The notes under the pieces: model-generated
Databases searched by the model: none
Seen by the model: only the letters and a program-made list of their open reading frames with translations
Told to the model about the DNA's origin: nothing
Assembly: GCA_016183985.1 (NCBI GenBank)
Contig: JACPDN010000011.1
Location: 186,001-250,000 of the forward strand
DNA length: 64,000 bases
Direction: 5' to 3'
From: Pseudomonadota bacterium
GTDB lineage: Bacteria; Pseudomonadota; Alphaproteobacteria; Dongiales; Dongiaceae
Part shown: positions 1-64,000 of the stretch, one piece after another
Position numbering within the stretch: position 1 is the first letter of the stretch
Layout of the letters: every line of letters starts with the position of its first letter
Translations under genes and position numbers: made by a program

Positions 1-113
1 CTCTCCCTCCCGGCCTCGTCACCCATGCGCATGAGCGGTGAGAGGACGTATTCGATGAGCTTTCTGGTTCCCGTCTTGATCTCGACCGCGGCGACCATGC
101 CGGGGGTGAGTCG
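1..113 (-). pseudogene. C-terminal fragment of an HlyD-family membrane fusion protein, cut by window edge
   Basis: Read on the minus strand the segment gives RLTPGMVAAVEIKTG followed by TRKLIEYVLSPLMRM and an acidic/basic tail. This is the typical end of type I secretion periplasmic adaptors (HlyD/PrtE type), which finish with the GM..EI.TG..R.I.Y.LSP pattern. The reading frame runs out of the window on the left, so the true stop is not seen. Upstream (to the right) the frame enters a REP sequence and then a transposase remnant instead of the rest of HlyD. A matching HlyD N-terminus lies at 1641-1748 on the same strand, so the two pieces may be ends of one disrupted gene. Confidence 0.6.
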
Positions 114-122
114 GAAATCGGC

Positions 123-148
123 GGAAATCGGGGTCAGAGTGAGATTTT
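123..148. repeat. REP-like half-hairpin
   Basis: The core is GGGGTCAGAGTGAGATT. The same core recurs in inverted orientation as a degenerate copy at 353-373 and inside the longer repeats at 559-642, 1493-1576 and 1621-1646. The pair at 123-148 and 353-373 brackets the transposase remnant at 147-303, the usual arrangement of REP sequences around a RAYT gene. Confidence 0.6.
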
Positions 149-303
149 CCATCGCGCGCGTCGTTTGCCGTCGCCGCCTCGCCCAGCCAACGGAGATCGG
201 GCCGATAATCTCCATCTTCGAAGAGCCGCCCCCGATTGCTGCCGCGCTGGACTAGGTGCAGCGGCACATCCTTCGGAAAATAGCGCCCCAATCTCGCTAT
301 CAT
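147..303 (-). pseudogene. REP-associated tyrosine transposase (RAYT, IS200-like) remnant, N-terminal part only
   Basis: From the ATG at 303 the translation reads MIARLGRYFPKDVPLHLVQR, then GSNRGRLFEDGDY and a WLGEAA block. This is the conserved start of Y1-type RAYT transposases (usually MARLxR..PG.PHH..QRGNNR...F...DY). The homology stops after about 50 residues where the frame runs into a REP sequence. The HUH motif region and the catalytic tyrosine are therefore missing and the gene cannot be active. It is flanked by inverted REP cores, as expected for this family. Confidence 0.6.
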
Positions 304-352
304 CAGCCCCCAAACGGCTCCGCGCCGTTCATCAGGCCGCGCTCCTTCAGCC

Positions 353-373
353 AATCTCACTCTGCTCCCCATT
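353..373. repeat. Degenerate REP core, inverted relative to 123-148
   Basis: AATCTCACTCTGCTCCCCATT differs at a few positions from the inverted REP core found at 625-642 and 1559-1576. It sits just upstream of the RAYT remnant start at 303, giving that remnant one REP on each side. Confidence 0.45.
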
Positions 374-456
374 AGACCACCACACGAAGAAAGCAACGCG
401 TGGATCCTCCGCCTTCGCGGGGGATGACGACCGCGTGAGTGGTGACCGGTTCTACC

Positions 457-554
457 TCACCCGCACTTGCTGTAGCCGCAGGAGGTGCACATGTCGCAGC
501 CTTCCTGGCGGATGAGCGAGGGGGAGTTGCATTTGGGGCAATGGGCCAGCTTGG
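457..554 (-). pseudogene. Duplicated 3' end of nrdJ (zinc-ribbon tail)
   Basis: About 98 bp are nearly identical to the 3' end of nrdJ at 1959-2056 and lie in the same orientation. The translation is LAHCPKCNSPSLIRQEGCD followed by MCTSCGYSKCG and a stop, against LAHCPKCNTPSIIRQEGCD in the intact gene, so only a few conservative changes separate them. The copy has no upstream nrdJ sequence: homology ends at about 555, four bases before a REP repeat. It encodes only the C-terminal cysteine-rich tail and is a fragment left by a duplication or recombination, not a gene. Confidence 0.85.
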
Positions 555-558
555 AGGA

Positions 559-642
559 GAAATCGGGGTCAGAGTGCGATTCATGCATCAAAACCGCCTC
601 GTCCTCTACCCGATTCGTCCGAATAATCTCACTCTGACCCCG
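559..642. repeat. 84-bp REP doublet, copy 1
   Basis: An inward-facing pair of REP cores (561-580 and the reverse at 625-642) is separated by about 45 bp. The whole unit, including the spacer with ATGCATCAAAACCGCCTCGT, recurs almost without change at 1493-1576. The right side continues into two short tandem units containing CTGACCCCGCTTCTCTTTCG (to about 675). The layout resembles a REPIN, a non-autonomous unit mobilised by RAYT transposases. Confidence 0.7.
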
Positions 643-729
643 CTTCTCTTTCGCTGACCCCGCTTCTCTTTCGCTTTTTGAAGATAATACGACCGACATT
701 TCTGAGCCTCGAATACCAGTATCCGTGCT

Positions 730-1356
730 CTAGCTTTCCTCAGATCGCAACGTTAGCAGGCCGAAAAGCCCGTACGTTATCGCAACGTTCTGTAGCGCTA
801 AGATGATCGTGAAATAGCAACCGGCTCGGAACATCAAAAGTGGCGCGCTAATTGGCATGTCGTCAAAAAAACGATACTGCAGCAGATTCTCGGTAGTGCC
901 AACGAACGCCAGATCAATTATTGCCGCCAACACAAAAGCTGAGCTGAATAACCAGACACCCCAAACTCGAGCCAGAAACGACGACATATCCTCACCGTAT
1001 TTGTACCGAATCCAACTCACTATGAACTTCCGGTAAAGAATGATGTTCAGACACTGAATAAGGGCCTGCGTCAGCATTGAGGCCAGACAGACGAATAGCA
1101 CCATCCCATACAGCGCATGGTTATCGAGCTTGATACTTTGACTGGCCTGCCCGATAGAGACGGGCAGATCAGTAACAAGCCTCGTAAGTGGTAAGACGCG
1201 CTCTGCGAAGCTACTCAAAGCACGACCGTTCAGCATGTACAGCAAAAGAAAAAAGAGCATCGCGAATGCTGGTGCTACAATGAATGTAATAGCCAGCCCG
1301 GTTCTTACCGGGGCAAATTGCATCATTGACAATGGTGTCTTGCCGAGGTTTTCCAT
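730..1356 (-). CDS. Hypothetical four-helix membrane protein in lower-GC island
   Basis: The 208-residue protein has four long hydrophobic stretches, at about residues 18-44, 80-108, 127-150 and 165-198, and no motif I recognise. The ATG at 1356 follows a GTG one codon earlier, and no clear ribosome binding site is visible. Base composition is visibly lower in GC than the surrounding genes, and the gene lies between two nearly identical REP doublets and between two copies of the nrdJ tail. This context suggests it was acquired or moved together with the repeats. Function is unknown; the lack of any soluble domain of size makes an enzyme less likely. Confidence 0.6.
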   Translation of the reverse strand: MENLGKTPLSMMQFAPVRTGLAITFIVAPAFAMLFFLLLYMLNGRALSSFAERVLPLTRLVTDLPVSIGQASQSIKLDNHALYGMVLFVCLASMLTQALIQCLNIILYRKFIVSWIRYKYGEDMSSFLARVWGVWLFSSAFVLAAIIDLAFVGTTENLLQYRFFDDMPISAPLLMFRAGCYFTIILALQNVAITYGLFGLLTLRSEES

Positions 1357-1492
1357 CACAGCAGATCACGGCCCCTCAGCTGAATCGCTGGGACGCCGAC
1401 TGAACCTAGGGTCGATGACAATTTTTCGGTTTTAAAAATGGTCATTATTTTTAGCGTTCTCTGAATTATTGAAAGGAAATCGGGGTCATAAG

Positions 1493-1576
1493 GAAATCGG
1501 GGTCAGAGTGCGATTCATGCATCAAAACCGCCTCGTCCTCTACCCGATTCGTCCGAATAATCTCACTCTGACCCCG
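1493..1576. repeat. 84-bp REP doublet, copy 2
   Basis: Direct copy of the unit at 559-642, with the same inward-facing REP cores and the same internal spacer. It is preceded by a partial core (about 1476-1488) that ends abruptly, suggesting a nested or repeated insertion. Confidence 0.7.
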
Positions 1577-1646
1577 ATTCTTCTACCCCGATTCTTCTCG
1601 CTGACCCCGATTCTTCTTCAATCTCACTCTGACCCCGATTCTTCTT
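1577..1646. repeat. Short tandem REP-core fragments
   Basis: Repeats of the string CCCCGATTCTTCT follow one another, with a further complete core AATCTCACTCTGACCCCGAT at 1620-1639. They directly abut the broken end of the HlyD N-terminal fragment and mark the junction where that gene was interrupted. Confidence 0.6.
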
Positions 1647-1748
1647 CACGGCAACGAAGGCGAAGATGGCCAGAGCGATGCCACGACCCAGCGGCGACGG
1701 TGGCGTTTCCAGCACCTCGACCGCGGCGGGGAGGAACTCCCAGGGCAT
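1641..1748 (-). pseudogene. N-terminal fragment of an HlyD-family membrane fusion protein
   Basis: From the ATG at 1748 the translation gives MPWEFLPAAVEVLETPPSPL then GRGIALAIFAFVAVKK. This is the cytoplasmic start and the beginning of the membrane anchor of type I secretion adaptors (family pattern EFLPAALEI.ETPPSP.GR). After about 36 residues the frame enters REP sequence. The expected middle of the protein, roughly 350 residues of coiled coil and beta-barrel, is absent. A C-terminal piece of the same family is found at 1-113 on the same strand. A non-functional remnant. Confidence 0.65.
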
Positions 1749-1958
1749 CGCTCCAATGATCTGAAGTCCCCAAATCCAATACTATGGCCGGGACAACTTA
1801 TCAGAGATAATTGTGAATCATCAACATCTGATCGGAACGCATGATTCGGCTGGCCAGTTCACGGCATCGATGATGCGCGACACAGCGCGATTCACACATG
1901 TCTTCATTGGCGGCGTGCCCGCCTTGAACATGGCGGCAGGGAACGCAGCCCCTTCCCC

Positions 1959-4337
1959 TCACCCGCACTTGCTGTAGCCGCAGGAGGTGCACATGTCGCA
2001 GCCTTCCTGGCGAATGATCGAGGGGGTGTTGCATTTGGGGCAGTGCGCGAGGCGGCGGCCGCCGGCATCGCCATTCCCCTGCCCATCGGCCAGATTGGCG
2101 ACCTTGCGGGCGACCATGCGCTCGAGTTCGGCCCGCTCTTCGCGGGGGTCCGGCATGAAGCCGATGGCGATGAGGTGCCGCTCGATCACCTCGCCGATGG
2201 CGGCGAGCAGCGAGGGCACATAACGGCCATTGACCCAGGAGCCGCCGCGCGGGTCGAACACGGCCTTCAATTCCTCGACCACGAAGGAGATATCGCCGCC
2301 GCGCCGGAACACGGCCGAGATCATGCGCGTCAAGCCAACCGTCCAGGCGTAATGCTCCATGTTCTTCGAGTTGATGAAGACCTCGAAGGGGCGCCGCCGC
2401 CCGTCCTGGATGACGTCGTTGATGGTGATGTAGATGGCATGGTCGCTTTCCGGCCAGCGCACCTTATAGGTGGCGCCGGGCAGCGCTTCCGGCCGGTCGA
2501 GCGGCTGGGTCATGTAGACGACGCCGCCCGCTTCATAGACATCCTGGGGCTTCGGGGCATCGAGGCGCACGGCCTCGGATTGCGGCGTCACCCGCTGGGT
2601 CACCAGCGGCAGTTCCGCCTGGGGCTTGGGCGCCTCCTTCTTCACCTCGAGGACCGAGCCGGTCACGTCATTGGGCCGGTAGGTGGTGCAGCCTTTGCAA
2701 CCCATCTCGTAAGCCTCGAGATAGACGCTCTTGAACTCCTCGAACGACAAATCGACCGGGCAGTTGATGGTCTTGGAGATCGAGCTGTCGATATGCTTCT
2801 GCACCGTCGCCTGCATCACGACATGGTCGTGAGGGTTCAAGGACTGGGCATCGACGAAATAATCCGGCAGCGCCGCGTCCTCGCCTTTCAGGCGGCGGAA
2901 CAGTCGATACGCATAATCCGTCACCTCTTCAGCCTGGCGGGTGCCGTCCGGCATCAGGACATGGCGGGTGTATTTGAAGCTGAAGACCGGCTCCAACCCC
3001 GATGAGACATTGTCGGCAAAGAGCGAGATCGTGCCCGTGGGGGCGATGGAGGTGAGGAGCGCATTGCGGATGCCGTGCTGGGCGATCGCATCCTGGACAT
3101 CCTGGTCCAGGGTCTTCACCGTCTCGGAGGCGAGGAACTGTTGCCTGTCGAACAGCGGGAAGGCCCCCTTCTCGGCCGCGAGCTCGGTCGAGGCGAGATA
3201 GGCCGACCGGGCGATGGCCTTGAGCCACTCGTCCGTCAGCTTGATTGCCTTCGGTCCGCCATAGCGCGCCTCGCACATGATGAGCGCGTCGGCGAGGCCG
3301 GTGACACCGAGGCCGATCCGGCGCTTGGCCTTGGCTTCGGCCTTCTGCGCCTCGAGCGGGAAATTCGAGACGTCGATGGTGTTGTCCATCATCCGCACCG
3401 ACATCCTGACCAATCGGTCAAGTGCCGCGAGGTCAAGGGTCGCCTCGGCCGAGAACGGGTTTTGGATCAGGGTGGTGAGATTGATCGACCCCAGGAGGCA
3501 CGCGCCATAAGGCGGCAAGGGCTGCTCGCCGCAGGGATTGGTCGCACTGATCGTTTCGCAATAGTGCAGATTGTTCTTCTGATTGATGCGGTCGATGAAG
3601 ATGACGCCGGGTTCGGCATAGGCATAGGTCGCCCGCATGATCCGGTCCCACAGCTCGCGCGCCTGAACGACGCGGTAGGTGGTGCCGCCGAATTTCAGTT
3701 CCCACGGCTCATCGGCCTTCACCGCCGCCATGAAGGCATCCGAGACGAGGACCGAGAGGTTGAACATGCGCAAGCGGCCGGCAGTCTGCTTGGCGTCGAT
3801 AAAAGCTTCAATATCAGGATGATCGCAGCGCAAGGTCGCCATCATGGCGCCGCGCCGGTGGCCGGCCGACATGATGGTCCGGCACATCGCGTCCCAGACA
3901 TCCATGAAGGTGAGCGGGCCGGAGGCATCCGCCCCCACCCCCTTTACCGGGGCCCCCTTGGGCCGCAGGGTCGAGAAGTCATACCCGATGCCGCCGCCCT
4001 GCTGCATGGTCAGCGCCGCTTCACGCAAATGTGCGAAGATGCCGCCCATATCGTCCGGGATCGTCCCCATGACGAAGCAGTTGAAGAGGGTCACGGTGCG
4101 CTTGGCCCCCGCCCCGGCCAGAATGCGGCCAGCCGGCAGGAACTTGAAATCGGCCAGGGCTTCAGCGAATTCGCCCGCCCATTTGGCGCGGCTCTCCGGC
4201 GCCTCGGCCTCGGCCAAGGCTTCCGCCACGCGGCGCCAGCTGTCCTCGATGGTCTTATCCACAGGCACGCCATCCAGCGATTTCAGCCGGTATTTCATGT
4301 CCCAGATCTGCTGGGAAATCGCGGCTACCTGCGCCAT
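1959..4337 (-). CDS. nrdJ: Adenosylcobalamin-dependent (class II) ribonucleotide reductase
   Basis: Reduces ribonucleotides to deoxyribonucleotides with a B12-generated thiyl radical; cytoplasmic and oxygen-independent. The protein has the NrdJ/TIGR02504-type layout: N-terminal ATP-cone-like region, FNCFVMG with the first active-site cysteine near residue 84, the NPCGEQPLPPYGACLLGSIN radical-site block near 267, the PTGTISL loop near 435, and a C-terminal cysteine tail (CPKC...CDMCTSCGYSKCG) that re-reduces the active site. Length 792 residues fits the shorter B12-dependent group. The ATG at 4337 is chosen because AAGGAA lies 9 bp upstream; an in-frame start at 4403 would add 22 unconserved residues. 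It needs B12, for which cob genes are present at 55680-62441. A DnaA-box pair lies upstream, and the last 98 bp are duplicated at 457-554. Confidence 0.95.
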   Translation of the reverse strand: MAQVAAISQQIWDMKYRLKSLDGVPVDKTIEDSWRRVAEALAEAEAPESRAKWAGEFAEALADFKFLPAGRILAGAGAKRTVTLFNCFVMGTIPDDMGGIFAHLREAALTMQQGGGIGYDFSTLRPKGAPVKGVGADASGPLTFMDVWDAMCRTIMSAGHRRGAMMATLRCDHPDIEAFIDAKQTAGRLRMFNLSVLVSDAFMAAVKADEPWELKFGGTTYRVVQARELWDRIMRATYAYAEPGVIFIDRINQKNNLHYCETISATNPCGEQPLPPYGACLLGSINLTTLIQNPFSAEATLDLAALDRLVRMSVRMMDNTIDVSNFPLEAQKAEAKAKRRIGLGVTGLADALIMCEARYGGPKAIKLTDEWLKAIARSAYLASTELAAEKGAFPLFDRQQFLASETVKTLDQDVQDAIAQHGIRNALLTSIAPTGTISLFADNVSSGLEPVFSFKYTRHVLMPDGTRQAEEVTDYAYRLFRRLKGEDAALPDYFVDAQSLNPHDHVVMQATVQKHIDSSISKTINCPVDLSFEEFKSVYLEAYEMGCKGCTTYRPNDVTGSVLEVKKEAPKPQAELPLVTQRVTPQSEAVRLDAPKPQDVYEAGGVVYMTQPLDRPEALPGATYKVRWPESDHAIYITINDVIQDGRRRPFEVFINSKNMEHYAWTVGLTRMISAVFRRGGDISFVVEELKAVFDPRGGSWVNGRYVPSLLAAIGEVIERHLIAIGFMPDPREERAELERMVARKVANLADGQGNGDAGGRRLAHCPKCNTPSIIRQEGCDMCTSCGYSKCG

Positions 4338-4527
4338 GTCGATCGTTCCTTCGTGGTCAAAAATCAGTCTGCCAGTTAACCACTTATGGGGCCGGATCGT
4401 CAATCTTTGTTCCGGCTTTATTCTCCACAGTCATCACTTTAAGTATGCCGAATTTATTACACATAATCAGATATATAGGTCACTGATATTTATGCAGAAC
4501 GGCAACTGATCCACATTGCGCAGGCCC

Positions 4528-4547
4528 TGTGGATAACCTTATCCACA
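4528..4547. promoter_or_regulatory. Inverted pair of perfect DnaA boxes upstream of nrdJ
   Basis: TGTGGATAA and TTATCCACA are arranged head to head with a 2-bp spacer; both match the DnaA consensus TTATNCACA exactly. A third near-match, TGATCCACA, lies at 4507-4515. The boxes lie in the 5' region of nrdJ, about 190 bp from its start, in an AT-rich stretch. DnaA control of ribonucleotide reductase is established for E. coli nrdAB; its extension to this gene is inference. No origin-type gene neighbours are present, so an oriC reading is not supported. Confidence 0.55.
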
Positions 4548-4563
4548 TTACCCCCGCTTTCCC

Positions 4564-5409
4564 CTATTTGGGCACCGCATTCAGCCGATCCAAGAAATCG
4601 AGAACGGTCTCCGGCATGCCGTGCTGCATGAGATCGTTATGCCCTGCTTCCTTGGGGAAAAAGCCCTGCTTCGGCTCCTTCGCCGCCGCCAGAACCATAT
4701 GCCCGAAATAGGCTGGTGTCGTGCGGTCGAGATCGCCATGGATCACCAGCAGCGGCTTGTTGATGTCGCCGATCTTGGAGAGCGTGTCGAACTTGTCCCG
4801 GACCAGGAAATCGAAGGCGAGGTAGCGATAGCGCTGCTGGGCCGAGCGCAGGATGGAGGCGAAGGGCGCCTCGAGGATCAGCGCCCGCGCCGGCCGCTCG
4901 ACGGCCATTTGGGTCGCCACAGCTGATCCCAAAGACTCACCAAAGAGGATGATCTGCTCCGGCTTAACACCTTGGTTTTGTAGAAAATCGAGACCGGTCC
5001 TGGCATCGATATAGAGGCCACTTTCGGTCGGCTGCCCAGGATTGCCACCATAGCCGCGATAGCCGACCAGCAGGATGCCGTATCCCTCCGCCGCATAGGG
5101 GATAATGCGGCTGACACGGTCCCCGTGATGGCCGGCATTGCCATGGAAATAGGCGATCGTCTGTCCGTCGTCACGCAGGGGCGGCAGGTACCAGGACACG
5201 ATCTCGAGCCCGTCCGGCGTCCTGCTCTTGATCGGGTTGAGCCCGTTCGGGGCCGGGTAATCGGCGAGGGCAGCCAGGACCGGGTTGGGGTTGAAGACGA
5301 TTCGGCGCTGCTTCGCATACAGCATCAGCATGGCGGCCAGATAGGCAATGGCCGCGAAAGTCACGACACCCCAAAGCATCCTCAAAACCCCCGCGAGCCA
5401 GATCGGCAA
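4564..5409 (-). CDS. Membrane-anchored alpha/beta hydrolase (ABHD13/bem46-like)
   Basis: The 281-residue protein has an N-terminal transmembrane anchor (about residues 9-31), then an alpha/beta hydrolase fold. Visible elements are HGNAGHHGD as oxyanion region, nucleophile elbow GESLGS near residue 153, catalytic aspartate in HGDLDRTTP near 230 and histidine in EAGHND near 257. This triad and the YRGYGGNPG segment are typical of the bem46/ABHD13-type serine hydrolases, whose substrates are mostly unknown. It probably faces the periplasm or the inner-membrane surface. It lies upstream of nrdJ on the same strand, separated from it by the DnaA-box region, so an operon with nrdJ is unlikely. Confidence 0.8.
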   Translation of the reverse strand: MPIWLAGVLRMLWGVVTFAAIAYLAAMLMLYAKQRRIVFNPNPVLAALADYPAPNGLNPIKSRTPDGLEIVSWYLPPLRDDGQTIAYFHGNAGHHGDRVSRIIPYAAEGYGILLVGYRGYGGNPGQPTESGLYIDARTGLDFLQNQGVKPEQIILFGESLGSAVATQMAVERPARALILEAPFASILRSAQQRYRYLAFDFLVRDKFDTLSKIGDINKPLLVIHGDLDRTTPAYFGHMVLAAAKEPKQGFFPKEAGHNDLMQHGMPETVLDFLDRLNAVPK

Positions 5410-5475
5410 TGTGAATAATCTTTCGCAGCGTTACGCAGCAACGAACTGGAATTCAAGCAAAGTTACGGTGACGCC

Positions 5476-5856
5476 TCAAGGCAGCCGACGCAGGCGGAAA
5501 TAGGTAGTGAACCGTTCGACCGCATCCCGCCCCTCGGTCCGGCACCAGGCCTTGGTCCCCGACAGGCCATGATCCTGGAATTCGTATTCGACCAGCTTTG
5601 CCGCATCGATCCGCGTCCGCCGGTCGCCTTCCATCCCGACACGGAGCCGAGCCAGCTGGTCGGCGCGCAGTAGAGCGAAGCCGTTATGGGTCGCCAGATC
5701 GACCAGCCCGCAATACTCCACGACCCCGTAATCATAATAGGTCCGCATCAACTCCGGGTACGGTCCAGGCGGCATTTCGGTCTGGGCGCGGAGCGCGCCC
5801 GGCACGAGCTGCATGACAATGGCGGCTGGTATGAAAACCCTCCTGGCGATCGACAC
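5476..5856 (-). CDS. Secreted hypothetical protein
   Basis: The GTG start at 5856 is preferred because GGAGGGGG lies just upstream; it gives a standard signal peptide (SIARRVFIPAAIVMQLVPGA, cleavage after LRA). The mature part is about 100 residues, with two cysteines in VVEYCGLVDLATHNG and AWCRTEG that could pair. Periplasmic or exported. No domain is recognised. It is divergent from the desaturase gene that begins at 5924, with a 67-bp gap that must hold both promoters. Confidence 0.6.
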   Translation of the reverse strand: MSIARRVFIPAAIVMQLVPGALRAQTEMPPGPYPELMRTYYDYGVVEYCGLVDLATHNGFALLRADQLARLRVGMEGDRRTRIDAAKLVEYEFQDHGLSGTKAWCRTEGRDAVERFTTYFRLRRLP

Positions 5857-5923
5857 GCCCCCTCCCTCTCCTTGCGGCAGATTGAACATTGCCAGCCCGA
5901 TTGCCTTGCGTCATCAAAGGGTC

Positions 5924-6889
5924 ATGACAGATTTGCCCACCAGACCCCCGATCGGCGCGACCGAGGCGGCCCGCTTTCAGCGCCTCAACCGACAGCTCTT
6001 TGCCTTTTATGCCGGCTCGAGCCTGGCCGCCTTTTTCATCCTGCCCTTCGCTGTCCGTCTCGGGGGGCCAATATGGCTGTGGGCTCTCCTGCCCCTCACC
6101 CTCATCGCCAATGGTTACTGGGCGACCTTGCATGAGGCGATCCATGGCCAGCTCGTCCTCGGGGCCGAAGCCAATCGCCGCGCTGGACGGATCCTTGCCA
6201 TTCTTTGGGGCTCCTCATTCCGGCTGCTACGGTTTGGCCATCTGATGCATCATCGCTTCAACCGGCATAAACTTGACCGGCCGGACAGCTATGATCCTGC
6301 CACCACCGGGGCCGGAATAGCGCATTTGCGTTTCTTCGCCGAGGCCTTGGGTGGGCTCTACATCATCGAAGTACTGACGCCGCTCGTCTATCTGCTGCCC
6401 AAGGCGCTGGTCAGGCGGATCGTTCGCGACCTCTATAGCGGCGACGAGACACCGATGCCGCGGTTACGTGCCCTTGCCGAACAAGCCTTGGCGGGGCCAA
6501 AGGGTATCGGCGAAATCCGCCAGGATGCCTTGCTCGCTGCCTTGCTGGTGGCCGTGGCCCTCATCGCCTGGGGCGCATATTGGCCGACCTTCGTCGCCTT
6601 CCTCCTGGGACGGGGGCTGCTGGTGTCGTTCCTGGACAATGTCTATCACTTCCGCACGCCGCTCGATCAGGTCGATTACGCCTATAACCTTTCGCTGCCC
6701 CGCCCTATTCAGCTGCTGTTCCTCAACATGAACATGCACCGCGTCCACCACCGCAGGATGCATCTGCCCTGGTGGCAGCTGCCGCGGCAATTCACGTCGG
6801 AGCGTGAGTATTTCGATGGATCGCTGCTGCGAGGGGCCTTGCGGCAGCTTAAAGGACCGGCATCCGTGGCCGCACGGCCACAGATGTGA
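5924..6889 (+). CDS. Fatty acid desaturase family membrane protein
   Basis: The protein has about 320 residues with the three histidine boxes of the non-haem di-iron desaturase/hydroxylase superfamily: HEAIHG near residue 70, HLMHHRFNRH near 106-115 and HRVHHRR near 272. Hydrophobic helices surround them, including LAAFFILPFAV and LWALLPLTLIA at the N-terminus. It probably desaturates or hydroxylates a membrane lipid or related hydrophobic substrate. The start ATGACAGATTTG at 5924 follows AAAGGG closely; an upstream in-frame ATG at 5813 would run through the opposite gene and adds no conserved sequence. Confidence 0.75.
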   Translation: MTDLPTRPPIGATEAARFQRLNRQLFAFYAGSSLAAFFILPFAVRLGGPIWLWALLPLTLIANGYWATLHEAIHGQLVLGAEANRRAGRILAILWGSSFRLLRFGHLMHHRFNRHKLDRPDSYDPATTGAGIAHLRFFAEALGGLYIIEVLTPLVYLLPKALVRRIVRDLYSGDETPMPRLRALAEQALAGPKGIGEIRQDALLAALLVAVALIAWGAYWPTFVAFLLGRGLLVSFLDNVYHFRTPLDQVDYAYNLSLPRPIQLLFLNMNMHRVHHRRMHLPWWQLPRQFTSEREYFDGSLLRGALRQLKGPASVAARPQM

Positions 6890-7068
6890 TTGGGGGGTGC
6901 AAGCTCTTAACACGCCGCAACAAGAAATGGCGGAAAGCGTATTACCAGTCTTGCATTTCCATTAAGTGCAGCCCATTCTCAAAGCGGCTTTTCGGCATGA
7001 CCCGCTCATCCTCGATTGGCGGTCATGGTGGAGTGCCTATCTCTAGTCCTGATTTTAAGAGCGCACTC

Positions 7069-7479
7069 ATGACTGACCAATACCAGTCCTCCGGCGGTAG
7101 CGAGCTTAGGGGGAAGATTAAGTGGTTCAATCCGGAGAAGGGCTTCGGTTTCGTTACGCCGGCTGATGGCTCTTCTGATGTGTTCCTGCATATCTCCGCG
7201 CTGAAAGATGCCGGTCTGCAGGATGCGCCCGAAGGTTCGACGATCACCTGCGAGGTGGGCCAGGGACGCAAGGGGATCCAGGTACTCCGCGTGATCAATC
7301 TGGATACGTCGACTGCGGCTCCGTCTCGCCCAGCGAACAGCGGCGGCCCACGCCGTCCGTTTGGTGGCGGCGGTGGCGGTGGTGGCCGGCGTGATTTCGG
7401 CGGCGACCGTGGCGGCTATGGTGGCGATCGCGGTGACCGCGGCGGCGGTTACGGCCGTGGCCGCCATCACGACGACTAA
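7069..7479 (+). CDS. Cold-shock domain protein with glycine/arginine-rich tail
   Basis: The 136-residue protein has an N-terminal cold-shock domain (about residues 10-78) with GKIKWFNPEKGFGFV (RNP1) and DVFLHISAL (RNP2), so it binds single-stranded nucleic acid and probably acts as an RNA chaperone. After residue 85 comes a low-complexity tail rich in Gly and Arg (runs of GGGGG, RRDFGGDRGGYGGDRGDRG) ending in HHDD, resembling an RGG box. The tail roughly doubles the size of a standard CspA. The 5' leader from the previous gene is about 180 bp, in line with the long leaders of cold-shock mRNAs. Two terminator hairpins follow. Confidence 0.9.
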   Translation: MTDQYQSSGGSELRGKIKWFNPEKGFGFVTPADGSSDVFLHISALKDAGLQDAPEGSTITCEVGQGRKGIQVLRVINLDTSTAAPSRPANSGGPRRPFGGGGGGGGRRDFGGDRGGYGGDRGDRGGGYGRGRHHDD

Positions 7480-7510
7480 GGTAGCCGTTTCCGGACCATG
7501 CGCTTAAGAG

Positions 7511-7579
7511 CGGCGACCTCAAGCGGGGTCGCCGTTAAAAGCACGCCCACGCCGCGCCTAGCGGGAGGTGGGCTTTTTT
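7511..7579 (+). terminator. Tandem rho-independent terminators after the cold-shock gene
   Basis: The first hairpin is CGGCGACC / GGTCGCCG (7511-7534). The second pairs GCCCAC with GTGGGC (7545-7573) and is followed by six T residues. They end the cold-shock transcript just before the convergent acyltransferase gene. Confidence 0.8.
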
Positions 7580-7584
7580 GTGTC

Positions 7585-8724
7585 CTATTGCGATCCCTCC
7601 GCCGCTGAGCGCACTGGCGCAATCGGCTCTGGCGTCCGACGCCGTCCCCGCGCCCAGCTGATCACCGGGCGCTCGATGAAGGTGAAGCTCAGGGAAGCAA
7701 GGATCAGCACGATCGGCAGCGTGAGCCCCAGGATCATCAGCGCGCCAATGATGGCCGGCTGATCGCCGACCAGCGGGATGACGAGATAATACGTCACCGC
7801 CATCATGATCGGCACATGCAAGACATAGATGCCGTAAGAGATGCGCCCCAAGAACCGCGACGCCGGCCAGGCCACCATGCGATCCGCCAGGCGCGATACA
7901 CCAAGCCGGTCGTGGGTCGCCGCCAGGAAATAGGTCACGAACCAGATCAGGATCGGCAGCTTATTGGGTGCGAACAGCCAGCCGGCAACGATCGCCACGG
8001 CCAGCACAGCGGCCAGAATCCAGGGCCGCGTTCGGCGCGCCCGGTGCCACAGCAATGCCGAGGCAATGCCCATGATGAAGAGCGGCAGCCGCAGCGGCAG
8101 AAAGGATGGAACGCCGGCCACCCAGTATTGCGCCGTCAGCCATTGCAGGCCGATGGCCGTGACCAGGATCAGTGCGGAGGCGATGTAGCCGCGCGCCGAG
8201 CCGAACGAAAAGAGCGCGATCAGCAACGGCGCGATGAGATAAAACTGCCATTCCAGCGAGATGCTCCAGAGCGGCCCGGAAAACATCAACGCCGCCTGAG
8301 GCAGGACCGTATCGGGCACGACGCCGTGCAGCATGGCGAGATGCAGCGCGATATGCGCCCAGAGCCCGCTGCTGGCGTTCTCCACGCGGTCCAGGAAGCC
8401 CGCCTGCTCCTCGGCCAGCCAGGGTGAAGAACCAAAGACGGGCGCATAAAGATGCATGGTCAGCGCGCCGAGGAACAGCGCAATAAGGAACAGTGGATAA
8501 AGGCGCATGAAACGGCGGAAGATATAGCGGCCATAAGGCTCTTCCTCATTGAGCCGCATCAGCGCGATGACGAAGCCCGAGAGAATGATGAAGACCTCGA
8601 CGGCCTGGTCGCCGCGCGAGAAATAGGACGCCTTGATATCGGTAATGCGCAGGACGTGACTGCCCAGCACCCACAACGCCGCAGCGCCGCGCAGGACTTC
8701 GAAATGCGGAACATGCTTGATCAT
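7585..8724 (-). CDS. Acyltransferase family 3 (OafA/YrhL-type) membrane protein
   Basis: The 379-residue, multi-helix inner-membrane protein starts with the family signature HFEVLRGAAALWVLGSHV and contains the AVEVFIILSGFVIA segment and an RRFMRLYPLFL loop, all typical of acyltransferase 3 proteins that O-acylate polysaccharides, lipids or glycans. About ten hydrophobic segments are visible. The C-terminal FIERPVISWARGRR is the usual end of the membrane domain; no SGNH domain is fused. The acceptor cannot be told from context, since no polysaccharide genes are nearby. The 3' end abuts the terminators of the cold-shock gene. Confidence 0.85.
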   Translation of the reverse strand: MIKHVPHFEVLRGAAALWVLGSHVLRITDIKASYFSRGDQAVEVFIILSGFVIALMRLNEEEPYGRYIFRRFMRLYPLFLIALFLGALTMHLYAPVFGSSPWLAEEQAGFLDRVENASSGLWAHIALHLAMLHGVVPDTVLPQAALMFSGPLWSISLEWQFYLIAPLLIALFSFGSARGYIASALILVTAIGLQWLTAQYWVAGVPSFLPLRLPLFIMGIASALLWHRARRTRPWILAAVLAVAIVAGWLFAPNKLPILIWFVTYFLAATHDRLGVSRLADRMVAWPASRFLGRISYGIYVLHVPIMMAVTYYLVIPLVGDQPAIIGALMILGLTLPIVLILASLSFTFIERPVISWARGRRRTPEPIAPVRSAAEGSQ

Positions 8725-8837
8725 CGGCTACCCCTTTTTGCCGAAGATCAAGCCAGCCGCCACCCGCGGCGCCCAGCGACATCTCTGTCGCTTTTCGAGT
8801 TATAGTCGGAGGTAACGCGGTAGCGTTGGCGCGCGGC

Positions 8838-9335
8838 TTACCCCTTGGGGTAGGAGATCCGCGTTACCTCTAATTCGAGGTTGCCGGCCGGCCGCTTCCA
8901 GATCACCGTGTCGCCAACCTTGGCATCCTTGAGCGCCAGGGCGATGGGCGACACCCAGGAGAGCTTGCCGGCATTGGGGTCGGCTTCATCCTCACCAACA
9001 ATCTGGAAATGACGCGTCACATCGTTCTCGTCGACCGTATCCACGGTGGCGCCGAAATCGACACTGTCCTGGGGCTGGGCGTCGAGATCGACCACGACGG
9101 CGCGCACGATCCGCTCCTGGACGTAACGCAGATCGCGTTCGACGACCAGCAGCTGTTCCTTGTCAAGCAAATGGGCGTCATCCAGCAGCTTGCCACGCTG
9201 GTCTTCCAGCGCTGCCTCCTGCTCCCTGAGCAGATCCAGGCCATGGGGCGTCACCAGATTGGGGTGCGGGCTTTGCGGCCGCTCCGGCAATTCCGTTGAC
9301 TGGTCATCATTTTCTTTTACGAACGCCCTACTCAT
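8838..9335 (-). CDS. GreA/GreB family transcript cleavage factor
   Basis: The 165-residue protein begins MSRAFVKENDD and has LPERPQSPHPN followed by VTPHGL, the usual start of alphaproteobacterial GreB-like proteins. An N-terminal coiled coil (about residues 35-80, LREQEAALEDQRGKLLDD) is followed by an FKBP-like C-terminal domain containing VDFGATVDTVDENDV and the conserved ISWVSPIALAL-like turn (here KLSWVSPIALAL). It would rescue arrested RNA polymerase. The ATG at 9335 is chosen because conservation begins there; an in-frame ATG 10 codons earlier is possible. Confidence 0.85.
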   Translation of the reverse strand: MSRAFVKENDDQSTELPERPQSPHPNLVTPHGLDLLREQEAALEDQRGKLLDDAHLLDKEQLLVVERDLRYVQERIVRAVVVDLDAQPQDSVDFGATVDTVDENDVTRHFQIVGEDEADPNAGKLSWVSPIALALKDAKVGDTVIWKRPAGNLELEVTRISYPKG

Positions 9336-9406
9336 GGCCGACTCTTCTGGTAAATGCGCAATCATATAAAGCTAGGCCGCCCAAGCGCGCCGTCAAGGCC
9401 AAAGGC

Positions 9407-9450
9407 GTAAGTCCCCGGCAAGTCCCCCGCAAGTCCCTGGTAAGTCCCTG
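9407..9450. repeat. Four 11-bp tandem repeats
   Basis: The units are GTAAGTCCCCG, GCAAGTCCCCC, GCAAGTCCCTG and GTAAGTCCCTG. They lie in the space between the divergent Gre-factor gene and the DAO oxidase gene. No function is evident; repeated sites for a regulator are one possibility. Confidence 0.6.
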
Positions 9451-9604
9451 GCCCGCAGTGCAGCTTTTACCCTGGAAGAAACACCGCGAACCGCGCTCGG
9501 TTTCACGCCCCAGCCGACTCATTGCAGGTGTGGACCGCGGGCCAGGAGCCCCTTATAACGGGCGGCATCGTTCGCACCAGCAACACAAAGTGATTGCGCC
9601 TAAA

Positions 9605-10780
9605 ATGCAAAGCTTCGACGTCGTCATCATCGGTGGTGGGGTGGTCGGTTCTTCGGCTGCCTATTTCCTCAGCGCCCAGCCCGATTTCAACGGCACCATC
9701 GCCGTCATCGAGAAGGATCCGACCTATGCCGAGGCGGCGACGCCGCGTTCAGCCGGGGGCGTGCGCCTGCAATTCTCGACCGCGGAGAACGTGCTGATGG
9801 GTGCATTCGGCGCGAGCTTCATCAAATCGGCGGACGAGCATTTGCGCGTCGGCAACGAAGGTGCGGGCGTCGAGTTTCGCGAGAACGGCTACCTGTTCCT
9901 GGCGACCGGTGCGGGGCTCAAAACGCTGCTCAACAATCAGCGCCTTCAGCACGAATTGGGTGCTGCCACGGAACTTCTCAATCCGCGCGAACTGCAAGAT
10001 ACCTTTCCCTGGCTGAACACGACCGACCTTGCCGGCGGTAGCTTCGGCCCGGTCAACGAAGGCTGGACCGATCCCTACAGCCTGTTGCAGGCCTTCAAGC
10101 GCAAGGCGCGGTCGCAAGGGGTCACCTATATCAATAACACCGTGACGAACCTCACCCGCGAAGGGAGCCGCATCACCGCGGTGACGCTGGCGAGCGGCGA
10201 GACAATCGCCTGCGGCTGCGCGATCAACACGGCGGGTTGCCAAGGGCGCAATATTGCGGCGCTGGCCGGTATCGACCTGCCGGTCCATTCCCGTAAGCGC
10301 TTCATCTACGTCTTCGATTGCCGCGACGAGTTGGAAAAGGTGCCCCTCGTCATCGACCCCAGTGGCGTCTGGTTCCGCCCCGAAGGCGCGCAGTTCATCT
10401 GCGGCGTCTCGCCGGAAGAGCATGATGATCCCGACAGTTTCGATTTCGAGCTCGACTACCGTCTGTTCGAGGAGCTGATCTGGCCGACCCTCGCCCATCG
10501 CGTCCCGGCCTTCGAGGCCATCAAGCTGGTTCGCGCCTGGGCCGGTCATTACGACTACAACGTCTTCGACCAGAACGTGATCGTCGGGCCGGCCCCGGGT
10601 TACGACAACTTCCTCCTCGCCAATGGTTTCTCCGGCCACGGCCTGCAACAATCGCCGGCGATCGGCCGGGCCTTGAGCGAGCTTGTGACCTTCGGGCAGT
10701 ATCGAAGCCTGGACCTCAGGCGTTTTGGCTATGAGCGCCTGCTGACCGGTGCCGCCCTGCGTGAGCAGAACGTCGTCTGA
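9605..10780 (+). CDS. FAD-dependent oxidoreductase, DAO family
   Basis: The 391-residue protein begins with the Rossmann motif VVIIGGGVVGSSAAYFL, followed by an acidic strand end (AVIEKD), and ends with a DAO-type block GHGLQQSPAIGRALSE. Members of this fold oxidise the C-N bond of amino acids or N-methylated amines (glycine oxidase, sarcosine oxidase, D-amino acid dehydrogenases). No signal peptide, so cytoplasmic. The in-frame upstream sequence back to 9296 lies within the opposite gene and is not conserved, so ATG 9605 is used. It is first in an apparent operon: an ACT-domain regulator starts 27 bp downstream and a GlxA-family regulator follows. The regulators suggest control by an amino acid. 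Substrate unknown. Confidence 0.85.
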   Translation: MQSFDVVIIGGGVVGSSAAYFLSAQPDFNGTIAVIEKDPTYAEAATPRSAGGVRLQFSTAENVLMGAFGASFIKSADEHLRVGNEGAGVEFRENGYLFLATGAGLKTLLNNQRLQHELGAATELLNPRELQDTFPWLNTTDLAGGSFGPVNEGWTDPYSLLQAFKRKARSQGVTYINNTVTNLTREGSRITAVTLASGETIACGCAINTAGCQGRNIAALAGIDLPVHSRKRFIYVFDCRDELEKVPLVIDPSGVWFRPEGAQFICGVSPEEHDDPDSFDFELDYRLFEELIWPTLAHRVPAFEAIKLVRAWAGHYDYNVFDQNVIVGPAPGYDNFLLANGFSGHGLQQSPAIGRALSELVTFGQYRSLDLRRFGYERLLTGAALREQNVV

Positions 10781-10807
10781 TAAAACAGAATAACGGGAGA
10801 TGGTCAC

Positions 10808-11335
10808 ATGAGCACATCGGCCCTGATCACCATTGAATGCGCCGACCATCCGGGCCTCATCGCCGAGGTTACCGGGCGCCTCTTTGACCTCGGCATCAAT
10901 CTGGGCGACACCAGCTTTGCCGTGCTCAATGGCAATGCCGAATTCTCCATGGTGGCCGGCCTGCCTCGCGGCATTGCCCTCACCGATGTCGACAAGGAAC
11001 TAAGGTCGCTGCCGCAGATCAAGGACGCCAAGCTCAGCGTTGTGCCGTTCACCTATAACGCGGTGAATACCGATCAGGAACATGTGACGCATCGGGTGGA
11101 GATCACCGGCGATGACAGCCCCGGCCTCATCGCTCGGCTTTCCGAAGCGCTGCCCAAATTCGGCGCCAATATCGTACGGCTCAATTCGGAATCCGTACCG
11201 TCGAATTCCGGTGCGCGCTTCCTGCTGACCATGGCGATTGCCGTGTCGCCGGCCAAGGCTGCCACTTGCATGGCGACCGTCGCCAATACCGCCTCTCAGC
11301 TCAACCTCAAATGCCATTGGCAGCAGGTCGGCTGA
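10808..11335 (+). CDS. Tandem ACT-domain protein, GcvR-like
   Basis: The 175-residue protein is built of two ACT domains, about residues 5-85 (ITIECADHPGLIAEVTGRLF) and 92-172 (VEITGDDSPGLIARLSEAL). Both have the DxPGLIA turn that forms the amino-acid binding interface. This matches the GcvR family (glycine cleavage repressor in enterobacteria), which acts through protein contact and has no DNA-binding domain of its own. It lies between a DAO oxidase and a GlxA-type activator with gaps of 27 and 10 bp, so it may sense the amino acid processed by the operon. The equivalence to enterobacterial GcvR function is an inference. Confidence 0.8.
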   Translation: MSTSALITIECADHPGLIAEVTGRLFDLGINLGDTSFAVLNGNAEFSMVAGLPRGIALTDVDKELRSLPQIKDAKLSVVPFTYNAVNTDQEHVTHRVEITGDDSPGLIARLSEALPKFGANIVRLNSESVPSNSGARFLLTMAIAVSPAKAATCMATVANTASQLNLKCHWQQVG

Positions 11336-11345
11336 CGACCCGGGC

Positions 11346-12296
11346 ATGAGCGACGTTCCGGTACGACAGATCGGCATCGTCCTGGTGCCGGACTTCGCCC
11401 TCGCCTCCTTCTCCATGATCATCGAGCCATTGCGCATCGCCAACCGGCTCGCGGCTCATAAGCTCTATGAGTGGACGCTGCTTTCGGATGGGGGCGGTGC
11501 GGTGGCCTCAAGCGCCGGCATTGAGTTGCAGACGCTTCCTATCGCCGAGATGCGCGAACGCGTTTTCGATCTCTCTCTCGTCTGCGCCGGCTTTCACGCC
11601 GAACGTTATCGCCACGCTGGCGTTCTCAACTGGCTGCGCCGGCACAAGCGGCTGGGCAAGGCCGTCGGAGCCGTCTCGACCGGCACATTCATCCTGGCGC
11701 GGGCCGGCCTGCTCGATGGCTATCGGTGCACCGTGCATTGGGATTTCCGCTCGGGCCTTGCCGAGCTTTACCCCGATCTCGATTTGGTCGACGAGTTGTA
11801 CGTCATCGACCGCGGCATCGTCACATCGGCAGGTTCCATTGCTGCACTCGACTTGATGCTGCGCCTCATCGCCGACCAGCAGGGGCCCGTTTTCTCCAAG
11901 GCCGTGGGCGAACAATTTGTCCACAGTGGCGCACGCGGTGCCGGCGAGCATCAACGCAGCGATCTCATCTATCGCCTCGGCACGGCGAAGCCGATCGTCA
12001 TCGAAGCGGTGCGGCGCATGGAAGAAGCGCTCGACCGCGCCTTGTCGCCAGCCATCATCGCGCGCGACCTTGGTGTCTCGCAACGCCAGTTGGAACGCCA
12101 ATTCAAGATCCAGTTCGGCCGTACGCCGGTCGCCTATCATCGCGATCTGCGCCTCGATCAGGCGCGGCGGATGCTGACGCAGTCGACATTGTCCGTCACG
12201 GTGATCGCCCTCACTTGCGGCTTCGGCTCACCCTCACATTTTGCCCAACTCTATCGCGAGCGCTTCGGCAGGCTGCCGACCGACGAGCGTATTTAA
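11346..12296 (+). CDS. GlxA-family AraC-type transcriptional regulator
   Basis: The 316-residue protein has an N-terminal DJ-1/PfpI-like domain (about residues 5-180, IGIVLVPDFALASFSMIIEP), in which the nucleophile elbow position reads VSTGTFILARAGLLDG (Thr in place of the catalytic Cys, so a sensor rather than an enzyme). The C-terminal AraC double helix-turn-helix (about 215-315) contains RDLGVSQRQLERQFK and VTVIALTCGFGSPSHFAQLYR. The family includes GbdR, CdhR and SouR-type regulators of betaine, carnitine and sarcosine breakdown; this link is family knowledge, not proof here. ATG 11346 lies 10 bp after the ACT gene, so the two are co-transcribed. Confidence 0.9.
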   Translation: MSDVPVRQIGIVLVPDFALASFSMIIEPLRIANRLAAHKLYEWTLLSDGGGAVASSAGIELQTLPIAEMRERVFDLSLVCAGFHAERYRHAGVLNWLRRHKRLGKAVGAVSTGTFILARAGLLDGYRCTVHWDFRSGLAELYPDLDLVDELYVIDRGIVTSAGSIAALDLMLRLIADQQGPVFSKAVGEQFVHSGARGAGEHQRSDLIYRLGTAKPIVIEAVRRMEEALDRALSPAIIARDLGVSQRQLERQFKIQFGRTPVAYHRDLRLDQARRMLTQSTLSVTVIALTCGFGSPSHFAQLYRERFGRLPTDERI

Positions 12297-12385
12297 AAAG
12301 ACCACCAACTTGCGCGCGCATTAAGGCCAAATTTACGTCCGACCGCTACCATTGCTGCCAATCGGAATATGGTCTTGCTGCCGGG

Positions 12386-15300
12386 ATGACATCTAGGAAA
12401 CGCATCCGCCTCATCATTCTTATTGCCGCCGCTTACGCTATCGGCGGCAGCCTTTGGGTTGTGGCGTCAGACCGCCTCTTGGCTGACCTGAGCGATGGCC
12501 CTCTCGGTGAAACGCTGGGGACTGTAAAGGGTCTGGCCTTCGTTGCCGTCACGACGGCGCTGCTGGCCCTCACCTTGCGCTTCATGCCGGGTGCATCAGA
12601 TCGCGACGTGTCCCCGCTATCAACGCGATCGATTGGCCCGGCCGTGGTGGCGATGACCGCTCTGTTTCTGACGGTGTGTCTGGTCGCCTTTGCGACCTAT
12701 CGTCTGCAGATCGACGCCACCAAACGCGATACGCTGCAAACGCTGCAGGCCGTCGCGCGTCTCAAGGTGACGGGTCTGTCGCAGTGGCTGAATAAGACGC
12801 GTTCCGACGCGGAATCGACTGGTCGTAACGGTCTGCTGCAAGGCGCCATCCATCAGTGGCGGCGCTCAGGCGCAGAATCCGATCGCAATATCGCCATGGC
12901 GGCTCTTCGTGATGAGAAGCTGTCTCATGGATTTGCCCGCATCAGTCTGATGACGGGCAATGGTGACCTGCTTCTGACGACCAATCCCGGCGAGAAATTG
13001 CCGTTGGACTTGCATGACATCGCCCGTGCCGCCAATGCGACCCGCAAGACCATTTTTGTCGACCTCTATCGCGACAGCGCGGATTCTCTCGTCCATTTCG
13101 GCTTTGCCGTTCCCATCACCGCGCTGAACGGCGCAGACACAATGGGCCAGGATGTCATCCTATTCGATCTTCACGCCGCGGACTTCATCGATCCGTTCCT
13201 CGGCACATGGCCCTTGCCCGGCGCGCGCGGTGAACTTGTTCTGGCGCGGCGCGAGAGTGACAAGGTTCTTGTCCTCAACACGTTGCACGACAGGCCCGAC
13301 AGTGCGCTCCATCTCTCGGTTCCCTTGACAAACAAGGATGCTCCTATCCTACGCTATCTCAATTTGGGTGAACATCGGATTGAAGGCATCGATTATCGCG
13401 GCGTACCCGTCCTGGCCTCGGCACTTTCCGTACCGCGTACATCATGGGTACTTGTTGCCAAAATCGATCGCGACCTCGCCCTTGCTGACGTTCAAGGGCG
13501 CACCATCGTCATCAGCATCGCCACTTTGGCTGGGTTGATTGCGCTCATCGCCACCATCGCATATCTCTGGCAGAGTCGGCGCCTGCGGGCCGCCTTGCTT
13601 GCCATTTCCGCCCGCCAGGCCAGCGAACTTGCCGAGGAGGGGTTCCGCACGACCTTCGAGCAAGCGCCTGTCGGCATTGCCCATTTGGGTTTTGATGGGC
13701 GCATTCTGCGTGCCAACCGCGAGTATTGCCGCATCCATGGTCACTCTCTGGCGGCTCTGCAGGAAGCCGGCGTGATGGAATTGAGTGTACCCGCGGACAG
13801 GGCGCGTGATCTCGAATTGTTGGGTCTCTTTCAGAAAGGCGCCATGTCGGCCTATCAAGGCGAACGCCAAGGCTATCGTGAAGATGGGGACGAGGTCTGG
13901 TTCACCGTTTCCATTTCATTGGTGCGCGACAAATCCGGCCGGCCTGATTACCTCATTGATGTCATCACCGACATAACGGCACGCAAGAAGACCGAAAAAT
14001 CGCTGCAGCGTGCCAACACTGTTTTCCAAAACACGCAGGAAGGGATTGTCGTCACCGATACCGGTGGCGACGTCCTTGCCGTCAATCCCGCTTTTTCCGC
14101 CATCACCGGCTATAGCGAAGGCGAATTGGTCGGCAAGAACATGCGCGTCCTGCAATCGGGCCAACACGACCGCGAATTCTACCGGGATATGTGGCTGCGC
14201 ATTGCCAAAGAAGGCTCTTGGCAAGGCGAGATATGGAACCGACGCAAGAGTGGCGAGCCCTATCCCGAGTTCCTGACGATCTCCACGATCAAGGACGAGG
14301 AAGGCAAAGCGATGGGCTATGTCGGCACATTTGTCGACATCACCGGCATCAAGGAAACCGAATCGCGGCTGGTCCACCTCGCGCATCACGATGCCTTGAC
14401 CGGCCTGCCCAATCGCCTTCTCATCATGTCCAGGCTGAGCTACGCCATACAGATTGCCAAGCGCAAAAAGACGACAGGCGTGGTCATGTTCCTTGATTTG
14501 GATCGCTTTAAAAACGTCAATGACAGCCTGGGCCATCCAGCCGGCGATGAATTGTTGCTCGCCGTCACAAAGCGCCTGACTGGAAGATTGAGAGAAAGTG
14601 ATACACTGGCAAGGCTCGGCGGTGACGAGTTCCTCATTCTCTTGGAGGACGTCCAAAATCCGAATGCGATCGCTACCTTGGCCGAAGCATTATTGGAGCA
14701 ATTCACCGAACCGTTCATCCTCAGCGGCGGCCATGAAGTCTATATCGGGACGAGCATCGGCATCAGCCTCTTCCCAGATGACGGCACCCAAGCGGATGAA
14801 GTCGTCAAGAACGCCGACGCAGCGCTCTACCGCGCCAAAGAGGAGGGACGCGGAATCTATCGCTTCTATACATCGAAGCTCACCGACAAGGCTAACGAAC
14901 GCCTCAGCATGGAACGGCGGCTGCGTCGGGCGATCGAGCGCGATGAATTTCTGCTTCATTTCCAACCGCTGGTCCGCATCCTCGACCGACGCATTGTCGG
15001 GTTTGAAGCGCTGGTGCGGTGGCAGGAGCCGGGTAACGGCCTGATCCCGCCGGGCAGCTTCATCCCTTTGGCGGAGGAAACGGGCATCATCCTGCCTTTG
15101 GGAGAGCGCGTTCTGCGGATAGCTTGCCAGCAGATGAAGCGCTGGCTGGACGCCGGACATGATATCGGCACGATCGCCGTCAATCTTTCGCCGCGCCAGT
15201 TCCATTTGCCCGATATAGACCAGATTATCGGCACCATTCTCGAAGAGGCCAAACTCCCGGCGAAATACCTGGAGTTGGAGCTGACCGAAAGCGCTCTGAT

Positions 15301-15703
15301 CGAACAAGGCATTGGCGCGGAAATGCGGTTGGCCGCCCTGCGCAAGCTCGGCGTTCGCGTCGCCATCGACGATTTCGGAACGGGCTATTCCTCGCTTTCC
15401 TATCTGAAACGCTTTCCGATCAACAAGCTCAAAGTCGACCAGAGTTTCGTGAGAGACATTCCCGGCGATTCCGCCGATATGGAAATCACCTCGGCGATTA
15501 TCGGCTTGGCGCGCAACCTGCATCTCGACTCCATCGCCGAAGGCGTCGAAACGGAAGCCCAGTTCGACTATCTCCGTGAACAGGGCTGCGGCTTCGCCCA
15601 AGGCTATCTTTTCTCCAAGCCCGTACCGGCGGTTGAAGCCGAGCAGCTCCTTGCCGATGACATGGTGCATCAACCCACCGCCACCACCAGTTCATCATTC
15701 TGA
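12386..15703 (+). CDS. Membrane-bound PAS-PAS-GGDEF-EAL cyclic-di-GMP protein
   Basis: The 1105-residue protein carries transmembrane helices at about 8-27, 47-70, 82-107 and 372-395, a periplasmic sensor region between helices three and four, PAS domains starting near 416 and 541, GGDEF near 660-820 and EAL near 835-1085. The cyclase motif RLGGDEF (745-749) is intact, as are EAL (874-876) and DDFGTGYSSLSYL, so both synthesis and hydrolysis of c-di-GMP are chemically possible. Which dominates cannot be told. ATG 12386 is chosen because the first hydrophobic helix begins directly after it; the open frame extends much further 5' through the GlxA-family gene, without meaning. The two PilZ proteins at 50734 and 51220 are possible receptors in the same cell. 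Confidence 0.92.
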   Translation: MTSRKRIRLIILIAAAYAIGGSLWVVASDRLLADLSDGPLGETLGTVKGLAFVAVTTALLALTLRFMPGASDRDVSPLSTRSIGPAVVAMTALFLTVCLVAFATYRLQIDATKRDTLQTLQAVARLKVTGLSQWLNKTRSDAESTGRNGLLQGAIHQWRRSGAESDRNIAMAALRDEKLSHGFARISLMTGNGDLLLTTNPGEKLPLDLHDIARAANATRKTIFVDLYRDSADSLVHFGFAVPITALNGADTMGQDVILFDLHAADFIDPFLGTWPLPGARGELVLARRESDKVLVLNTLHDRPDSALHLSVPLTNKDAPILRYLNLGEHRIEGIDYRGVPVLASALSVPRTSWVLVAKIDRDLALADVQGRTIVISIATLAGLIALIATIAYLWQSRRLRAALLAISARQASELAEEGFRTTFEQAPVGIAHLGFDGRILRANREYCRIHGHSLAALQEAGVMELSVPADRARDLELLGLFQKGAMSAYQGERQGYREDGDEVWFTVSISLVRDKSGRPDYLIDVITDITARKKTEKSLQRANTVFQNTQEGIVVTDTGGDVLAVNPAFSAITGYSEGELVGKNMRVLQSGQHDREFYRDMWLRIAKEGSWQGEIWNRRKSGEPYPEFLTISTIKDEEGKAMGYVGTFVDITGIKETESRLVHLAHHDALTGLPNRLLIMSRLSYAIQIAKRKKTTGVVMFLDLDRFKNVNDSLGHPAGDELLLAVTKRLTGRLRESDTLARLGGDEFLILLEDVQNPNAIATLAEALLEQFTEPFILSGGHEVYIGTSIGISLFPDDGTQADEVVKNADAALYRAKEEGRGIYRFYTSKLTDKANERLSMERRLRRAIERDEFLLHFQPLVRILDRRIVGFEALVRWQEPGNGLIPPGSFIPLAEETGIILPLGERVLRIACQQMKRWLDAGHDIGTIAVNLSPRQFHLPDIDQIIGTILEEAKLPAKYLELELTESALIEQGIGAEMRLAALRKLGVRVAIDDFGTGYSSLSYLKRFPINKLKVDQSFVRDIPGDSADMEITSAIIGLARNLHLDSIAEGVETEAQFDYLREQGCGFAQGYLFSKPVPAVEAEQLLADDMVHQPTATTSSSF

Positions 15704-15797
15704 CTCTGATTTGTCGCCGCACCGTCCCGCAACGAGCATCGGCGCGTCACGCACGCTTCTTATTCTACGGGCTCTCGCAATCGCATGAGTAAGAAGC

Positions 15798-17405
15798 GTG
15801 CCGCGATCGACGCCAAGCCGTCGTCAGTTCCTGGTTGCAACAGGTGCGACCCTCGCGGGCATCGCCGTCTCCAGCAGTGGCTTTGCCAATTTCGCGCCCT
15901 ATTACGCCCATCGTCGCAGCCGCGATCCACTGCCCGGCAATGCCGATCCATTCACGCTCGGAATCGCCAGCGGTAGTCCGACCTCGAACGGCTTCGTCCT
16001 ATGGACGCGCCTCGCACCGGATCCTTTGGCTCAGGATGATGCGACACCAGGCGGCATCGTGTCCCGTCATCATGCCGCCGGCATCGCCCTCGATTATGAG
16101 ATCGCCATCGACCCCGCTATGCGGCATGTGCTGCGCCAAGGCACGGCGCTCGCCGAGGCGGAGCATGCCTATTCGGTTCATTTGCCGGTCGACGGTTTGG
16201 CATCAGATCGACCCTATTGGTATCGATTTCACCTCGGCCCGCACAGCAGCCCCATCGGACGCGCCGTCACTTTGCCGCGCGCCGGCCGGCCGGCCGCGCG
16301 ACTGCGCCTCGGACTCACCTCATGCGCCAACTACGAACGCGGCTATTTCTCGGCCTACCGCCACTTGACGGCGGAGCAGCCGGATTTGGTACTGATGCTG
16401 GGCGACTACATCTATGAACAAGTGGAACGGCATCGTCCCGTTCTGCGCCGGCACAGCGATAATGCCGTGCCGACGACTTTAGGCGGCTATCGCCGACGCT
16501 ATGCGCAATACCGGCTCGATCCGGATTTGCAGAATCTGCATGCCGCGGTTCCCACACTAGTCACCTGGGATGATCACGAGGTCGAAAACGATTACGCCGG
16601 CGATTGGTCGGAGAGGTTCACGCCGCCGGAACAATTCGCGCAGCAGCGGCAGGCAGCCTATCGCGCCTTCTACGAACATATGCCTGTGCGTAACCGCCCG
16701 CATGCGACCGGCCTCGATATCTATGACAGCGTCACGATCGGTGATCTCGCGCGCATCTCGCTGCTGGATGGCCGGCAGTATCGCTCGCGCGGCGCCTGTT
16801 ACGCCGCGCCCAATCAGGGTGGCGGCCATCAGGTAGACAGCCTCACCTGCCCGGAACTGCTCGATCCGTCGCGCTCAATCCTGGGCTGGGACCAGGAACG
16901 CTGGCTCGGCGGCAACCTCGCGACCTCCCCTGCGCGCTGGAACATCGTCGCCCAGAACGTGATCATGGCCGTGCTCGACAGCCACGATATCGAGGGCAAA
17001 GTCACGGCTTGGACCGACGCCTGGGACGGCTATCCCGCAGCGCGCCGCCGCCTGCTCGAACAATTGACCCGCACCCGCAATCCCGTGGTCTTCAGCGGCG
17101 ACATCCATTCCTTCTGGAACAACGACCTCACATTGGATGGCCGCGCGATCGCCAGCGAATTCGTCACCTCGTCGATCACATCCGATGGCCCACCGCAGGC
17201 GCATCTCCAATCCATGATGGATGCGCACAGCCATGTTCATTTCGCCGAGAGCCGCCAGCGCGGCTATTCCCTGGCTGAGATCGACGGCGGCACGCTCACG
17301 ACCCATTTTCGGACCATCAGCAACGTGACTGACCCCAAGGCCAGCCTAACCACGTTGCGCCGCTTCGTCATCGAGGACGGCCGGGTCGGCGCCGTAGCGG
17401 TTTAG
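15798..17405 (+). CDS. phoD: Tat-exported PhoD-family alkaline phosphatase
   Basis: The 535-residue protein starts with a twin-arginine signal (TPSRRQFLVATGATLAGIAV), so it is exported folded. The PhoD metallophosphoesterase signature is complete: FTLGIASGSP and LWTRL in the N-terminal domain, SCANYERGYFSAYRHL, LGDYIYE, TWDDHEVENDYAGD and SGDIHSF. It hydrolyses phosphate mono- or diesters in the periplasm and may need Ca/Fe as known for PhoD. The GTG start at 15798 follows AAGAAG; an inverted repeat (ACGCTTCTTA at 15752-15761 with TAAGAAGCGT at 15790-15799) places this start inside a possible hairpin. The 3' end overlaps the convergent gene at 17346 by 60 bp. Confidence 0.9.
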   Translation: MPRSTPSRRQFLVATGATLAGIAVSSSGFANFAPYYAHRRSRDPLPGNADPFTLGIASGSPTSNGFVLWTRLAPDPLAQDDATPGGIVSRHHAAGIALDYEIAIDPAMRHVLRQGTALAEAEHAYSVHLPVDGLASDRPYWYRFHLGPHSSPIGRAVTLPRAGRPAARLRLGLTSCANYERGYFSAYRHLTAEQPDLVLMLGDYIYEQVERHRPVLRRHSDNAVPTTLGGYRRRYAQYRLDPDLQNLHAAVPTLVTWDDHEVENDYAGDWSERFTPPEQFAQQRQAAYRAFYEHMPVRNRPHATGLDIYDSVTIGDLARISLLDGRQYRSRGACYAAPNQGGGHQVDSLTCPELLDPSRSILGWDQERWLGGNLATSPARWNIVAQNVIMAVLDSHDIEGKVTAWTDAWDGYPAARRRLLEQLTRTRNPVVFSGDIHSFWNNDLTLDGRAIASEFVTSSITSDGPPQAHLQSMMDAHSHVHFAESRQRGYSLAEIDGGTLTTHFRTISNVTDPKASLTTLRRFVIEDGRVGAVAV

Positions 17406-17705
17406 GTCCATCACGATCTCCTCGATCACCATCGAGCCGACGATGATCGCAACCGGCAATGCACAGGCGATGAAAGGCTTCACGGCAGAGGTGCCGCGGG
17501 AGAGATCGCGGATCAGCAGGATCAGGTTCCAGATAAAGAAAACACCTGAGACCAAGGCCCAGGCGATCAGCCCGAACATCACCCCGCCGCCCGCATCAGG
17601 CCCACGCGGCCCACTCTCCTCCAACGCCCAGGCAAGGGGCAACAACACCGCGATAAAGACGATGTAGGCGACATTGCGCCGCCCGATCTTGCCGACCCAG
17701 ATCAT
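17346..17705 (-). CDS. Small membrane protein of unknown function
   Basis: The 119-residue protein has three hydrophobic helices (about residues 10-27, 45-67 and 78-97) and a short polar C-terminus. Start ATG 17705; a GTG two codons upstream is the alternative. Its last 60 bp overlap the 3' end of phoD on the other strand, which argues for some caution, but the hydrophobic pattern and a regular reading frame support a real gene. No family recognised. Confidence 0.55.
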   Translation of the reverse strand: MIWVGKIGRRNVAYIVFIAVLLPLAWALEESGPRGPDAGGGVMFGLIAWALVSGVFFIWNLILLIRDLSRGTSAVKPFIACALPVAIIVGSMVIEEIVMDLNRYGADPAVLDDEAAQRG

Positions 17706-17839
17706 CTTCACCCACCCCCGCTAGCCCATCAGATTCCGTCGATTTCACCGCATCATATGTCGAATACACGATATGCAACCGCCCCCCACCCCCCCAAAAT
17801 CCCCAGCGATGAACATAGCTCTTTCGGAGATTCGATCCC

Positions 17840-19180
17840 ATGGCTCTTCCTGCACATGTCAAATATGTCGTCATCGGCGCTGGCATCCACGGCCTTTCTT
17901 CGGCTTGGCATTTGGCTGAGAACCTTCGGAAGAGTGGTAAGGGGTCGGGCGCGGATGTGCTCATTATCGACAAGACCGCGATCGCGGCGGGTGCCTCGGG
18001 CATTGCTTGCGGGGTTGTGCGCAATAACTATTTTCAACCAGCGATGCGGAGGTTGATGGCGCATTCGGTGAGTGTCTGGGAGAGCGATGCGGAAGCCTTC
18101 TCCTATCACCCGGTCGGCTACATGCAGATCAGTCCCGAGGTGATGCATAAGGACGTGGCCTCGATCTACGCGCAGCAGAAGGAGATCGGCTACACCTCGT
18201 CCTTCATCGAGGGCGAGAAGGATTGCATGAGCTACATGCAAGGCATCTTCCACGATTGGCAGGCCAAGGGCATCACCTCGGTCCTTCATGAGAAGAAGGG
18301 CGGCTATGCCAACAACACGGCGGCGATGTATGGCCTCGCCAAGAAGGCCGAAGCCGAGGGTGTCCGCATCGTGACCGGCGTCGAGGTGAAGGGCCTGAAG
18401 CGCGACGGCAAGGGCGCTGTCACCGCGGTCGAGACCAACCAGGGCGACATCAAATGCGACTATGTCATCGCCGGCATGGGCCCGTGGGTACGCTCGGTCT
18501 GGAAGATGCTGGATCTGCCCGACGCCATCTCGATCAAGGGCAAGGACGGCAAGATGCACGAGAACGTGCCGATGTGGGTCTATTGGTCGCTGCAGGAAGG
18601 AACACTCGGCGTCGATCCGGATCTGCAGAAGACCAATGACGGCAAGATGCCGCCGGTCATCCATGTCGATACGGATGCGCCGCTCTATTCCGACGAGGAC
18701 GGATCGCTCATCACCGACAAGCTGTGGGGCATCTATTACAAGCCGGATTTCCATTTCGGCGGTGTCCAGGGCGGCGCCATGCCGTTCAAGGTGCAGACCG
18801 AGCTCAACAAGGTGCGCGTCGATCCCTATGGCCCGGAAAGCCCGGAATTCATCGTCGGCGACGATTTCGCGCATATGTGGGTATCGGCACTGGCCTTCTG
18901 CCAGAAGCGCTTCATGGGCACGATGCCGAAATACAAGAAGGAACCCTCAGGCGGCATCGGCTGCTTCACCGCCGACAGCTTCCCGGTCTTCGACAAGTTC
19001 GCCGACAACGTCTACATCATCGCCGATTCCAACCACGGCTATAAGATGATCGGCGTCGGCAAGCTGGTGGCGGACGACATCTGCGGCATGGGCGACGAAT
19101 TGCTGCGCCCGTTCCGCTTCTCGCGCTTTGCCGAAGGCAAGCTGCACCCGACGTCGAACTCGCCGTTCCCCTGGAGCTGA
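17840..19180 (+). CDS. FAD-dependent amine/amino-acid oxidoreductase (DAO, sarcosine-oxidase-beta-like)
   Basis: The 446-residue protein has the FAD Rossmann motif YVVIGAGIHGLSSAWHLAE at residues 8-26, ASGIACGVVRNNYFQP (flavin-contact region as in SoxB) and a C-terminal block with GCFTADSFPVFDKFADNVYI and DSNHGYKMIGVGKL, as in sarcosine/dimethylglycine-type oxidases. Long inserts around residues 215-290 (KDGKMHENVPMWVYW and following) are unusual for the family. GGAG lies 10 bp before ATG 17840. It is followed by an oppositely oriented FCD regulator and then the ligase/GlxBCD operon. The context suggests it oxidises an N-substituted glutamate or another secondary amine; it would be a one-subunit counterpart of the four-subunit N-methylglutamate dehydrogenase. 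That role is inferred. Confidence 0.8.
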   Translation: MALPAHVKYVVIGAGIHGLSSAWHLAENLRKSGKGSGADVLIIDKTAIAAGASGIACGVVRNNYFQPAMRRLMAHSVSVWESDAEAFSYHPVGYMQISPEVMHKDVASIYAQQKEIGYTSSFIEGEKDCMSYMQGIFHDWQAKGITSVLHEKKGGYANNTAAMYGLAKKAEAEGVRIVTGVEVKGLKRDGKGAVTAVETNQGDIKCDYVIAGMGPWVRSVWKMLDLPDAISIKGKDGKMHENVPMWVYWSLQEGTLGVDPDLQKTNDGKMPPVIHVDTDAPLYSDEDGSLITDKLWGIYYKPDFHFGGVQGGAMPFKVQTELNKVRVDPYGPESPEFIVGDDFAHMWVSALAFCQKRFMGTMPKYKKEPSGGIGCFTADSFPVFDKFADNVYIIADSNHGYKMIGVGKLVADDICGMGDELLRPFRFSRFAEGKLHPTSNSPFPWS

Positions 19181-19192
19181 CGGCACCAGTGG

Positions 19193-19216
19193 ATCCCCGG
19201 GACTTCGCCCGGGGAT
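19193..19216. terminator. GC-rich hairpin between convergent genes
   Basis: ATCCCCGGG pairs with CCCGGGGAT across a 6-base loop. It lies 12 bp after the oxidase stop and 14 bp before the 3' end of the FCD regulator on the other strand. There is no T-run. It belongs to the same GGATCCCCGGG/GGATGACG repeat type as 51065-51156. Confidence 0.5.
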
Positions 19217-19229
19217 GACGTTGTAGCGA

Positions 19230-20033
19230 TTACGCCCCTTCGATGCCCATCAACTGCCGCCGGGCGAAGTGGAGATGGCTTGTCACCATCGCCGCCGCAC
19301 CTTCGACGTCGCGGCTGGCGATGGCGCCGAGCAGCGCGCGGTGCTGGCGGTTGTATTCGGCGATACGGGCGGGGGTGAGAACCTTGTCGCGCATCGAGGC
19401 CCATTGGTCGTGGGAGCGGATCTCGTTGATGTGCTGGTAGAGCCACAGCACTAGGCGATTATGCGCAGCTTCGGCGAGCAGCAGATGAAACTGCGTGTCC
19501 CATTCCGTCCAGCTTTCCGGATCGTCGCCGGCGGCCTCCGCGCTCTCGATCGCTTCCGTCATTTTTTCCAGATCGCGATTGCTGGCGTTCAACACGGCAA
19601 GCCGCGTCATATGCGGCTCTATCCCGAGGCGCGCCTCGATGAGTTCCAGCGGCGAGGTCGAATCGGCAATGTTGTCGAGGTCTGAAACCGGCCGGTGATT
19701 GACGAAAGTGCCGCTGCCGACCCGGCGCGTCACCAACCGTTCCTGTTCCAATTGATCGAGCGCCAAACGTACCGTGGTGCGGCTGGCTTCGAACGCATCT
19801 GCGAGATGGCGTTCCGCCGGCAGCTTTTCGCCATGTTTGTAGGTGCCGGCCACGATGGCCTGACGTAGTTGGCCGGCAATCCAAACCGAGCCCCGGTTGC
19901 CATCCACTGGCAATGTACTGCCATCTGCTGCGCTGCGGGTCGCGACCGTGCCGGCCGCGTCCTTCGCTGATGTACCAATTCGGCCCAATTCTGTTCCTTT
20001 GAAAAAATTGGTTGGCAGCCTCGGGACCGCCAT
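19230..20033 (-). CDS. GntR-family regulator, FadR/FCD subgroup
   Basis: The 267-residue protein has a winged helix (about residues 50-118: GEKLPAERHLADAFEASRTT then VRLALDQLEQERLVTRRVG) and an FCD ligand domain (130-260: FHLLLAEAAHN and HRALLGAIASRD) that usually binds a small organic acid through a metal. The first about 48 residues before the winged helix are unconserved; the real start could be an internal GTG. It is divergent from the ligase/GlxBCD operon, with a 284-bp shared region that holds a perfect palindrome at 20254-20274. It is thus the likely local regulator of that operon and perhaps of the oxidase beside it. Confidence 0.85.
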   Translation of the reverse strand: MAVPRLPTNFFKGTELGRIGTSAKDAAGTVATRSAADGSTLPVDGNRGSVWIAGQLRQAIVAGTYKHGEKLPAERHLADAFEASRTTVRLALDQLEQERLVTRRVGSGTFVNHRPVSDLDNIADSTSPLELIEARLGIEPHMTRLAVLNASNRDLEKMTEAIESAEAAGDDPESWTEWDTQFHLLLAEAAHNRLVLWLYQHINEIRSHDQWASMRDKVLTPARIAEYNRQHRALLGAIASRDVEGAAAMVTSHLHFARRQLMGIEGA

Positions 20034-20253
20034 GCAAGGATCGGATTATGCGAGTGGGGTAGCCATACGGTCAATCGCCGTCAGTCACGCCCGCCCACGA
20101 GCAAATCTTGCGAGCGCGACTGCCGTATCGGAGGGAAACGCGAAAGACCAGTAAGGCCCAATTCTCCACCGCCCGCGAAGGATCGCTTCAACCGGCACAG
20201 AAAGACCGGCGAGGCGAAACGAAGAAGAGTTGTTCATGAGCAACTGACGCGGA

Positions 20254-20274
20254 ATGCCGGGACCGTCCCGGCAT
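20254..20274. promoter_or_regulatory. Perfect 21-bp palindrome in the leader of the ligase operon
   Basis: Arms ATGCCGGGAC and GTCCCGGCAT flank a single base, 43 bp before the ligase start. A second, imperfect palindrome (GTTGTTCATGAGCAAC) lies at 20230-20245. The perfect one could be an operator for the adjacent FCD regulator, or form a stable RNA hairpin in the leader. Neither is proven. No sigma-54 promoter pattern was found here. Confidence 0.5.
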
Positions 20275-20317
20275 CGCTCAACAGCGGCCAACGAGTCGCT
20301 GCTTTGGGGAGGGTGAG

Positions 20318-21784
20318 ATGACTGACCTTGAGGCACACGTCGCACAAAAAGGGCGGAAGGAACTTGTCAAACAAGTCCGCGCCCAGATCAATCAACTCGG
20401 CATCAAGTACATCTACTACCAGTTCGTTTCGGTCACCGGCCGCATCGTCGGCAAGGGTGTCCCGGCCGACCATTGGGAAAGCGTCGCGGAAAAAGGCTTT
20501 CAGCTGGTCTATGGCTCGACCGCCAATCTCTTCGTCGATCGGCACAAGAACTATATCGGCTATGGCCCCGAAGCGTCGGAGCTGGTCGGCATTCCCGACC
20601 CCGAGACGTTCGTGCAGCTGCCCTGGGACAAGCGCGTCGCGCGCGTCTTTTGCACCTGTTTCCGCAATCGCGAGGAGCGGGTCAATCCCGGCGGTCACCT
20701 GACCTCGGATTGCCGCGGCAATCTGCGCATCGTCCACGAGGAGTTCAAGAAAAAGCACAAAGGCCTGCATCTACGCCACGGCTGCGAGCCGGAGATGATG
20801 TGGCTGAAGAAGGGCGAAGATGGCCTGCCCGATGGCGGCTTCTCGAAGCCTAATTGCTATCACATCGACCAGTTCGAAAGCCTGCGCCCGGTCTTCATGA
20901 AGGTGATCGAATACGCCCAGGCCATGGGCCTCGACATGATCCAGGGCGATCATGAAGACGCGCCCGGCCAGCTCGAACTCAATTTCATGTTCGACGACTG
21001 CCTGCGCACCGCGGATCGCCTGACAACCTATCGCCAGATCTGCGCCCAGGTCGCGCGCGAGAACAATCTTATCGCCTGCTTCATGCCGAAGCCCTTCATG
21101 GGCGTCTCGGCGTCGGGCTGCCATCACAATCTGTCGCTATGGACCGGCGGCGAGGACGTGGTGAACAACCTCCATAACGACAAGCTACCCGGCAGCAAGG
21201 ACGTCTTCTCCTATCGGAAGGGTGGCAACAACACCTTCTCGCCGCTCAAGGGGCAGAAGAAGCCAGGCCCGATTGGGCTCAATTGCATCGGCGGCGTCAT
21301 CAAGCATCTGGGGGCCTTGACCGCCATCGGCTCATCGACCGTCAACTCCTATCGGCGTCTGTGGGATACGGGCTTCTGGGCACCGGTCTTTGCCGATTGG
21401 GGCTATCAGAACCGCACCTGCGCCTTGCGCATCTCGGCGCCGGGCCGTTTCGAATACCGTTCGGTCGACGCTGCGGTGAATCCCTATCTGATGGCGGCGG
21501 CCCTGCTCAAGGCCTTCGACGACGGCATCACCAATAAGCTCGATCCGGGCGAGCCGGAAGAGCGCAACATGTATGACGCCATCGCCGCCGGCAAGAAGGT
21601 GAAGAAGCTGCCGATGAGCCTGGGCGATGCGCTCGATCATCTGGAAAAGGACAGCGTCATCAATTCGGCACTGCCCGATGAGATGCTGCGCGTGTTCATG
21701 CACTACAAGCGCGACGAAGTGGAAAAGTTCATGGCCACCGTCACGCATTGGGACCGGGAGCAGTATTGGGACATCCTGCCTTAA
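20318..21784 (+). CDS. Divergent glutamine-synthetase-like ligase (candidate gamma-glutamylamide synthetase)
   Basis: The 488-residue protein keeps the glutamine synthetase catalytic core: the metal-binding glutamate pair in HGCEPEMMW near residue 155, DHEDAPGQLELNF near 212, CFMPKPFMGVSASGCHH near 255, NSYRRLWDTGFWAP near 344 and NRTCALRISAPGRFEYRSVD near 365. The N-terminus (IKYIYYQFVSVTGRIVGKGV) replaces the usual GS beta-grasp wording, and an insert near 300-325 (NNTFSPLKGQKKPGPIGLN) is unusual. It resembles neither housekeeping GlnA nor textbook GmaS/GlnT closely. Being first gene with GlxBCD-like subunits it probably joins glutamate to ammonia or an alkylamine using ATP. GGGGAGGG precedes the ATG. 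A hairpin overlaps its stop codon. Confidence 0.8.
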   Translation: MTDLEAHVAQKGRKELVKQVRAQINQLGIKYIYYQFVSVTGRIVGKGVPADHWESVAEKGFQLVYGSTANLFVDRHKNYIGYGPEASELVGIPDPETFVQLPWDKRVARVFCTCFRNREERVNPGGHLTSDCRGNLRIVHEEFKKKHKGLHLRHGCEPEMMWLKKGEDGLPDGGFSKPNCYHIDQFESLRPVFMKVIEYAQAMGLDMIQGDHEDAPGQLELNFMFDDCLRTADRLTTYRQICAQVARENNLIACFMPKPFMGVSASGCHHNLSLWTGGEDVVNNLHNDKLPGSKDVFSYRKGGNNTFSPLKGQKKPGPIGLNCIGGVIKHLGALTAIGSSTVNSYRRLWDTGFWAPVFADWGYQNRTCALRISAPGRFEYRSVDAAVNPYLMAAALLKAFDDGITNKLDPGEPEERNMYDAIAAGKKVKKLPMSLGDALDHLEKDSVINSALPDEMLRVFMHYKRDEVEKFMATVTHWDREQYWDILP

Positions 21785-21803
21785 GTGGGCAGGATGTCCC
21801 TTT
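21768..21803 (+). terminator. Strong hairpin overlapping the ligase stop codon
   Basis: GGGACATCCTGCC pairs perfectly with GGCAGGATGTCCC across a 7-base loop that contains the TAA stop; three T residues follow. It lies 36 bp before the next gene of the same operon. Such a stem inside an operon can partially terminate or stabilise the upstream message, so the ligase may be made in excess over the downstream subunits. Confidence 0.65.
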
Positions 21804-21838
21804 ACGTCTCCGCCGTTTAACCTCAAGGAGAGTTACCC

Positions 21839-22774
21839 ATGTGTGGAATCGCAGGATTGATCCACCGCGGCAAGACCGGCGACATCGGCACCGAGATGAC
21901 CGCGATGCTGCAAAGCCTGAAGCATCGCGGGCCGGATTCAACCGGCTTCGCGCTCTATGGCAGCCCCAAGGGCAATACCCTGGTCATGCGCTTCAAGGTG
22001 GCCGAGCAGGAGGATATGAAGCACGGCTTCAAGATCCATGACCAGGTGAAGGAACGGAAGGCCGAGGTCGACAAACGCCTCAAGGAACTCGGCGCCACCA
22101 TCGTGCAGGCGGAGAATGCCACCGAGTATGCCTTCCGCTACACGCTCGATTTCGGCGGCGACAAGAAGAAGCTTGCCAATTACATCGAAGACATCGAAGG
22201 GGCTGAGATCCTGTCGCTGGGCTATGGCCTGGAACTGATCAAGGATCTGGGCGACGCCGCCGATGTCTCGGGGCAATATCATCTCAAAGGATTCAAGGGC
22301 AGCCATGCCCTGGGCCATACCCGCATGGCGACGGAATCCGATGTCGACATCCGCTCCGCCCACCCTTATTGGGCCTATCCGTTCGCCGATGTCTCGGTGG
22401 TGCATAACGGCCAGCTCACCAACTACTGGACCGGGCGGCGCAATCTGGAACGTCGCGGCCATCGCTTCATGTCGAATTGCGATAGCGAGCTCATTGCCGT
22501 CTATCTCGCCGACAAGATGCAGCAGGGTGCCGAGCTCAAGGACGCGATGACCGATTCCATCGACGAACTTGACGGCGTCTTCACCTATCTGGTCGCGACC
22601 GCCGACAGCCTCGGCATGGCTAAGGATGTCATGGCCGCCAAGCCGATGGTGCTCTACGAGAGCGATGATTTCATCGGCCTGGCGTCGGAAGAAGTCGCCA
22701 TCCGCAGCGTGTTCCCGCATGAGATCGACACCTTCGACCCCTATGAGGGCGAAGTGCGGGTCTGGAAGCGGTAA
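21839..22774 (+). CDS. Class II glutamine amidotransferase subunit (GlxB/MgsA-like)
   Basis: The 311-residue Ntn-hydrolase has catalytic Cys2 exposed after Met removal (MCGIAGLIHRG), HRGPDSTGFALYG near 30, GHTRMATESDVD near 155 and VVHNGQLTNY near 180, all hallmarks of the GATase2 domain of glutamate synthase. As a free-standing subunit it matches GlxB and the A subunit of N-methylglutamate synthase. It releases ammonia from a glutamine-type amide, or recognises a gamma-glutamylamide, for the partner FMN subunit. AAGGAG stands 8 bp upstream of the ATG. The order amidotransferase - GXGXG subunit - FMN subunit is the same as in mgsABC and glxBCD; which of the two it is cannot be decided from sequence alone. 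Confidence 0.88.
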   Translation: MCGIAGLIHRGKTGDIGTEMTAMLQSLKHRGPDSTGFALYGSPKGNTLVMRFKVAEQEDMKHGFKIHDQVKERKAEVDKRLKELGATIVQAENATEYAFRYTLDFGGDKKKLANYIEDIEGAEILSLGYGLELIKDLGDAADVSGQYHLKGFKGSHALGHTRMATESDVDIRSAHPYWAYPFADVSVVHNGQLTNYWTGRRNLERRGHRFMSNCDSELIAVYLADKMQQGAELKDAMTDSIDELDGVFTYLVATADSLGMAKDVMAAKPMVLYESDDFIGLASEEVAIRSVFPHEIDTFDPYEGEVRVWKR

Positions 22775-22802
22775 TCAGGATCACTTTAGCCAGGAGCCGA
22801 AT

Positions 22803-23639
22803 ATGGCGCTTCGCACCCAGTCACACGAAATGGGGATGCATACCGAGAAACTCTCGGGCCGCACCCAGCAACGCTTCTTCTCGCCTTCGGAAGAAGAGAA
22901 TTTCACTTATCCCGGCGCCCACGACGTCGATTTCAACAAACGCGCCGAGTTCGATGCCGATAAACTGTCGACATCCGAGATCAATCTGAAACTCCGTGAC
23001 TTGATGCGCCAAGGTTACGGCACGATCGTCATGCGTAACCCCGGCGCCAAACATGCGATTGCGGTGGGCATCCTCAACAAGCTCAACCTGCAGATTGAGG
23101 GCAGCCTCGGTTATTTCGGTTGCGGCCTGATTGATGGCCCGAACATCCACATCAAGGGCCGGGTGGGCTGGTCCTGTGCCGAGAACATGCTGGCCGGGAC
23201 CATTGTCATTGAAAAGAACGCCGGCTCGACCTTCGGCGCCGCCATTCGTGGTGGCGATCTGGTCTGCAAGGGCGATGTCGGTGCGCGCGTGGGCATCGAC
23301 CAGAAAGGTGGCACGATCATTGTTGGCGGTCGCTGCGGTGCCTTCTGCGGCTTCATGATGCAACGCGGTCGCATGGTGATCTTAGGGGACGCGGGCAAGA
23401 ATCTCGGTGATTCCATGTATGACGGCACCATCTATGTCGGCGGCAAAATCGCGGGTCTGGGTGTCGACGCCGTGCCGGGCGAGATGAACGAGCTCGACTG
23501 CCAATGGATGGAGCGGAAGCTGAAGCTCTATGGCCTCAAGGCGCCAAACGGGATCAAGAACATGACCAAGATCGTCGCCGGCAAGCAACTCTGGAACTAC
23601 GACAATCTCGAGCCTTCGGAGAAGAAGCTGATCCTCTAA
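22803..23639 (+). CDS. GXGXG-domain subunit (GlxC/MgsB-like)
   Basis: The 278-residue protein has, after an approximately 60-residue N-terminal arm, a right-handed beta-helix of glycine-rich turns (GSLGYFGCGLIDG, GRVGWSCAENMLAG, GSTFGAAIRGGDLVCKGDVG, GRCGAFCGFMMQRG), like the C-terminal domain of glutamate synthase. In split enzymes this subunit is structural and links the amidotransferase and FMN subunits. It is longer than the approximately 230 residues I recall for GlxC/MgsB; the extra length is at the N-terminus (SPSEEENFTYPGAHDVDF) and C-terminus (KIVAGKQLWNYDNLEPSEKK). CAGGAG precedes ATG 22803. Co-transcribed with neighbours, gaps 28 and 49 bp. Confidence 0.88.
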   Translation: MALRTQSHEMGMHTEKLSGRTQQRFFSPSEEENFTYPGAHDVDFNKRAEFDADKLSTSEINLKLRDLMRQGYGTIVMRNPGAKHAIAVGILNKLNLQIEGSLGYFGCGLIDGPNIHIKGRVGWSCAENMLAGTIVIEKNAGSTFGAAIRGGDLVCKGDVGARVGIDQKGGTIIVGGRCGAFCGFMMQRGRMVILGDAGKNLGDSMYDGTIYVGGKIAGLGVDAVPGEMNELDCQWMERKLKLYGLKAPNGIKNMTKIVAGKQLWNYDNLEPSEKKLIL

Positions 23640-23688
23640 CCGCGCAGGATCGACGCGACTTCCTCCCATTCAGACAAGGAATAGCCAG

Positions 23689-25086
23689 ATGGCAAAAGAG
23701 AAGAAGGCTCCGGCCAGCGAATCGAAAGTTGGGGAACCCAAGGACAAGAAGCCGCTGTCGCGCGACACCTCGCGCCTGGGCAACAGCTTCATGTTCCCGC
23801 CCTCCGTCATCGACGACATCCATATCAAATCCGAGCTCGGCCGCTATCGCATGCGCGGCTTCTCGCTGTTCAAGAAGATCCCGAGCTGGGACGACCTAAC
23901 CTTCCTGCCCGGCACCCTCACCCGCTTCGTCATCGAGGGGTACCGCGAGAAGTGCGAGACCAAGACGGTCATCGGGCCGAAATGCAAACGCCCGTTGGTG
24001 CTCGACGTGCCGGTCTATATCACCGGCATGAGCTTCGGCGCGCTGTCGTTCGAGGCGAAGATCGCCCTCGCGCGCGGTGCCACCATGGCCGGCACGGCGA
24101 CCTGCTCCGGTGAAGGCGGCATGATCCCCGACGAGCGCCGCTTCAGCTCGAAATGGTTCTACCAGTGCATCCAGTCGCGCTACGGCTTCAACCCGCACCA
24201 TCTGCAGCTGGCCGATGCCTGCGAGTTCTTCATCGGCCAGGGCTGCAAGGTGGGCCTGGGTGGACATCTGATGGGCCAGAAGGTGACCGATCAGGTCGCC
24301 GAAATGCGCTCATTGCCCGCCGGCATCGACCAACGCTCGCCGGCGCGTCATCCGGATTGGCTCGGGCCGGACGATCTGGCCTTGAAGATCCAGGAGATCC
24401 GCGAAGCCACCAATTGGGAAATCCCGATCCAGCTGAAGCTGGGTGCAGCCCGCGTCTATGACGACGTGCGCATGGCGGCGAAGACCGGCCCGGACAGCAT
24501 CTATATCGACGGTATGGAAGGCGGCACCGGTGCCGGCCCGCACATCGCCACCGAAGAAACGGGCGTGCCCGGCATCGCCGCGATCCGCCAGGCGCGCAAG
24601 GCGCTCGACGATGTCGGCAAGACCGGCGAGATCAGCCTGGTCTATGCCGGTGGTATCCGTAATGGCGGCGACGTGGCGAAGGCCTTGGCACTCGGCGCCG
24701 ATGCAGTCGCGATCGGTCACTCGGCACTGATGGCGTTGAACTGCAACAAGGACATTCCCGAAGCCGACTTCCCCAAGGAGATCGGTTGCGAGGCGGGCTA
24801 TTGCTATCACTGCCATACCGGCCGCTGCCCGGTGGGTGTTGCAACCCAGGACCCGGCCTTGCGCAAGCGGTTGGATCCGGATGAAGCGGCGGAGCGGGTC
24901 TACAACTTCCTGCACTGCCTTACCATCGAGGCACAGATGATGGCGCGTGCCTGCGGCAAGACCAATGTGCACTCGCTGGAACCGGAAGATCTGGCGGCCC
25001 TCACCATGGAAGCCTCGGCGCTGGCCCAGGTGCCGCTCGCGGGTTCGCAGCACACCGTCGGCCGCCCCGACATGACCCGTTACTAA
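23689..25086 (+). CDS. FMN/iron-sulfur glutamate-synthase-like subunit (GlxD/MgsC-like)
   Basis: The 465-residue protein corresponds to the synthase domain of glutamate synthase. Visible parts are VPVYITGMSFGALSFEAKIA at the barrel start, SGEGGMIPDE, QLKLGAARVYDDV, the FMN phosphate loop IDGMEGGTGAGPHIA near 272, LVYAGGIRNGGDVAKALALG near 330 and the iron-sulfur cysteines in GYCYHCHTGRCPVGVATQ near 370. In N-methylglutamate synthase the equivalent subunit joins an amine to glutamate; in glutamate synthase it makes glutamate from 2-oxoglutarate. A charged N-terminal extension (about residues 1-35) precedes the domain. The gene is followed after 11 bp by the small 134-residue gene. Confidence 0.9.
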   Translation: MAKEKKAPASESKVGEPKDKKPLSRDTSRLGNSFMFPPSVIDDIHIKSELGRYRMRGFSLFKKIPSWDDLTFLPGTLTRFVIEGYREKCETKTVIGPKCKRPLVLDVPVYITGMSFGALSFEAKIALARGATMAGTATCSGEGGMIPDERRFSSKWFYQCIQSRYGFNPHHLQLADACEFFIGQGCKVGLGGHLMGQKVTDQVAEMRSLPAGIDQRSPARHPDWLGPDDLALKIQEIREATNWEIPIQLKLGAARVYDDVRMAAKTGPDSIYIDGMEGGTGAGPHIATEETGVPGIAAIRQARKALDDVGKTGEISLVYAGGIRNGGDVAKALALGADAVAIGHSALMALNCNKDIPEADFPKEIGCEAGYCYHCHTGRCPVGVATQDPALRKRLDPDEAAERVYNFLHCLTIEAQMMARACGKTNVHSLEPEDLAALTMEASALAQVPLAGSQHTVGRPDMTRY

Positions 25087-25097
25087 GGAGAGATCCG

Positions 25098-25502
25098 ATG
25101 GCAGACAAAAAACCGGCGGGCAAGGAAGACGTCGACAAGTATCTGAAGGGCGACGGTCTTGATTCCAGCCGTGAGAAGGAGATCGGCCAACACATCGGCT
25201 ATCGCTACGATGTCAACCTCGTCCCCGACTACAATCGCCTCACCCCGTTCCTGAAGAAGTATCTGGAGGTGATGGGCTGGGACGACCTCAATTGGCTTGA
25301 GGACGTGCATATGGGCTATGAGGAAGGCCGTGCCGCCGTGTTCGATCGCAACATCAACGGCTGGGTCACGGTGCCGACCGACCTCAAGCTGCCGGACAAT
25401 CAGCAGGATCGCGACATGATCGCGCGCGAATTGCTGATCAAGTTCCAGATGTCAAAGAAACATCCGATGGTCGATCTCAACAAGGCTTATCGGAAGTTCT
25501 GA
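25098..25502 (+). CDS. Small conserved-looking protein of unknown function, last gene of the ligase/GlxBCD operon
   Basis: The 134-residue protein is acidic and soluble, with no signal or membrane segment. Visible features are HIGYRYDVNLVPDYNRLTPF, a tryptophan-rich GWDDLNWLEDVHMGYEEG and NINGWVTVPTDLKLP. It starts 11 bp after the FMN subunit behind AAGGAGAG, so it is translated with the enzyme subunits, and a strong terminator closes the operon right after it. No family is recognised. The position suggests an accessory subunit or assembly factor of the split synthase; canonical mgsABC and glxBCD sets do not, to my knowledge, include such a protein. Confidence 0.8.
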   Translation: MADKKPAGKEDVDKYLKGDGLDSSREKEIGQHIGYRYDVNLVPDYNRLTPFLKKYLEVMGWDDLNWLEDVHMGYEEGRAAVFDRNINGWVTVPTDLKLPDNQQDRDMIARELLIKFQMSKKHPMVDLNKAYRKF

Positions 25503-25530
25503 TCCAGCATTCGACCCGCTCAAGGTCCTG

Positions 25531-25562
25531 CCCCGCTGCGTCCCCGCAGCGGGGTCTTTTTT
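25531..25562 (+). terminator. Rho-independent terminator ending the ligase/GlxBCD operon
   Basis: CCCCGCTGC pairs with GCAGCGGGG over a 5-base loop, followed by TCTTTTTT. It begins 28 bp after the stop of the 134-residue gene and separates the operon from the convergent gene at 25561. Confidence 0.88.
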
Positions 25563-26163
25563 ACTCCCGCTCCTCGAACCCGCTCTCGCCTTCGCTGCGG
25601 CCCCAATCGGGGCTGAACGAGACGATTCGGACGCCAGCCGGGATGTTCGGGTTGAACATGCGGTTGTGCCAATAGGTCGCCTGGTAGAGCGAGTCGTGTT
25701 CGGAGAGCTCCGTCACCTTGGCGAGCAGGCGGAAGCGCTGGCTGAGTTCGGCGAAGTCGAGATAGACCTTGCCATGATTGAGCAACTGGTCGACCAGCGC
25801 CGAGCCCGGGCCGAACAGGGCCGTCAGCGTGTCATCGAAATCACGGAAGCGCTGGAAATAGCCGGCGGCCATATGCTCGGTCGCCTTCTCCCAGCGCTCG
25901 ACGGGATCCTGCGTCTTCAGGACCTGGTGGCGAAAGAACGCCGTCGCGTCCTCGGTATCGGATTTGTGCAGCAGCACGACGGTGGAACCGGCAAGCTGGC
26001 TGTCATCGCGCGAGAAGATGAGGGGGCGCATGCCGGCGCTGGGCCGCCCGCCGCCTTCGCGCATCGCCATCTGTCGCAGGCGGCATTGCCAATGCAGGAA
26101 ATCCTCGCGCAGGGCCGCCGCCGCTTCGCCGATCAAGACCACTTTGTCCGAATTATTTGCCAT
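25561..26163 (-). CDS. Hypothetical cytoplasmic protein
   Basis: The 200-residue protein is not recognised. The ATG at 26163 (MANNSDKVVLIGEAAAAL) is preferred over an in-frame start 22 codons earlier because the earlier part looks like untranslated sequence. It is rich in aromatic and charged residues (HWQCRLRQMAMREGGGRPS, ERWEKATEHMAAGYFQRFRD, YQATYWHNRMFNPNIPAG) and probably all-helical. It converges on the GlxBCD operon terminator, so it is not part of that operon. Confidence 0.65.
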   Translation of the reverse strand: MANNSDKVVLIGEAAAALREDFLHWQCRLRQMAMREGGGRPSAGMRPLIFSRDDSQLAGSTVVLLHKSDTEDATAFFRHQVLKTQDPVERWEKATEHMAAGYFQRFRDFDDTLTALFGPGSALVDQLLNHGKVYLDFAELSQRFRLLAKVTELSEHDSLYQATYWHNRMFNPNIPAGVRIVSFSPDWGRSEGESGFEERE

Positions 26164-26682
26164 GCCTTTGCGACCTCCCATTCCCCATGACGATATCGCT
26201 GAGTGGCGTGCACCGCAACGTTTAGCCAACCAATTCTAGACCAGAAGCGATGAGAATGTGCTGGATTGGGCGGACACTTTGTCGCATCATGATTAGGAGA
26301 TGATTCAGCATCGATGCGTGACCGGCGAGGGGGAAATTCGCTTGGGGCTGCAGCGTTTGACGAATGAAATCTGGAATTCCTCCGGGGCGGTGTCGGCGGC
26401 CCGGACTGATGCGGTGGTGCGGTTCATGCACCCCGCCTTTGATTGCGCCGGCACCGGAAAACAGACCAATCACGACCAAAGCCGCCGAGCCTGTAGCTCC
26501 GCGGTTCGTTTCGTTGGCTTACGCGTGTTTCGCTGAACTCTACCGTCTGGTGAGACCGGACGACCGGCGGCAACGGGGGCTGCACGGTCGCTCATCAAGA
26601 CGCCAAGGCCCATTCGAATGTGGCGCAAGGACAGAAAGACCCCGGGACCACAAACTCAAAACACTAGTGAGGGGAACTGGAG
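26164..26682. other. Non-coding region upstream of the permease
   Basis: About 520 bp with no convincing gene; open frames here lack start signals and coding pattern. CTGGTGAGACCGG at 26547-26559 has the TGGT-N3-ACC form seen in FadR-type operators and could be a site for the FCD regulator at 19230, but the match is short. GGTGCGGTTCATGCACC at 26413-26429 is a small inverted repeat. The promoter of the permease gene is expected here. Confidence 0.4.
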
Positions 26683-28371
26683 ATGTCTGCGGAAACAATG
26701 TCCGGCCCTGGTAAGGGCGAACTGGTACGTGCCATCGACTGGCGCGGTGCCTTCTGGGTGGCGAGCGGCGTGCCCGCCCTCGTCCTCTTCTCGATCGGCG
26801 GCATTGCCGGCACGGTCGGCATTCCGGCCTTCGCCATCTGGGCGGTCTCGATGGTGATGGGCTTCATTCAATCCTTCACCTACGCCGAAATCGCCGGCCT
26901 CTTCCCGAACAAATCGGGCGGCGCCTCGGTCTATGGTGCGGCCGCCTGGCTGAAATACGGCAAGTTCATCGCCCCGCTTTCGGTCTGGTGCAACTGGATT
27001 GCCTGGACGCCGGTGCTCTCTCTGGGCTCGGCGATCGCGGCGGGCTATATCCTTGGCATCATGGAACCGGCTCCTGCCGCCGAAGCGATCGCTGCGAAGA
27101 TCGCCGAAGCAGCTGCAACCGGCACCGTCCTCGATGATGCGGGAGCGGCCGCCGCATTGATGCCGCTTCATAGCTGGGGCCATTCCTGGAGCCTCGGCAT
27201 CTTCAGCATCTCCTTCAACTGGACGTTTGTCATCGGTGCGGTGCTGATGCTGATCGCCTTCGCCATTCAGCATCGCGGCATTCTCGGCACCGCCAAGGTG
27301 CAGACGGTGGTCGGCCTGATCATCGTGCTGACCTTGCTGATCGTGGGTGTGGTCCCGTTCTTCAACGGCAATTTCAGCAGCGCCAACTTTTCGCCCTTTG
27401 TGCCGCTGGCAGTGCCCTACGCGCCGGAACCTGGCGCGTGGAACGTTGCCGGCTGGACATTGATCTTGGGGGGCATGTTTATCGCCGCCTGGTCGACCTA
27501 TGGCTTCGAAACGGCAATTTGCTACACCAGCGAGTTCAAGAACCCGGAGACGGACACGTTCAAGGCCATCTTCTATTCGGGCCTTCTCTGCCTTGTTCTC
27601 TTCATTCTCGTGCCGATCACTTTCCAGGGTTACCTGGGTCTGACCGGCATGCTTGATGGCGGGGTCGTCGCCGGCACCGGTGTCGCTGACGTGATGGCAA
27701 GGATGGTCGGCGGTGGCGGTGCCATCAACATCATCTTTGTCTTCCTGATGATTGCGTCGCTGATCCTCATCATCATCACCGCGATGGCAGGTTCATCGCG
27801 CACGCTCTATCAGGGCTCGGTGGATGGATGGCTGCCGAAATATCTCAGCCACGTGAACCACAATGGCGCCCCCACCGGTGCCATGTGGACGGATCTTGTC
27901 TTCAACCTTCTGCTGCTGTCGATCGCCGCAACCGACGCAACCGCCTACTACTTCATTCTGGCGGTATCCAATTGTGGCTACATCATCTTCAACTTCCTCA
28001 ACCTCAACGCCGGCTGGATCCATCGCATCGACAATGGCCACGTCAAGCGCCCGTTCAAGGCGCCAACCATCGTCCTTGCGGCCGGAGCCATTCTGGCCTT
28101 CGTCAATGCCATGTTCATGGGGGCCGGCGCCAAGGTGTGGAACCCGGTTGCCCTCTGGTACGGTCTTGGTGCCGCGGCACTGATCATTCCCGTGTTCTGG
28201 TTCCGGCACTATGTCCAGGACAAGGGCAAGTTCCCGGACCGCATGCTGGAGGATCTCGGCATCAAGGATGCCGGCCATCTGGGCGAGAAGAAGGCGGGCA
28301 TGCTGCCGTATTTGACGCTGGCAGCAGGCATCGCGGTGGTGCTGATCGCCAACCTCGTCTTCACCGGTTGA
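26683..28371 (+). CDS. APC-superfamily amino acid/amine permease
   Basis: The 562-residue inner-membrane transporter has about twelve hydrophobic segments. Near the N-terminus it has the APC fold start FWVASGVPALVLFSIGGIAG and SFTYAEIAGLFPNKSGGASVYG; later come STYGFETAICYTSEFKNPETD and SSRTLYQGSVDGWLPKYLSHV, all standard for amino acid-polyamine permeases. The loop near residues 125-160 (PAPAAEAIAAKIAEAAATG) is longer than usual. GGGGAACTGGAG precedes ATG 26683. Standing between the ligase/GlxBCD operon and Tmm it probably imports the amine or amino acid used by this locus. No TmoXWV-type ABC transporter for TMAO is present in the window. Confidence 0.88.
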   Translation: MSAETMSGPGKGELVRAIDWRGAFWVASGVPALVLFSIGGIAGTVGIPAFAIWAVSMVMGFIQSFTYAEIAGLFPNKSGGASVYGAAAWLKYGKFIAPLSVWCNWIAWTPVLSLGSAIAAGYILGIMEPAPAAEAIAAKIAEAAATGTVLDDAGAAAALMPLHSWGHSWSLGIFSISFNWTFVIGAVLMLIAFAIQHRGILGTAKVQTVVGLIIVLTLLIVGVVPFFNGNFSSANFSPFVPLAVPYAPEPGAWNVAGWTLILGGMFIAAWSTYGFETAICYTSEFKNPETDTFKAIFYSGLLCLVLFILVPITFQGYLGLTGMLDGGVVAGTGVADVMARMVGGGGAINIIFVFLMIASLILIIITAMAGSSRTLYQGSVDGWLPKYLSHVNHNGAPTGAMWTDLVFNLLLLSIAATDATAYYFILAVSNCGYIIFNFLNLNAGWIHRIDNGHVKRPFKAPTIVLAAGAILAFVNAMFMGAGAKVWNPVALWYGLGAAALIIPVFWFRHYVQDKGKFPDRMLEDLGIKDAGHLGEKKAGMLPYLTLAAGIAVVLIANLVFTG

Positions 28372-28438
28372 CACGTGACCTTTCGATGGGCGGAGCCTAC
28401 CCGGCTCCGCCCATTTTCTGTGGTCAAGGGCTGGTTAT

Positions 28439-29269
28439 GTGATCGGCAAGACTCTTATCGACACCTTTCGCCGCGATGGTTTCGTCATCATCCGCGATTT
28501 CCTGTCCGAGGACGAGATTGCGGCAGCCCGCGCGCGGTTCGAGCCCTTGTTCCAGGGTAAATTCGAAACGGGGATTTATCCGGACGAATGGAACTGGATC
28601 GAGGGGCGCGACCCGCCCGATCGCACGCGGCAGATCTGCAATGGCTGGCGCGCGGACAAGACGGTTGCCCGCATCGTCCTCTCACAAAAGGTCGGCGAGC
28701 TCTGCGCGCGGCTGATGGGGTGGGACGGTGCCCGCATCGGCCAAGACAACGTGCTGTGGAAGCCGCCGGGCGCCAAATCGCTGGGTTTCCACCAGGACGA
28801 CAGCTATTGCCATTGGGTGGTCCCGGCGGGCTATGTCACCTGCTGGATGACGCTGGACGACACCACGGCCGCTGGCGGCACGATCGAATATGCGCGCGGC
28901 TCGCATCTGTGGCCGCTATCGAAGCCGAAGGGCAAATTCCATGCGCCCGACGATTACCGCGCCACCTTGCAGGAGGCGGCGGCCGAGGCCGGTGGCAACA
29001 TCGACATCGTGCCGATCGAGGTGATGGCGGGCGATGCGGTCATTCATCACGGCCATGTCTGGCACGGCTCCGGCACCAACACCGCCACGGTGCCGCGCCG
29101 CTCGCTCGTCTCGCATTGCATCGCGGCCGATTGCCGCTTTCACGAGACCGAGGTCAGCTACGTCTACAGCCGTTATCGCCGGCAAGATGACCTCGCCATG
29201 GATGAGAGTTTCTTCCCGATCCTGTGGCGCCAGGACGGCTATCGCTCAGCTTGGCTGAATGGACTGTAA
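28439..29269 (+). CDS. PhyH-family Fe(II)/2-oxoglutarate dioxygenase
   Basis: The 276-residue protein begins at GTG 28439 (AAGG upstream) with DTFRRDGFVIIRDFLSEDE, the usual start of phytanoyl-CoA dioxygenase-like proteins. Iron ligands are visible in FHQDDSYCHW (His-x-Asp, near residue 118) and in IHHGHVWHGSGTN near 200; an arginine follows in VPRRSLVSH for the 2-oxoglutarate carboxylate. Such enzymes hydroxylate small molecules and can demethylate amines. Placed 67 bp after the permease and 187 bp before tmm, it may oxidise a methylated amine or related osmolyte. Substrate unknown; co-transcription with the permease is likely. Confidence 0.82.
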   Translation: MIGKTLIDTFRRDGFVIIRDFLSEDEIAAARARFEPLFQGKFETGIYPDEWNWIEGRDPPDRTRQICNGWRADKTVARIVLSQKVGELCARLMGWDGARIGQDNVLWKPPGAKSLGFHQDDSYCHWVVPAGYVTCWMTLDDTTAAGGTIEYARGSHLWPLSKPKGKFHAPDDYRATLQEAAAEAGGNIDIVPIEVMAGDAVIHHGHVWHGSGTNTATVPRRSLVSHCIAADCRFHETEVSYVYSRYRRQDDLAMDESFFPILWRQDGYRSAWLNGL

Positions 29270-29456
29270 TTGGTTCGAATATGTCTGCCTTTGGTAACGC
29301 CGTCATTGAAAGCCCTCTCCCCCATAGGTTATTGTTTTCCCCATGTGGGGCGCATTTGTCGCGTGCCGAAGCGGTGCAACCAATTCTCCGCCCGGCCGCT
29401 GATCGGGGTTTGAGCACGCGTAGATCTTCGTAAAAAATCAGGTGCAGGGAGCCGAT

Positions 29457-30800
29457 ATGAAAAAGCGAGTTGCCGTCATCGGTGCCGGTCCGTCGGGAAC
29501 CGCCGTTCTCCGGGCTTTTCAATCCGCCGCCGCCAAAGGCGCCGAGATCCCCGAGGTCGTCTGCTTCGAGAAGCAGGAAGATTGGGGGGGCCTGTGGAAC
29601 TACACCTGGCGCACCGGGCTCGATGAATATGGCGAGCCGGTCCATGGCAGCATGTATCGCTATCTGTGGTCCAACGGGCCGAAGGAATGCCTGGAATTCG
29701 CCGACTACACCTTCGAGGAACATTTCGGCCGGCCCATCGCCTCCTATCCGCCGCGCGCGGTGCTGTGGGATTACATCAAGGGCCGCGTCGAGAAGGCCGG
29801 TGTGAAAAATTGGGTGCGTTTCCGCACCCCGGTACGCCATGTCACCTATGATGAGAAGAGCGGCAAATTCACGGTCGAGGCCCATGACCTTGTCAACGAC
29901 AAGGTGAGCCGCGAGGAATTCGATCACGTCATCGTCGCCTCCGGCCATTTCTCCGTGCCCAACGTGCCGGAGTTTCCGGGCTTCCGCACCTTCAACGGCC
30001 GCGTCCTCCACAGCCACGACTTCCGCGACGCCGTCGAGTTCAAGGGCAAGGATATCCTCATCATCGGTCGCTCCTATTCCGCCGAAGATGTGGGCTCGCA
30101 ATGCTATAAATACGGCGCCAAATCGATCACTTCTTCCTATCGCTCGAAGCCGATGGGCTTCAAATGGCCGGCCAATTGGGAGGAGAGACCGCTGCTGCAG
30201 CAGGTCGAGAACAAGACGGCCTATTTCAAGGACGGCAGCACGAAGGAAGTGGATGCCATCATCCTCTGCACCGGTTATCTGCACCACTTCCCGTTCCTCG
30301 ACGACAAATTGCGTCTGAAGACGGCCAACCGCATGTGGCCGACCGGCCTCTATCGCGGCGTGGTGTGGGAGGACAACCCGAAGCTCCACTTCATCGGCAT
30401 GCAGGACCAGTTCTATACCTTCAACATGTTTGACGCCCAGGCTTGGTACGCGCGCGACGTCGTGCTGGGCCGCCAGAAACTACCCAGTCGTGCGGAGATG
30501 GAGAAGCACAGCGCCGCCTGGCGTGCACGTGAAGAGACGCTGGAAGACGCCGAGCAGATGATCTGGTTCCAGGGCGATTACGTGAAGGAGCTGATCGAGC
30601 TCACCGATTATCCGAGCTTCGATATCGAGACGGTCAACAAGACCTTCATGGAATGGGAACACCACAAGCAGGAAGACATCATGGGCTTCCGCAACAACTC
30701 CTACCGCTCGATCATGACCGGCAACATGTCGCCCAAGCACCATACGCCGTGGCTGCAGGCGATGGACGATTCCCTCGAGAGCTATCTCAAAGCGAAGTGA
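29457..30800 (+). CDS. tmm: Trimethylamine monooxygenase (flavin-containing, Tmm)
   Basis: Oxidises trimethylamine to trimethylamine N-oxide with NADPH and O2; cytoplasmic. The 447-residue protein has FAD motif [15 protein letters not shown], the FMO signature [11 protein letters not shown] near residue 179, an NADPH-site motif [20 protein letters not shown] near 201 and [12 protein letters not shown] near 271. The stretches [20 protein letters not shown] and [20 protein letters not shown] agree closely, from memory, with the characterised bacterial Tmm/bFMO of Methylophaga, Methylocella and roseobacters. GGGAG precedes ATG 29457. Tdm, the next enzyme of the pathway, is encoded 1 kb away on the opposite strand. 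Substrate range also covers other tertiary amines and dimethyl sulfide in this family. Confidence 0.95.
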
Positions 30801-30972
30801 ATCATGAACGTCGCGTTAACACCGGGTCGGCATTCGAAGAAATTCCGGCAGCCGGAAAGGACGAGGTTGCACCGCGGGATTACTATTTCTTTACTGGCCG
30901 AGGCTAATTTTCCCGTCACGGTCCATTTTCCCATGCAGCACCAGCGTGACACTGATTGAATCAGGGAAGGCC

Positions 30973-31695
30973 ATGATCGACGAAAGCCAGATCGGGAATA
31001 GCGGCATCTTCGATGCCCAAAGCGCCGTCAGCGATGAGCGGCTGGATGCGTTGCTTAGCATCACCGGCCGCATGGATGGCTTCCTCTATCGCTGCCGCAA
31101 CGATCCCAATTATACGATGCTCTATATCAGCGAGGGTATCCATACGGTAAGCGGCTATCCGCCCAGCGATTTCATCGGCAACAAAGTGCGCGGCTATTCC
31201 TCCATCACGCATCCCGATGATATCAGTGCGGTCGATGCTGCCGTCGGCAAAGCATTGGAGACGCAAACCAACTGGAATATCGACTACCGCATTGTGCCGC
31301 GCCAAGGCGAGCCGGTGTGGGTGCATGAGATCGGTGGCGGTGTCTTCGATGTCGCGGGCCAATTGGAATTTCTCGAAGGCTTCATCATCGATATCACGGA
31401 ACGAAAGCGCCTTGAGCAGGCGAACCGCGACCTCATCGACCGCATCGCTGTCATCTCGGAACATATCGTCAAGGATACCGGCAATATCCTCGAAGTCTTG
31501 CGTGCCTTGAAGATGCTGGCGCTCAATGCCCGCATCGAGGCAGCGCGCGCCGGCGAGATGGGGCTTGGATTTGCCGTGGTGGCGCAGGAGATCAAGACAC
31601 TCGCCACCACCTCAGGCACATCGGCAGAACGCATCACCAAGCTGATGAACGAGCTGCAGGATGTCCTCGCGACGCCAGCGCAAGGCGGGCATTGA
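30973..31695 (+). CDS. Soluble PAS / short methyl-accepting chemotaxis-type protein
   Basis: The 240-residue protein has a PAS domain at about 28-140 (YISEGIHTVSGYPPSDFIGN, WVHEIGGGVFDVAGQ) followed by a short helical hairpin that contains the conserved tip of chemoreceptor signalling domains (LNARIEAARAGEMGLGFAVV and AQEIKTLA). No transmembrane segment, so cytoplasmic. The signalling domain, about 85 residues, is far shorter than that of a full receptor. ATG 30973 has GGAAGG directly upstream; a GTG nine codons earlier is possible. Located between tmm and tdm, it might sense redox state or a ligand linked to amine oxidation, but this rests only on position. Confidence 0.8.
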   Translation: MIDESQIGNSGIFDAQSAVSDERLDALLSITGRMDGFLYRCRNDPNYTMLYISEGIHTVSGYPPSDFIGNKVRGYSSITHPDDISAVDAAVGKALETQTNWNIDYRIVPRQGEPVWVHEIGGGVFDVAGQLEFLEGFIIDITERKRLEQANRDLIDRIAVISEHIVKDTGNILEVLRALKMLALNARIEAARAGEMGLGFAVVAQEIKTLATTSGTSAERITKLMNELQDVLATPAQGGH

Positions 31696-31722
31696 AGCTA
31701 GTCGTCTAAGGCCGAGGTTGTT

Positions 31723-31834
31723 AGCCCCCCACCCAACCCTCCCCCTAAAGGGAGAGGGCTCTTTTGTCTGAGTTCGCACCGATCATCTCGCTCCAATTCC
31801 CTCTCCCTTTAGGGGGAGGGTTGGGTGGGGGGCT
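31723..31834. repeat. Perfect 36-bp inverted repeat between convergent genes
   Basis: Left arm 31723-31758 and right arm 31799-31834 are exact reverse complements over 36 bases, with a 40-bp loop. The arm contains CCCTAAAGGGAGAGGG-type sequence, a low-complexity purine/pyrimidine pattern. It lies between the 3' ends of the PAS/MCP gene and tdm, so it can act as a two-way terminator; perfect arms suggest a recent mobile palindromic element (MITE- or REP-like). Confidence 0.9.
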
Positions 31835-31858
31835 GCCAAGTGACGGATCTCTCCGACC

Positions 31859-34246
31859 TCAACTCCGCGGCTTCAGCTTCTCCGGATCATAGAAGGGGAA
31901 GCGTACGACGCGGGCCGGCAGGCGCTTCTGCTGGCCGTCAATCTTGCCAACCTCCACCTCCGTCCCGATCGCCGCATAGGTCGTGTCCACACGGCAAAGG
32001 GCGATGTTCTTGCCCAAAGTCGGCGAGATGCAGCCGGAGGTGACGACGCCAACCTGCGCGCGGCCGACATGCACGCAATCGCCATGGCCCACCGCCTGCT
32101 TGGCATCGATCTCCAAACCCACCAGCACGCGCTGCGGATGTTCCTTGCGCCGGATCAGGGCGTCGCGGCCGACGAATTCTTCATTGCCCTTCAAAGCAAC
32201 AGTGAAGCCGATCCCAGCCTCGAACGGATCAGTTTGATCGTTGAATTCGTAATTGGCAAAGACCAGTCCCGCTTCGATGCGCAGAATATCCAGCGCTTCG
32301 AGCCCCAGGGGCAGCAACCCATATTTCTGCCCGGCCTCCCACACCGCATCCCACACCTTGGGCGCGTCCTTCGGGTGGCAGAAGATCTCGTAGCCGAGCT
32401 CACCGGAATAGCCGGTACGCGAAACCAGCACGGCGGTGCCGTTGTAATCGCCAATGCGCCCGACCGTGAAATGGAACCATTGGATCTCGTCCACACGCGG
32501 TCGCGCCGGCGGCGTCCAGATGATCTCCTTCAAGATGTCGCGGCTCTTCGATCCCTGCAATGCGATGTTGTGGAGCTGGTCAGTCGCCGACTTTACCCAG
32601 ACTTGGCGCAAGCCTTTCTTCGCAGCCAGATCGCGCAGCCATTTGCCACCGAATTCGTCGCCGCCGATCCAGCGATAACGATCCGGCCCCAGACGGAAGA
32701 CCGTGCCGTCATCGACCATGCCGCCATGCTCGTAGCACATCGCGGTATAGACCACCTGCCCATCGCTGAGCTTCCTGATGTTGCGCGTGCAGGCCGCCTG
32801 CAACAGATCCTCGGCATCGGCGCCCAGCACTTCGAACTTCCGCAAGGGCGACAGATCCATGACCGCCGCACCTTCACGACAGGCCCAGTACTCCGCCGTG
32901 GGTCCGGCATTGTTGTACCGGCTCGGCAGCCAGAAGCCTTTGTATTCCGTGAAGTTTCGCGTGAGTTGCGAGGTTCGCGAATGAAATCCAGTCTCGCGCG
33001 TCAGTCTCGGTTCGGCATCTGGTGTCATGCGATAGGCCATGGCTCTTGAGAAGTCGTTCTTCGCATCATAGATGCGCACATGAATGTCAGTGGGGTTCCA
33101 GGCATTCGTGGCGTCGATGTCGTCGGGACAGGCCGACGAGCCACAGACCAGATCCTTCAATGCCCGCATCAGCACATAATCGCCGGGGCGCGACCATGGA
33201 TCATCGAGGAAGATCGCGTTCGAAGCGTTGACGCCGGTGTTGTAGAAGAGATTGACCGCCTGCCAGCCGCGCCGCCGTTCCAGGCCGAAGCGGTCCAGCG
33301 CATTGTTGAAATTCTCCGAGCAGCTGGGATGCCCCGGATAGCCGGCATCCTCATAGAACCGTGCCGTACAGGCCAACCCGAAGGTATCGTGCCGACCGCA
33401 GGTATCGCGCACCACTTCGGTCAGCGCCTGCATGTCCATATCGAAGAATTTCGATGCCAAACCCGGCCCGGGATAGATCGCGCCCAACATTGTCCGCGTC
33501 GTCGTCATGTCGATGCCGCGCTCGCGCCCCATTTGCAGCTGGCGTGCGTCGAATGCGACAAAATCCGAACATTGCCGGCCGGCGACATCGATGATCTGGA
33601 TGAACTGGCCTTCTTTGACTTCGTAGGACAAGGCTGTGCACTTATCCACACGATACTCGGCAACCAGATCGCCGAGCGGTGCGGGCAGCGGCGGTGCCGA
33701 CTGAGATTGAATAGTCGACCGTCGCACGATCACGGAGAGATCCGTCGCGGGATCCTGGCTATCCGGCGACATCACGGCACCATCCGCCCGCGGCGCATGC
33801 AGAACCACAATCATCGCACGCGATGCCACGAACGAGACCTGATCGCCAGGCCGCGTATCTCCTTCCAGCACGCGCACGGCGTGCCCTATGCCCTTGGGCA
33901 TCCGCCAATGTGTCAACTGGTGACGCAATTGATGGAGCTCGTCCGGCAGAAACCCAATGCCTTGGGGCGTGCCTGCGAGAACGGCATTGATGCCGGCCGA
34001 TGCCGGACCTTCGCGGAGGCCAAGGGCTCCTAAATCCGGCTTGAGGCTCTCGGCATCGAAGGCAGCCATCTCGCAAGGCTGCCGGCCTTCGCGGTCGATG
34101 ATCTCGACCCGGTCACCGGCATCGAGGCGCAGGATCAAGGCCCCCAATCCTGCCAGCCGATAATGTTCCGTTCCCGGATCCCAACGCGGCAGGCCGGGCT
34201 CGATCACCCGTGGACGCGTGGTTCCGTCGCTCGCCATGACGCCCAT
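31859..34246 (-). CDS. tdm: Trimethylamine-N-oxide demethylase (Tdm; DUF1989 + GcvT)
   Basis: Splits TMAO to dimethylamine and formaldehyde; the GcvT-like half binds tetrahydrofolate and can capture the formaldehyde. The 795-residue protein shows an N-terminal DUF1989-like segment (about 25-175), a second DUF1989 domain (about 195-400) with metal-site candidates in the GRHDTFGLAC and HPSCSENF blocks near 280-306, and a C-terminal aminomethyltransferase domain (about 430-795: EYWACREGAAVMDLSPLRKF, SRTGYSGELGYEIF, GLEALDILRIEAG). This DUF1989-GcvT fusion is the architecture of Methylocella and Ruegeria Tdm. ATG 34246 is chosen for the GAGG five bases upstream; in-frame ATGs at 34237 and further upstream also exist. 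Function is strengthened by tmm next door. Confidence 0.9.
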   Translation of the reverse strand: MGVMASDGTTRPRVIEPGLPRWDPGTEHYRLAGLGALILRLDAGDRVEIIDREGRQPCEMAAFDAESLKPDLGALGLREGPASAGINAVLAGTPQGIGFLPDELHQLRHQLTHWRMPKGIGHAVRVLEGDTRPGDQVSFVASRAMIVVLHAPRADGAVMSPDSQDPATDLSVIVRRSTIQSQSAPPLPAPLGDLVAEYRVDKCTALSYEVKEGQFIQIIDVAGRQCSDFVAFDARQLQMGRERGIDMTTTRTMLGAIYPGPGLASKFFDMDMQALTEVVRDTCGRHDTFGLACTARFYEDAGYPGHPSCSENFNNALDRFGLERRRGWQAVNLFYNTGVNASNAIFLDDPWSRPGDYVLMRALKDLVCGSSACPDDIDATNAWNPTDIHVRIYDAKNDFSRAMAYRMTPDAEPRLTRETGFHSRTSQLTRNFTEYKGFWLPSRYNNAGPTAEYWACREGAAVMDLSPLRKFEVLGADAEDLLQAACTRNIRKLSDGQVVYTAMCYEHGGMVDDGTVFRLGPDRYRWIGGDEFGGKWLRDLAAKKGLRQVWVKSATDQLHNIALQGSKSRDILKEIIWTPPARPRVDEIQWFHFTVGRIGDYNGTAVLVSRTGYSGELGYEIFCHPKDAPKVWDAVWEAGQKYGLLPLGLEALDILRIEAGLVFANYEFNDQTDPFEAGIGFTVALKGNEEFVGRDALIRRKEHPQRVLVGLEIDAKQAVGHGDCVHVGRAQVGVVTSGCISPTLGKNIALCRVDTTYAAIGTEVEVGKIDGQQKRLPARVVRFPFYDPEKLKPRS

Positions 34247-34388
34247 CTGACCTCGGCCTGCAGGGGACTTTGACGCCACCATTCTGGTGCCAATGATAGA
34301 CCGCTGCCGGACCACGCCTCAAGCCGGCAATCGACCGACAGCAGCGAAATTCCGCAACCAAAGCCAGACCGATTCATTTGAAGAAGAT

Positions 34389-35099
34389 CTATTTGAGACC
34401 CGCGCGCTGGATCGCTGCCGCCACTTCCGCATTCCCGCAGACCCGATTGGCTCGGCCGTACTCCGCCGCCGTGTCGATAGTGAGCTGTTGCTCATTGCGG
34501 GTCACCTGAAAGTCGGCGACCGCTTCCTGGACGGCACCGTTGACCAGCGCGGAGAGCATTGCTCGTGCGTCGGCCTGGGTCGTGGCCGGCACGGAATGCG
34601 AAACCGCGCGCAGCACTTTCGGCCGGATGAGGCCGGAGAGCTGCGGAAACAGCCGTTGATCGGCACGCACATGCTTGGCTTCATGCCTGGCGACCTCGTT
34701 CCACAGGCAGCTGCCGCGCGGCACTTCGCGGGCGATATAGACCTTGGTGGAAACGGTGACGACGATCTGCAATTGCGATATCGACCAGCAGTAACCCCCG
34801 CCCGGCTGCGGCACGCCCTGCATCTGCCAGCTGGTGCGCCCCTCTGCCTGTGCAGCGGTAGCGCCGACGGCATAGCGGAAGCTCTCCAACCCGTGTGGCA
34901 CGGCGAGGCTGCGATCGGATGACAATTGGGCGATGCCGCGACTGACGTCCTGCACGGGTGGCTGCGCCAGGGTACGCACCGACACAACCGGCGGCGGGAC
35001 CGCACCACAATCGGCATGCGCCGATATGGCGGTGCCAAAGTAGATCAGAATGGCGAGCAGGCAGGGAATGCCGAGAACGGCCCGGTTATCAGATCGCAC
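34389..35099 (-). CDS. Secreted DUF922-type putative zinc protease
   Basis: The 236-residue protein begins at GTG 35099 with a signal peptide (hydrophobic core LGIPCLLAILIYFGTAI, cleavage after SAHA). The mature part holds WSISQLQIVVTVSTKVYIAR and VARHEAKHVRADQRLF, that is, an HExxH-like HEAKH motif typical of DUF922 proteins, predicted periplasmic metal-dependent peptidases. Four cysteines (DCG, YCW, SCLW, VCG) could form two disulfides. It overlaps the TPR gene upstream by 11 bp, so both form one operon. Confidence 0.75.
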   Translation of the reverse strand: MRSDNRAVLGIPCLLAILIYFGTAISAHADCGAVPPPVVSVRTLAQPPVQDVSRGIAQLSSDRSLAVPHGLESFRYAVGATAAQAEGRTSWQMQGVPQPGGGYCWSISQLQIVVTVSTKVYIAREVPRGSCLWNEVARHEAKHVRADQRLFPQLSGLIRPKVLRAVSHSVPATTQADARAMLSALVNGAVQEAVADFQVTRNEQQLTIDTAAEYGRANRVCGNAEVAAAIQRAGLK

Positions 35100-35658
35100 T
35101 ATCGTCCAGCCGCTTCTTGATCAATTTGAGATTCTCCTGCGCCGGTACATTGAGCGGATAGAGCGAGAGTACGCGCTCGAAAGCGTCGCGCGCCGCCGCC
35201 TCGTGGCTCAGCGCCATATTGACCACGCCCAGACCGGAGATCGCCCCGAAATGCCGTGGCTCCAGTTCCAGCACATGATCAATATCCGCGAGCGACGCCG
35301 CATAGTCACCGGTGAGGTAATAGAGCGTCGCCCGGCGGTTCCAGCCCTCGGCAAAGTCGGGCCGCGCCTTGATGACGGCATCGAATTTCTCGAGCGCGGT
35401 CTGGTAATCCTCGTCACCCATGGCCGCCTCGCCCTCCGCCATCAGGCGATCGAGCTCCGGCTTGCCGCTCTCACCCCAGATCTGCCAGATCATGAATTCC
35501 GTGAGCCGCGCGATATTGGGATTGGCCGTGTCGTGAAGGCGTTCGAACAGAGCCGGCAGACGCGGATCTCTTTGGTCCGCCAGCGCGGCACTGCCCGCCT
35601 GCAACAAGCCGGCGCAGCAAATGCCTGCAATCGAACACACGAGTCCAAAGCGTTTCAA
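35089..35658 (-). CDS. Secreted tetratricopeptide-repeat protein
   Basis: The 189-residue protein starts at TTG 35658 with GAGG 6 bp upstream. A signal peptide (about residues 1-27, ending SAALADQ) precedes TPR units from about residue 75 to 180 (EDYQTALEKFDAVIKARPDF, GDYAASLADIDHVLELEPRH, HEAAARDAFERVLSLYPLNV). It is likely a periplasmic scaffold. The 11-bp overlap with the downstream DUF922 gene suggests that the two proteins act together. Confidence 0.8.
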   Translation of the reverse strand: MKRFGLVCSIAGICCAGLLQAGSAALADQRDPRLPALFERLHDTANPNIARLTEFMIWQIWGESGKPELDRLMAEGEAAMGDEDYQTALEKFDAVIKARPDFAEGWNRRATLYYLTGDYAASLADIDHVLELEPRHFGAISGLGVVNMALSHEAAARDAFERVLSLYPLNVPAQENLKLIKKRLDDSAI

Positions 35659-35882
35659 GAGAGACCTCGTTCTGCCGTCATGGCACTGCCATCATATCAT
35701 CGCAGCGCAATATCCGCCCATAGCCAAGCCGGCACGCCGCGTGGCCATGAGATGCAGCCATGTGCCGATAGGGGGTTCCGCCGCCACCTTCCATCCCTAT
35801 AATATGCCTGTTCAATATCCCCTGATCGCCATGCGGTTGCATGTGCGGTCGCATGGCAACCATCAGCAATATATCGAAGATC

Positions 35883-36968
35883 ATGACCGCAGAAGCCTAT
35901 TTCTCCTCGACCTATGCGCAGGCCCGGGCCCGTTTCCGCGATGCGGCGGTTGCCGCCGGCGCCGAAACCGTCACCTATCAGAATCCAGAGCGCGGTCCCG
36001 ATGGCGGTGACCTCTCGACCGACGTCGCCCGCATCGGCCAGAAGAATGCGGAACGGCTGCTCATCGCCATGTCGTCGACCCATGGTGCCGAAGGCTTCTG
36101 CGGCTCCGGCATTCAGACCGGCTGGCTTGAGCAAGGCGCTTTCAAAACGCTGCCGGCCGGCACCGCCGTGATACTGATCCATGCCATCAACCCTTACGGC
36201 TTCGCCTGGGTGCGGCGCGTCAACGAGGACAATGTCGACCTCAACCGCAACTTCCTCGATCATGCGAAGAATCTGCCGCAGAATGACGGCTATAAGGAGC
36301 TGCGCGGCTCTATCTGCCCCGATGATTGGTCGGACGCATCCGAAGCTGCGGTGAAGAAGGTGTTCGACGATTATGTCGCCCGCCACAGCAAGATCGATCT
36401 GCAGGCCGCGATCATGAACGGCCAGTATTGGGACAAGCAGGGCGTCTTCTATGGCGGCACTGGCCCCACCTGGTCTCGCCGCACGCTGGTCGAAGCCCTC
36501 TCACCCTATGCCGCCACCGCGCGCGATGTTGCCTTCATCGATCTCCATACCGGCCTTGGCCCCTATGGCGTGGGCGAGATCATGTCGAACGATTTCGGCG
36601 GCACGCCGGGTGCCGCACGCGTGCGCGATTGGTTCGGCGCGGAATCGACCATGCTCGATGACGGGTCATCGACCTCGACCGCTGTCACCGGGGACACGCA
36701 GCTCGGCGTCGTCGCGGCCCTCCCCGACGTGACTCTCACCGGCATCACCCTCGAATACGGCACCGTGCCGGTCGATGCGATGATCGATTCGGTGCGTGCC
36801 GACAATTGGGTGCATATCCATGGCGATCTCGACAGCGCCAAGGGCCGCAAGATCAAGAGCGAGATCCGCTACACCTTCTATCCCGATGAGAGGAAGTGGA
36901 AGGAAATGGTCATCGACCGCGCCGTCGACGTGCTCGGCCGGACGATGAAGGGGCTGATGCAGAGCTGA
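35883..36968 (+). CDS. DUF2817 family, M14 carboxypeptidase-like protein
   Basis: The 361-residue protein carries zinc-site candidates SSTHGAEGFCGSGIQ (His-x-x-Glu-like, near residue 55) and IDLHTGLGPYG near 220, with DNVDLNRNFLDH near 115 and LEYGTVPVD near 295. This order matches DUF2817, a group related to M14 zinc carboxypeptidases. No signal peptide. Start ATG 35883 has GAAG five bases upstream; an ATG ten codons earlier is in frame. Substrate unknown, perhaps a peptide or amide. It is transcribed away from the TPR/DUF922 operon and stands alone. Confidence 0.82.
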   Translation: MTAEAYFSSTYAQARARFRDAAVAAGAETVTYQNPERGPDGGDLSTDVARIGQKNAERLLIAMSSTHGAEGFCGSGIQTGWLEQGAFKTLPAGTAVILIHAINPYGFAWVRRVNEDNVDLNRNFLDHAKNLPQNDGYKELRGSICPDDWSDASEAAVKKVFDDYVARHSKIDLQAAIMNGQYWDKQGVFYGGTGPTWSRRTLVEALSPYAATARDVAFIDLHTGLGPYGVGEIMSNDFGGTPGAARVRDWFGAESTMLDDGSSTSTAVTGDTQLGVVAALPDVTLTGITLEYGTVPVDAMIDSVRADNWVHIHGDLDSAKGRKIKSEIRYTFYPDERKWKEMVIDRAVDVLGRTMKGLMQS

Positions 36969-36998
36969 ATCTGTGTGGCCGCGAGTCCGGCCACTCAG

Positions 36999-37550
36999 TC
37001 ACAACCTCTTATACATCAGCGTCGTCGCATCGAGCCGCGGCGAATGGGTGTCGCGGCAATAGTCGGGAATGATGCCTGCAGTCTCGAAACCGAGATCGCG
37101 GTAGAGCGGCTCTGCTGCATCACCCGTGCGCGTATCGAGGGTCAGCAACGAGCGTTCAAGCACGCGCGCATGGCCCTCGATCGCCACCATCAGCGCGCGG
37201 GCAATGCCGCGGCGGCGAAACTGCGGATGCACCAGGAGCTTGCGCACCTCCGCGCGGTGGCGCTGATTGGGCATCGTATCGTGATCGAGCTGCACCGTGC
37301 CGACGATACAGCCCTCGGCCTCCGCCACCAGGATTACGACCTCGCGTTCCATCACGGAGGGGAGAACCTTGCGCCGCCAATAGGCCGTGGCCTCGTTCAA
37401 GGTGAACGGCTCGATGAAGCCAACACTCGCCCCATCGGCAACGCAGGCCAGCAGCAATGCACCGAATGCCTCGACACGCTGCATCATTTCATTGCTGAGC
37501 ATTTGCCGGTAGACGATCTCAGCCTTGCTGGCGATCCGCATATTGTTCAT
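36999..37550 (-). CDS. GNAT-family N-acetyltransferase
   Basis: The 183-residue protein has the acetyl-CoA binding loop HPQFRRRGIARALM (Q/RxxGxG/A) near residue 120, preceded by AEVRKLLVH and followed by LTLDTRTGDAAEPLYRDLGF, the standard GNAT layout. ATG 37550 lies 2 bp after the stop of the XRE-cupin gene (TGACGATG), so it is translationally coupled to that regulator. The pair probably forms a small regulated unit acetylating an amine or an antibiotic-like compound. Substrate unknown. Confidence 0.87.
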   Translation of the reverse strand: MNNMRIASKAEIVYRQMLSNEMMQRVEAFGALLLACVADGASVGFIEPFTLNEATAYWRRKVLPSVMEREVVILVAEAEGCIVGTVQLDHDTMPNQRHRAEVRKLLVHPQFRRRGIARALMVAIEGHARVLERSLLTLDTRTGDAAEPLYRDLGFETAGIIPDYCRDTHSPRLDATTLMYKRL

Positions 37551-37552
37551 CG

Positions 37553-38113
37553 TCAGACCATGAAAATCAGATAGCGGGCGCCCTTCTTCCCCGCGGTGAA
37601 GGCATTGCCGCCGAAGAGCTGGTACCGCAGGCAATCGCCGGGCGCGAGTTGATGCGAGCGCCCCTCGACGGTGAGCGTCAGCGACCCTTCCAGCAGCACC
37701 AGATGATGCTCAAGCCCAGGGCGCGGCGTTGTCTCATAGGCGATATGGGTGCCGGGTTTGAGATTGCCTTCGATGACCTCGCCCGCCAACCCTTGCGCCG
37801 GCGGCGAGACCGAGCGGCGATGAAAGCCCGCCTCCGGATCCTGCCAGGTCGATTGCTCGTCCCGCTTCACCACCGGCGCGAAGCCCTCCTCCACCAGATG
37901 CATCAGGCGCGACACGGTGAGGCCGTAAGCGGCGCCGAGCTTCCCCAAGACGCTTGCCGTGGCGCTCACTTCGGCATTCTCCAGGCGCGAAAGTGTGGCG
38001 CGGCTGACGCCGCTGCGTGCCGCCAGATCGTCCAGCGACCAGCCGCGCTCCGCTCGCAACCCTTTGAGGCGCAAGGCGATACGGCGATCGATCGTATCGT
38101 TGTCATTTCTCAT
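37553..38113 (-). CDS. XRE-family regulator with C-terminal cupin
   Basis: The 186-residue protein has an N-terminal helix-turn-helix (residues 10-70, LRAERGWSLDDLAARSGVSR then ATLSRLENAE) and a cupin sensor domain (about 105-186, TPRPGLEHHLVLLEGSLTL and LAPGDCLRYQLFG). Regulators of this design usually repress their own operon and respond to a small ligand. Two direct 12-bp repeats overlap its start codon and are likely its operator. It is coupled to the GNAT gene downstream. Confidence 0.9.
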   Translation of the reverse strand: MRNDNDTIDRRIALRLKGLRAERGWSLDDLAARSGVSRATLSRLENAEVSATASVLGKLGAAYGLTVSRLMHLVEEGFAPVVKRDEQSTWQDPEAGFHRRSVSPPAQGLAGEVIEGNLKPGTHIAYETTPRPGLEHHLVLLEGSLTLTVEGRSHQLAPGDCLRYQLFGGNAFTAGKKGARYLIFMV

Positions 38114-38135
38114 ATTCGGGAATATTTCTCATATT
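38105..38135. promoter_or_regulatory. Direct repeats at the XRE-cupin start, candidate autoregulatory operator
   Basis: ATTTCTCATATT occurs at 38105-38116 and again at 38124-38135, 19 bp apart centre to centre, close to two helical turns. The first copy covers the start codon of the XRE-cupin gene. AT-rich against a GC-rich background. Confidence 0.55.
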
Positions 38136-38198
38136 GTGGCCTGAGTCAACCTGGTCTCCGCATCACGTGTGGGATGACGGGCAAGCCGACTGAAACAA

Positions 38199-38232
38199 AA
38201 GCACCGCCGGAACTTGCGCTCCGGCGGTGCTT
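38199..38232 (-). terminator. Rho-independent terminator after ahpF
   Basis: AAGCACCGCCGGA pairs perfectly with TCCGGCGGTGCTT over an 8-base loop. On the minus strand it is followed by TTTTG. It stands about 66 bp after the ahpF stop and ends the ahpCF transcript. Confidence 0.8.
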
Positions 38233-38298
38233 CGTCTGGGGCATTCGGGCCGGGGCTGCGGCCTGGCGCCCTGGACCTCTCGAACGATGGCGAGACCG

Positions 38299-39882
38299 TC
38301 AGGCCGCTTTCACCTCATCCTCAACCGGGGCGAGGCGGATGAGATAGTCGAAGGCCGAGAGCGATGCCTTGGCGCCCTCGCCCATGGCAATGACGATCTG
38401 CTTGTAGGGCGCCGTCGTCGCATCGCCGGCCGCAAACACGCCAGGCTGCGAGGTGGCACCGCGATGATCGACCTCGATCTCGCCGCGATTGGTGAGAGCG
38501 ATGGTCTCTTTCAGGAATTCCGTGTTCGGCACCAGGCCGATCTGCACGAAGATGCCTTCGAGTTCGACGCGGTGCAGCGCGTCGGTATCGCGGTTCTTGT
38601 AGGACAGCCCCGTGACCTTCGAGCCATCGCCATGCACTTCGGTGGTGAGGGCCGAGGTGATGACCTTCACATTGGGGAGCGAGTTCAATTTCCGCTGCAG
38701 CACCGCATCGGCGCGCAGCTTGCCGTCAAACTCGATGAGCGTCACCTGGGCGACGAGGCCGGCCAAATCGATCGCCGCCTCGACGCCGGAATTGCCGCCG
38801 CCGATGACCGCCACGCGCTTGCCCTTGAACAGCGGGCCGTCGCAATGGGGGCAATAGGCGACACCCTTGTTGCGATACTCGGCCTCACCCGGCACGTTCA
38901 TCTGCCGCCAGCGGGCGCCGGTCGCCAGAATGATGCTGCGAGCCTTCAGCACGGCACCGTTGGCGAGATGCACTTCGGCCAAGCCGCCAGGCACCTTCGC
39001 CGGCACGAGCTTTTCGGCGCGCTGGACGTTCATGATGTCGACGTCATAGGCCTTCACATGCTCCTCCAGCGCCACGGCGAGCTTGGGCCCTTCCGTGTGC
39101 GAGACAGAGATGAAGTTCTCGATCGCCATCGTGTCCAGCACCTGGCCGCCAAAACGCTCGGCGACGATTCCGGTGCGAATGCCTTTGCGCGCGGCATAGA
39201 TCGCCGCCGCGGCGCCGGCCGGGCCACCGCCCACCACCAGCACCTCGAACGGCGCCATATGCTTCAGCTTCTCGGCCGCGCGGGCCTCGGCACCTGTGTC
39301 GATCTTGGCGAGGATCTGCTCCAGATCCATGCGGCCCTGGCCGAACGGCTGGCCGTTGAGAAAGATCGACGGCACCGCCATCACCTGACGCGCATCCACT
39401 TCCGGCTGGAAGTTGGCACCGTCGATGGCGACGTGGCGGATCTTGGGGTTGAGCACGCTCATGAGATTGAGCGCCTGCACCACGTCGGGGCAGTTCTGGC
39501 AGCTCTGCGAGAAATAGGTCTCGAAATGGAAATCGCCGTCCAGCGCCTGGATCTGCTGGATCACCTCCTGCGCGGCCTTGGAGGGATAACCACCGACCTG
39601 CAGCAGGGCCAAGACCAGCGAATTGAATTCATGGCCCATGGGCAGGCCGGCAAAGCGTACGCCAACAGCGGTGCCCGTGCGATGGATCGCAAACGAGGGC
39701 TTACGTGCATCATCGTCGCGGCGCTCATAAGTGATGAGGGCGGAGAGCGTCGCGATCTCGGTCAGCAGGTCTTCCATCTCGCGCGCGGTATCGCTGGCAT
39801 CGAGCGAGGCAACAAGCTCGATCGGCTGCGTGATGCGCTCCAGATAGGCCATCAGCTGTTCTTTGAGATTGGCGTCCAACAT
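38299..39882 (-). CDS. ahpF: Alkyl hydroperoxide reductase subunit F
   Basis: Flavoprotein disulfide reductase that uses NAD(P)H to re-reduce AhpC. The 527-residue protein has tandem thioredoxin-like folds at the N-terminus with the CxxC dithiol SCQNCPD near residue 130, FAD motif [20 protein letters not shown] near 216, catalytic YCPHCDG near 346, NADH motif [17 protein letters not shown] near 360 and the C-terminal [19 protein letters not shown]. Length is normal for AhpF. GGAG precedes ATG 39882. ahpC lies 96 bp upstream on the same strand, so both are probably one transcript. Confidence 0.95.
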
Positions 39883-39978
39883 GATGTTCGGCTCTCCGGG
39901 TCAATTCGGTGTTCACAGTCACTCCGCCGCCATGACCGGGCCAAGCCCGGCCATGACGAAAGAGATTTGAAATGGTTG

Positions 39979-40542
39979 TTAGATCTTGCCGACCAGGTCG
40001 AGGGACGGGGCCAGGGTCTTGGCGCCTTCCTTCCAGGCGGCCGGGCAGACTTCACCCGGATGCGCTGCGACGTACTGCGCGGCTTTGATCTTGCGCAGCA
40101 GTTCCTTGGCATCGCGGCCGATGCCGCCGGCGGTGACTTCGACGATCTGGATCACGCCGTTCGGGTCGACGACGAAGGTGCCACGATCGGCGAGGCCGGC
40201 TTCCTCGATGAGGACGTCGAAGTTGCGCGACAGGCGCAGGGTCGGATCGCCCAGCATCGTGTACTTGATCTTCTTGATGGCGGCCGAGGTGTCGTGCCAC
40301 GCCTTGTGGGCGAAATGGGTGTCGGTCGAAACCGAGTAGATCTCGACGCCCAGCTTCTGGAACTCGGCGTAGTTGTCGGCGAGGTCTTCGAGCTCGGTCG
40401 GGCAGACGAAGGTGAAATCGGCCGGGTAGAAGAAGAAGACGGCCCACTTGCCCTTCAAATCGGCTTCCGTGACGGTAATGAATTTGCCGTCCTTAAAGGC
40501 TTCGGCCTTGAACGGCTTAATCGTGCTGTTGATCAAAGACAT
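39979..40542 (-). CDS. ahpC: Alkyl hydroperoxide reductase subunit C (peroxiredoxin)
   Basis: The 187-residue typical 2-Cys peroxiredoxin has peroxidatic cysteine in [13 protein letters not shown] near residue 47 and resolving cysteine in [10 protein letters not shown] near 166. It reduces H2O2 and organic peroxides. GGAGAACG stands before ATG 40542. The 269-bp region to the divergent LuxR gene is AT-rich; ATAG-N7-CTAC at 40597-40611 resembles half of an OxyR site but the second half is weak. Oxidase by-product H2O2 from the several DAO enzymes in this window would be a substrate. Confidence 0.96.
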
Positions 40543-40811
40543 ATCGAACGTTCTCCAATTGCGTGGTGGATGCGGTTAACTCGCACCGCAATAAATAGGG
40601 CAGCCCTACTGATTTATGAAATAGATTATTTTTGATCTTTTAATCGATCTAGTCGATTAGTGATCCAATATCCGTATGAGAAGTTGTGATATCGGTCATT
40701 CTGTGCATTTTTAATGTTGGAGATTCCAAGTTTTTGCCGTATTCACCTCCGACTACTTCGGTAATACCGAACGGGCTTGCTGGGACGGCAACCCTCTTTT
40801 CGAGGTGATGC

Positions 40812-41975
40812 ATGGACGAAGCATTGGCGTTGTCGACAACCATCGAGCGCGTCTACGACGCGGCGCTGGCCCCTGAATTGTGGCCCGATGCCCTGGCCAA
40901 GATCGCAACCTTTGTCGAAGGCTACAGCGCGGCGATCTTCTCGAAGACCCCGACGCTCACCGACAGCACCATCCATCATCATGACGGGCGCATCGACGAG
41001 GCATTCCGTCACTCCTATTTCACGCAGTACATCAAGCTGGACCCGGCGAACACGCTGCAATACTTCGCCGAGCTCGAGAAGCCGGTCAGCGTCTCCAGCC
41101 TGGTGCCGCCGGAAGAGATGATGGAATCGCGCTTCTTCCAGGAATGGGCGGCACCGCAGGGCTTGGTCGATTTCGTCACCGTGGCGCTCGAAAAGTCCCG
41201 CAACTCATCGGCCCTCCTCGGTGTCTTCCGCCATGCCAGCCAAGGCGTGGCCGATGAGAAGATCATGCACCGCATGGCGTTGATAGCGCCCCATGTGCGT
41301 CGTGCCGTCTTCATCGGTCGCGCCCTGGAGCAGAAGGCCGCCCAAGCCGCAGCTCTTGCCGATACATTGGATTCCATCGGCAGCGCGCTCATCCTTATCG
41401 ATCGCGATGGCCGCATCCTGCATGCCAATGCCGCCGCCTATCTGGCGATGGAAGAGCGGGATCTCTGCCATGCTCTTTCCGGCAAGCTCTCCTTCCGCCA
41501 GCGTGCCGCCAATGATGCGCTGCGCTGCCTGCTGACCACGCCCGCAAGCGGCCAAGCGCCGCGCGACCTGCGCCTTACGCTCACCCATGACGATGGCGAG
41601 ACCTACCTCGCCCATGTCCTGCCGCTCTCTTTCCGGACCAACCGCAATGGCACGCATGGTGCGGCGGCCGTCATCTGCCTGCAGCGCGCAGCCCTCGAGC
41701 TCGATGCCGCACCCCGCGTTATCGCCAAGAGCTATGGCCTGACGCCCACGGAGCTGCGCGTGCTCCTCGCGATTGTCGAAATCGGCGGTGTCCCGGAGAC
41801 AGCCGAGTCACTCGGCATCGGCGAAGGCACGGTGAAGACGCATCTCCGGCGCATCTTCGCCAAGACCGGTGCCACGCGACAGGCGGACCTCGTCCGCCTG
41901 GTGGCGACGCATGCCTCACCGCTCAGCGCGGAAGCGCCCTACCGCGAGCCCCAACACCTCGCGGCGGCGCAGTAG
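40812..41975 (+). CDS. LuxR-type helix-turn-helix regulator
   Basis: The 387-residue protein has a C-terminal LuxR helix-turn-helix (about 305-370: YGLTPTELRVLLAIVEIG, AESLGIGEGTVKTHLRRIFA, KTGATRQADLVRLV). The N-terminal about 180 residues are an unassigned sensor region, followed by a PAS-like part (ADTLDSIGSALILIDRDGRI). No receiver domain, so not a standard response regulator. GAGGTG stands before ATG 40812. It diverges from ahpC and could regulate it, though nothing in sequence proves this. Confidence 0.87.
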   Translation: MDEALALSTTIERVYDAALAPELWPDALAKIATFVEGYSAAIFSKTPTLTDSTIHHHDGRIDEAFRHSYFTQYIKLDPANTLQYFAELEKPVSVSSLVPPEEMMESRFFQEWAAPQGLVDFVTVALEKSRNSSALLGVFRHASQGVADEKIMHRMALIAPHVRRAVFIGRALEQKAAQAAALADTLDSIGSALILIDRDGRILHANAAAYLAMEERDLCHALSGKLSFRQRAANDALRCLLTTPASGQAPRDLRLTLTHDDGETYLAHVLPLSFRTNRNGTHGAAAVICLQRAALELDAAPRVIAKSYGLTPTELRVLLAIVEIGGVPETAESLGIGEGTVKTHLRRIFAKTGATRQADLVRLVATHASPLSAEAPYREPQHLAAAQ

Positions 41976-42041
41976 GCGCCGGCACATTTTTGTTGGCACT
42001 TTGGAACGGGACATCGTTCGGCGCTATAACGCCTTGCGCTA

Positions 42042-42060
42042 TATAACGTTAAGCGTTATA
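42042..42060. promoter_or_regulatory. Palindromic operator candidate upstream of higBA
   Basis: TATAACG-TTAAG-CGTTATA forms a perfect 7-bp inverted repeat. A further TATAACGC half-site lies at 42025-42032. It ends 22 bp before the toxin start and overlaps the likely -10 region, the usual place for antitoxin autorepression. Confidence 0.65.
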
Positions 42061-42082
42061 CTGCATTCGATCGGAGAATGCA

Positions 42083-42370
42083 GTGATTGTCAGTTTTGCA
42101 TGCAAAGAGACTCACCGCATTTGGACCGGCGAGCGGAGTCGCCGTTTCCCTGTGGATATGCAGGATACTGCCCTTCGTAAGCTGAGGATGCTCAATGCAG
42201 CTTTGAAGCTTGACGACCTCAAGGTTCCTCCGGGAAACCGCCTTGAACATCTGAAAGGCAGTCGCAAAGGTCAGTTTAGTATCCGCATCAATGAACAATG
42301 GCGGATTTGCTTTGTCTGGGATCATGGCCAAGGAGGCCCAAGCGATGTCGAAATCGTCGACTATCACTAA
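42083..42370 (+). CDS. higB: HigB-type toxin (RelE superfamily)
   Basis: The 95-residue protein has GERSRRFPVDMQDTALRKLR, GNRLEHLKGSRKGQFSIRIN and EQWRICFVWDHGQGGPSDVE with a C-terminal IVDYH. This is the HigB/RelE-like mRNA interferase pattern (R.EHL.G.R.G..SIRIN.QWRI.F). It would cut mRNA on the ribosome. GTG start 42083 with GGAG 7 bp upstream. The toxin-first order and 26-bp overlap with the antitoxin gene are typical for HigBA. Confidence 0.92.
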   Translation: MIVSFACKETHRIWTGERSRRFPVDMQDTALRKLRMLNAALKLDDLKVPPGNRLEHLKGSRKGQFSIRINEQWRICFVWDHGQGGPSDVEIVDYH

Positions 42371-42653
42371 GCTGAAAAATCCGCATCCAGGTGAAATCCT
42401 GCTGGAGGAGTTTCTGCGTCCGATGCAGGTCTCGCAGAATGCGCTTGGCCGGGCAATTGGCGTCTCGCCCCGCCGCATCAACGAGATCGTGCTCGGCAAG
42501 CGTGCGATCACGGCAGATACCGATTTGCGTCTCGCCAGGGCGTTCAGCATCTCGGAGGGATTTTTCCTTAATCTTCAGACTGACTTTGATCTGATGGAAC
42601 GCCGCCGCGCAATCGGCGACACGCTCAAAGCCATCAAACCGATTGCTGCATAG
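42345..42653 (+). CDS. higA: HigA-type antitoxin (XRE)
   Basis: The 102-residue protein contains NPHPGEILLEEFLRPMQVSQ and NALGRAIGVSPRRINEIVLG followed by KRAITADTDLRLARAF, the standard HigA helix-turn-helix. It neutralises HigB and represses the operon. AGGAGG lies 9 bp before ATG 42345, which is inside the toxin gene. Its 3' end overlaps the convergent glcF gene by 20 bp, so the module sits tightly against housekeeping genes. Confidence 0.93.
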   Translation: MSKSSTITKLKNPHPGEILLEEFLRPMQVSQNALGRAIGVSPRRINEIVLGKRAITADTDLRLARAFSISEGFFLNLQTDFDLMERRRAIGDTLKAIKPIAA

Positions 42654-43935
42654 CCGCCGGCATCGGCCCGCCGCTCGCCCAGTCGAGCAGTTCCACCGTG
42701 TGGACGATCGGACGCGTTAGGCCGCCTTCCAGCTGTTGCAGGCAGCCGATATTGCCGGCGGAGACGCAATCGGCACCGGTCCTTTCGATATTGGCGATCT
42801 TGCGGGCGCGGAGTTGGTTCGCGAAATCTGGCTGCAGCAGGTTGTAGGTGCCGGCCGAGCCGCAGCAGAGATGGGCTTCCGGCACATCGACCACCTCGAA
42901 ACCGGCATTGCGCAATAGATCCTTGGGTGCCGACAGTACCCGTTGTCCGTGCTGCAAGGAACAGGCGGCGTGATAGGCAACCTTGCCAAGCTTCGCCTCC
43001 GTCACCGGCGCGACGCCGCCGATCTTCACCAGATACTCGCTGATATCGAGCGCCTTCGCGGCTACCTCGCGCGCCAGCGTCTCATCCACGTCACCGCGGA
43101 AGAGATGGCCCCAATCCTTGATCGCCGTGCCACAGCCTGATGTCGTGATGACGATGGCATCGAGCCCCGCACCCTTCATCTCGGCTGCCCAGGCATGCAA
43201 TGTCGGTCGTGCCGTTTCCTTTGCCGCATGCTCGCGGCCCATATGCTGGGTGAGCGCCCCGCAGCAGCCGGCATCTTTGGCCACCACGACCTCGATGCCA
43301 AGACGGTTCAACAAGCGGATGGCTGCCGCGTTGATGCCGGGCTTCAACACCGGCTGCGCGCAACCGGCGAGGATCGCGATGCGGCCCCGCCGCGCACCTT
43401 CGGCTTTGAATACGCCCGGCTGATCGGTCGCGGCGGGCGAGGCGATTTCACGCGGCAGCATATCGAACATCGCCTTGAGGCGACCGGTAAAGAGCAGCGG
43501 CAGGCCGCTCAGCTTGCCGAGCTTCCCCAGTGCCAGCGCCAGGCGGAAGAGTGTCGGATTGGGCAGCACCACGCTCAGCACCTTGCGCAAGACGCGGTCG
43601 AAGAACGGCCGGCGATACTGCTCCTCGATCCGCACCCGTGCCTGATCGACCAGATGCATGTAGTCGACGCCCGACGGACAGGTCGTCATGCAGGAGAGAC
43701 AGGTGAGGCAACGATCAACATGTTTGGCGACGATCGCATCCGCCGCTTCATCGCGCTCCAGCATGTTCTTGATGAGATAGATGCGCCCGCGGGGGCTGTC
43801 GTTCTCATCGCCGGCGATGACATAGGTGGGACACGTCGCGGTGCAGAAGCCGCAATGCACGCAGGTCCGCAGGATCTTGTCGGCGGCGGCGAGATCGGGA
43901 TCGGCGAGCTGGGCCAGGGAAAAATGAGTCTGCAT
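42634..43935 (-). CDS. glcF: Glycolate oxidase iron-sulfur subunit GlcF
   Basis: The 433-residue protein has two 4Fe-4S ferredoxin motifs at the N-terminus, CVHCGFCTATCP near residue 25 and CLTCLSCMTTCP near 76, followed by two CCG-type domains (AKDAGCCGALTQHMGR near 222 and EAHLCCGSAGTYNLLQ near 350). It passes electrons from the GlcD/GlcE flavoproteins to the respiratory chain during glycolate oxidation to glyoxylate. Last gene of glcDEF; starts 7 bp after glcE. Confidence 0.94.
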   Translation of the reverse strand: MQTHFSLAQLADPDLAAADKILRTCVHCGFCTATCPTYVIAGDENDSPRGRIYLIKNMLERDEAADAIVAKHVDRCLTCLSCMTTCPSGVDYMHLVDQARVRIEEQYRRPFFDRVLRKVLSVVLPNPTLFRLALALGKLGKLSGLPLLFTGRLKAMFDMLPREIASPAATDQPGVFKAEGARRGRIAILAGCAQPVLKPGINAAAIRLLNRLGIEVVVAKDAGCCGALTQHMGREHAAKETARPTLHAWAAEMKGAGLDAIVITTSGCGTAIKDWGHLFRGDVDETLAREVAAKALDISEYLVKIGGVAPVTEAKLGKVAYHAACSLQHGQRVLSAPKDLLRNAGFEVVDVPEAHLCCGSAGTYNLLQPDFANQLRARKIANIERTGADCVSAGNIGCLQQLEGGLTRPIVHTVELLDWASGGPMPAAMQQSV

Positions 43936-43941
43936 GGCGCG

Positions 43942-45084
43942 TCAAAGATCCGGGTGCAAGCGACCGCGGTTGAAGACGAGGCCTGGGTCGAAGGCCGCGC
44001 GAATCTTCCTGAGCAGCGCTATCGGTACCTCGGGCGCAAACACATTCTCAGCCCGCCGCAGATCGTCGGGGGCGAGCAGCAGGGTGGCGTGACCATGACC
44101 CTTCAGATAGCTGTGAATTGCGCGCACAGCGGCGGCAAAATCTGTGAGCGAATGAGCGAGCCAGACCCGGCCACCACCCCAATCGACCTGCGCTTTTGCG
44201 CCATCCAGCTTGTCAAGAAGCGACATCAGCCCCTCGCCAAAGCCCGCGGAGGGTACCGAAAGGGACCATAAAAGGGTCGGTTTGGGCGTCAAGACGTGGT
44301 TAATATTTCGTAAATTTTGCCAGATCTGACGCGCAGCGGCACCTTCCAGCACCTCTCCCTCCCCGACCAAAGCCTGCAAAGCCTTCAGGCGATAGGCGAC
44401 TGATGGGCCGGATCCTTCCAGGCGGAAGAACAGGCGTTGCTGATCGGGCAGATAGGCAGCGCCAGTGGGCTCGATCGAACTGCCCAATGCAGCAATAAAA
44501 AGCCGCGTGGCCTTTGATATTTCGACGCTTTCCAGAATGAGCGCGACGCTGGCTTCGGGCGCCGGCACGACCTTCAGCGTCACCTCGGTCATGGCGATGA
44601 GTGTGCCGAACGAGCCCGCGATCAATTTGGGAAGATCATAGCCGGTCACGTTCTTGACCACTTTGGCACCAGCCTTGATCGCCTCGCCGCTACCATTAAC
44701 ACCTTTAAATCCCAAGAAAAAATCCCTGGCAGCCCCCGCAAACGGCCGCCGCGGACCGGAGAGGTTGGTGGCGATCACGCCGCCGATCGTCTGCTCATCC
44801 AAGGGCCTGCCATAAACTGGCCCGAGATCGACCGGCTCGAAGGCAAGATGCTGGCCGGCATCCTCAAGCGCTCGTTCCACTTGGGATAACGGCGTGCCGG
44901 CGCCGACCGTCATGACGAGCTCGGCCGGCGTGTAATCAATGATACCGCTGAACTTCTTCAAGGAAACAGGCTTTCCCTCAAAGACCCGGCCCCAACCGGA
45001 TTTGGTGCCATGGCCGCAAAGCGCCAGAGGCTCACCCGACTTAACAATATCAATGAGTTGGGATTCAGTTTCGGGGAGCAGCAT
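43942..45084 (-). CDS. glcE: Glycolate oxidase FAD-binding subunit GlcE
   Basis: The 380-residue protein has an FAD_binding_4-type domain: LALCGHGTKSGWGR near residue 20, ELVMTVGAGTPLSQVERAL near 55, GGVIATNLSGPRR near 105 and AGAKVVKNVTGYDLPKLIAG near 140. GlcE is a shorter paralogue of GlcD and pairs with it. The ATG at 45084 follows directly on the glcD stop (TAGATG), so translation is coupled. Confidence 0.94.
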   Translation of the reverse strand: MLLPETESQLIDIVKSGEPLALCGHGTKSGWGRVFEGKPVSLKKFSGIIDYTPAELVMTVGAGTPLSQVERALEDAGQHLAFEPVDLGPVYGRPLDEQTIGGVIATNLSGPRRPFAGAARDFFLGFKGVNGSGEAIKAGAKVVKNVTGYDLPKLIAGSFGTLIAMTEVTLKVVPAPEASVALILESVEISKATRLFIAALGSSIEPTGAAYLPDQQRLFFRLEGSGPSVAYRLKALQALVGEGEVLEGAAARQIWQNLRNINHVLTPKPTLLWSLSVPSAGFGEGLMSLLDKLDGAKAQVDWGGGRVWLAHSLTDFAAAVRAIHSYLKGHGHATLLLAPDDLRRAENVFAPEVPIALLRKIRAAFDPGLVFNRGRLHPDL

Positions 45085-46572
45085 CTAAAACCGTGGCAAG
45101 TCTGGATAGGGCAGCTTCCCGCCCCTCACATGCATCGCTCCCAATTCAGCGCAGCGATGCAGAGTCGGGAACACCTTGCCCGGGTTGAGCAGATTGCCGG
45201 CATCGAACGCGCATTTCACGCGCAGTTGCTGATTCAGATCGGCATCGTTGAACATGGTCGACATCAGATCGCGCTTCTCGACACCCACACCATGCTCGCC
45301 GGTGAGCACGCCGCCGACTTCGACGCAGAGCTTTAGGATGTCGGCACCGAAGGCCTCGGCAGATTCGAGCTCACCCGGCTTGTTGGCATCGTAGAGAATG
45401 AGCGGATGCAGATTGCCATCGCCGGCATGGAAAACATTGGCGACGCGCAGACCATGCAGGACGGAGAGCGCGTTCATGCGATGAAGAACTTCCGGCAGGC
45501 GGCTGCGGGGGATGGTGCCGTCCATGCAGTAGTAATCGGGTGAGATGCGACCCACGGCCGGAAACGCCGCCTTGCGCCCAGCCCAGATCAGCAAGCGCTC
45601 TTCCTCACTCTGACTCACGCGCAGGCCGGTGGCGCCGTGTGATGTAGCGATGGTGCTGACGCGGGAAATGAGATCGTCGACCTCGACCTCGGGCCCGTCG
45701 AGTTCGACGATGAGCAAGGCTTCGGCATCGAGCGGATAGCCGGCATGGACGAAATCTTCCGCTGCGTGGATCGCGGGCTTGTCCATCATCTCCATGCCGG
45801 CTGGAATGATGCCGGCACCGATGATCGCGGCAACCGCGGCACCGGCACTTTCCGACGACGCGAAACCGGCGAGTAACGCACGGGCCTTCTCAGGCTTCTT
45901 CAAAAGCTTCACGGTCACTTCGGTGACGACACCGAGCAGACCTTCGGAGCCGGTGAAGAGGCCCATCAGATCATAGAGGCCGCTATCCAGATGCTTGCCG
46001 CCCAAGCGAATGATCTCGCCATCCATCAACACCACTTCGAGGCCGAGCAGATTGTTGGTGGTGAGGCCGTATTTGAGGCAGTGCACGCCGCCGGAATTCT
46101 CGGCGACATTGCCGCCGATCGAGCAGGCGATCTGGCTGGAGGGATCGGGGGCATAATAGAAGCCCTCATTGGCCACAGCATGTGAGATCGCCAGATTGGG
46201 CACACCCGGCTGCACGACGGCACAGCGGTTGGCGAGATCGATGTCGAGAATCCTGTTGAGCTTGCCAAGGCCCAGCAGCAACCCATCGGCCAAAGGCAAT
46301 GCGCCGCCGGAGAGCGAGGTTCCGGCACCGCGCGGCACGACTTTGATGCCAAACCGATGCGCGATCTTGAGCGCCGCCGAGACTTCCGCGGTCGAGCGCG
46401 GCAGGGCAACGACGAGCGGCACCTGGCGATAGGCAGTGAGGCCATCGCTTTCATAGGGACGCATCGCGCGCTGGTCGGCGATGACATTGTCGGCACCCAA
46501 GGCCGCACGCAAGGCGGCGGCGAATTCCGGGGCAGCTTCGAGTGCTGCTCTATCGGGCGGCGGCATCAGCAT
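45085..46572 (-). CDS. glcD: Glycolate oxidase subunit GlcD
   Basis: The 495-residue FAD-linked oxidase oxidises glycolate (and some other 2-hydroxy acids). FAD site VVPRGAGTSLSGGALPLADG near residue 80, GGNVAENSGGVHCLKYGLTT near 155, HAGDGNLHPLILYD near 382 and GGVLTGEHGVGVEKRDLM near 420 are all present. It starts the glcDEF operon at 46572. Glyoxylate from this reaction can be transaminated to glycine, linking to the amino-acid oxidases elsewhere in the window. No ribosome-binding sequence is obvious before the ATG. Confidence 0.95.
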   Translation of the reverse strand: MLMPPPDRAALEAAPEFAAALRAALGADNVIADQRAMRPYESDGLTAYRQVPLVVALPRSTAEVSAALKIAHRFGIKVVPRGAGTSLSGGALPLADGLLLGLGKLNRILDIDLANRCAVVQPGVPNLAISHAVANEGFYYAPDPSSQIACSIGGNVAENSGGVHCLKYGLTTNNLLGLEVVLMDGEIIRLGGKHLDSGLYDLMGLFTGSEGLLGVVTEVTVKLLKKPEKARALLAGFASSESAGAAVAAIIGAGIIPAGMEMMDKPAIHAAEDFVHAGYPLDAEALLIVELDGPEVEVDDLISRVSTIATSHGATGLRVSQSEEERLLIWAGRKAAFPAVGRISPDYYCMDGTIPRSRLPEVLHRMNALSVLHGLRVANVFHAGDGNLHPLILYDANKPGELESAEAFGADILKLCVEVGGVLTGEHGVGVEKRDLMSTMFNDADLNQQLRVKCAFDAGNLLNPGKVFPTLHRCAELGAMHVRGGKLPYPDLPRF

Positions 46573-46595
46573 GAGGCGAATCTATAGCGCAAAAA

Positions 46596-46630
46596 GAAAC
46601 CGCGCGGGGGAAAGTCCCACGCGCGGTTTC
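46596..46630 (-). terminator. Rho-independent terminator after rpmJ
   Basis: GAAACCGCGCG pairs with CGCGCGGTTTC over a 13-base loop; on the minus strand it is followed by TTTTTGCG. It lies between rpmJ and glcD, both on the minus strand, so glcDEF needs its own promoter in the short space left. Confidence 0.82.
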
Positions 46631-46714
46631 AATTCAGATAGTCGGATCCAGCTCGATCAACGCGCTGGTCCGAAATTCATCAGCCTGCGCAGCCCAATCC
46701 CAAGTTGAGAGTGC

Positions 46715-46840
46715 TCAACCCTGGCGCGCCTTGAAGCGCGGATTGGTCTTGTTGATCACGTAGACCCGGCCCTTGCGGCGCACGATACGGCAATCCTTGT
46801 GCCGCGCCTTGGCCGACTTCAGCGAATTAACAACCTTCAT
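46715..46840 (-). CDS. rpmJ: 50S ribosomal protein L36
   Basis: The 41-residue protein begins [20 protein letters not shown] and continues [20 protein letters not shown]. This is the alphaproteobacterial L36 form, which keeps only one of the four zinc-binding cysteines of the C+ type. It is a component of the large ribosomal subunit. A standalone gene closed by its own terminator at 46596-46630. Confidence 0.96.
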
Positions 46841-46962
46841 GGTCCGGTTCCTTGAGAAAACAACGAGTCTTGAAATGGTGGCGCAACATAGTGACCAGGC
46901 CTCGCCCTGTCAACCACCCTCTCGCCCCCTCAAGCCGCTGAAATATATGAATTAACGGCCGA

Positions 46963-47934
46963 TTACCAGTTCGACATGAGCTTGGTGCCGCCCAGTTTGA
47001 TGGCGTAATAGCGCACAACTTTCAAATGGCCGGCGTCCATGGCGGCGACGCGACGACTCCACAACTGGACTTCTTTAACCACTTGTTCCGGCAGGGCTTT
47101 GGCATGAGCGGCCTTTTCGCCGCCCGCTTGCGTGAACTCCACCCAGCCATCCATAATCATCTTGCGGTAGCGCTCGGTGATGTCCTCGTTCACGCGCAGA
47201 TCAAAATTGATCTCGCGAAACCATTTCACATATTCGGCCCCGGAAGCGAAATATGTCGGGTCGGTGGGCGCCAGACCTAAGCCCTGCAGATGCGGGTCAT
47301 TTTCGGCCAGATCGTCGCTGCGAACAAAATCGGTGATTGAAACCTGACCGCGCGGTTTCAGGGCACGTTCGAAGGTTTTCAACAACTTCTGCTTGTCTTC
47401 CACCAGATAGAGCGATTCCGAGGACAGGATACAATCGATCGAACCGGCCTTCGGCTCGAAGCCCTCCGGTGAATAGCGGACGATATCCGCCTTCTTCTCA
47501 AGCCCAGCCTTGATGGAGAGCTCCTTGCCGGCCTTGGCGAGTTCCGCCGTGGGTTCGATGCCGCTAACCCAGACGCCGAATTCATTGGCCAAGGCACGCG
47601 TTCCGCCACCAAGGCCGGAACCGAATTCCATCACCGTGAGCGAGGGGTTGAGACCGAACGGCTTGGCCAGGCCCAACACATGTTCCTCGCCGCCGGGTTT
47701 GTAATAGCCCTCGCCCCAGACTTGTTGCTGGATGCGGATTGCCTCGTTTTCCCAAGGCATCAGCGGTGGAATGAGGACGGCGGGGACAATCAGGCCGGGT
47801 TCGATAGGGCCGCTTCGACCGTTCACGGCGGGCGAGGGCGCGCGAACGTCTTCGCCCTCCCACCATGCGCGCAGGCGTACACGCCAGTGTACCTTGCCAC
47901 CTGCTTCGGTTGTCATCTTCCCCCAGAGGCCCAT
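46963..47934 (-). CDS. SAM-dependent methyltransferase
   Basis: The 323-residue protein carries class I motif I VMEFGSGLGGGTRALANEFG near residue 105, acidic post-I IEPTAELAKAGKELS, motif II-like GSIDCILSSESLYLVEDK near 165 and GQVSITDFVR near 200. The overall pattern resembles phosphoethanolamine/sarcosine-type small-molecule N-methyltransferases more than nucleic acid enzymes, but the substrate is not evident. Start ATG 47934 is one of three near in-frame choices (47955, 47934, 47916); none has a strong ribosome-binding site except perhaps GGGGGAAG before 47916. Confidence 0.85.
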   Translation of the reverse strand: MGLWGKMTTEAGGKVHWRVRLRAWWEGEDVRAPSPAVNGRSGPIEPGLIVPAVLIPPLMPWENEAIRIQQQVWGEGYYKPGGEEHVLGLAKPFGLNPSLTVMEFGSGLGGGTRALANEFGVWVSGIEPTAELAKAGKELSIKAGLEKKADIVRYSPEGFEPKAGSIDCILSSESLYLVEDKQKLLKTFERALKPRGQVSITDFVRSDDLAENDPHLQGLGLAPTDPTYFASGAEYVKWFREINFDLRVNEDITERYRKMIMDGWVEFTQAGGEKAAHAKALPEQVVKEVQLWSRRVAAMDAGHLKVVRYYAIKLGGTKLMSNW

Positions 47935-48011
47935 TGCCGATTCACGGCAAATCAACTACTTAACTGTACCGCCTGCATTCCTAAATCGCAAGTTGAGGTC
48001 GTTCGGCCATC

Positions 48012-49403
48012 ATGTCGCCGCTCCGCGCGCCCGTGCTCGACGAGGAGACCGAGCCGGTTTTGCCCGCGCCGCTCTCCTATCACCTGAAACGCACGGTTGC
48101 ATTGGCCCTGCCGGTCATGGCTGCCCGCGCGGGCCTTGTCATCATGTTCACGGTGAATGCCATCTTCTGCGGGTGGCAAGGGACGACGGCGCTGGCCGAT
48201 CTGGGGGCAGCCGCAATTCCGCAGGTGACCTTGATGGTGGTGGGCGTCGGCCTCCTCATCGGCACGATCATCCTCACCGCCCAGGCCGCGGGTTCCGGGC
48301 GTTTCCTGGATTGCGGCCGGGCCTTGCGCGGCGGCCTCACCATCGCCTGCTGTATCGGCGTCACCTTCATGCTGGTGCTGTCGCCTGCTGAAAGCCTGCT
48401 GAAACTCTTCCAGCAACCACCGGAGACATTCGAGGGCGGCGGCCGGGCGCTTGCCATCCTGGGCTATTCCCTGCCCGGCATCCTGATGTTCAGCGCCTGC
48501 TCATTTTTCCTCGAAGGCATCAACCGGCCGATACCCGGCATGGTCATCGCGCTCTGTGGCAACCTCATCAATCTGGCACTCAATTGGGTGTTCGTTCTGG
48601 GCCATCTGGGAGCGCCGGAAATGGGTGCGGCCGGATCGGCCCTCGCTACCACAATCACGCGCTGGTGCATGCTGGCGGCCATCGCCAGCTATATTCTCTT
48701 CATGCCGGACCGCGCCAAATATGGCGCCCTGCCCTGGTTCAGCCTGCATGCGGCGACCCTCAAACGCATGCTGAGCTTAGGGTTGCCGCTGGCCTTTGCC
48801 ATCGGCACCGAGACCGCCTGCTTCAACATGATGATCTACATGGCCGGCTGGCTGGGCAGCACCGAGCTTGCCACCATGTATGCCACAATCAATTTCACCA
48901 GCTTCGTCTATATGCTGACGCTGGGGCTTTCGACCGCGGCCTCGGTCCGGGTCGGCAATGCGATCGGCCGGCGCAATGCCGGCGATATCCGGCGCGCAGG
49001 CTGGACAGCGGTCGGGCTCGAACTCGTCGTCATGGCAATGGTGGCCAGCATCACCGCCTTGCTCGCCCCGAAAATCGCCAGCGCCTATAGCCAGGATCCG
49101 CTGGTGCTGCCGCTCCTCACCGGCGCCCTCACGCTTACCACTTTGCTGTTCATCGTCGATGGCCTACAAGGCGTGTTGATGGGCGCCCTACGGGGTACGG
49201 CGGATACCTTGATTCCCACCATCGTTTACATCGTCAGTTTCGTCGTGGTGGGTCTGCCCATGGGATACATGATTGGATTTGAACAGCGGGCCGGTGTGCC
49301 GGCCCTGATCTGGTCGTTGATTTCTGCCCTGGTCGTGGCGGCGACAGGACTTGGCTGGCGCTTCCATCGATTGAGTTCGCGGCCGGAGGGATTGTGGCGA
49401 TGA
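48012..49403 (+). CDS. MATE-family efflux transporter
   Basis: The 463-residue inner-membrane protein has twelve predicted helices arranged as two repeats (LALPVMAARAGLVIMFTVNA near 36 and LSLGLPLAFAIGTETACFNM near 255). It exports cationic or drug-like compounds in exchange for Na+ or H+. It contains GGRALAILGYSLPGILMFSA and GLSTAASVRVGNAIGRRNAG, a conserved MATE stretch. The stop overlaps the start of the following DAO oxidase as ATGA, so transporter and oxidase are made together, suggesting a shared substrate or product. Confidence 0.9.
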   Translation: MSPLRAPVLDEETEPVLPAPLSYHLKRTVALALPVMAARAGLVIMFTVNAIFCGWQGTTALADLGAAAIPQVTLMVVGVGLLIGTIILTAQAAGSGRFLDCGRALRGGLTIACCIGVTFMLVLSPAESLLKLFQQPPETFEGGGRALAILGYSLPGILMFSACSFFLEGINRPIPGMVIALCGNLINLALNWVFVLGHLGAPEMGAAGSALATTITRWCMLAAIASYILFMPDRAKYGALPWFSLHAATLKRMLSLGLPLAFAIGTETACFNMMIYMAGWLGSTELATMYATINFTSFVYMLTLGLSTAASVRVGNAIGRRNAGDIRRAGWTAVGLELVVMAMVASITALLAPKIASAYSQDPLVLPLLTGALTLTTLLFIVDGLQGVLMGALRGTADTLIPTIVYIVSFVVVGLPMGYMIGFEQRAGVPALIWSLISALVVAATGLGWRFHRLSSRPEGLWR

Positions 49404-50521
49404 GCGATTATCTGGTCATTGGCGCCGGCATTTCCGGCGCCGCAGCAGCAGCGGAACTGGCCGAGATCGGCACCGTCACCCTGGTCGAGATGGAAGAGCG
49501 TCCCGGCTATCACAGTTCCGGCCGGTCGGCAGCACTCTATACACCCAATTACGGCCCCAGCGTGGTGCGCACCATCATCGCCGCCAGCGCCGAATTCTAC
49601 CGCGCGCCGATGGCGGGTTTTGCCGATCATCCGCTGTTGACGCCACGCCAGGCGATGACTTTCGTGCCCGCGGGATCGGAAGCGAAGATCGACGAATACA
49701 TGGCGATGGCGACACCCGCGACGCCGCTGCAGGAAATCTCACCCGACCAGGCCTGCAAGCTGGCACCGCTGTTGAAGCGTGAAGCGGTGGCCCGCGCCTC
49801 GCTCGATCCGCATGTGATGGATATGGATGCCGGCGCCATCCACCAGGGTTTCCTGAGGCTCCTCAAGCATCGTGGCGGCAAGACCTTCACCGATCACCGC
49901 ATCACGGCAATCGAGCGGAGAGACGGCCAATGGCGCGCGACCACGACGTCTGGCGCTACCTTTGAGGCGCCGGTCGTGATTAATGCCGGCGGTGCCTGGG
50001 CCGATGAGGTCGGACAGATGGCCGGATTGAAACCCATCGGACTGGTACCGATGCGCCGCACTGCCATCGTCATTGCCGGCGATCCAACCTTGGCACCAGC
50101 CAGCATGCCAGCGGTCGATGACGGCGCCACCGAAGCCTATGTGAAGCTCGATGCAGGCCGACTGATGGCGTCCCTTGGCGATGCAACGCCAAGCCCACCC
50201 TGCGATGCGCAGCCGGAAGATCTCGACATGGCGATGATCGTCGATTGGCTGGAGCGCAACACGCATCTCACCGTCAAGCGGATCGAGCATAGCTGGGCGG
50301 GCCTGCGCAGCTTTGTCGAGGACCACTGCCCGGTCGTGGGCTTTGACAGTGACGCGGAAGGCTTCTTCTGGCTGGCCGGCCAGGGCGGCTATGGCATCAT
50401 GCTGGCGGCAGCCCTGGGACGGTTGACGCGAGGGCTTGTCGAGCGCGACGCCGTACCGGCCGATCTGCTGGCGCGCGGGCTCAATATCGAGGAATTGACC
50501 CCTTCGCGGTGCCGCGCCTAA
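49400..50521 (+). CDS. FAD-dependent oxidoreductase, DAO family (glycine-oxidase-like)
   Basis: The 373-residue protein begins MSDYLVIGAGISGAAAAAEL with the FAD Rossmann motif, then VEMEERPGYHSSGRSAALYT (flavin contact), VINAGGAWADEVGQMAGL near 195 and a C-terminal VVGFDSDAEGFFWLAGQGGY with GIMLAAALGRL. This is the layout of D-amino acid/glycine/sarcosine-type oxidases and dehydrogenases. No signal peptide. Start ATG 49400 overlaps the MATE stop by four bases. Substrate unknown; it is the third DAO enzyme in the window besides those at 9605 and 17840. Confidence 0.87.
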   Translation: MSDYLVIGAGISGAAAAAELAEIGTVTLVEMEERPGYHSSGRSAALYTPNYGPSVVRTIIAASAEFYRAPMAGFADHPLLTPRQAMTFVPAGSEAKIDEYMAMATPATPLQEISPDQACKLAPLLKREAVARASLDPHVMDMDAGAIHQGFLRLLKHRGGKTFTDHRITAIERRDGQWRATTTSGATFEAPVVINAGGAWADEVGQMAGLKPIGLVPMRRTAIVIAGDPTLAPASMPAVDDGATEAYVKLDAGRLMASLGDATPSPPCDAQPEDLDMAMIVDWLERNTHLTVKRIEHSWAGLRSFVEDHCPVVGFDSDAEGFFWLAGQGGYGIMLAAALGRLTRGLVERDAVPADLLARGLNIEELTPSRCRA

Positions 50522-50733
50522 AAATCGTGCTGCGGCACATTCTTGATAACCAAATCTTCACCATATGCAGGCTTCAATGGGGGCATTGAGGCTTGGCGCT
50601 CTGGGGTTATCGTGGCACATTGCCCGCTTGATTGCACCGTCTGCGGAGGATCCGGGGGGATCGCCATAGACGGTCAAGCGGGGCTGGCTCCGATCCTTAA
50701 GTTTGTCGGCCGGAGCGAAGGGGATTGGATAAA

Positions 50734-51033
50734 ATGATGAGCGACTTGCAGAAAGACACCGACGAGCATGGCGATCGCCGCCGCGCCCAACGTTACGTCG
50801 TCAATCTGCCGACCGACGTGTTGATCAAAGGCGCACGCGTGACCTGTCGGCTGGTCGATATTTCCGAAGGCGGCGCCTTGATCGAAACCAGCGGCCCGGT
50901 TACCGTTGGCGACAAGGTATCGCTGGACCTACCGAAAGTAGGCCCCACCATCGCCACCGTCGTGCGCGTAAGCCCATCGCATATCGCCATGGCCTTCCCC
51001 GGTGCGATCATTATTTCCAGCATCGTCCGGTAG
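50734..51033 (+). CDS. PilZ-domain protein (c-di-GMP receptor)
   Basis: The 99-residue single-domain protein keeps both c-di-GMP binding motifs: RRAQR (RxxxR) near residue 17 and DISEGGALIE (DxSxxG) near 46. It probably acts as a small adaptor that changes a partner when c-di-GMP binds. ATG 50734 has GGGGAT upstream; a TTG three codons earlier is in frame. It converges on a second PilZ gene, with a repeat between them. Confidence 0.88.
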   Translation: MMSDLQKDTDEHGDRRRAQRYVVNLPTDVLIKGARVTCRLVDISEGGALIETSGPVTVGDKVSLDLPKVGPTIATVVRVSPSHIAMAFPGAIIISSIVR

Positions 51034-51064
51034 CTCGAGCTCCTCGGATCGCGATTTTCTCCTT

Positions 51065-51156
51065 CGTCATCCCCGGGCTTGACCCCGGGGATCAAGTTTG
51101 TGTGGGCTCTGTCCCACAGTTACAGGCTGATGCCCGGGTCAAGCCCGGGCATGACG
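51065..51156. repeat. Imperfect inverted repeat of the CGTCATCCCCGGGCTTGAC type
   Basis: Arm CGTCATCCCCGGGCTTGACC (51065-51084, extending to 51093) faces GGTCAAGCCCGGGCATGACG (51137-51156, starting at 51129). An internal small hairpin GTGGG/CCCAC lies in the loop. Related sequences occur at 19193-19220 and 39933-39957, so this is a dispersed intergenic repeat family; here it can also terminate both convergent PilZ genes. Confidence 0.75.
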
Positions 51157-51219
51157 AGGGAAGGGCCGGGGATGCTGCGGTATTGCCGCCGGATCACCTG
51201 CCGGCGGGCTGAGGCGCTC

Positions 51220-51570
51220 TTATTCCTTTGCGTCGAGATTATTGAGCTTCTCCAAGATCTCGGCGACTTCGAACTCGCTCAGTTCCTGGGTGCGTGGGAT
51301 CTCGAGATGGAGCTGGCCGTTACCCAGATCGACGACGACGGCCTCGCGCTTGCGGCGATAACGCTCCGGCATCAGATACATGCGGTCGCCGGCGGCAAAG
51401 CCTTTGACATCCGGAGTCAGGATGCAGGCGCCGCCTTGCGAGATATTGCGATAATTGGTGATGGCCAATGTGCGGCGCGCATTTTCGTCATCGAAGACCA
51501 GCATCGCCGTACCGCCATACTGGAAGCGCGGATGGCGTCGGTGATCCGGATCCTGATCGTCATCAGCCAT
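51220..51570 (-). CDS. PilZ-domain protein (c-di-GMP receptor)
   Basis: The 116-residue protein has RRHPR (RxxxR) near residue 10 and NISQGGACIL (NxSxxG) near 42, so the nucleotide site is complete. The central insert (VFDDENARRTLAITNYR) and the hydrophilic C-terminal helix (ELSEFEVAEILEKLNNLDAKE minus last residues) differ from the neighbour PilZ. ATG 51570 is preferred to a start 25 codons earlier that lacks conservation. It may be a second output for the c-di-GMP made by proteins such as the one at 12386. Confidence 0.88.
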   Translation of the reverse strand: MADDDQDPDHRRHPRFQYGGTAMLVFDDENARRTLAITNYRNISQGGACILTPDVKGFAAGDRMYLMPERYRRKREAVVVDLGNGQLHLEIPRTQELSEFEVAEILEKLNNLDAKE

Positions 51571-51830
51571 GGCGGCCACCTTCTCCTGCCCTGCGCCGAT
51601 GCGCGGCCATGCCCAAGGATAAGCGAGGCCAGCGCGTTGCGGCAAACGATATCGGCCCGATTAGCTACACCGGAGGGAGGAGAATTGTGGAAAAGTCGGT
51701 GCAACTGCACCCATGCTTAATTCGGGGTTAACCCTGGCATGGCGGGTTCCGGATCGCTAAGCTCCGCCGGCATTTTTCAGGGTCATCCGCCATTCCATCA
51801 CAGCTATTTCGTTACGCAGAGGACAGCCAA

Positions 51831-52790
51831 ATGGGCGAGCGCCGCAAGACCGATACCAAAGCCATGACGCTGCCGCGTTACACAGGGATTCCCACCTTCA
51901 TGCGCGTGCCGCTGGCTGGCGAAGATTGGAATGGCATCGATATCGGGCTCATCGGCGTGCCCTATGACGGTGGCGTCACCAACCGTGCCGGTGCGCGTCA
52001 TGGCCCACGGGAAATCCGCAATCAATCCTCCTTCATGCGCACGATCCATCATGTGACACGGGTCAATCCTTACGACATCGTCAAGGTGGCCGATCTCGGC
52101 GACGTGCTGTTCACCTCCCTGCTGCAGCACCCCAAGGCGCTGGATGAGATCGAAACCGTTTTCGCCAAGATCAAGTCGCATGGCATCACGCCATTGACGG
52201 CAGGCGGCGATCATACGATCTCACTGCCGATCCTGCGCGCACTCGCCAAGGATCGCCCCGTGGGCATGATCCATATCGATGCGCATACCGATACCTGGGA
52301 CATGTTCCAGGGTTCGAAATTCTCGCACGGCTCGCCGTTCCGGAATGCGACCGAGGAAGGCTTGCTTGATCCCAAGCGCGTCATTCAAATCGGTATTCGC
52401 GGCGCCCAGACCACGGCCGATGGCTGGGACTATTCGCAAAAGAGCGGCATGCGCGTGGTGTTCATGGAGGAGTTCGCCGAGATCGGCGTCGACGCGGTGA
52501 TCAAGGAAGCTCGCCGCGTGGTGGGTGACGGGCCGGTCTATTTGAGCTTCGATGTGGACGGCTTAGATCCGATTTATACGCCGGGCACAGGCACGCCGGA
52601 GATCGGCGGCATCACGACATTGGAAGCACAGAAACTGCTGCGGGGCCTGCGCCATCTCGACTATGTCGGCGCGGATGTCGTCGAAGTGGCCCCGCCCTTC
52701 GATCCCAGCGGCAACACGGCCTTGGTAGCGGCGACATTGATGTATGAGATACTGTGTTTGCTGGCGGAGCGGATTGATAGCCGACGGTAG
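51831..52790 (+). CDS. Ureohydrolase, agmatinase-like
   Basis: The 319-residue protein has the binuclear manganese site of the arginase/agmatinase superfamily in full: GGDHTISLPI near residue 125, HIDAHTDTWD near 148 and SFDVDGLDPIYTPGTGTPE near 232. It cleaves urea from a guanidino compound such as agmatine, guanidinobutyrate or guanidinopropionate; the exact substrate cannot be fixed from sequence. AGAGGA precedes ATG 51831. It is followed by a convergent amidohydrolase gene. Confidence 0.9.
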   Translation: MGERRKTDTKAMTLPRYTGIPTFMRVPLAGEDWNGIDIGLIGVPYDGGVTNRAGARHGPREIRNQSSFMRTIHHVTRVNPYDIVKVADLGDVLFTSLLQHPKALDEIETVFAKIKSHGITPLTAGGDHTISLPILRALAKDRPVGMIHIDAHTDTWDMFQGSKFSHGSPFRNATEEGLLDPKRVIQIGIRGAQTTADGWDYSQKSGMRVVFMEEFAEIGVDAVIKEARRVVGDGPVYLSFDVDGLDPIYTPGTGTPEIGGITTLEAQKLLRGLRHLDYVGADVVEVAPPFDPSGNTALVAATLMYEILCLLAERIDSRR

Positions 52791-52817
52791 ATGCGTTCGT
52801 CATGATCCGCGCAGGCG

Positions 52818-52869
52818 GACCACCCATGAGTTCCGGCGAGGAGTCGTGGGTGGTCGGCCTTCGCCGACC
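52818..52869. repeat. Double hairpin between convergent genes
   Basis: GACCACCCA (52818-52826) pairs with TGGGTGGTC (52847-52855), and GGTCGGC (52852-52858) pairs with GCCGACC (52863-52869); the two stems share four bases, so they are alternatives. CGTCATG and CATGACG flank them. It probably terminates the ureohydrolase and amidohydrolase transcripts and may be a dispersed REP-like element. Confidence 0.6.
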
Positions 52870-52892
52870 ATGACGGTGTGTGGTGGACCGCC

Positions 52893-54527
52893 CTACCCCG
52901 CAAAACCCTCCGACCGATGCACTTCCTTGCCGCCGAGCAAAGTGAGGTCGACTTCCGTGTCGCCGATCTCGCTAACGTCAATCTCGAAAATGTCACGGTC
53001 GAGGATGATGGCATCGGCGAATTTGCCGGGTGTCAGCGATCCGGTCTCGTCGCTGCGCCAGGCAGCGGCGGCCGCCAAAGTCGTGTAGCCGCGTACCACC
53101 TGTTCGATCGTCATGCGCTCTTGTGCCTCGAAGATCGGAAAATCCTTGGCGACATGGGTGGGCTGGCGTGTGACTGCGGTCTGCATGATCGGGAACGGAT
53201 TGAGGGTCGAGACGCCCCAATCGCTACTGACCGCATAAGGGGCACCGCTATCGACGATAGTGCGCCAGGGATACATCCAGCGGCCGCGCTCCTTGCCGAC
53301 GAAAGGCAGCGCCATTTCGGTGACCGAGGGTTCACAGCGCGCCCAAAGCGGCTGCATGTTGGTGACGACTTTCAAGTCGCGCAGGCGCGGAATGTCATCG
53401 GGATGAATGAGCTGCACATGCGCGAGCTGATGCAGGCTGGGCCAGGCACCGTTCGCCTTGCGTGCTGATTCGATGCAATCCAGGGCCACGCGCGTGGCGC
53501 GATCGCCGATGACATGGGCGTGGAGCTGGAAGCGTGCCGCATCGAAGGCGATGAAGAGCTGCTCCAGCAGATCCTCATCGAACATGACCGGCGCATTGCC
53601 GCCGGTTGCATCGGAATAATCCTCGATCATCGCCGCGGTGCGATTTTCGACCACGCCGTCGAGGAAAAATTTCGCTGAGTGGACGCCGATATTGTCGGTG
53701 CGATAATCGCGCCGCAGGGCTTCGAGGCGGCCCAGCGCGTCCTTCACCGTTTCAGTGGGGAAGACCTTGGCCGTCGCGGTCAGGCGCAGGGTGAGTTCGC
53801 CCGCTTCGTCGAGTGCCTTGTAGACCTTCATGTGGCGATCCCACACCATGGCGTCGAGAACACCCGTGATGCCGTGTGTGTTGCACAGTTTCTGGCCGTA
53901 TTGAACGCCCTTGGCATAGACGTCGAGATTGGATTTCGGCATGCGGGCGCGAACCCAGTCGATCGCATCTTCATAGATGAGCCCCGTGGGCGTGCCATCG
54001 GCCTCGCGCACGAAGGCGCCACCGGAAGGATCGGCAACGCTCTTGTCGAGGCCCATGATCTCGCAGGCCTTGGTATTGACCGCCGCATTATGGCCATCGG
54101 CCGCGAAGATGAAGACCGGACGATCCGGCACAGCCGCATCGAGCACCTGGCGGTTGAGATTCTGCGCGCCGAAGATGCCTGTGTACCAGCCGGTACCCCT
54201 CACCCAGAGATCGTTGGTCTTTTGTGCGAAGCCGCGCAGGCGCTGCTGCAGCTCCTCGACCGTCTTGGCCCCTTCGAGATTGACGCTGCTGGAAAAACCC
54301 GTGCCGCTGTCCTGCAAATGGATATGCGTGTCCTGGAAACCGGGCAGAACCAACCTGCCGCCGGCATCCACGCGCCGCGCGCCATTGGCCATCGCCCTGA
54401 TCTCGTCATTGCGGCCGATAGCAAGGATGCGGCCGTTCTTCACCGCCAGCGCCTCAACACGGGGGTTGAGTGGGTCCATCGTGCGGATATTGCCGTTGAG
54501 GATCACGAGATCGGGTGAGCTTGCCAT
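52893..54527 (-). CDS. Amidohydrolase family 3 (YtcJ-like) protein
   Basis: The 544-residue metal-dependent hydrolase has the first metal pair in FQDTHIHLQDSG near residue 65, LHAHVIGDRATR near 340 and SSDWGVSTLNPFP near 436. The N-terminal ILNGNIRTMDPLNPRVEALA and the C-terminal GSLTPGKFADAIILDRDIFE segments form the usual beta-sandwich of amidohydrolases. YtcJ-like proteins act on amides of poorly known identity. No signal peptide. AAGGCAGG precedes ATG 54527. Not obviously in an operon. Confidence 0.88.
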   Translation of the reverse strand: MASSPDLVILNGNIRTMDPLNPRVEALAVKNGRILAIGRNDEIRAMANGARRVDAGGRLVLPGFQDTHIHLQDSGTGFSSSVNLEGAKTVEELQQRLRGFAQKTNDLWVRGTGWYTGIFGAQNLNRQVLDAAVPDRPVFIFAADGHNAAVNTKACEIMGLDKSVADPSGGAFVREADGTPTGLIYEDAIDWVRARMPKSNLDVYAKGVQYGQKLCNTHGITGVLDAMVWDRHMKVYKALDEAGELTLRLTATAKVFPTETVKDALGRLEALRRDYRTDNIGVHSAKFFLDGVVENRTAAMIEDYSDATGGNAPVMFDEDLLEQLFIAFDAARFQLHAHVIGDRATRVALDCIESARKANGAWPSLHQLAHVQLIHPDDIPRLRDLKVVTNMQPLWARCEPSVTEMALPFVGKERGRWMYPWRTIVDSGAPYAVSSDWGVSTLNPFPIMQTAVTRQPTHVAKDFPIFEAQERMTIEQVVRGYTTLAAAAAWRSDETGSLTPGKFADAIILDRDIFEIDVSEIGDTEVDLTLLGGKEVHRSEGFAG

Positions 54528-54602
54528 CGCCTGCCTGCCTTCTTTTTCATTTGTATAGAAGGCTGGATGAAATCAGGTCCGCGGGCGTAACGCAATCCCG
54601 CT

Positions 54603-55556
54603 TCAGCGGTATCCTTCGAGCGGCGAGACGAGGCCGAGTTCGGCACAGATATCGCGGGCGAGATCGGCCTGATTCAATGTGTAGAAGTGGAAATGGTCGA
54701 CGCCTGTGCGGCGCAAAGCCTCGCATTGCTTGAGCGCGGTCTCGAACGCAAGCTGGCGGCGGCCCTCCGCATCCTCGCCAAGAGCGTCGAAGCGGGCACG
54801 CAGTTCGGCGGGAATATGCGTGCCGCAGCCATCCGCCATCGCCAGCACCTTCGCGAAATTCCGGATCGGAAGAATGCCCGGCACGATCGGCACGTTGATG
54901 CCGGCGCGGGCCGTACGGTCGAGGAAGCGCTTGAAGCAATCGGTGTCAAAGAAGAATTGCGTGATGGCGCGCGTCGCACCGGCATCCACCTTGCGCTTGA
55001 GATGATCGAGATCGGCTTGCGAATCCGCCGCTTGCGGATGCGTCTCGGGATAGGCCGCGACGCTGATATCGAATGGATGCAAGCGCGCCAAGCCTTCGAC
55101 GAGGCTGTCGGCATAAGCGTAACCGTCGGCCAGTGGCTGATAGCCGGCGCCGATGCCGCCCGCGGGATCACCGCGCAGGGCCACGATGCGATGGATACCC
55201 GCCTGCCAATAGGCATCGGCGATGGCATCGATCTCGGCACGGGCGCCACCGACACAGGTGAGATGGGCCGCGGCGGGCACGCTGCAACGCGCCTGGATCT
55301 CACGCACCAAGTCCCGGGTCTGGTCACGCGTCGAGCCGCCAGCACCATAGGTGACCGAGACGAAGCGCGGGCTGAGGGCCGCAAGATCGGCCGCGGCCTC
55401 CCAGAAGGCGGGCACGGCCTCCGCCTGGCGCGGCGGAAAGAATTCGAAGCTCACCGCAAGATTGGGTGCCCGGCCCGAACGCTCGGTCCGGGTTCCGGCA
55501 TTGCGCGACGGGTGGGGCGGCTGTTCCCCAATCATGTTGCGTCCTGGCATGTTCAT
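54603..55556 (-). CDS. metF: 5,10-methylenetetrahydrofolate reductase
   Basis: The 317-residue flavoprotein reduces methylene-THF to methyl-THF for methionine synthesis. Visible are SFEFFPPRQ near residue 36, SVTYGAGGSTRDQT near 67, AAHLTCVG near 95, RGDPAGG near 125 and TQFFFDTDCF near 195, all MetF hallmarks. GAGG lies 6 bp before ATG 55556; the first 30 residues are variable. It could draw C1 units produced by the THF-binding half of Tdm. An AT-rich upstream region holds a palindrome. No metH gene is next to it. Confidence 0.95.
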   Translation of the reverse strand: MNMPGRNMIGEQPPHPSRNAGTRTERSGRAPNLAVSFEFFPPRQAEAVPAFWEAAADLAALSPRFVSVTYGAGGSTRDQTRDLVREIQARCSVPAAAHLTCVGGARAEIDAIADAYWQAGIHRIVALRGDPAGGIGAGYQPLADGYAYADSLVEGLARLHPFDISVAAYPETHPQAADSQADLDHLKRKVDAGATRAITQFFFDTDCFKRFLDRTARAGINVPIVPGILPIRNFAKVLAMADGCGTHIPAELRARFDALGEDAEGRRQLAFETALKQCEALRRTGVDHFHFYTLNQADLARDICAELGLVSPLEGYR

Positions 55557-55610
55557 CCTGGCCCTCGCGGGGTTGGGTGAGGCTCAATGCCGCACAGGAT
55601 AACAGATAAG

Positions 55611-55626
55611 AGATATAAGTATATCT
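55611..55626. promoter_or_regulatory. Palindrome in the metF promoter region
   Basis: AGATATA-AG-TATATCT lies 55 bp upstream of metF in a conspicuously AT-rich stretch (55600-55680). Palindromes of this size upstream of methionine-cycle genes are often sites of ArsR-type regulators such as SahR; which protein binds here is not known, and no such regulator is in the window. Confidence 0.5.
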
Positions 55627-55679
55627 TTATGTTACTTGCACAAATGTATTGTTTTCCAGGTTAAACTATTATAATTCAG

Positions 55680-56891
55680 TTAGTTAGATTTCTGGACACT
55701 AAAGATCGTGACTGGCAAGGCGGCCCGCCAAGCATCGAAGCCGCCCAGCGGCTTGGCCTGGGAGACGGCGATCCGGGTGAGCTCGCCCCCGATCCTCTCC
55801 TGCCAGGCAATGAGCAGGACTTCGCTCTGAACGGTCACTGCATTGGCGACGAGCCTGCCGCCGGGCTTCAAGGCTGCCCAGCTTGCCTCGATGACGCCGG
55901 GCTCGGTGACGCCACCGCCGATGAAGATGGCGTCAGGTCGCGCTAGCCCCTCAAGAGCCGCCGGTGCCGCTCCGGCTACGAGTTCCAGATTCGGGACGCC
56001 GAGGTTTTCGGCATTGGCTCGGATGAGTGCCTGGCGCCCCTCGTTTTCTTCGATGGCGATGGCGCGACAGCTGGGATGGCTGCGCATCCATTCGATCGAG
56101 ATCGAGCCGCAGCCGGCGCCGACATCCCACAGCAACTCACCAGGGAGTGGTGCGAGGCGCGCGAGCGTCACCGCACGCACATCGCGCTTGGTGAGTTGGC
56201 CATCATTCTGAAACGCATCGTCGGGGAGGCCAGCAAGGATCGAACGCGGCTGAGCGTTTGGGCCGGCGAGGCATTCGATGGCGAGAAGGTTGAGTGCCGC
56301 CTGCTCCCCTGCCCGCCAGCGTTCGGCAATGCCGTCGACGCATTTTTCTTTGGCACCGCCGAGATGCTCGAAAACCGTGATGCGGCTGGGTCCGAAGCCG
56401 CGGGCGGTGAGCAGTTCGGCAACGCCTTGCGCCGAGAAACCGTCTTCGCTGAGCACGAGAAGTCGCACACGATTATGGAGCGCGCGGTTGAGGTGATGGA
56501 TCGGCCGCCCATGAATGGTGATCACATTCACATCCTGCAGCGCCCAGCCCATGCGTGCGGCGGCGAGCGATACGGAGGATGGCGCCGGCAGCACGCGCAT
56601 CTCATCGGCGCCGAGGTGATGGCTGAGGCTCGCCCCCATGCCGTAGAACATCGGATCGCCGCTGGCGAGGATGGCGACCTGTTGCCCTCGCAAGGAGAGC
56701 ACTGCATCGAACGCTTCCGAAAAGGGGCTCGGCCAGGCACGGCGTTCGGCCCTGAAGCTGTCTGACAGCATGGCAAGATGCCGGTTGCCGCCAAAGACGA
56801 TGCCGGCGTCCTGGAGAGCTGCACGTGCGGCGGCACCGAGGCCATCGAGGCCGTCTTCGCCGATGCCGATCACGGTGAGCCAGGCTGCCAT
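55680..56891 (-). CDS. cobL: Precorrin-6Y C5,15-methyltransferase (decarboxylating), CbiE-CbiT fusion
   Basis: The 403-residue bifunctional cobalamin enzyme has an N-terminal CbiE-type tetrapyrrole methylase (LTVIGIGEDGLDGL at the start, LASGDPMFYGMGASL near 83, LPAPSSVSLAAARMGW near 103) and a C-terminal CbiT-type SAM domain (LLWDVGAGCGSISIEWMRSH near 255, PDAIFIGGGVTEPG near 320). It methylates C5 and C15 and removes the acetate carboxyl. ATG 56891 is used; an in-frame ATG 15 codons earlier has no conserved sequence. It diverges from the riboswitch-controlled cobGHIJ operon. Confidence 0.95.
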   Translation of the reverse strand: MAAWLTVIGIGEDGLDGLGAAARAALQDAGIVFGGNRHLAMLSDSFRAERRAWPSPFSEAFDAVLSLRGQQVAILASGDPMFYGMGASLSHHLGADEMRVLPAPSSVSLAAARMGWALQDVNVITIHGRPIHHLNRALHNRVRLLVLSEDGFSAQGVAELLTARGFGPSRITVFEHLGGAKEKCVDGIAERWRAGEQAALNLLAIECLAGPNAQPRSILAGLPDDAFQNDGQLTKRDVRAVTLARLAPLPGELLWDVGAGCGSISIEWMRSHPSCRAIAIEENEGRQALIRANAENLGVPNLELVAGAAPAALEGLARPDAIFIGGGVTEPGVIEASWAALKPGGRLVANAVTVQSEVLLIAWQERIGGELTRIAVSQAKPLGGFDAWRAALPVTIFSVQKSN

Positions 56892-57029
56892 CTTGCGTCT
56901 ATCTCGTTGGAAAAAAGGCGGGTTCCCGGTTTCCAATAGGGCATCGGCAAGGGATGAGCAAGCGTGCCCGCGACGCTAAAACGCGGGAGAATCCGCTTTC
57001 GCGAGCTCCCCCGCTCCTATAAAACGGGG

Positions 57030-57220
57030 CCGTTACCGGTGCCCTTCGGGGCATAAATGGGAACACGGGAGGGGATGGCCCCAAGGGGCCGGAACCAGCC
57101 GTGGCTGCCCCCGCAACTGTGCGCGGCGAGCCTGTCGCAACGAGCCACTGGCCCCAAAGGGTCCGGGAAGGCTGCGACGACGGCCCTGACCCGCGAAGCC
57201 AGGAAACCTGCCGGTGACAG
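57030..57220 (+). ncRNA. Cobalamin riboswitch
   Basis: The conserved elements occur in order: the 5' stem with GGTGCCCTTCGGGGCATAAA, then GGGAACACGGG, the core GCTGCCCCCGCAACTGTG at about 57105-57123, and the B12-box segment GAAGCCAGGAAACCTGCCGG at 57195-57214. They match the adenosylcobalamin riboswitch consensus. It lies upstream of cobG and would lower expression of cobGHIJ when B12 is plentiful. The cobG start follows after about 100 bp. Confidence 0.95.
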
Positions 57221-57317
57221 GGAGTTGTGGTTGGATGCATCGGTCGGGGCGTATCGATGCTGTGGTGTGGCACGTTGCCAGCACCCATTCGCCGCAACGG
57301 TTTTTGCCGGTGCCGAT

Positions 57318-58649
57318 TTGATAGCGGATTTGAAACGGGGCGATCGCCGCTTTGCCTGTCCGGGCCTTTATCGCATCGTGCCGTCGCTCGATGGCGGCAT
57401 CTGCCGCATCAAGCTGCCGCTCGGCCGCTTGAGTGGTGCGCAGGCGCGCGCGCTGGCGCGGCTTGCGGCCGCACATGGCCTGCCCGAGATCGAAGCCACC
57501 AACCGCGCCAACGTGCAGATCCGCGGCGTGCGCGACGGTGAAGACGACGCCCTCATCGCCGGATTGATCGAAGCGGGCCTTGCGCCCAAAAGCAGCGGCG
57601 CCGATGACGTGCGCAATGTGATGGTGAGCCCGATGCTGGGCCTCGACCCCACTGCCATCACCGATGTGAGCGACCTCGCCAGGCGCGTGCTGGCACGGCT
57701 GGAAAATGAGACGCGCTATCACGCACTCTCGCCCAAATTCTCGATCCAAATCGATGGCGGCGAGGACGTTGCCATGACGTCCCATCCCAACGATATCTGG
57801 CTATCGGCCATGGATAGCGGGCGCTTTGCCTTCGGCTTCGCTGGCGTGCCGGGCGAGCATGCTGCCGGTGCGGTGGCGCGTGATGACGCCGAGCGCACCT
57901 TGTTCGCTTTGCTCGATCACTTCACGCCCAAGATCGGCAACCTGAACGCCAAGGGCGAAAAAATTACCCGCATGCGGCACCTGTTGCTGGATGAGAATCC
58001 GGCAGCCCTCGCATCGCATGCGCCTTGTGCGGTGATGCCCGTCGGCGATTGGCGACGCGATGAGCCGATGCCGCTTGGGCATATCGGCGCGCGGCGGCAA
58101 TCGGATGGCCGTTTCGTGCTGGGCGCTGTACCGCCCTTGGGTCGCGTGCGCCAGGAGATGATGCTGGGTCTTGCCGATCTCGCCGACCGATTTTCCGGCG
58201 GCGAGATTCGCCTGACACCTTGGCAGAGCGTGATGTTACCCAACGTCACCGAAGAATCGGCGGAAGATACCGCTGCTGCCTTGGAGGAGCTGGGCTTCAT
58301 CACACGGCCGGACCGGACGCTCGCCGCGACGCTCACTTGCGCGGGCAGTGCTGGCTGTAAATCGGGCCTGGCCGATACCAAGGCAGATGCATTGCTACTC
58401 GCTGATGAAATCGATGGCTGGGGGACGCCTGTGTTCGGCGTTCATCTGACCGGCTGCGCCAAGTCATGCGCGGCACCCCGCCCTGCCCCCTACACCCTTT
58501 TGGCCCAGAGTCCCGGCCACTATGACGTCTTCTCCCAGCCGGCCACGTCTCTGGGCGACACGGCGAAGGCGGGTTTTGGCGAGCGTCTCGGCCATGACGT
58601 CACTATCGAACAGGCAGCCAGGCTGCTGATGCAAAGAGAGAAGGCATGA
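57318..58649 (+). CDS. cobG: Precorrin-3B synthase CobG
   Basis: The 443-residue protein of the nitrite/sulfite reductase-like family carries out the O2-dependent ring-contraction step of the aerobic cobalamin pathway. RRFACPGLYRIVPSLDGGI marks the conserved N-terminus and the iron-sulfur/sirohaem-type cysteines lie in CAGSAGCKSGLADTK near residue 341 and CAKSCAAP near 381. No ATG is suitable; TTG 57318 best matches the family start, with TTG 57231 or GTG 57267 as alternatives. TTG 57318 overlaps the stop of a short frame starting at ATG 57235. Its own stop overlaps the cobH start (ATGA). Confidence 0.9.
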   Translation: MIADLKRGDRRFACPGLYRIVPSLDGGICRIKLPLGRLSGAQARALARLAAAHGLPEIEATNRANVQIRGVRDGEDDALIAGLIEAGLAPKSSGADDVRNVMVSPMLGLDPTAITDVSDLARRVLARLENETRYHALSPKFSIQIDGGEDVAMTSHPNDIWLSAMDSGRFAFGFAGVPGEHAAGAVARDDAERTLFALLDHFTPKIGNLNAKGEKITRMRHLLLDENPAALASHAPCAVMPVGDWRRDEPMPLGHIGARRQSDGRFVLGAVPPLGRVRQEMMLGLADLADRFSGGEIRLTPWQSVMLPNVTEESAEDTAAALEELGFITRPDRTLAATLTCAGSAGCKSGLADTKADALLLADEIDGWGTPVFGVHLTGCAKSCAAPRPAPYTLLAQSPGHYDVFSQPATSLGDTAKAGFGERLGHDVTIEQAARLLMQREKA

Positions 58650-59272
58650 TCAATTACGAGCGCGATGGGCAAGAAATCTACCGCCAATCCTTTTCCATCA
58701 TTCGCCGGGAGGCCGATCTTGCCGGCATTCCGGCCGATCTCGAAAAGCTCGCGGTGCGTGTCGCCCATGCCTCCGGCATGGTCGATGTGGTACCCGATCT
58801 GCGCTTCTCGGCAGGTGCCGGTGATGCAGGCCGCAAGGCGCTTGCTGACGGCGCGCCGATCCTGGCCGATTGCCGCATGGTGGCGGACGGCGTCACACGC
58901 TCGCGCCTGCCCGCCGATAACGAGGTGATCTGCACCTTGAACGATCCGCGCGTGCCGCAGATGGCCCAGGATCTCGGCAACACGCGTTCGGCTGCGGCGC
59001 TGGAATTCTGGCGCGACAAGATGGCCGGCGCCGTGGTCGCCATCGGCAATGCACCAACGGCGCTGTTCCGGCTGCTCGAAATGCTCGACGAGGGCGCGCC
59101 AAAGCCGGCCTTGATCTTAGGGTTTCCCGTAGGCTTTGTGGGTGCCGCGGAATCGAAGGAGGTGCTGGCGGAAAACAGCCGCGGCGTGCCCTTTGTGATC
59201 ATCCGCGGGCGTCGTGGCGGTAGCGCCATGGCCGCCGCCGCCGTCAATGCTCTGGCGACGGAGCGCGAATGA
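58646..59272 (+). CDS. cobH: Precorrin-8X methylmutase CobH
   Basis: The 208-residue protein moves the methyl group from C11 to C12 to give hydrogenobyrinic acid. The catalytic histidine is in [16 protein letters not shown] near residue 40; [15 protein letters not shown] at the N-terminus and [19 protein letters not shown] near 155 are CobH/CbiC signatures. The start overlaps the cobG stop and its own stop overlaps the cobI start, so the operon is tightly coupled. Confidence 0.97.
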
Positions 59273-60000
59273 TGGCCAAGGGACGTTTGTTCGGCCTCGG
59301 CGTCGGTCCGGGCGATCCGGAACTGATGACAGTCAAGGCCGTACGCTTGCTGCAACAGGCGCCGGTCGTCGCATACCTCGCCGCCAGGGGCAAGAAGGGC
59401 AATGCGCTTACCATCGTCGAGAGCTATCTGAAGCCGGAACAGCAGACGATGGCGCTGATCTATCCGGTGACCACCGAAAAACTGCCGGCCCATCTCAGCT
59501 ACGAGACCTTGGTCAGCGATTTCTATGACCAATCGGCCGAGGAAGTGGCGGCCCATCTCGATGCCGGCCGCGACGTCGCCGTGATCTGCGAGGGCGATCC
59601 GTTCTTCTATGGCTCGTTCATGTATATCCACGATCGCCTCGCCACGCGCTACGAGACGCAAGTCGTGCCGGGTGTATGTTCGGTGCTGGGCGCTGCCTCG
59701 GTACTGGGCGCGCCGCTCGTCTATCGCAATCAGAGCCTCGGTATTCTTTCCGGCGTGCTGCCCGAGGAAGAGTTGAAGCGTCGCCTCGCCGATCTCGAAG
59801 CCGCGGCGATCATGAAGCTTGGCACCAATTTCGAGAAGGTGCGCAAGGTCGTCATGGATCTGGGCCTTGGCGACCGCGCGCTTTATGTCGAGCGCGCCAC
59901 CATGGGTAACCAGAAGGTTGTGCCGCTCGCGGAAGTCGATCCCAAGAGCGCCCCTTATTTCTCGATCGTACTGGTGCCGGGAAAGAAGTGGCAATCGTGA
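59269..60000 (+). CDS. cobI: Precorrin-2 C20-methyltransferase CobI
   Basis: The 243-residue tetrapyrrole methylase has [20 protein letters not shown] near the start, [18 protein letters not shown] near residue 105 and [18 protein letters not shown] near 130, all specific to CobI/CbiL. It adds the C20 methyl to precorrin-2 using SAM. Start ATG 59269 overlaps the cobH stop; a second ATG follows immediately. Confidence 0.97.
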
Positions 60001-61691
60001 ACGACGCGCCGGCCATCCTCATTCTGGGTGCTCGGTCGCTTGCCACGGCGCGACGCATCCAGGCGGCGCTGATCGGGGCGGAAGTGTACGGGCTCGCATC
60101 GCGGGTCGAAGGTGCCGATATTCCTTTCAATGAGTTCGGCGAGACTTTGCGCGCGCTCTATGAAACAGGACGGCCGATCATTGCTCTATGCGCTGCCGGC
60201 ATCATCATTCGCTCGCTCAGTCCCTTGCTGCAGAACAAACGGGCGGAGCCACCGGTCCTGGCGGTCGCAGAAGACGGCAGCGCCGTCGTGCCCTTGCTGG
60301 GCGGCTTGAGCGGCGTCAATGTTTTGGCGCGGGAGATTGGCGAAGTGCTGGGGACCGCACCCGCCATCACGACCACCGGTGAAATCCGCTTCGGTACCTG
60401 CCTCATCAACCCGCCGGAAGGATATGTGCTGCGCAATCCCGCTGACGGCAAGACTTTCATCGCCGATCTGTTGGCCGGCGCGAAGATGCGTGTTGAAGGC
60501 GAGGCGCCCTGGTTTGCCGATGCAAAACTGCCGATCGACGATGGCGGCACGCTGACGGCGCGGATCACGCATCAGGATGTGGCACCCGCTGCCGGCGAAT
60601 TGCTGTTTCACCCGCGCAACATCGTCATCGGCATCGGGCGAGGTTTCCCGGATCTGACAGACCAGATTCGTCGGGCGTTGGGACAGATGCAGCTTTCCAT
60701 TCATTCCCTGGCCCTGTTGATGGCACGCGAGGACGATTTCGCCGACCCTTATATCGCCGCGACGGCAGCGGAACTTGGCCTGCCGCTCCGCTTCGCCACC
60801 GCGCGGTCGGCAGAGGATCTGGCGCTTGCCGCCGTGCCGTCGCCGATCCTGTCGGTCACCATCGAGCAATTGGCGATCGCGGTCGCGGAAACGCCGGAAG
60901 ACATCACGGTCGCTGGCCGCAAACGTGGCCGTCTCGCCGTTGTCGGCCTCGGCCCGGGTGAAGCAGCGATGATGGTGCCGGCAGTCCGGCGCGAGATCGA
61001 TCAGGCGCAGGATATTCTGGGCTACGAGACCTATGTGAAGATGGCAGGGCCGTTGCGCCCGGAACAGGTCATTCACGCCAGCGACAATCGTGAGGAGCTG
61101 GCACGCGCGCGTCACGCTTTCGAACTGGCGGCCAGTGGCAGATCGGTCGTGATCGTTTCCTCGGGGGATCCCGGCATTTTCGCCATGGCGGCTGCGGTGA
61201 TGGAAGCACTCGACGATTCCGACAAGCCGGAATGGTACGGCGTCGAATTGATCGTGTTGCCCGGTGTTTCAGCGGCGATGGCGGCAGCGGCCCGTATCGG
61301 CGCGCCGCTCGGCCATGATTTCTGCGTCATCTCGCTCTCGGACAATTTAAAGCCTTGGGCAACGATCCTCGACCGCCTGCGCCATGCCGCCGAAGGTGAT
61401 TTCGCCATGGCGTTCTACAATCCCATTTCGAAGGCACGCCCCTGGCAATTGGGCGAGGCGCTGGATCTGATGCGACAGTACCGGGCACCAGAAACATTGG
61501 TGGTCCTCGGCCGCGATGTCGGTCGGCCGCGTGAACAGGTGAGCCACACCACCCTGGGCGAGCTCAACGCCGATATGGTCGACAGTCGTACGGTCGTCAT
61601 TGTCGGGTCGTCATTGACGCGCGCCATTGCTAAACCCGACGGTAGCGCCTGGATCTACACGCCCCGATGGTACGGGACGAAACCGTCCTAA
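59997..61691 (+). CDS. cobJ: CbiG-CobJ fusion: cobalt-precorrin-5A hydrolase-like domain plus precorrin-3B C17-methyltransferase
   Basis: The 564-residue fusion carries at about 1-305 a CbiG-type region ([39 protein letters not shown] and a C-terminal part [20 protein letters not shown]). From about 310 to the end comes the tetrapyrrole methylase CobJ ([80 protein letters not shown]). CobJ methylates C17 with ring contraction. CbiG belongs to the anaerobic pathway, yet CobG of the aerobic route lies in the same operon. GTG 59997 overlaps the cobI stop (GTGA); GTG 59988 is the other possible start. Confidence 0.93.
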
Positions 61692-61697
61692 CGCTCA

Positions 61698-62441
61698 TTA
61701 AAGAGATTGCACCCAGGCGAGTGCGGCATCGATATTGCTCACTTGGGGCACATCGGGGCGCGCCGGGCGCCGCTGCATGACAACCGTGATACCCAGCTCG
61801 CGTGCCGCCTGGAGCTTTCCATCCGTGGCGCTACCACCGCTGTTCTTGCAGACGAGATGATCGATGGCGCGCGATTGCAGCAACGCATGTTCGTCTTCAA
61901 ACTTGAAGGGGCCACGCGCCAGGACAACCTCCGCCTGAGCAAAGGCGAGCCCTGCATCAGGCGCTTCGACCGATCGAATGACGAAGGCGATATCTTTGAG
62001 CACCGTGAACGGGGCCAGTTCCTGGCGACCCAGCGCAAGAAAGACGCGCTTGGCATCTTGCTGCAAGACCGCAACGGCGCCATCCCAATCGTCCACTTCT
62101 ATCCACCGATCGCCCGATTGCGGCACCCAAGCAGGACGCGCGAAACGGAGCAGCTTGACGCCCGCCTGTACAGCTGCTTCAGCCGCGTTCCAGCCCATGC
62201 GGCGTGCGAAAGGGTGTGTTGCATCGATGATCGCAGCGATACCATTGGCACGGAGGTAATCGGCGAGGCCCAATGGGCCGCCGAAGCCGCCGATGCGGAC
62301 CTCACCAGGGGGCAATTTGGGATTGGCGACACGGCCGGCCAGAGACGAGATCACGTGGCAATCGGGACGTGCAGCCAGAGCCGTGGCCAGGGCCATGCCC
62401 TCACCTGTACCGCCCAGAATGAGTATCTTCCGCTCGCTCAT
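61698..62441 (-). CDS. cobK: Precorrin-6A reductase CobK
   Basis: The 247-residue protein has KILILGGTGEGMALATALAA at the N-terminus, GGFGGPLGLADYLRANGIAA near residue 53, DATHPFARRMGWNA near 75 and CKNSGGSATDGKLQAARELG near 200. All are CobK/CbiJ signatures. It reduces precorrin-6A to 6B with NADPH. ATG 62441 has GGAGAGG upstream. It is convergent with the cobGHIJ operon, with only 6 bp between the stop codons. Confidence 0.96.
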   Translation of the reverse strand: MSERKILILGGTGEGMALATALAARPDCHVISSLAGRVANPKLPPGEVRIGGFGGPLGLADYLRANGIAAIIDATHPFARRMGWNAAEAAVQAGVKLLRFARPAWVPQSGDRWIEVDDWDGAVAVLQQDAKRVFLALGRQELAPFTVLKDIAFVIRSVEAPDAGLAFAQAEVVLARGPFKFEDEHALLQSRAIDHLVCKNSGGSATDGKLQAARELGITVVMQRRPARPDVPQVSNIDAALAWVQSL

Positions 62442-62493
62442 GCGCCTCTCCGCCGGCGGACCATGCCGATCGTAGAAGCCGATGGCAAGAACT

Positions 62494-62910
62494 TCAGGGC
62501 TTGGCGTGGAAGATGATCGATTTGTTGCTCTCGGTCCGCAGCTCCAGCTTGTCACCGGCCCGCGCAAGGCCGGTCACCTCCCTGAGCAGATCGAGATAGG
62601 TGTGTTCCTGGGCCATCAGCGCATCTGGCGCGCAAAACATCTGCGTGGAGAGCGCCTGCTCGAAGGTCAGCGCATCGCCATTACGCTTGTAGCCGGCACC
62701 ATAAGCATTGCAACCCGCTTTACCGCCCGAGCGCCCGTCGGGGTCGAATTTCAAGGTGACCTCGCTATCGGCCAGAGCCGGCCCGCCGCCAATACTGTCT
62801 GCGACCCAGGTGACGCCGACAATCTGCGTTTCGGCCTGCGGGTCATTGGCACAGGCAGCCAGCAGCAGCATGGCCGACACGGAGGTCATGGACAGGGCGC
62901 GGATCGGCAT
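62494..62910 (-). CDS. META-domain lipoprotein
   Basis: The 138-residue protein has a lipoprotein signal with lipobox LLAAC (cysteine near residue 20), so it is anchored to a membrane on the periplasmic side. The mature part carries the META/HslJ motif GGKAGCNAYGAGYKRNGDAL and TFEQALSTQMFCAPDALMAQ followed by YLDLL. HslJ-type proteins are linked to heat and stress resistance; the function here is unknown. AAGGAG stands 6 bp before ATG 62910. It begins 17 bp after the stop of the ABC gene, on the same strand. Confidence 0.85.
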   Translation of the reverse strand: MPIRALSMTSVSAMLLLAACANDPQAETQIVGVTWVADSIGGGPALADSEVTLKFDPDGRSGGKAGCNAYGAGYKRNGDALTFEQALSTQMFCAPDALMAQEHTYLDLLREVTGLARAGDKLELRTESNKSIIFHAKP

Positions 62911-62926
62911 GTCGATCTCCTTCATA

Positions 62927-64000
62927 TCATTGCGCGGCAGGCGCTTTGGCGGCGGCGAGCTGGCGGGAAACCAGTCTGGCATAAAGACCGCCACGTGCCA
63001 TCAGTTCCCCCGGTGTGCCAATTTCAGCGACACGACCGGAATCCAGCACCACGATAAGATCGGCATGGCGCACGGTCGACAGACGATGGGCGATGACGAT
63101 CGTCGTTCGCGATTCCTGCAGGAGATCGAGGGCCCGGCGCACCGCCTGTTCATTGGCGGCATCGAGATGCGATGTCGCTTCGTCGAGGATCAGGATCGGT
63201 GCATTCTTCAGGAAAGCGCGGGCAATGGCGACGCGCTGGCGCTGGCCGCCCGACAGACTGGTGCCACGCTCACCAACCGATGCCTCCAGCCCTTCAGGTA
63301 AAGCCGCGACGAGGTCGGCGAGCGAGGCGTGCTCGATCGCAGCCGCGAGTTCGGCCTCGCTTGCTTGCGGACGGGCGATCAGCACATTGCTGCGCAAGCT
63401 GTCATTGAAGAGATAGGTATCCTGGGCGACCAGGGCCATTTCCGCCCTGAGATCGTCGAGCTTGTAATCGCGCAGATCCGCGCCGTTGAGACGGATTGCG
63501 CCGCGGTCCGGATCCCAGAAGCGCATGAGCAATTGCGCAGTCGTGGTCTTGCCGGCACCGGAGGTGCCGACGAGAGCCACCGTCTTGCCAGCCGGGATCG
63601 TGACACGGACGTCATTCAAGGCGGCACGTGCCTGGCCGGGATAGGTGAAAGCGACATGCTCGAGCACCAGTCCAGTTTCGGCAGACCGTCGTCCCTGCGG
63701 CACGCCCGGGCCATCCGTTACGGGTACCGGCTCGTTCATCAACGCATAGATGCGGCGCGTGGCTCCCAAAGTGTCCGCCAGTTGCCGGCCGATCTGCGCG
63801 ATTTCTGAGACGGGAAGGAAAGCCGCCATGGCAAGGAGCGAGAAAAGTGGCAGCGCAGCCGCATCCACCCGACCCTGCTGTGCCAGCCATCCGCCCACCA
63901 CAACGGTCGCCAGGCCGCCAAGCCCGGTCAGGACCTCGAGCAGCGATTGCTGGAAAGTGAGGTCTTTGAAAAAGGGCAGACGTAGGCGGATATGCCGGTC
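62927..64000 (-). CDS. ABC exporter, fused permease-ATPase (partial, 5' end beyond window)
   Basis: The 357 visible residues are open to the window edge. The N-terminal part (FFKDLTFQQSLLEVLTGLGG, FSLLAMAAFLPVSEIAQIGR) is the end of an ABC transmembrane domain; then comes a complete ATPase: Walker A GTSGAGKTT, Q-loop LVAQDTYLFND, signature TSLSGGQRQRVAIARA, Walker B ILILDEATSHLD and switch IAHRLSTV. Half-transporter exporter type, possibly CydC/CydD-like or a lipid/peptide exporter; the missing N-terminus would decide. Confidence 0.9.
   Translation of the reverse strand, partial: DRHIRLRLPFFKDLTFQQSLLEVLTGLGGLATVVVGGWLAQQGRVDAAALPLFSLLAMAAFLPVSEIAQIGRQLADTLGATRRIYALMNEPVPVTDGPGVPQGRRSAETGLVLEHVAFTYPGQARAALNDVRVTIPAGKTVALVGTSGAGKTTTAQLLMRFWDPDRGAIRLNGADLRDYKLDDLRAEMALVAQDTYLFNDSLRSNVLIARPQASEAELAAAIEHASLADLVAALPEGLEASVGERGTSLSGGQRQRVAIARAFLKNAPILILDEATSHLDAANEQAVRRALDLLQESRTTIVIAHRLSTVRHADLIVVLDSGRVAEIGTPGELMARGGLYARLVSRQLAAAKAPAAQ

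Follow-up and report, generated by a model that had tools for sequence, protein, structure and literature searches.

TMA is degraded by way of TMAO to dimethylamine (DMA), the TMAO demethylase Tdm carrying out the step from TMAO to DMA, and the known DMA monooxygenase is DmmDABC, of Methylocella silvestris, Ruegeria pomeroyi, and Paracoccus aminophilus. Methylamine (MMA) is handled by the N-methylglutamate (NMG) pathway, which comprises an ATP-dependent amine–glutamate ligase (GmaS), a three-piece glutamate-synthase-like enzyme (MgsABC), and a FAD-dependent N-methyl amino acid oxidoreductase (MgdABCD). In passages of PMC5520151, the SAR11 bacteria, abundant in the ocean, are described as having Tmm, Tdm, and GmaS and no dmmDABC, a situation there called a “metabolic bottleneck,” and PMC8918994 shows that strain HTCC1062 grows with TMAO as sole nitrogen source, for which its authors suppose an unknown Dmm isoenzyme.

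The gene cluster described here lies in a 64,000-nucleotide stretch of a Dongiaceae (Alphaproteobacteria) genome, hereafter the window. It resembles the NMG pathway in its three predicted enzyme types, but its ligase (LIG) belongs to another clade and falls below the GmaS family cut-off, its oxidase (OX) has one subunit, and it includes an added small protein (SML). Its logic is also like that of the ammonia-based ligase and three-domain synthase, with which it shares the GATase Cys1, GXGXG, FMN, and Fe–S motifs; in contrast to that system, it has an amine pocket in the ligase, a synthase split into three genes (GAT, GXG, and FMN), and no gene for an NADPH subunit. With DmmDABC it has no proteins in common.

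Results

The genes named in the preliminary description of this DNA, with their positions and families, agree with the open reading frames and profile matches (Table 1). By the open reading frames in the window, the cluster spans OX to SML (17840–25502). TmoP, Tmm, and Tdm adjoin it, all above NCBI cut-offs in NCBIfam profile matches, and a PhyH gene sits between TmoP and Tmm. That the permease is a TMAO permease, that Tmm and Tdm come next, and that the genome has a separate canonical NMG locus had escaped the earlier reading. The hairpin behind SML starts 28 bases past the stop codon and has the most pairs of all hairpins in a scan that overall found 8 against 8.2 in shuffles, which is no excess.

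Table 1. Features of the cluster and its flanks, in window coordinates
Feature	Position	Strand	Evidence
OX, FAD amine oxidase/dehydrogenase, one subunit	17840..19180	+	Pfam DAO
REG, GntR/FCD regulator, divergent from ligase operon	19230..20033	-	Pfam GntR + FCD
LIG, glutamine-synthetase-like amine ligase, 488 aa	20318..21784	+	Gln-synt_C
GAT, class II amidotransferase-like subunit, MgsA counterpart	21839..22774	+	Pfam GATase_6/7
GXG, GXGXG subunit, MgsB counterpart	22797..23639	+	Pfam GXGXG
FMN, glutamate-synthase-like FMN/Fe-S subunit, MgsC counterpart	23689..25086	+	Pfam Glu_synthase 305.8 bits
SML, 134-aa protein, last gene of operon	25098..25502	+	open reading frame, no family match
Intrinsic-terminator-like hairpin closing operon	25530..25555	+	11 pairs, 9 G-C, T run
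TmoP, TMAO permease	26683..28371	+	NF053774 830.8 bits, cut-off 690
PhyH-family Fe/2-oxoglutarate oxygenase, putative	28439..29269	+	Pfam PhyH
Tmm, trimethylamine monooxygenase	29442..30800	+	NF058570 857.4 bits, cut-off 675
Tdm, TMAO demethylase	31859..34315	-	NF053776 1173.5 bits, cut-off 1100

Canonical mgdABCD, mgsABC, and gmaS are present on another contig of the same genome, and MMA is therefore already served there. The cluster itself lacks MgdABCD, and OX is the only oxidase in the window; it has one subunit, as the preliminary description had it. That description had also offered, as one of two readings, a compact variant of the canonical NMG pathway; we reject it, since this genome already has the canonical genes elsewhere and GmaS above its cut-off is found in 29/39 LIG genomes of the sample described below.

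LIG scores 313 bits, against a cut-off of 469.6 for the type III family TIGR03105 (GmaS/GlnT), in which the window genome's own GmaS scores 669. In the ligase tree, whose rows do not include named PuuA and IpuC references, LIG-type and GmaS rows form separate clades, each with 100/100 support, and GmaS groups with other type-III-like rows at 91/80; LIG lies outside both, and the different ligase subfamily proposed earlier is thereby borne out. The position of the genome's long-branch GS paralogues in this tree is unsure, and its GSx rows from L227, L228, L229, and L231 are sister-type ligases entered twice. The amine-pocket residues of RhGmaS (K30, Y147, Q175, D177, E179, E186, and N188) are kept in LIG. 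Specifically, Q-x-D-x-E-x6-E-x-N occurs in 69/69 LIG and 15/15 GmaS rows and in 0/15 other GS-type rows, GKG[VI]P (K30) in 69/69 LIG rows, and CYHIDQ (Y147) in 65/69, although these counts, like those for GAT, FMN, and OX below, include some genomes twice, named and unnamed loci overlapping. LIG is thus a separate clade with a predicted amine pocket of the methylamine-ligase type, and its assignment as an ammonia GS was rejected on the GmaS-type residues D177/N188. One GS feature may persist, because 19 of the first 20 LIG rows listed retain an Asp that aligns without gaps with GS Asp50′. Passages of PMC7948447 give RhGmaS a Km of 16 mM for DMA vs. 27 µM for MMA; it handles DMA poorly, and a dedicated DMA ligase would therefore make sense.

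The GATase, GXGXG, and Glu_synthase genes follow one another in the order of a three-gene MgsABC-type synthase, GAT being 35% identical to MgsA, GXG 35% to MgsB, and FMN 53% to MgsC of the window genome. The N-terminal Cys is kept in GAT, which starts with MCGI in 59/62 rows. The Fe–S motif C-x2-C-x4-C is present in 87/87 FMN orthologue rows but is lost from the window genome's MgsC.

Among solved structures, the AlphaFold model of OX (pLDDT 84.8) is closest to L-proline dehydrogenase (1y56_B, Z 37.4), followed by SoxB (Z 35) and by DMGDH and MSOX (both Z 32), and the predicted fold is that of the SoxB/MSOX/DMGDH group of N-methyl amino acid oxidases. Although the fold is common to them (Z 32–37), OX is only about 20% identical to these enzymes, and Pfam DAO covers just its residues 9–225; its identity to the window genome's MgdA is 22% over 219 aa. 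RNNY in 37/37 rows and NHGYK in 35/37 (some genomes again counted twice) contain what we take to be the carboxylate-binding Arg and the HGxK motif of this group. The Cys to which the flavin is covalently attached in MSOX has no clear counterpart, on inspection by eye, in the OX consensus.

SML has no Pfam or NCBIfam match. Twenty-seven relatives are 65–81% identical to it, and one profile match, to TLAP2, has an E of 0.009. The AlphaFold model is of moderate quality (pLDDT 75.9) and gave no Foldseek match at E ≤ 0.001 and one VIA row at Z 2.2. Its three-strand core looks slightly like a WW domain in low Foldseek ranks only, a resemblance that we do not claim.

Conservation was assessed in 385 Alphaproteobacteria genomes, of which 39 have LIG, 37 of them of the cluster's own ligase type. 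G279 and G385, whose sole LIG is a sister type without the cluster, had been excluded beforehand, and one own-type genome (G207, 64% complete, best FMN match 50%) was left out, leaving 36 stretches. LIG, GAT, GXG, and FMN occur together in all 36. The added small protein of the earlier reading is likewise conserved, with SML in 32/36, and REG adjoins in 28/36. The oxidase and the GlxBCD-like genes, for which a survey of co-occurrence had been suggested, are found together in 27/36. OX is absent from the other nine, some of which end at contig ends; among five further-checked genomes without a local OX it was found elsewhere in one (G369), at a separate locus with Amt and gmaS as neighbors. The grouping of these genes is far beyond chance.

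Tdm, Tmm, or TmoP is linked to the cluster in 13/36 stretches. NMG-pathway genes are linked in 11/36, or in 9/36 after removal of G208 and G378; a TMA or NMG gene of either kind is linked in 22/36, or 21/36 after the same removal. The mgdA count takes in G208, G350, and G378, and the two dropped are SoxB-like or unclassed (the 43% match in G378 being unclassed). In G004, G023, G063, and G282, genes for MgdABC(D) that are closer to MgdC than to SoxA flank the cluster, and two of these genomes, G063 and G282, have no GmaS above the cut-off. Similar “mgd” genes near it in L198, L211, and L221 are nearer SoxA and were taken out of the evidence on MgdABCD.

Full-length Tdm (at least 1000 bits) was found in 34 of the 385 genomes, and LIG in 26 of these 34 vs. 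13 of the 351 others (Fisher 6e-24, a value that ignores kinship). At the stricter cut-off of 1100 bits (NF053776), 29 genomes have Tdm: 24 have LIG and no dmm, 4 have full dmmDABC and no LIG, one has neither, and none has both. The exclusion (Fisher 2e-4; 11 families vs. 4) rests on four dmm genomes only. The Tdm-positive genome G273 has neither LIG nor the dmmDABC route.

PF11927, the Dmm heme subunit family, has no match in the window's genome or in any of the 41 genomes that are not cyanobacterial in a set of 50 named LIG genomes. Several matches were not counted as Dmm, there being no dmmA or reductase within ~1.5 kb on each side: one in G038 (172.6 bits), one in G279 (260 bits, 29% identical to the Rhizobium subunit), those of three cyanobacteria (243–278 bits, 26–28%), and second matches in G174 and G323. 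Matches of 51–59 bits in G046, G350, and G273, unlike any Rhizobium Dmm protein and also without dmmA or reductase nearby, were set aside too. With neither dmmA nor a reductase in these short loci, the matches in cyanobacteria and in G279 carry less weight as counter-evidence to a role in DMA metabolism.

The block LIG–GAT–GXG–FMN–SML is present in 9/9 named Pelagibacteraceae (SAR11) loci. Tdm and OX precede it in 8/9, Amt follows in 8/9, and an mgs or gmaS gene comes after Amt in 7/9, giving the order Tdm, cluster, Amt, methylamine genes. For HTCC1062, represented here by published papers alone, we infer from the gene order in passages of PMC3160333 that SAR11_1303 and SAR11_1304 are Tdm and OX.

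Discussion

The present analysis points to DMA as the amine of this cluster. The preliminary description had suggested an amine other than methylamine, which now looks likely, and had given no specific one. On the gene families, motifs, linkage (the clusters of G063 and G282 included), and distribution described above, together with the growth of HTCC1062 on TMAO nitrogen, we consider it somewhat probable that the cluster encodes a glutamate-mediated DMA pathway that stands in for the DMA monooxygenase. In the route that we infer, its substrate, both intermediates, the order of its steps, and the role of SML included, DMA supplied by Tdm, encoded next door, would be joined by LIG to glutamate at the expense of ATP, giving γ-glutamyl-N,N-dimethylamide. 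The GAT/GXG/FMN enzyme would free DMA from this amide at the amidotransferase site and add it reductively to 2-oxoglutarate, yielding N,N-dimethylglutamate, with SML as a putative added subunit or factor. OX would strip one methyl group, giving N-methylglutamate and formaldehyde, and the ordinary NMG dehydrogenase MgdABCD would convert N-methylglutamate to glutamate and a second C1 unit. The cluster would thus hold the metabolic place of DmmDABC, between Tdm and the NMG enzymes, but would work by way of glutamate rather than with an oxygenase, and free MMA would be bypassed.

More tentatively, at slightly less than an even chance, this may be a complete, widespread, and undescribed pathway, with glutamate as the carrier of DMA, which would be demethylated as N,N-dimethylglutamate and reach NMG without free methylamine. 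It would fill the DMA gap in SAR11, in SUP05-type Thioglobus, in Arenicellales, and in numerous bacteria of soil and sea; OX possibly returns electrons through the Fe–S/FMN synthase, and SML would be a new subunit linking both. No earlier proposal of a DMA route through dimethylglutamate or γ-glutamyldimethylamide was found in a search of open-access journal papers.

The same three chemical roles and the GmaS pocket residues of LIG would also fit a second MMA pathway, in which LIG would form γ-glutamylmethylamide, GAT/GXG/FMN would form N-methylglutamate, and OX would oxidize it without MgdABCD. G063 and G282 can be read in favor of this too, as they have no GmaS above the cut-off even though mgd genes flank their clusters. 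We regard such a pathway as unlikely, however, given that the canonical set coexists with the cluster in the window genome, that cut-off GmaS is present in 21/26 genomes with Tdm and LIG, and that LIG is a separate clade. Moreover, the DMA made by Tdm would be left without a sink, and the absence of dmm would go unexplained.

The cluster might instead gamma-glutamylate another amine (ethylamine, isopropylamine, ethanolamine, or an N-alkyl amino acid, for instance), in which case the TMA genes would adjoin it by chance or for regulatory reasons. This is improbable in view of the strong co-occurrence with Tdm, the linkage to TMA and NMG genes, and the placement of the SAR11 cluster between Tdm and the MMA genes. 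This reading draws on the 13/39 LIG genomes that lack full-length Tdm and on the sister-type ligases, which occur without the cluster, adjoin other oxygenases, and are accompanied by a second GS, a P450 or PhyH, and amidotransferase-type hydrolases. Indeed, because LIG occurs without the cluster in cyanobacteria and in the sister subfamily, the LIG family is not bound to the proposed DMA pathway. That LIG makes γ-glutamyldimethylamide and PhyH demethylates it to γ-glutamylmethylamide, which would enter the canonical pathway, while OX and the GlxBCD-like genes serve otherwise, is very improbable. In its favor, the PhyH gene of the window is flanked by TmoP and Tmm, and PhyH is also found beside some cyanobacterial and sister-type LIG genes that have no other cluster genes nearby; against it, PhyH adjoins the cluster (at least 60% identity) in only 4/36 stretches, all from one genus, and the named SAR11 loci showed none.

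In the SAR11 loci the cluster stands in the DMA gap, and among the Tdm genomes studied here it replaces dmm. If the glutamate-mediated DMA pathway is correct, estimates of DMA-utilizing bacteria based on dmm are too low, LIG and FMN would serve as new marker genes, and new amine–glutamate chemistry and a new small subunit would be open to study. Beyond the Alphaproteobacteria, the block is also seen in Gammaproteobacteria, Gemmatimonadota, and Latescibacterota.

Organization and Conservation of the Cluster

All genes listed in the preliminary description proved real and correctly positioned in ORF and family searches of the window. The short gaps (54, 22, 49, and 11 bases) from the ligase gene LIG through SML, which encodes a 134-residue protein, mean that LIG to SML reads, at the level of sequence, as a single operon.

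Features of the cluster and its surroundings in the window (scores in bits with family cut-offs)
Feature	Coordinates	Strand	Description
OX		+	FAD oxidase, one subunit, 446 aa
REG		opposite to OX and LIG	GntR/FCD regulator
LIG		+	glutamine-synthetase-like ligase, 488 aa
GAT, GXG, FMN	FMN, 23689-25086	+	three glutamate-synthase-like subunits, in that order after LIG
SML		+	134 aa, no family, after FMN
Hairpin terminator	25530-25555		3' of SML
Open frame	25561-26229	-	222 aa, no Pfam match, between operon terminator and TMAO permease
TMAO permease (TmoP)			downstream of cluster; 830.8, cut-off 690
PhyH	28439-29269		PhyH-family Fe/2-oxoglutarate oxygenase, flanked by TmoP and Tmm
Trimethylamine monooxygenase (Tmm)			downstream of cluster; 857.4, cut-off 675
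TMAO demethylase (Tdm)		opposite to cluster	downstream; 1173.5, cut-off 1100
AhpF	38299-39882		over cut-off
glcDEF set	42634-46572	-	glycolate-oxidase-like; GlcF alone over its cut-off

Scanning named genomes for LIG gave at least 574 relatives; among the best 80, Dongia mobilis is nearest (LIG 94%). The LIG-to-SML block also occurs in Rhodospirillales, Pelagibacteraceae (SAR11), Arenicellales, Thioglobus, Gemmatimonadota, and Latescibacterota. Within a sample of 385 Alphaproteobacteria, 39 genomes carry LIG (E<=1e-140), from which 36 stretches were counted (35 plus the window), excluding G279 and G385, with sister-type LIG only, and G207, with no FMN above 50%. LIG, GAT, GXG, and FMN are together in 36/36, with SML in 32, REG in 28, and OX in 27. 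Among five genomes followed further for lack of a local OX, G369 has it at another locus beside Amt and gmaS, and it was absent from the additional stretches read for G199, G292, G376, and G378. A TMA/TMAO gene lies beside the cluster in 13/36 stretches, an N-methylglutamate (NMG)-pathway gene in 11 (9 after correction of mgd assignments), and one or the other in 22 (21 after correction). Twelve of the 36 have an ammonium transporter gene nearby. Such a gene lies between the cluster and mgdABCD at L200 and L216 and between the cluster and methylamine genes at SAR11 loci such as L104.

The Cluster Is Distinct from the Canonical NMG Pathway

The suggestion that the cluster is a compact variant of the NMG pathway falls because one contig of the same genome, C10, already carries mgdABCD and mgsABC along with gmaS (Pfam matches: DAO, SoxD, GCV_T alpha subunit, second GCV_T, GATase, GXGXG, and Glu_synthase). 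Identities between the two sets are 29% for LIG/GmaS, 35% for GAT/MgsA, 35% for GXG/MgsB, 53% for FMN/MgsC, and 22% over 219 residues for OX/MgdA. LIG scores 313 bits, below the type III family cut-off of 469.6, whereas the genome's own GmaS scores 669. The proposal of a distinct ligase subfamily held: a maximum-likelihood tree of 67 rows places LIG with its relatives in a single clade (100/100, with a stem of 2.36 changes per column), apart from a GmaS clade (100/100) that joins type-III-like rows (91/80) rather than LIG.

A crystal study of RhGmaS describes a methylamine pocket of Y147, Q175, D177, E179, E186, N188, and K30' (PMC7948447). Numbered from the solved RhGmaS chain, the LIG counterparts are Y181, Q209, D211, E213, E220, N222, and K46. 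The motif Q-x-D-x-E-x6-E-x-N is present in 69/69 LIG rows and 15/15 GmaS rows, versus 0/15 other GS-type rows, and LIG looks like an amine ligase. The Km values reported for RhGmaS are 27 uM for methylamine and 16 mM for dimethylamine (DMA) (PMC7948447), so that growth on DMA through such reactions would call for a different ligase.

C-x2-C-x4-C is present in 87/87 FMN orthologue rows, whereas MgsC-like rows are mixed (9/20), and none of the Fe-S cysteines retained by FMN survives in its paralogue, the genome's canonical MgsC (L023:12174-13499; GAYDDWHEGKDPAG). The amidotransferase cysteine is retained in GAT, as 59/62 rows start with MCGI. An AlphaFold model of OX, of good confidence (pLDDT 84.8), matches L-proline dehydrogenase 1y56_B (Z 37.4), SoxB (35), and DMGDH and MSOX (32). 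OX rows contain RNNY (37/37) and NHGYK (35/37), which we take to be substrate-carboxylate and active-site positions of this oxidase family. In degree of conservation SML roughly equals the enzymes, with 27 relatives 65-81% identical to the window's SML, and sequence-family, profile, and structure searches gave it no family and no solved fold.

Distribution of Tdm, LIG, and dmm

Full-length Tdm (>=1000 bits), the source of DMA, is found in 34/385 genomes, 29 of them above the curated cut-off. LIG accompanies Tdm in 26 of these 34 and occurs in 13 of the remaining 351 (Fisher 6e-24, uncorrected for kinship). The known DMA monooxygenase was traced through its DUF3445 subunit (PF11927), which in Rhizobium adjoins annotated DmmA, reductase, and aminomethyltransferase. 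Among the 47 genomes having Tdm or LIG, nine match PF11927; four (G174, G266, G296, and G323), all with Tdm and without LIG, have full dmmDABC, and at the loci read in G038, G279, G046, G350, and G273 neither dmmA nor the reductase lies beside the match. The 29 cut-off-Tdm genomes thus divide into LIG only (24), dmm only (4), neither (1, G273), and both (0), an exclusion (Fisher 2e-4) spanning 11 versus 4 families and uncorrected for kinship; the looser 34 divide into 26, 4, and 4 with neither. Among named LIG genomes, PF11927 matched in 3 of 50 searched (from the best 80), all cyanobacteria with no Dmm partners at the loci read. These partnerless, HODM-like proteins comprise SAR11-like ones with weak C-terminal matches of only 51-59 bits (L142-L144; G273, G350, and G046) and stronger matches in G279, G038, and the three cyanobacteria (L137, L141, and L147-L149).

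SAR11 has been reported to be without dmmDABC (PMC5520151), and HTCC1062 grows on TMAO as sole nitrogen source, for which the authors suppose a DmmDABC isoenzyme (PMC8918994). At named Pelagibacteraceae loci, the LIG-to-SML block is present in 9/9, preceded by Tdm and OX in 8/9, and followed by Amt in 8/9 and then an mgs or gmaS gene in 7/9. The family of G221, taken as Pelagibacteraceae from this common gene order, has LIG in 42/147 genomes (24/54 good ones). SAR11_1303 (aminomethyltransferase) is listed beside SAR11_1304 ("monomeric sarcosine oxidase") in a source mentioning demethylation of unknown substrates (PMC3160333); judged from their arrangement, the two would correspond to Tdm and OX.

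A Predicted Route from DMA to Glutamate

The cluster probably acts in the use of DMA, its predicted substrate. Given established NMG chemistry, the most economical scheme, whose complete four-step form we put forward more tentatively, would begin with LIG joining DMA and glutamate into gamma-glutamyldimethylamide, which GAT/GXG/FMN/SML would convert to N,N-dimethylglutamate; OX would then yield N-methylglutamate and formaldehyde, and MgdABCD glutamate and C1. More speculatively, the cysteines kept in FMN suggest that the synthase draws electrons from outside, perhaps from OX. In Ruegeria pomeroyi the GntR-type TmoR responds to DMA (PMC13390433), and REG could, by analogy, do likewise.

Genes for mgdA/B/C adjoin the cluster in G004, G023, G063, and G282, nearer MgdC than the genome's SoxA; mgdA is 83% in G004, of the window genome's genus, and a 70% piece lies at the cluster of G210. 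GmaS above cut-off occurs in 21 of the 26 genomes with Tdm and LIG and is absent from G086, G092, and the congeneric G063, G187, and G282 (81-86% complete), in these three possibly through incomplete assembly. G063 and G282 have the cluster and mgdABCD as neighbors that diverge from either side of an ammonium transporter, the gene set expected if the cluster supplied N-methylglutamate without free methylamine.

Ligase Relatives outside the Cluster

Cyanobacterial LIG, sister to the cluster's, was read at ten loci (L070, L079, L091, L092, L096, L098, L101, L105, L110, and L117), where the cluster's other genes were absent within the fetched flanks; FMN, searched in nine of the ten genomes, had no match >57%. 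Tmm, Tdm, TmoP, or PhyH lies near some, PhyH at several. Together with a sister subfamily, 53-67% identical to LIG (L227-L231, L270, and L271), these cluster-free relatives show that the ligase family is used in more than one pathway. The sister ligase, followed by PhyH at four of five class loci (L227-L231), apparently serves a different gamma-glutamylated-amine pathway. In Paracoccus sp. TOH and Ruegeria sp. SCSIO 43209 (L270 and L271) its gene is carried on plasmids, where it directly follows a second glutamine-synthetase gene; type 1 glutamine amidotransferases lie nearby, as does a P450 or an aldehyde dehydrogenase.
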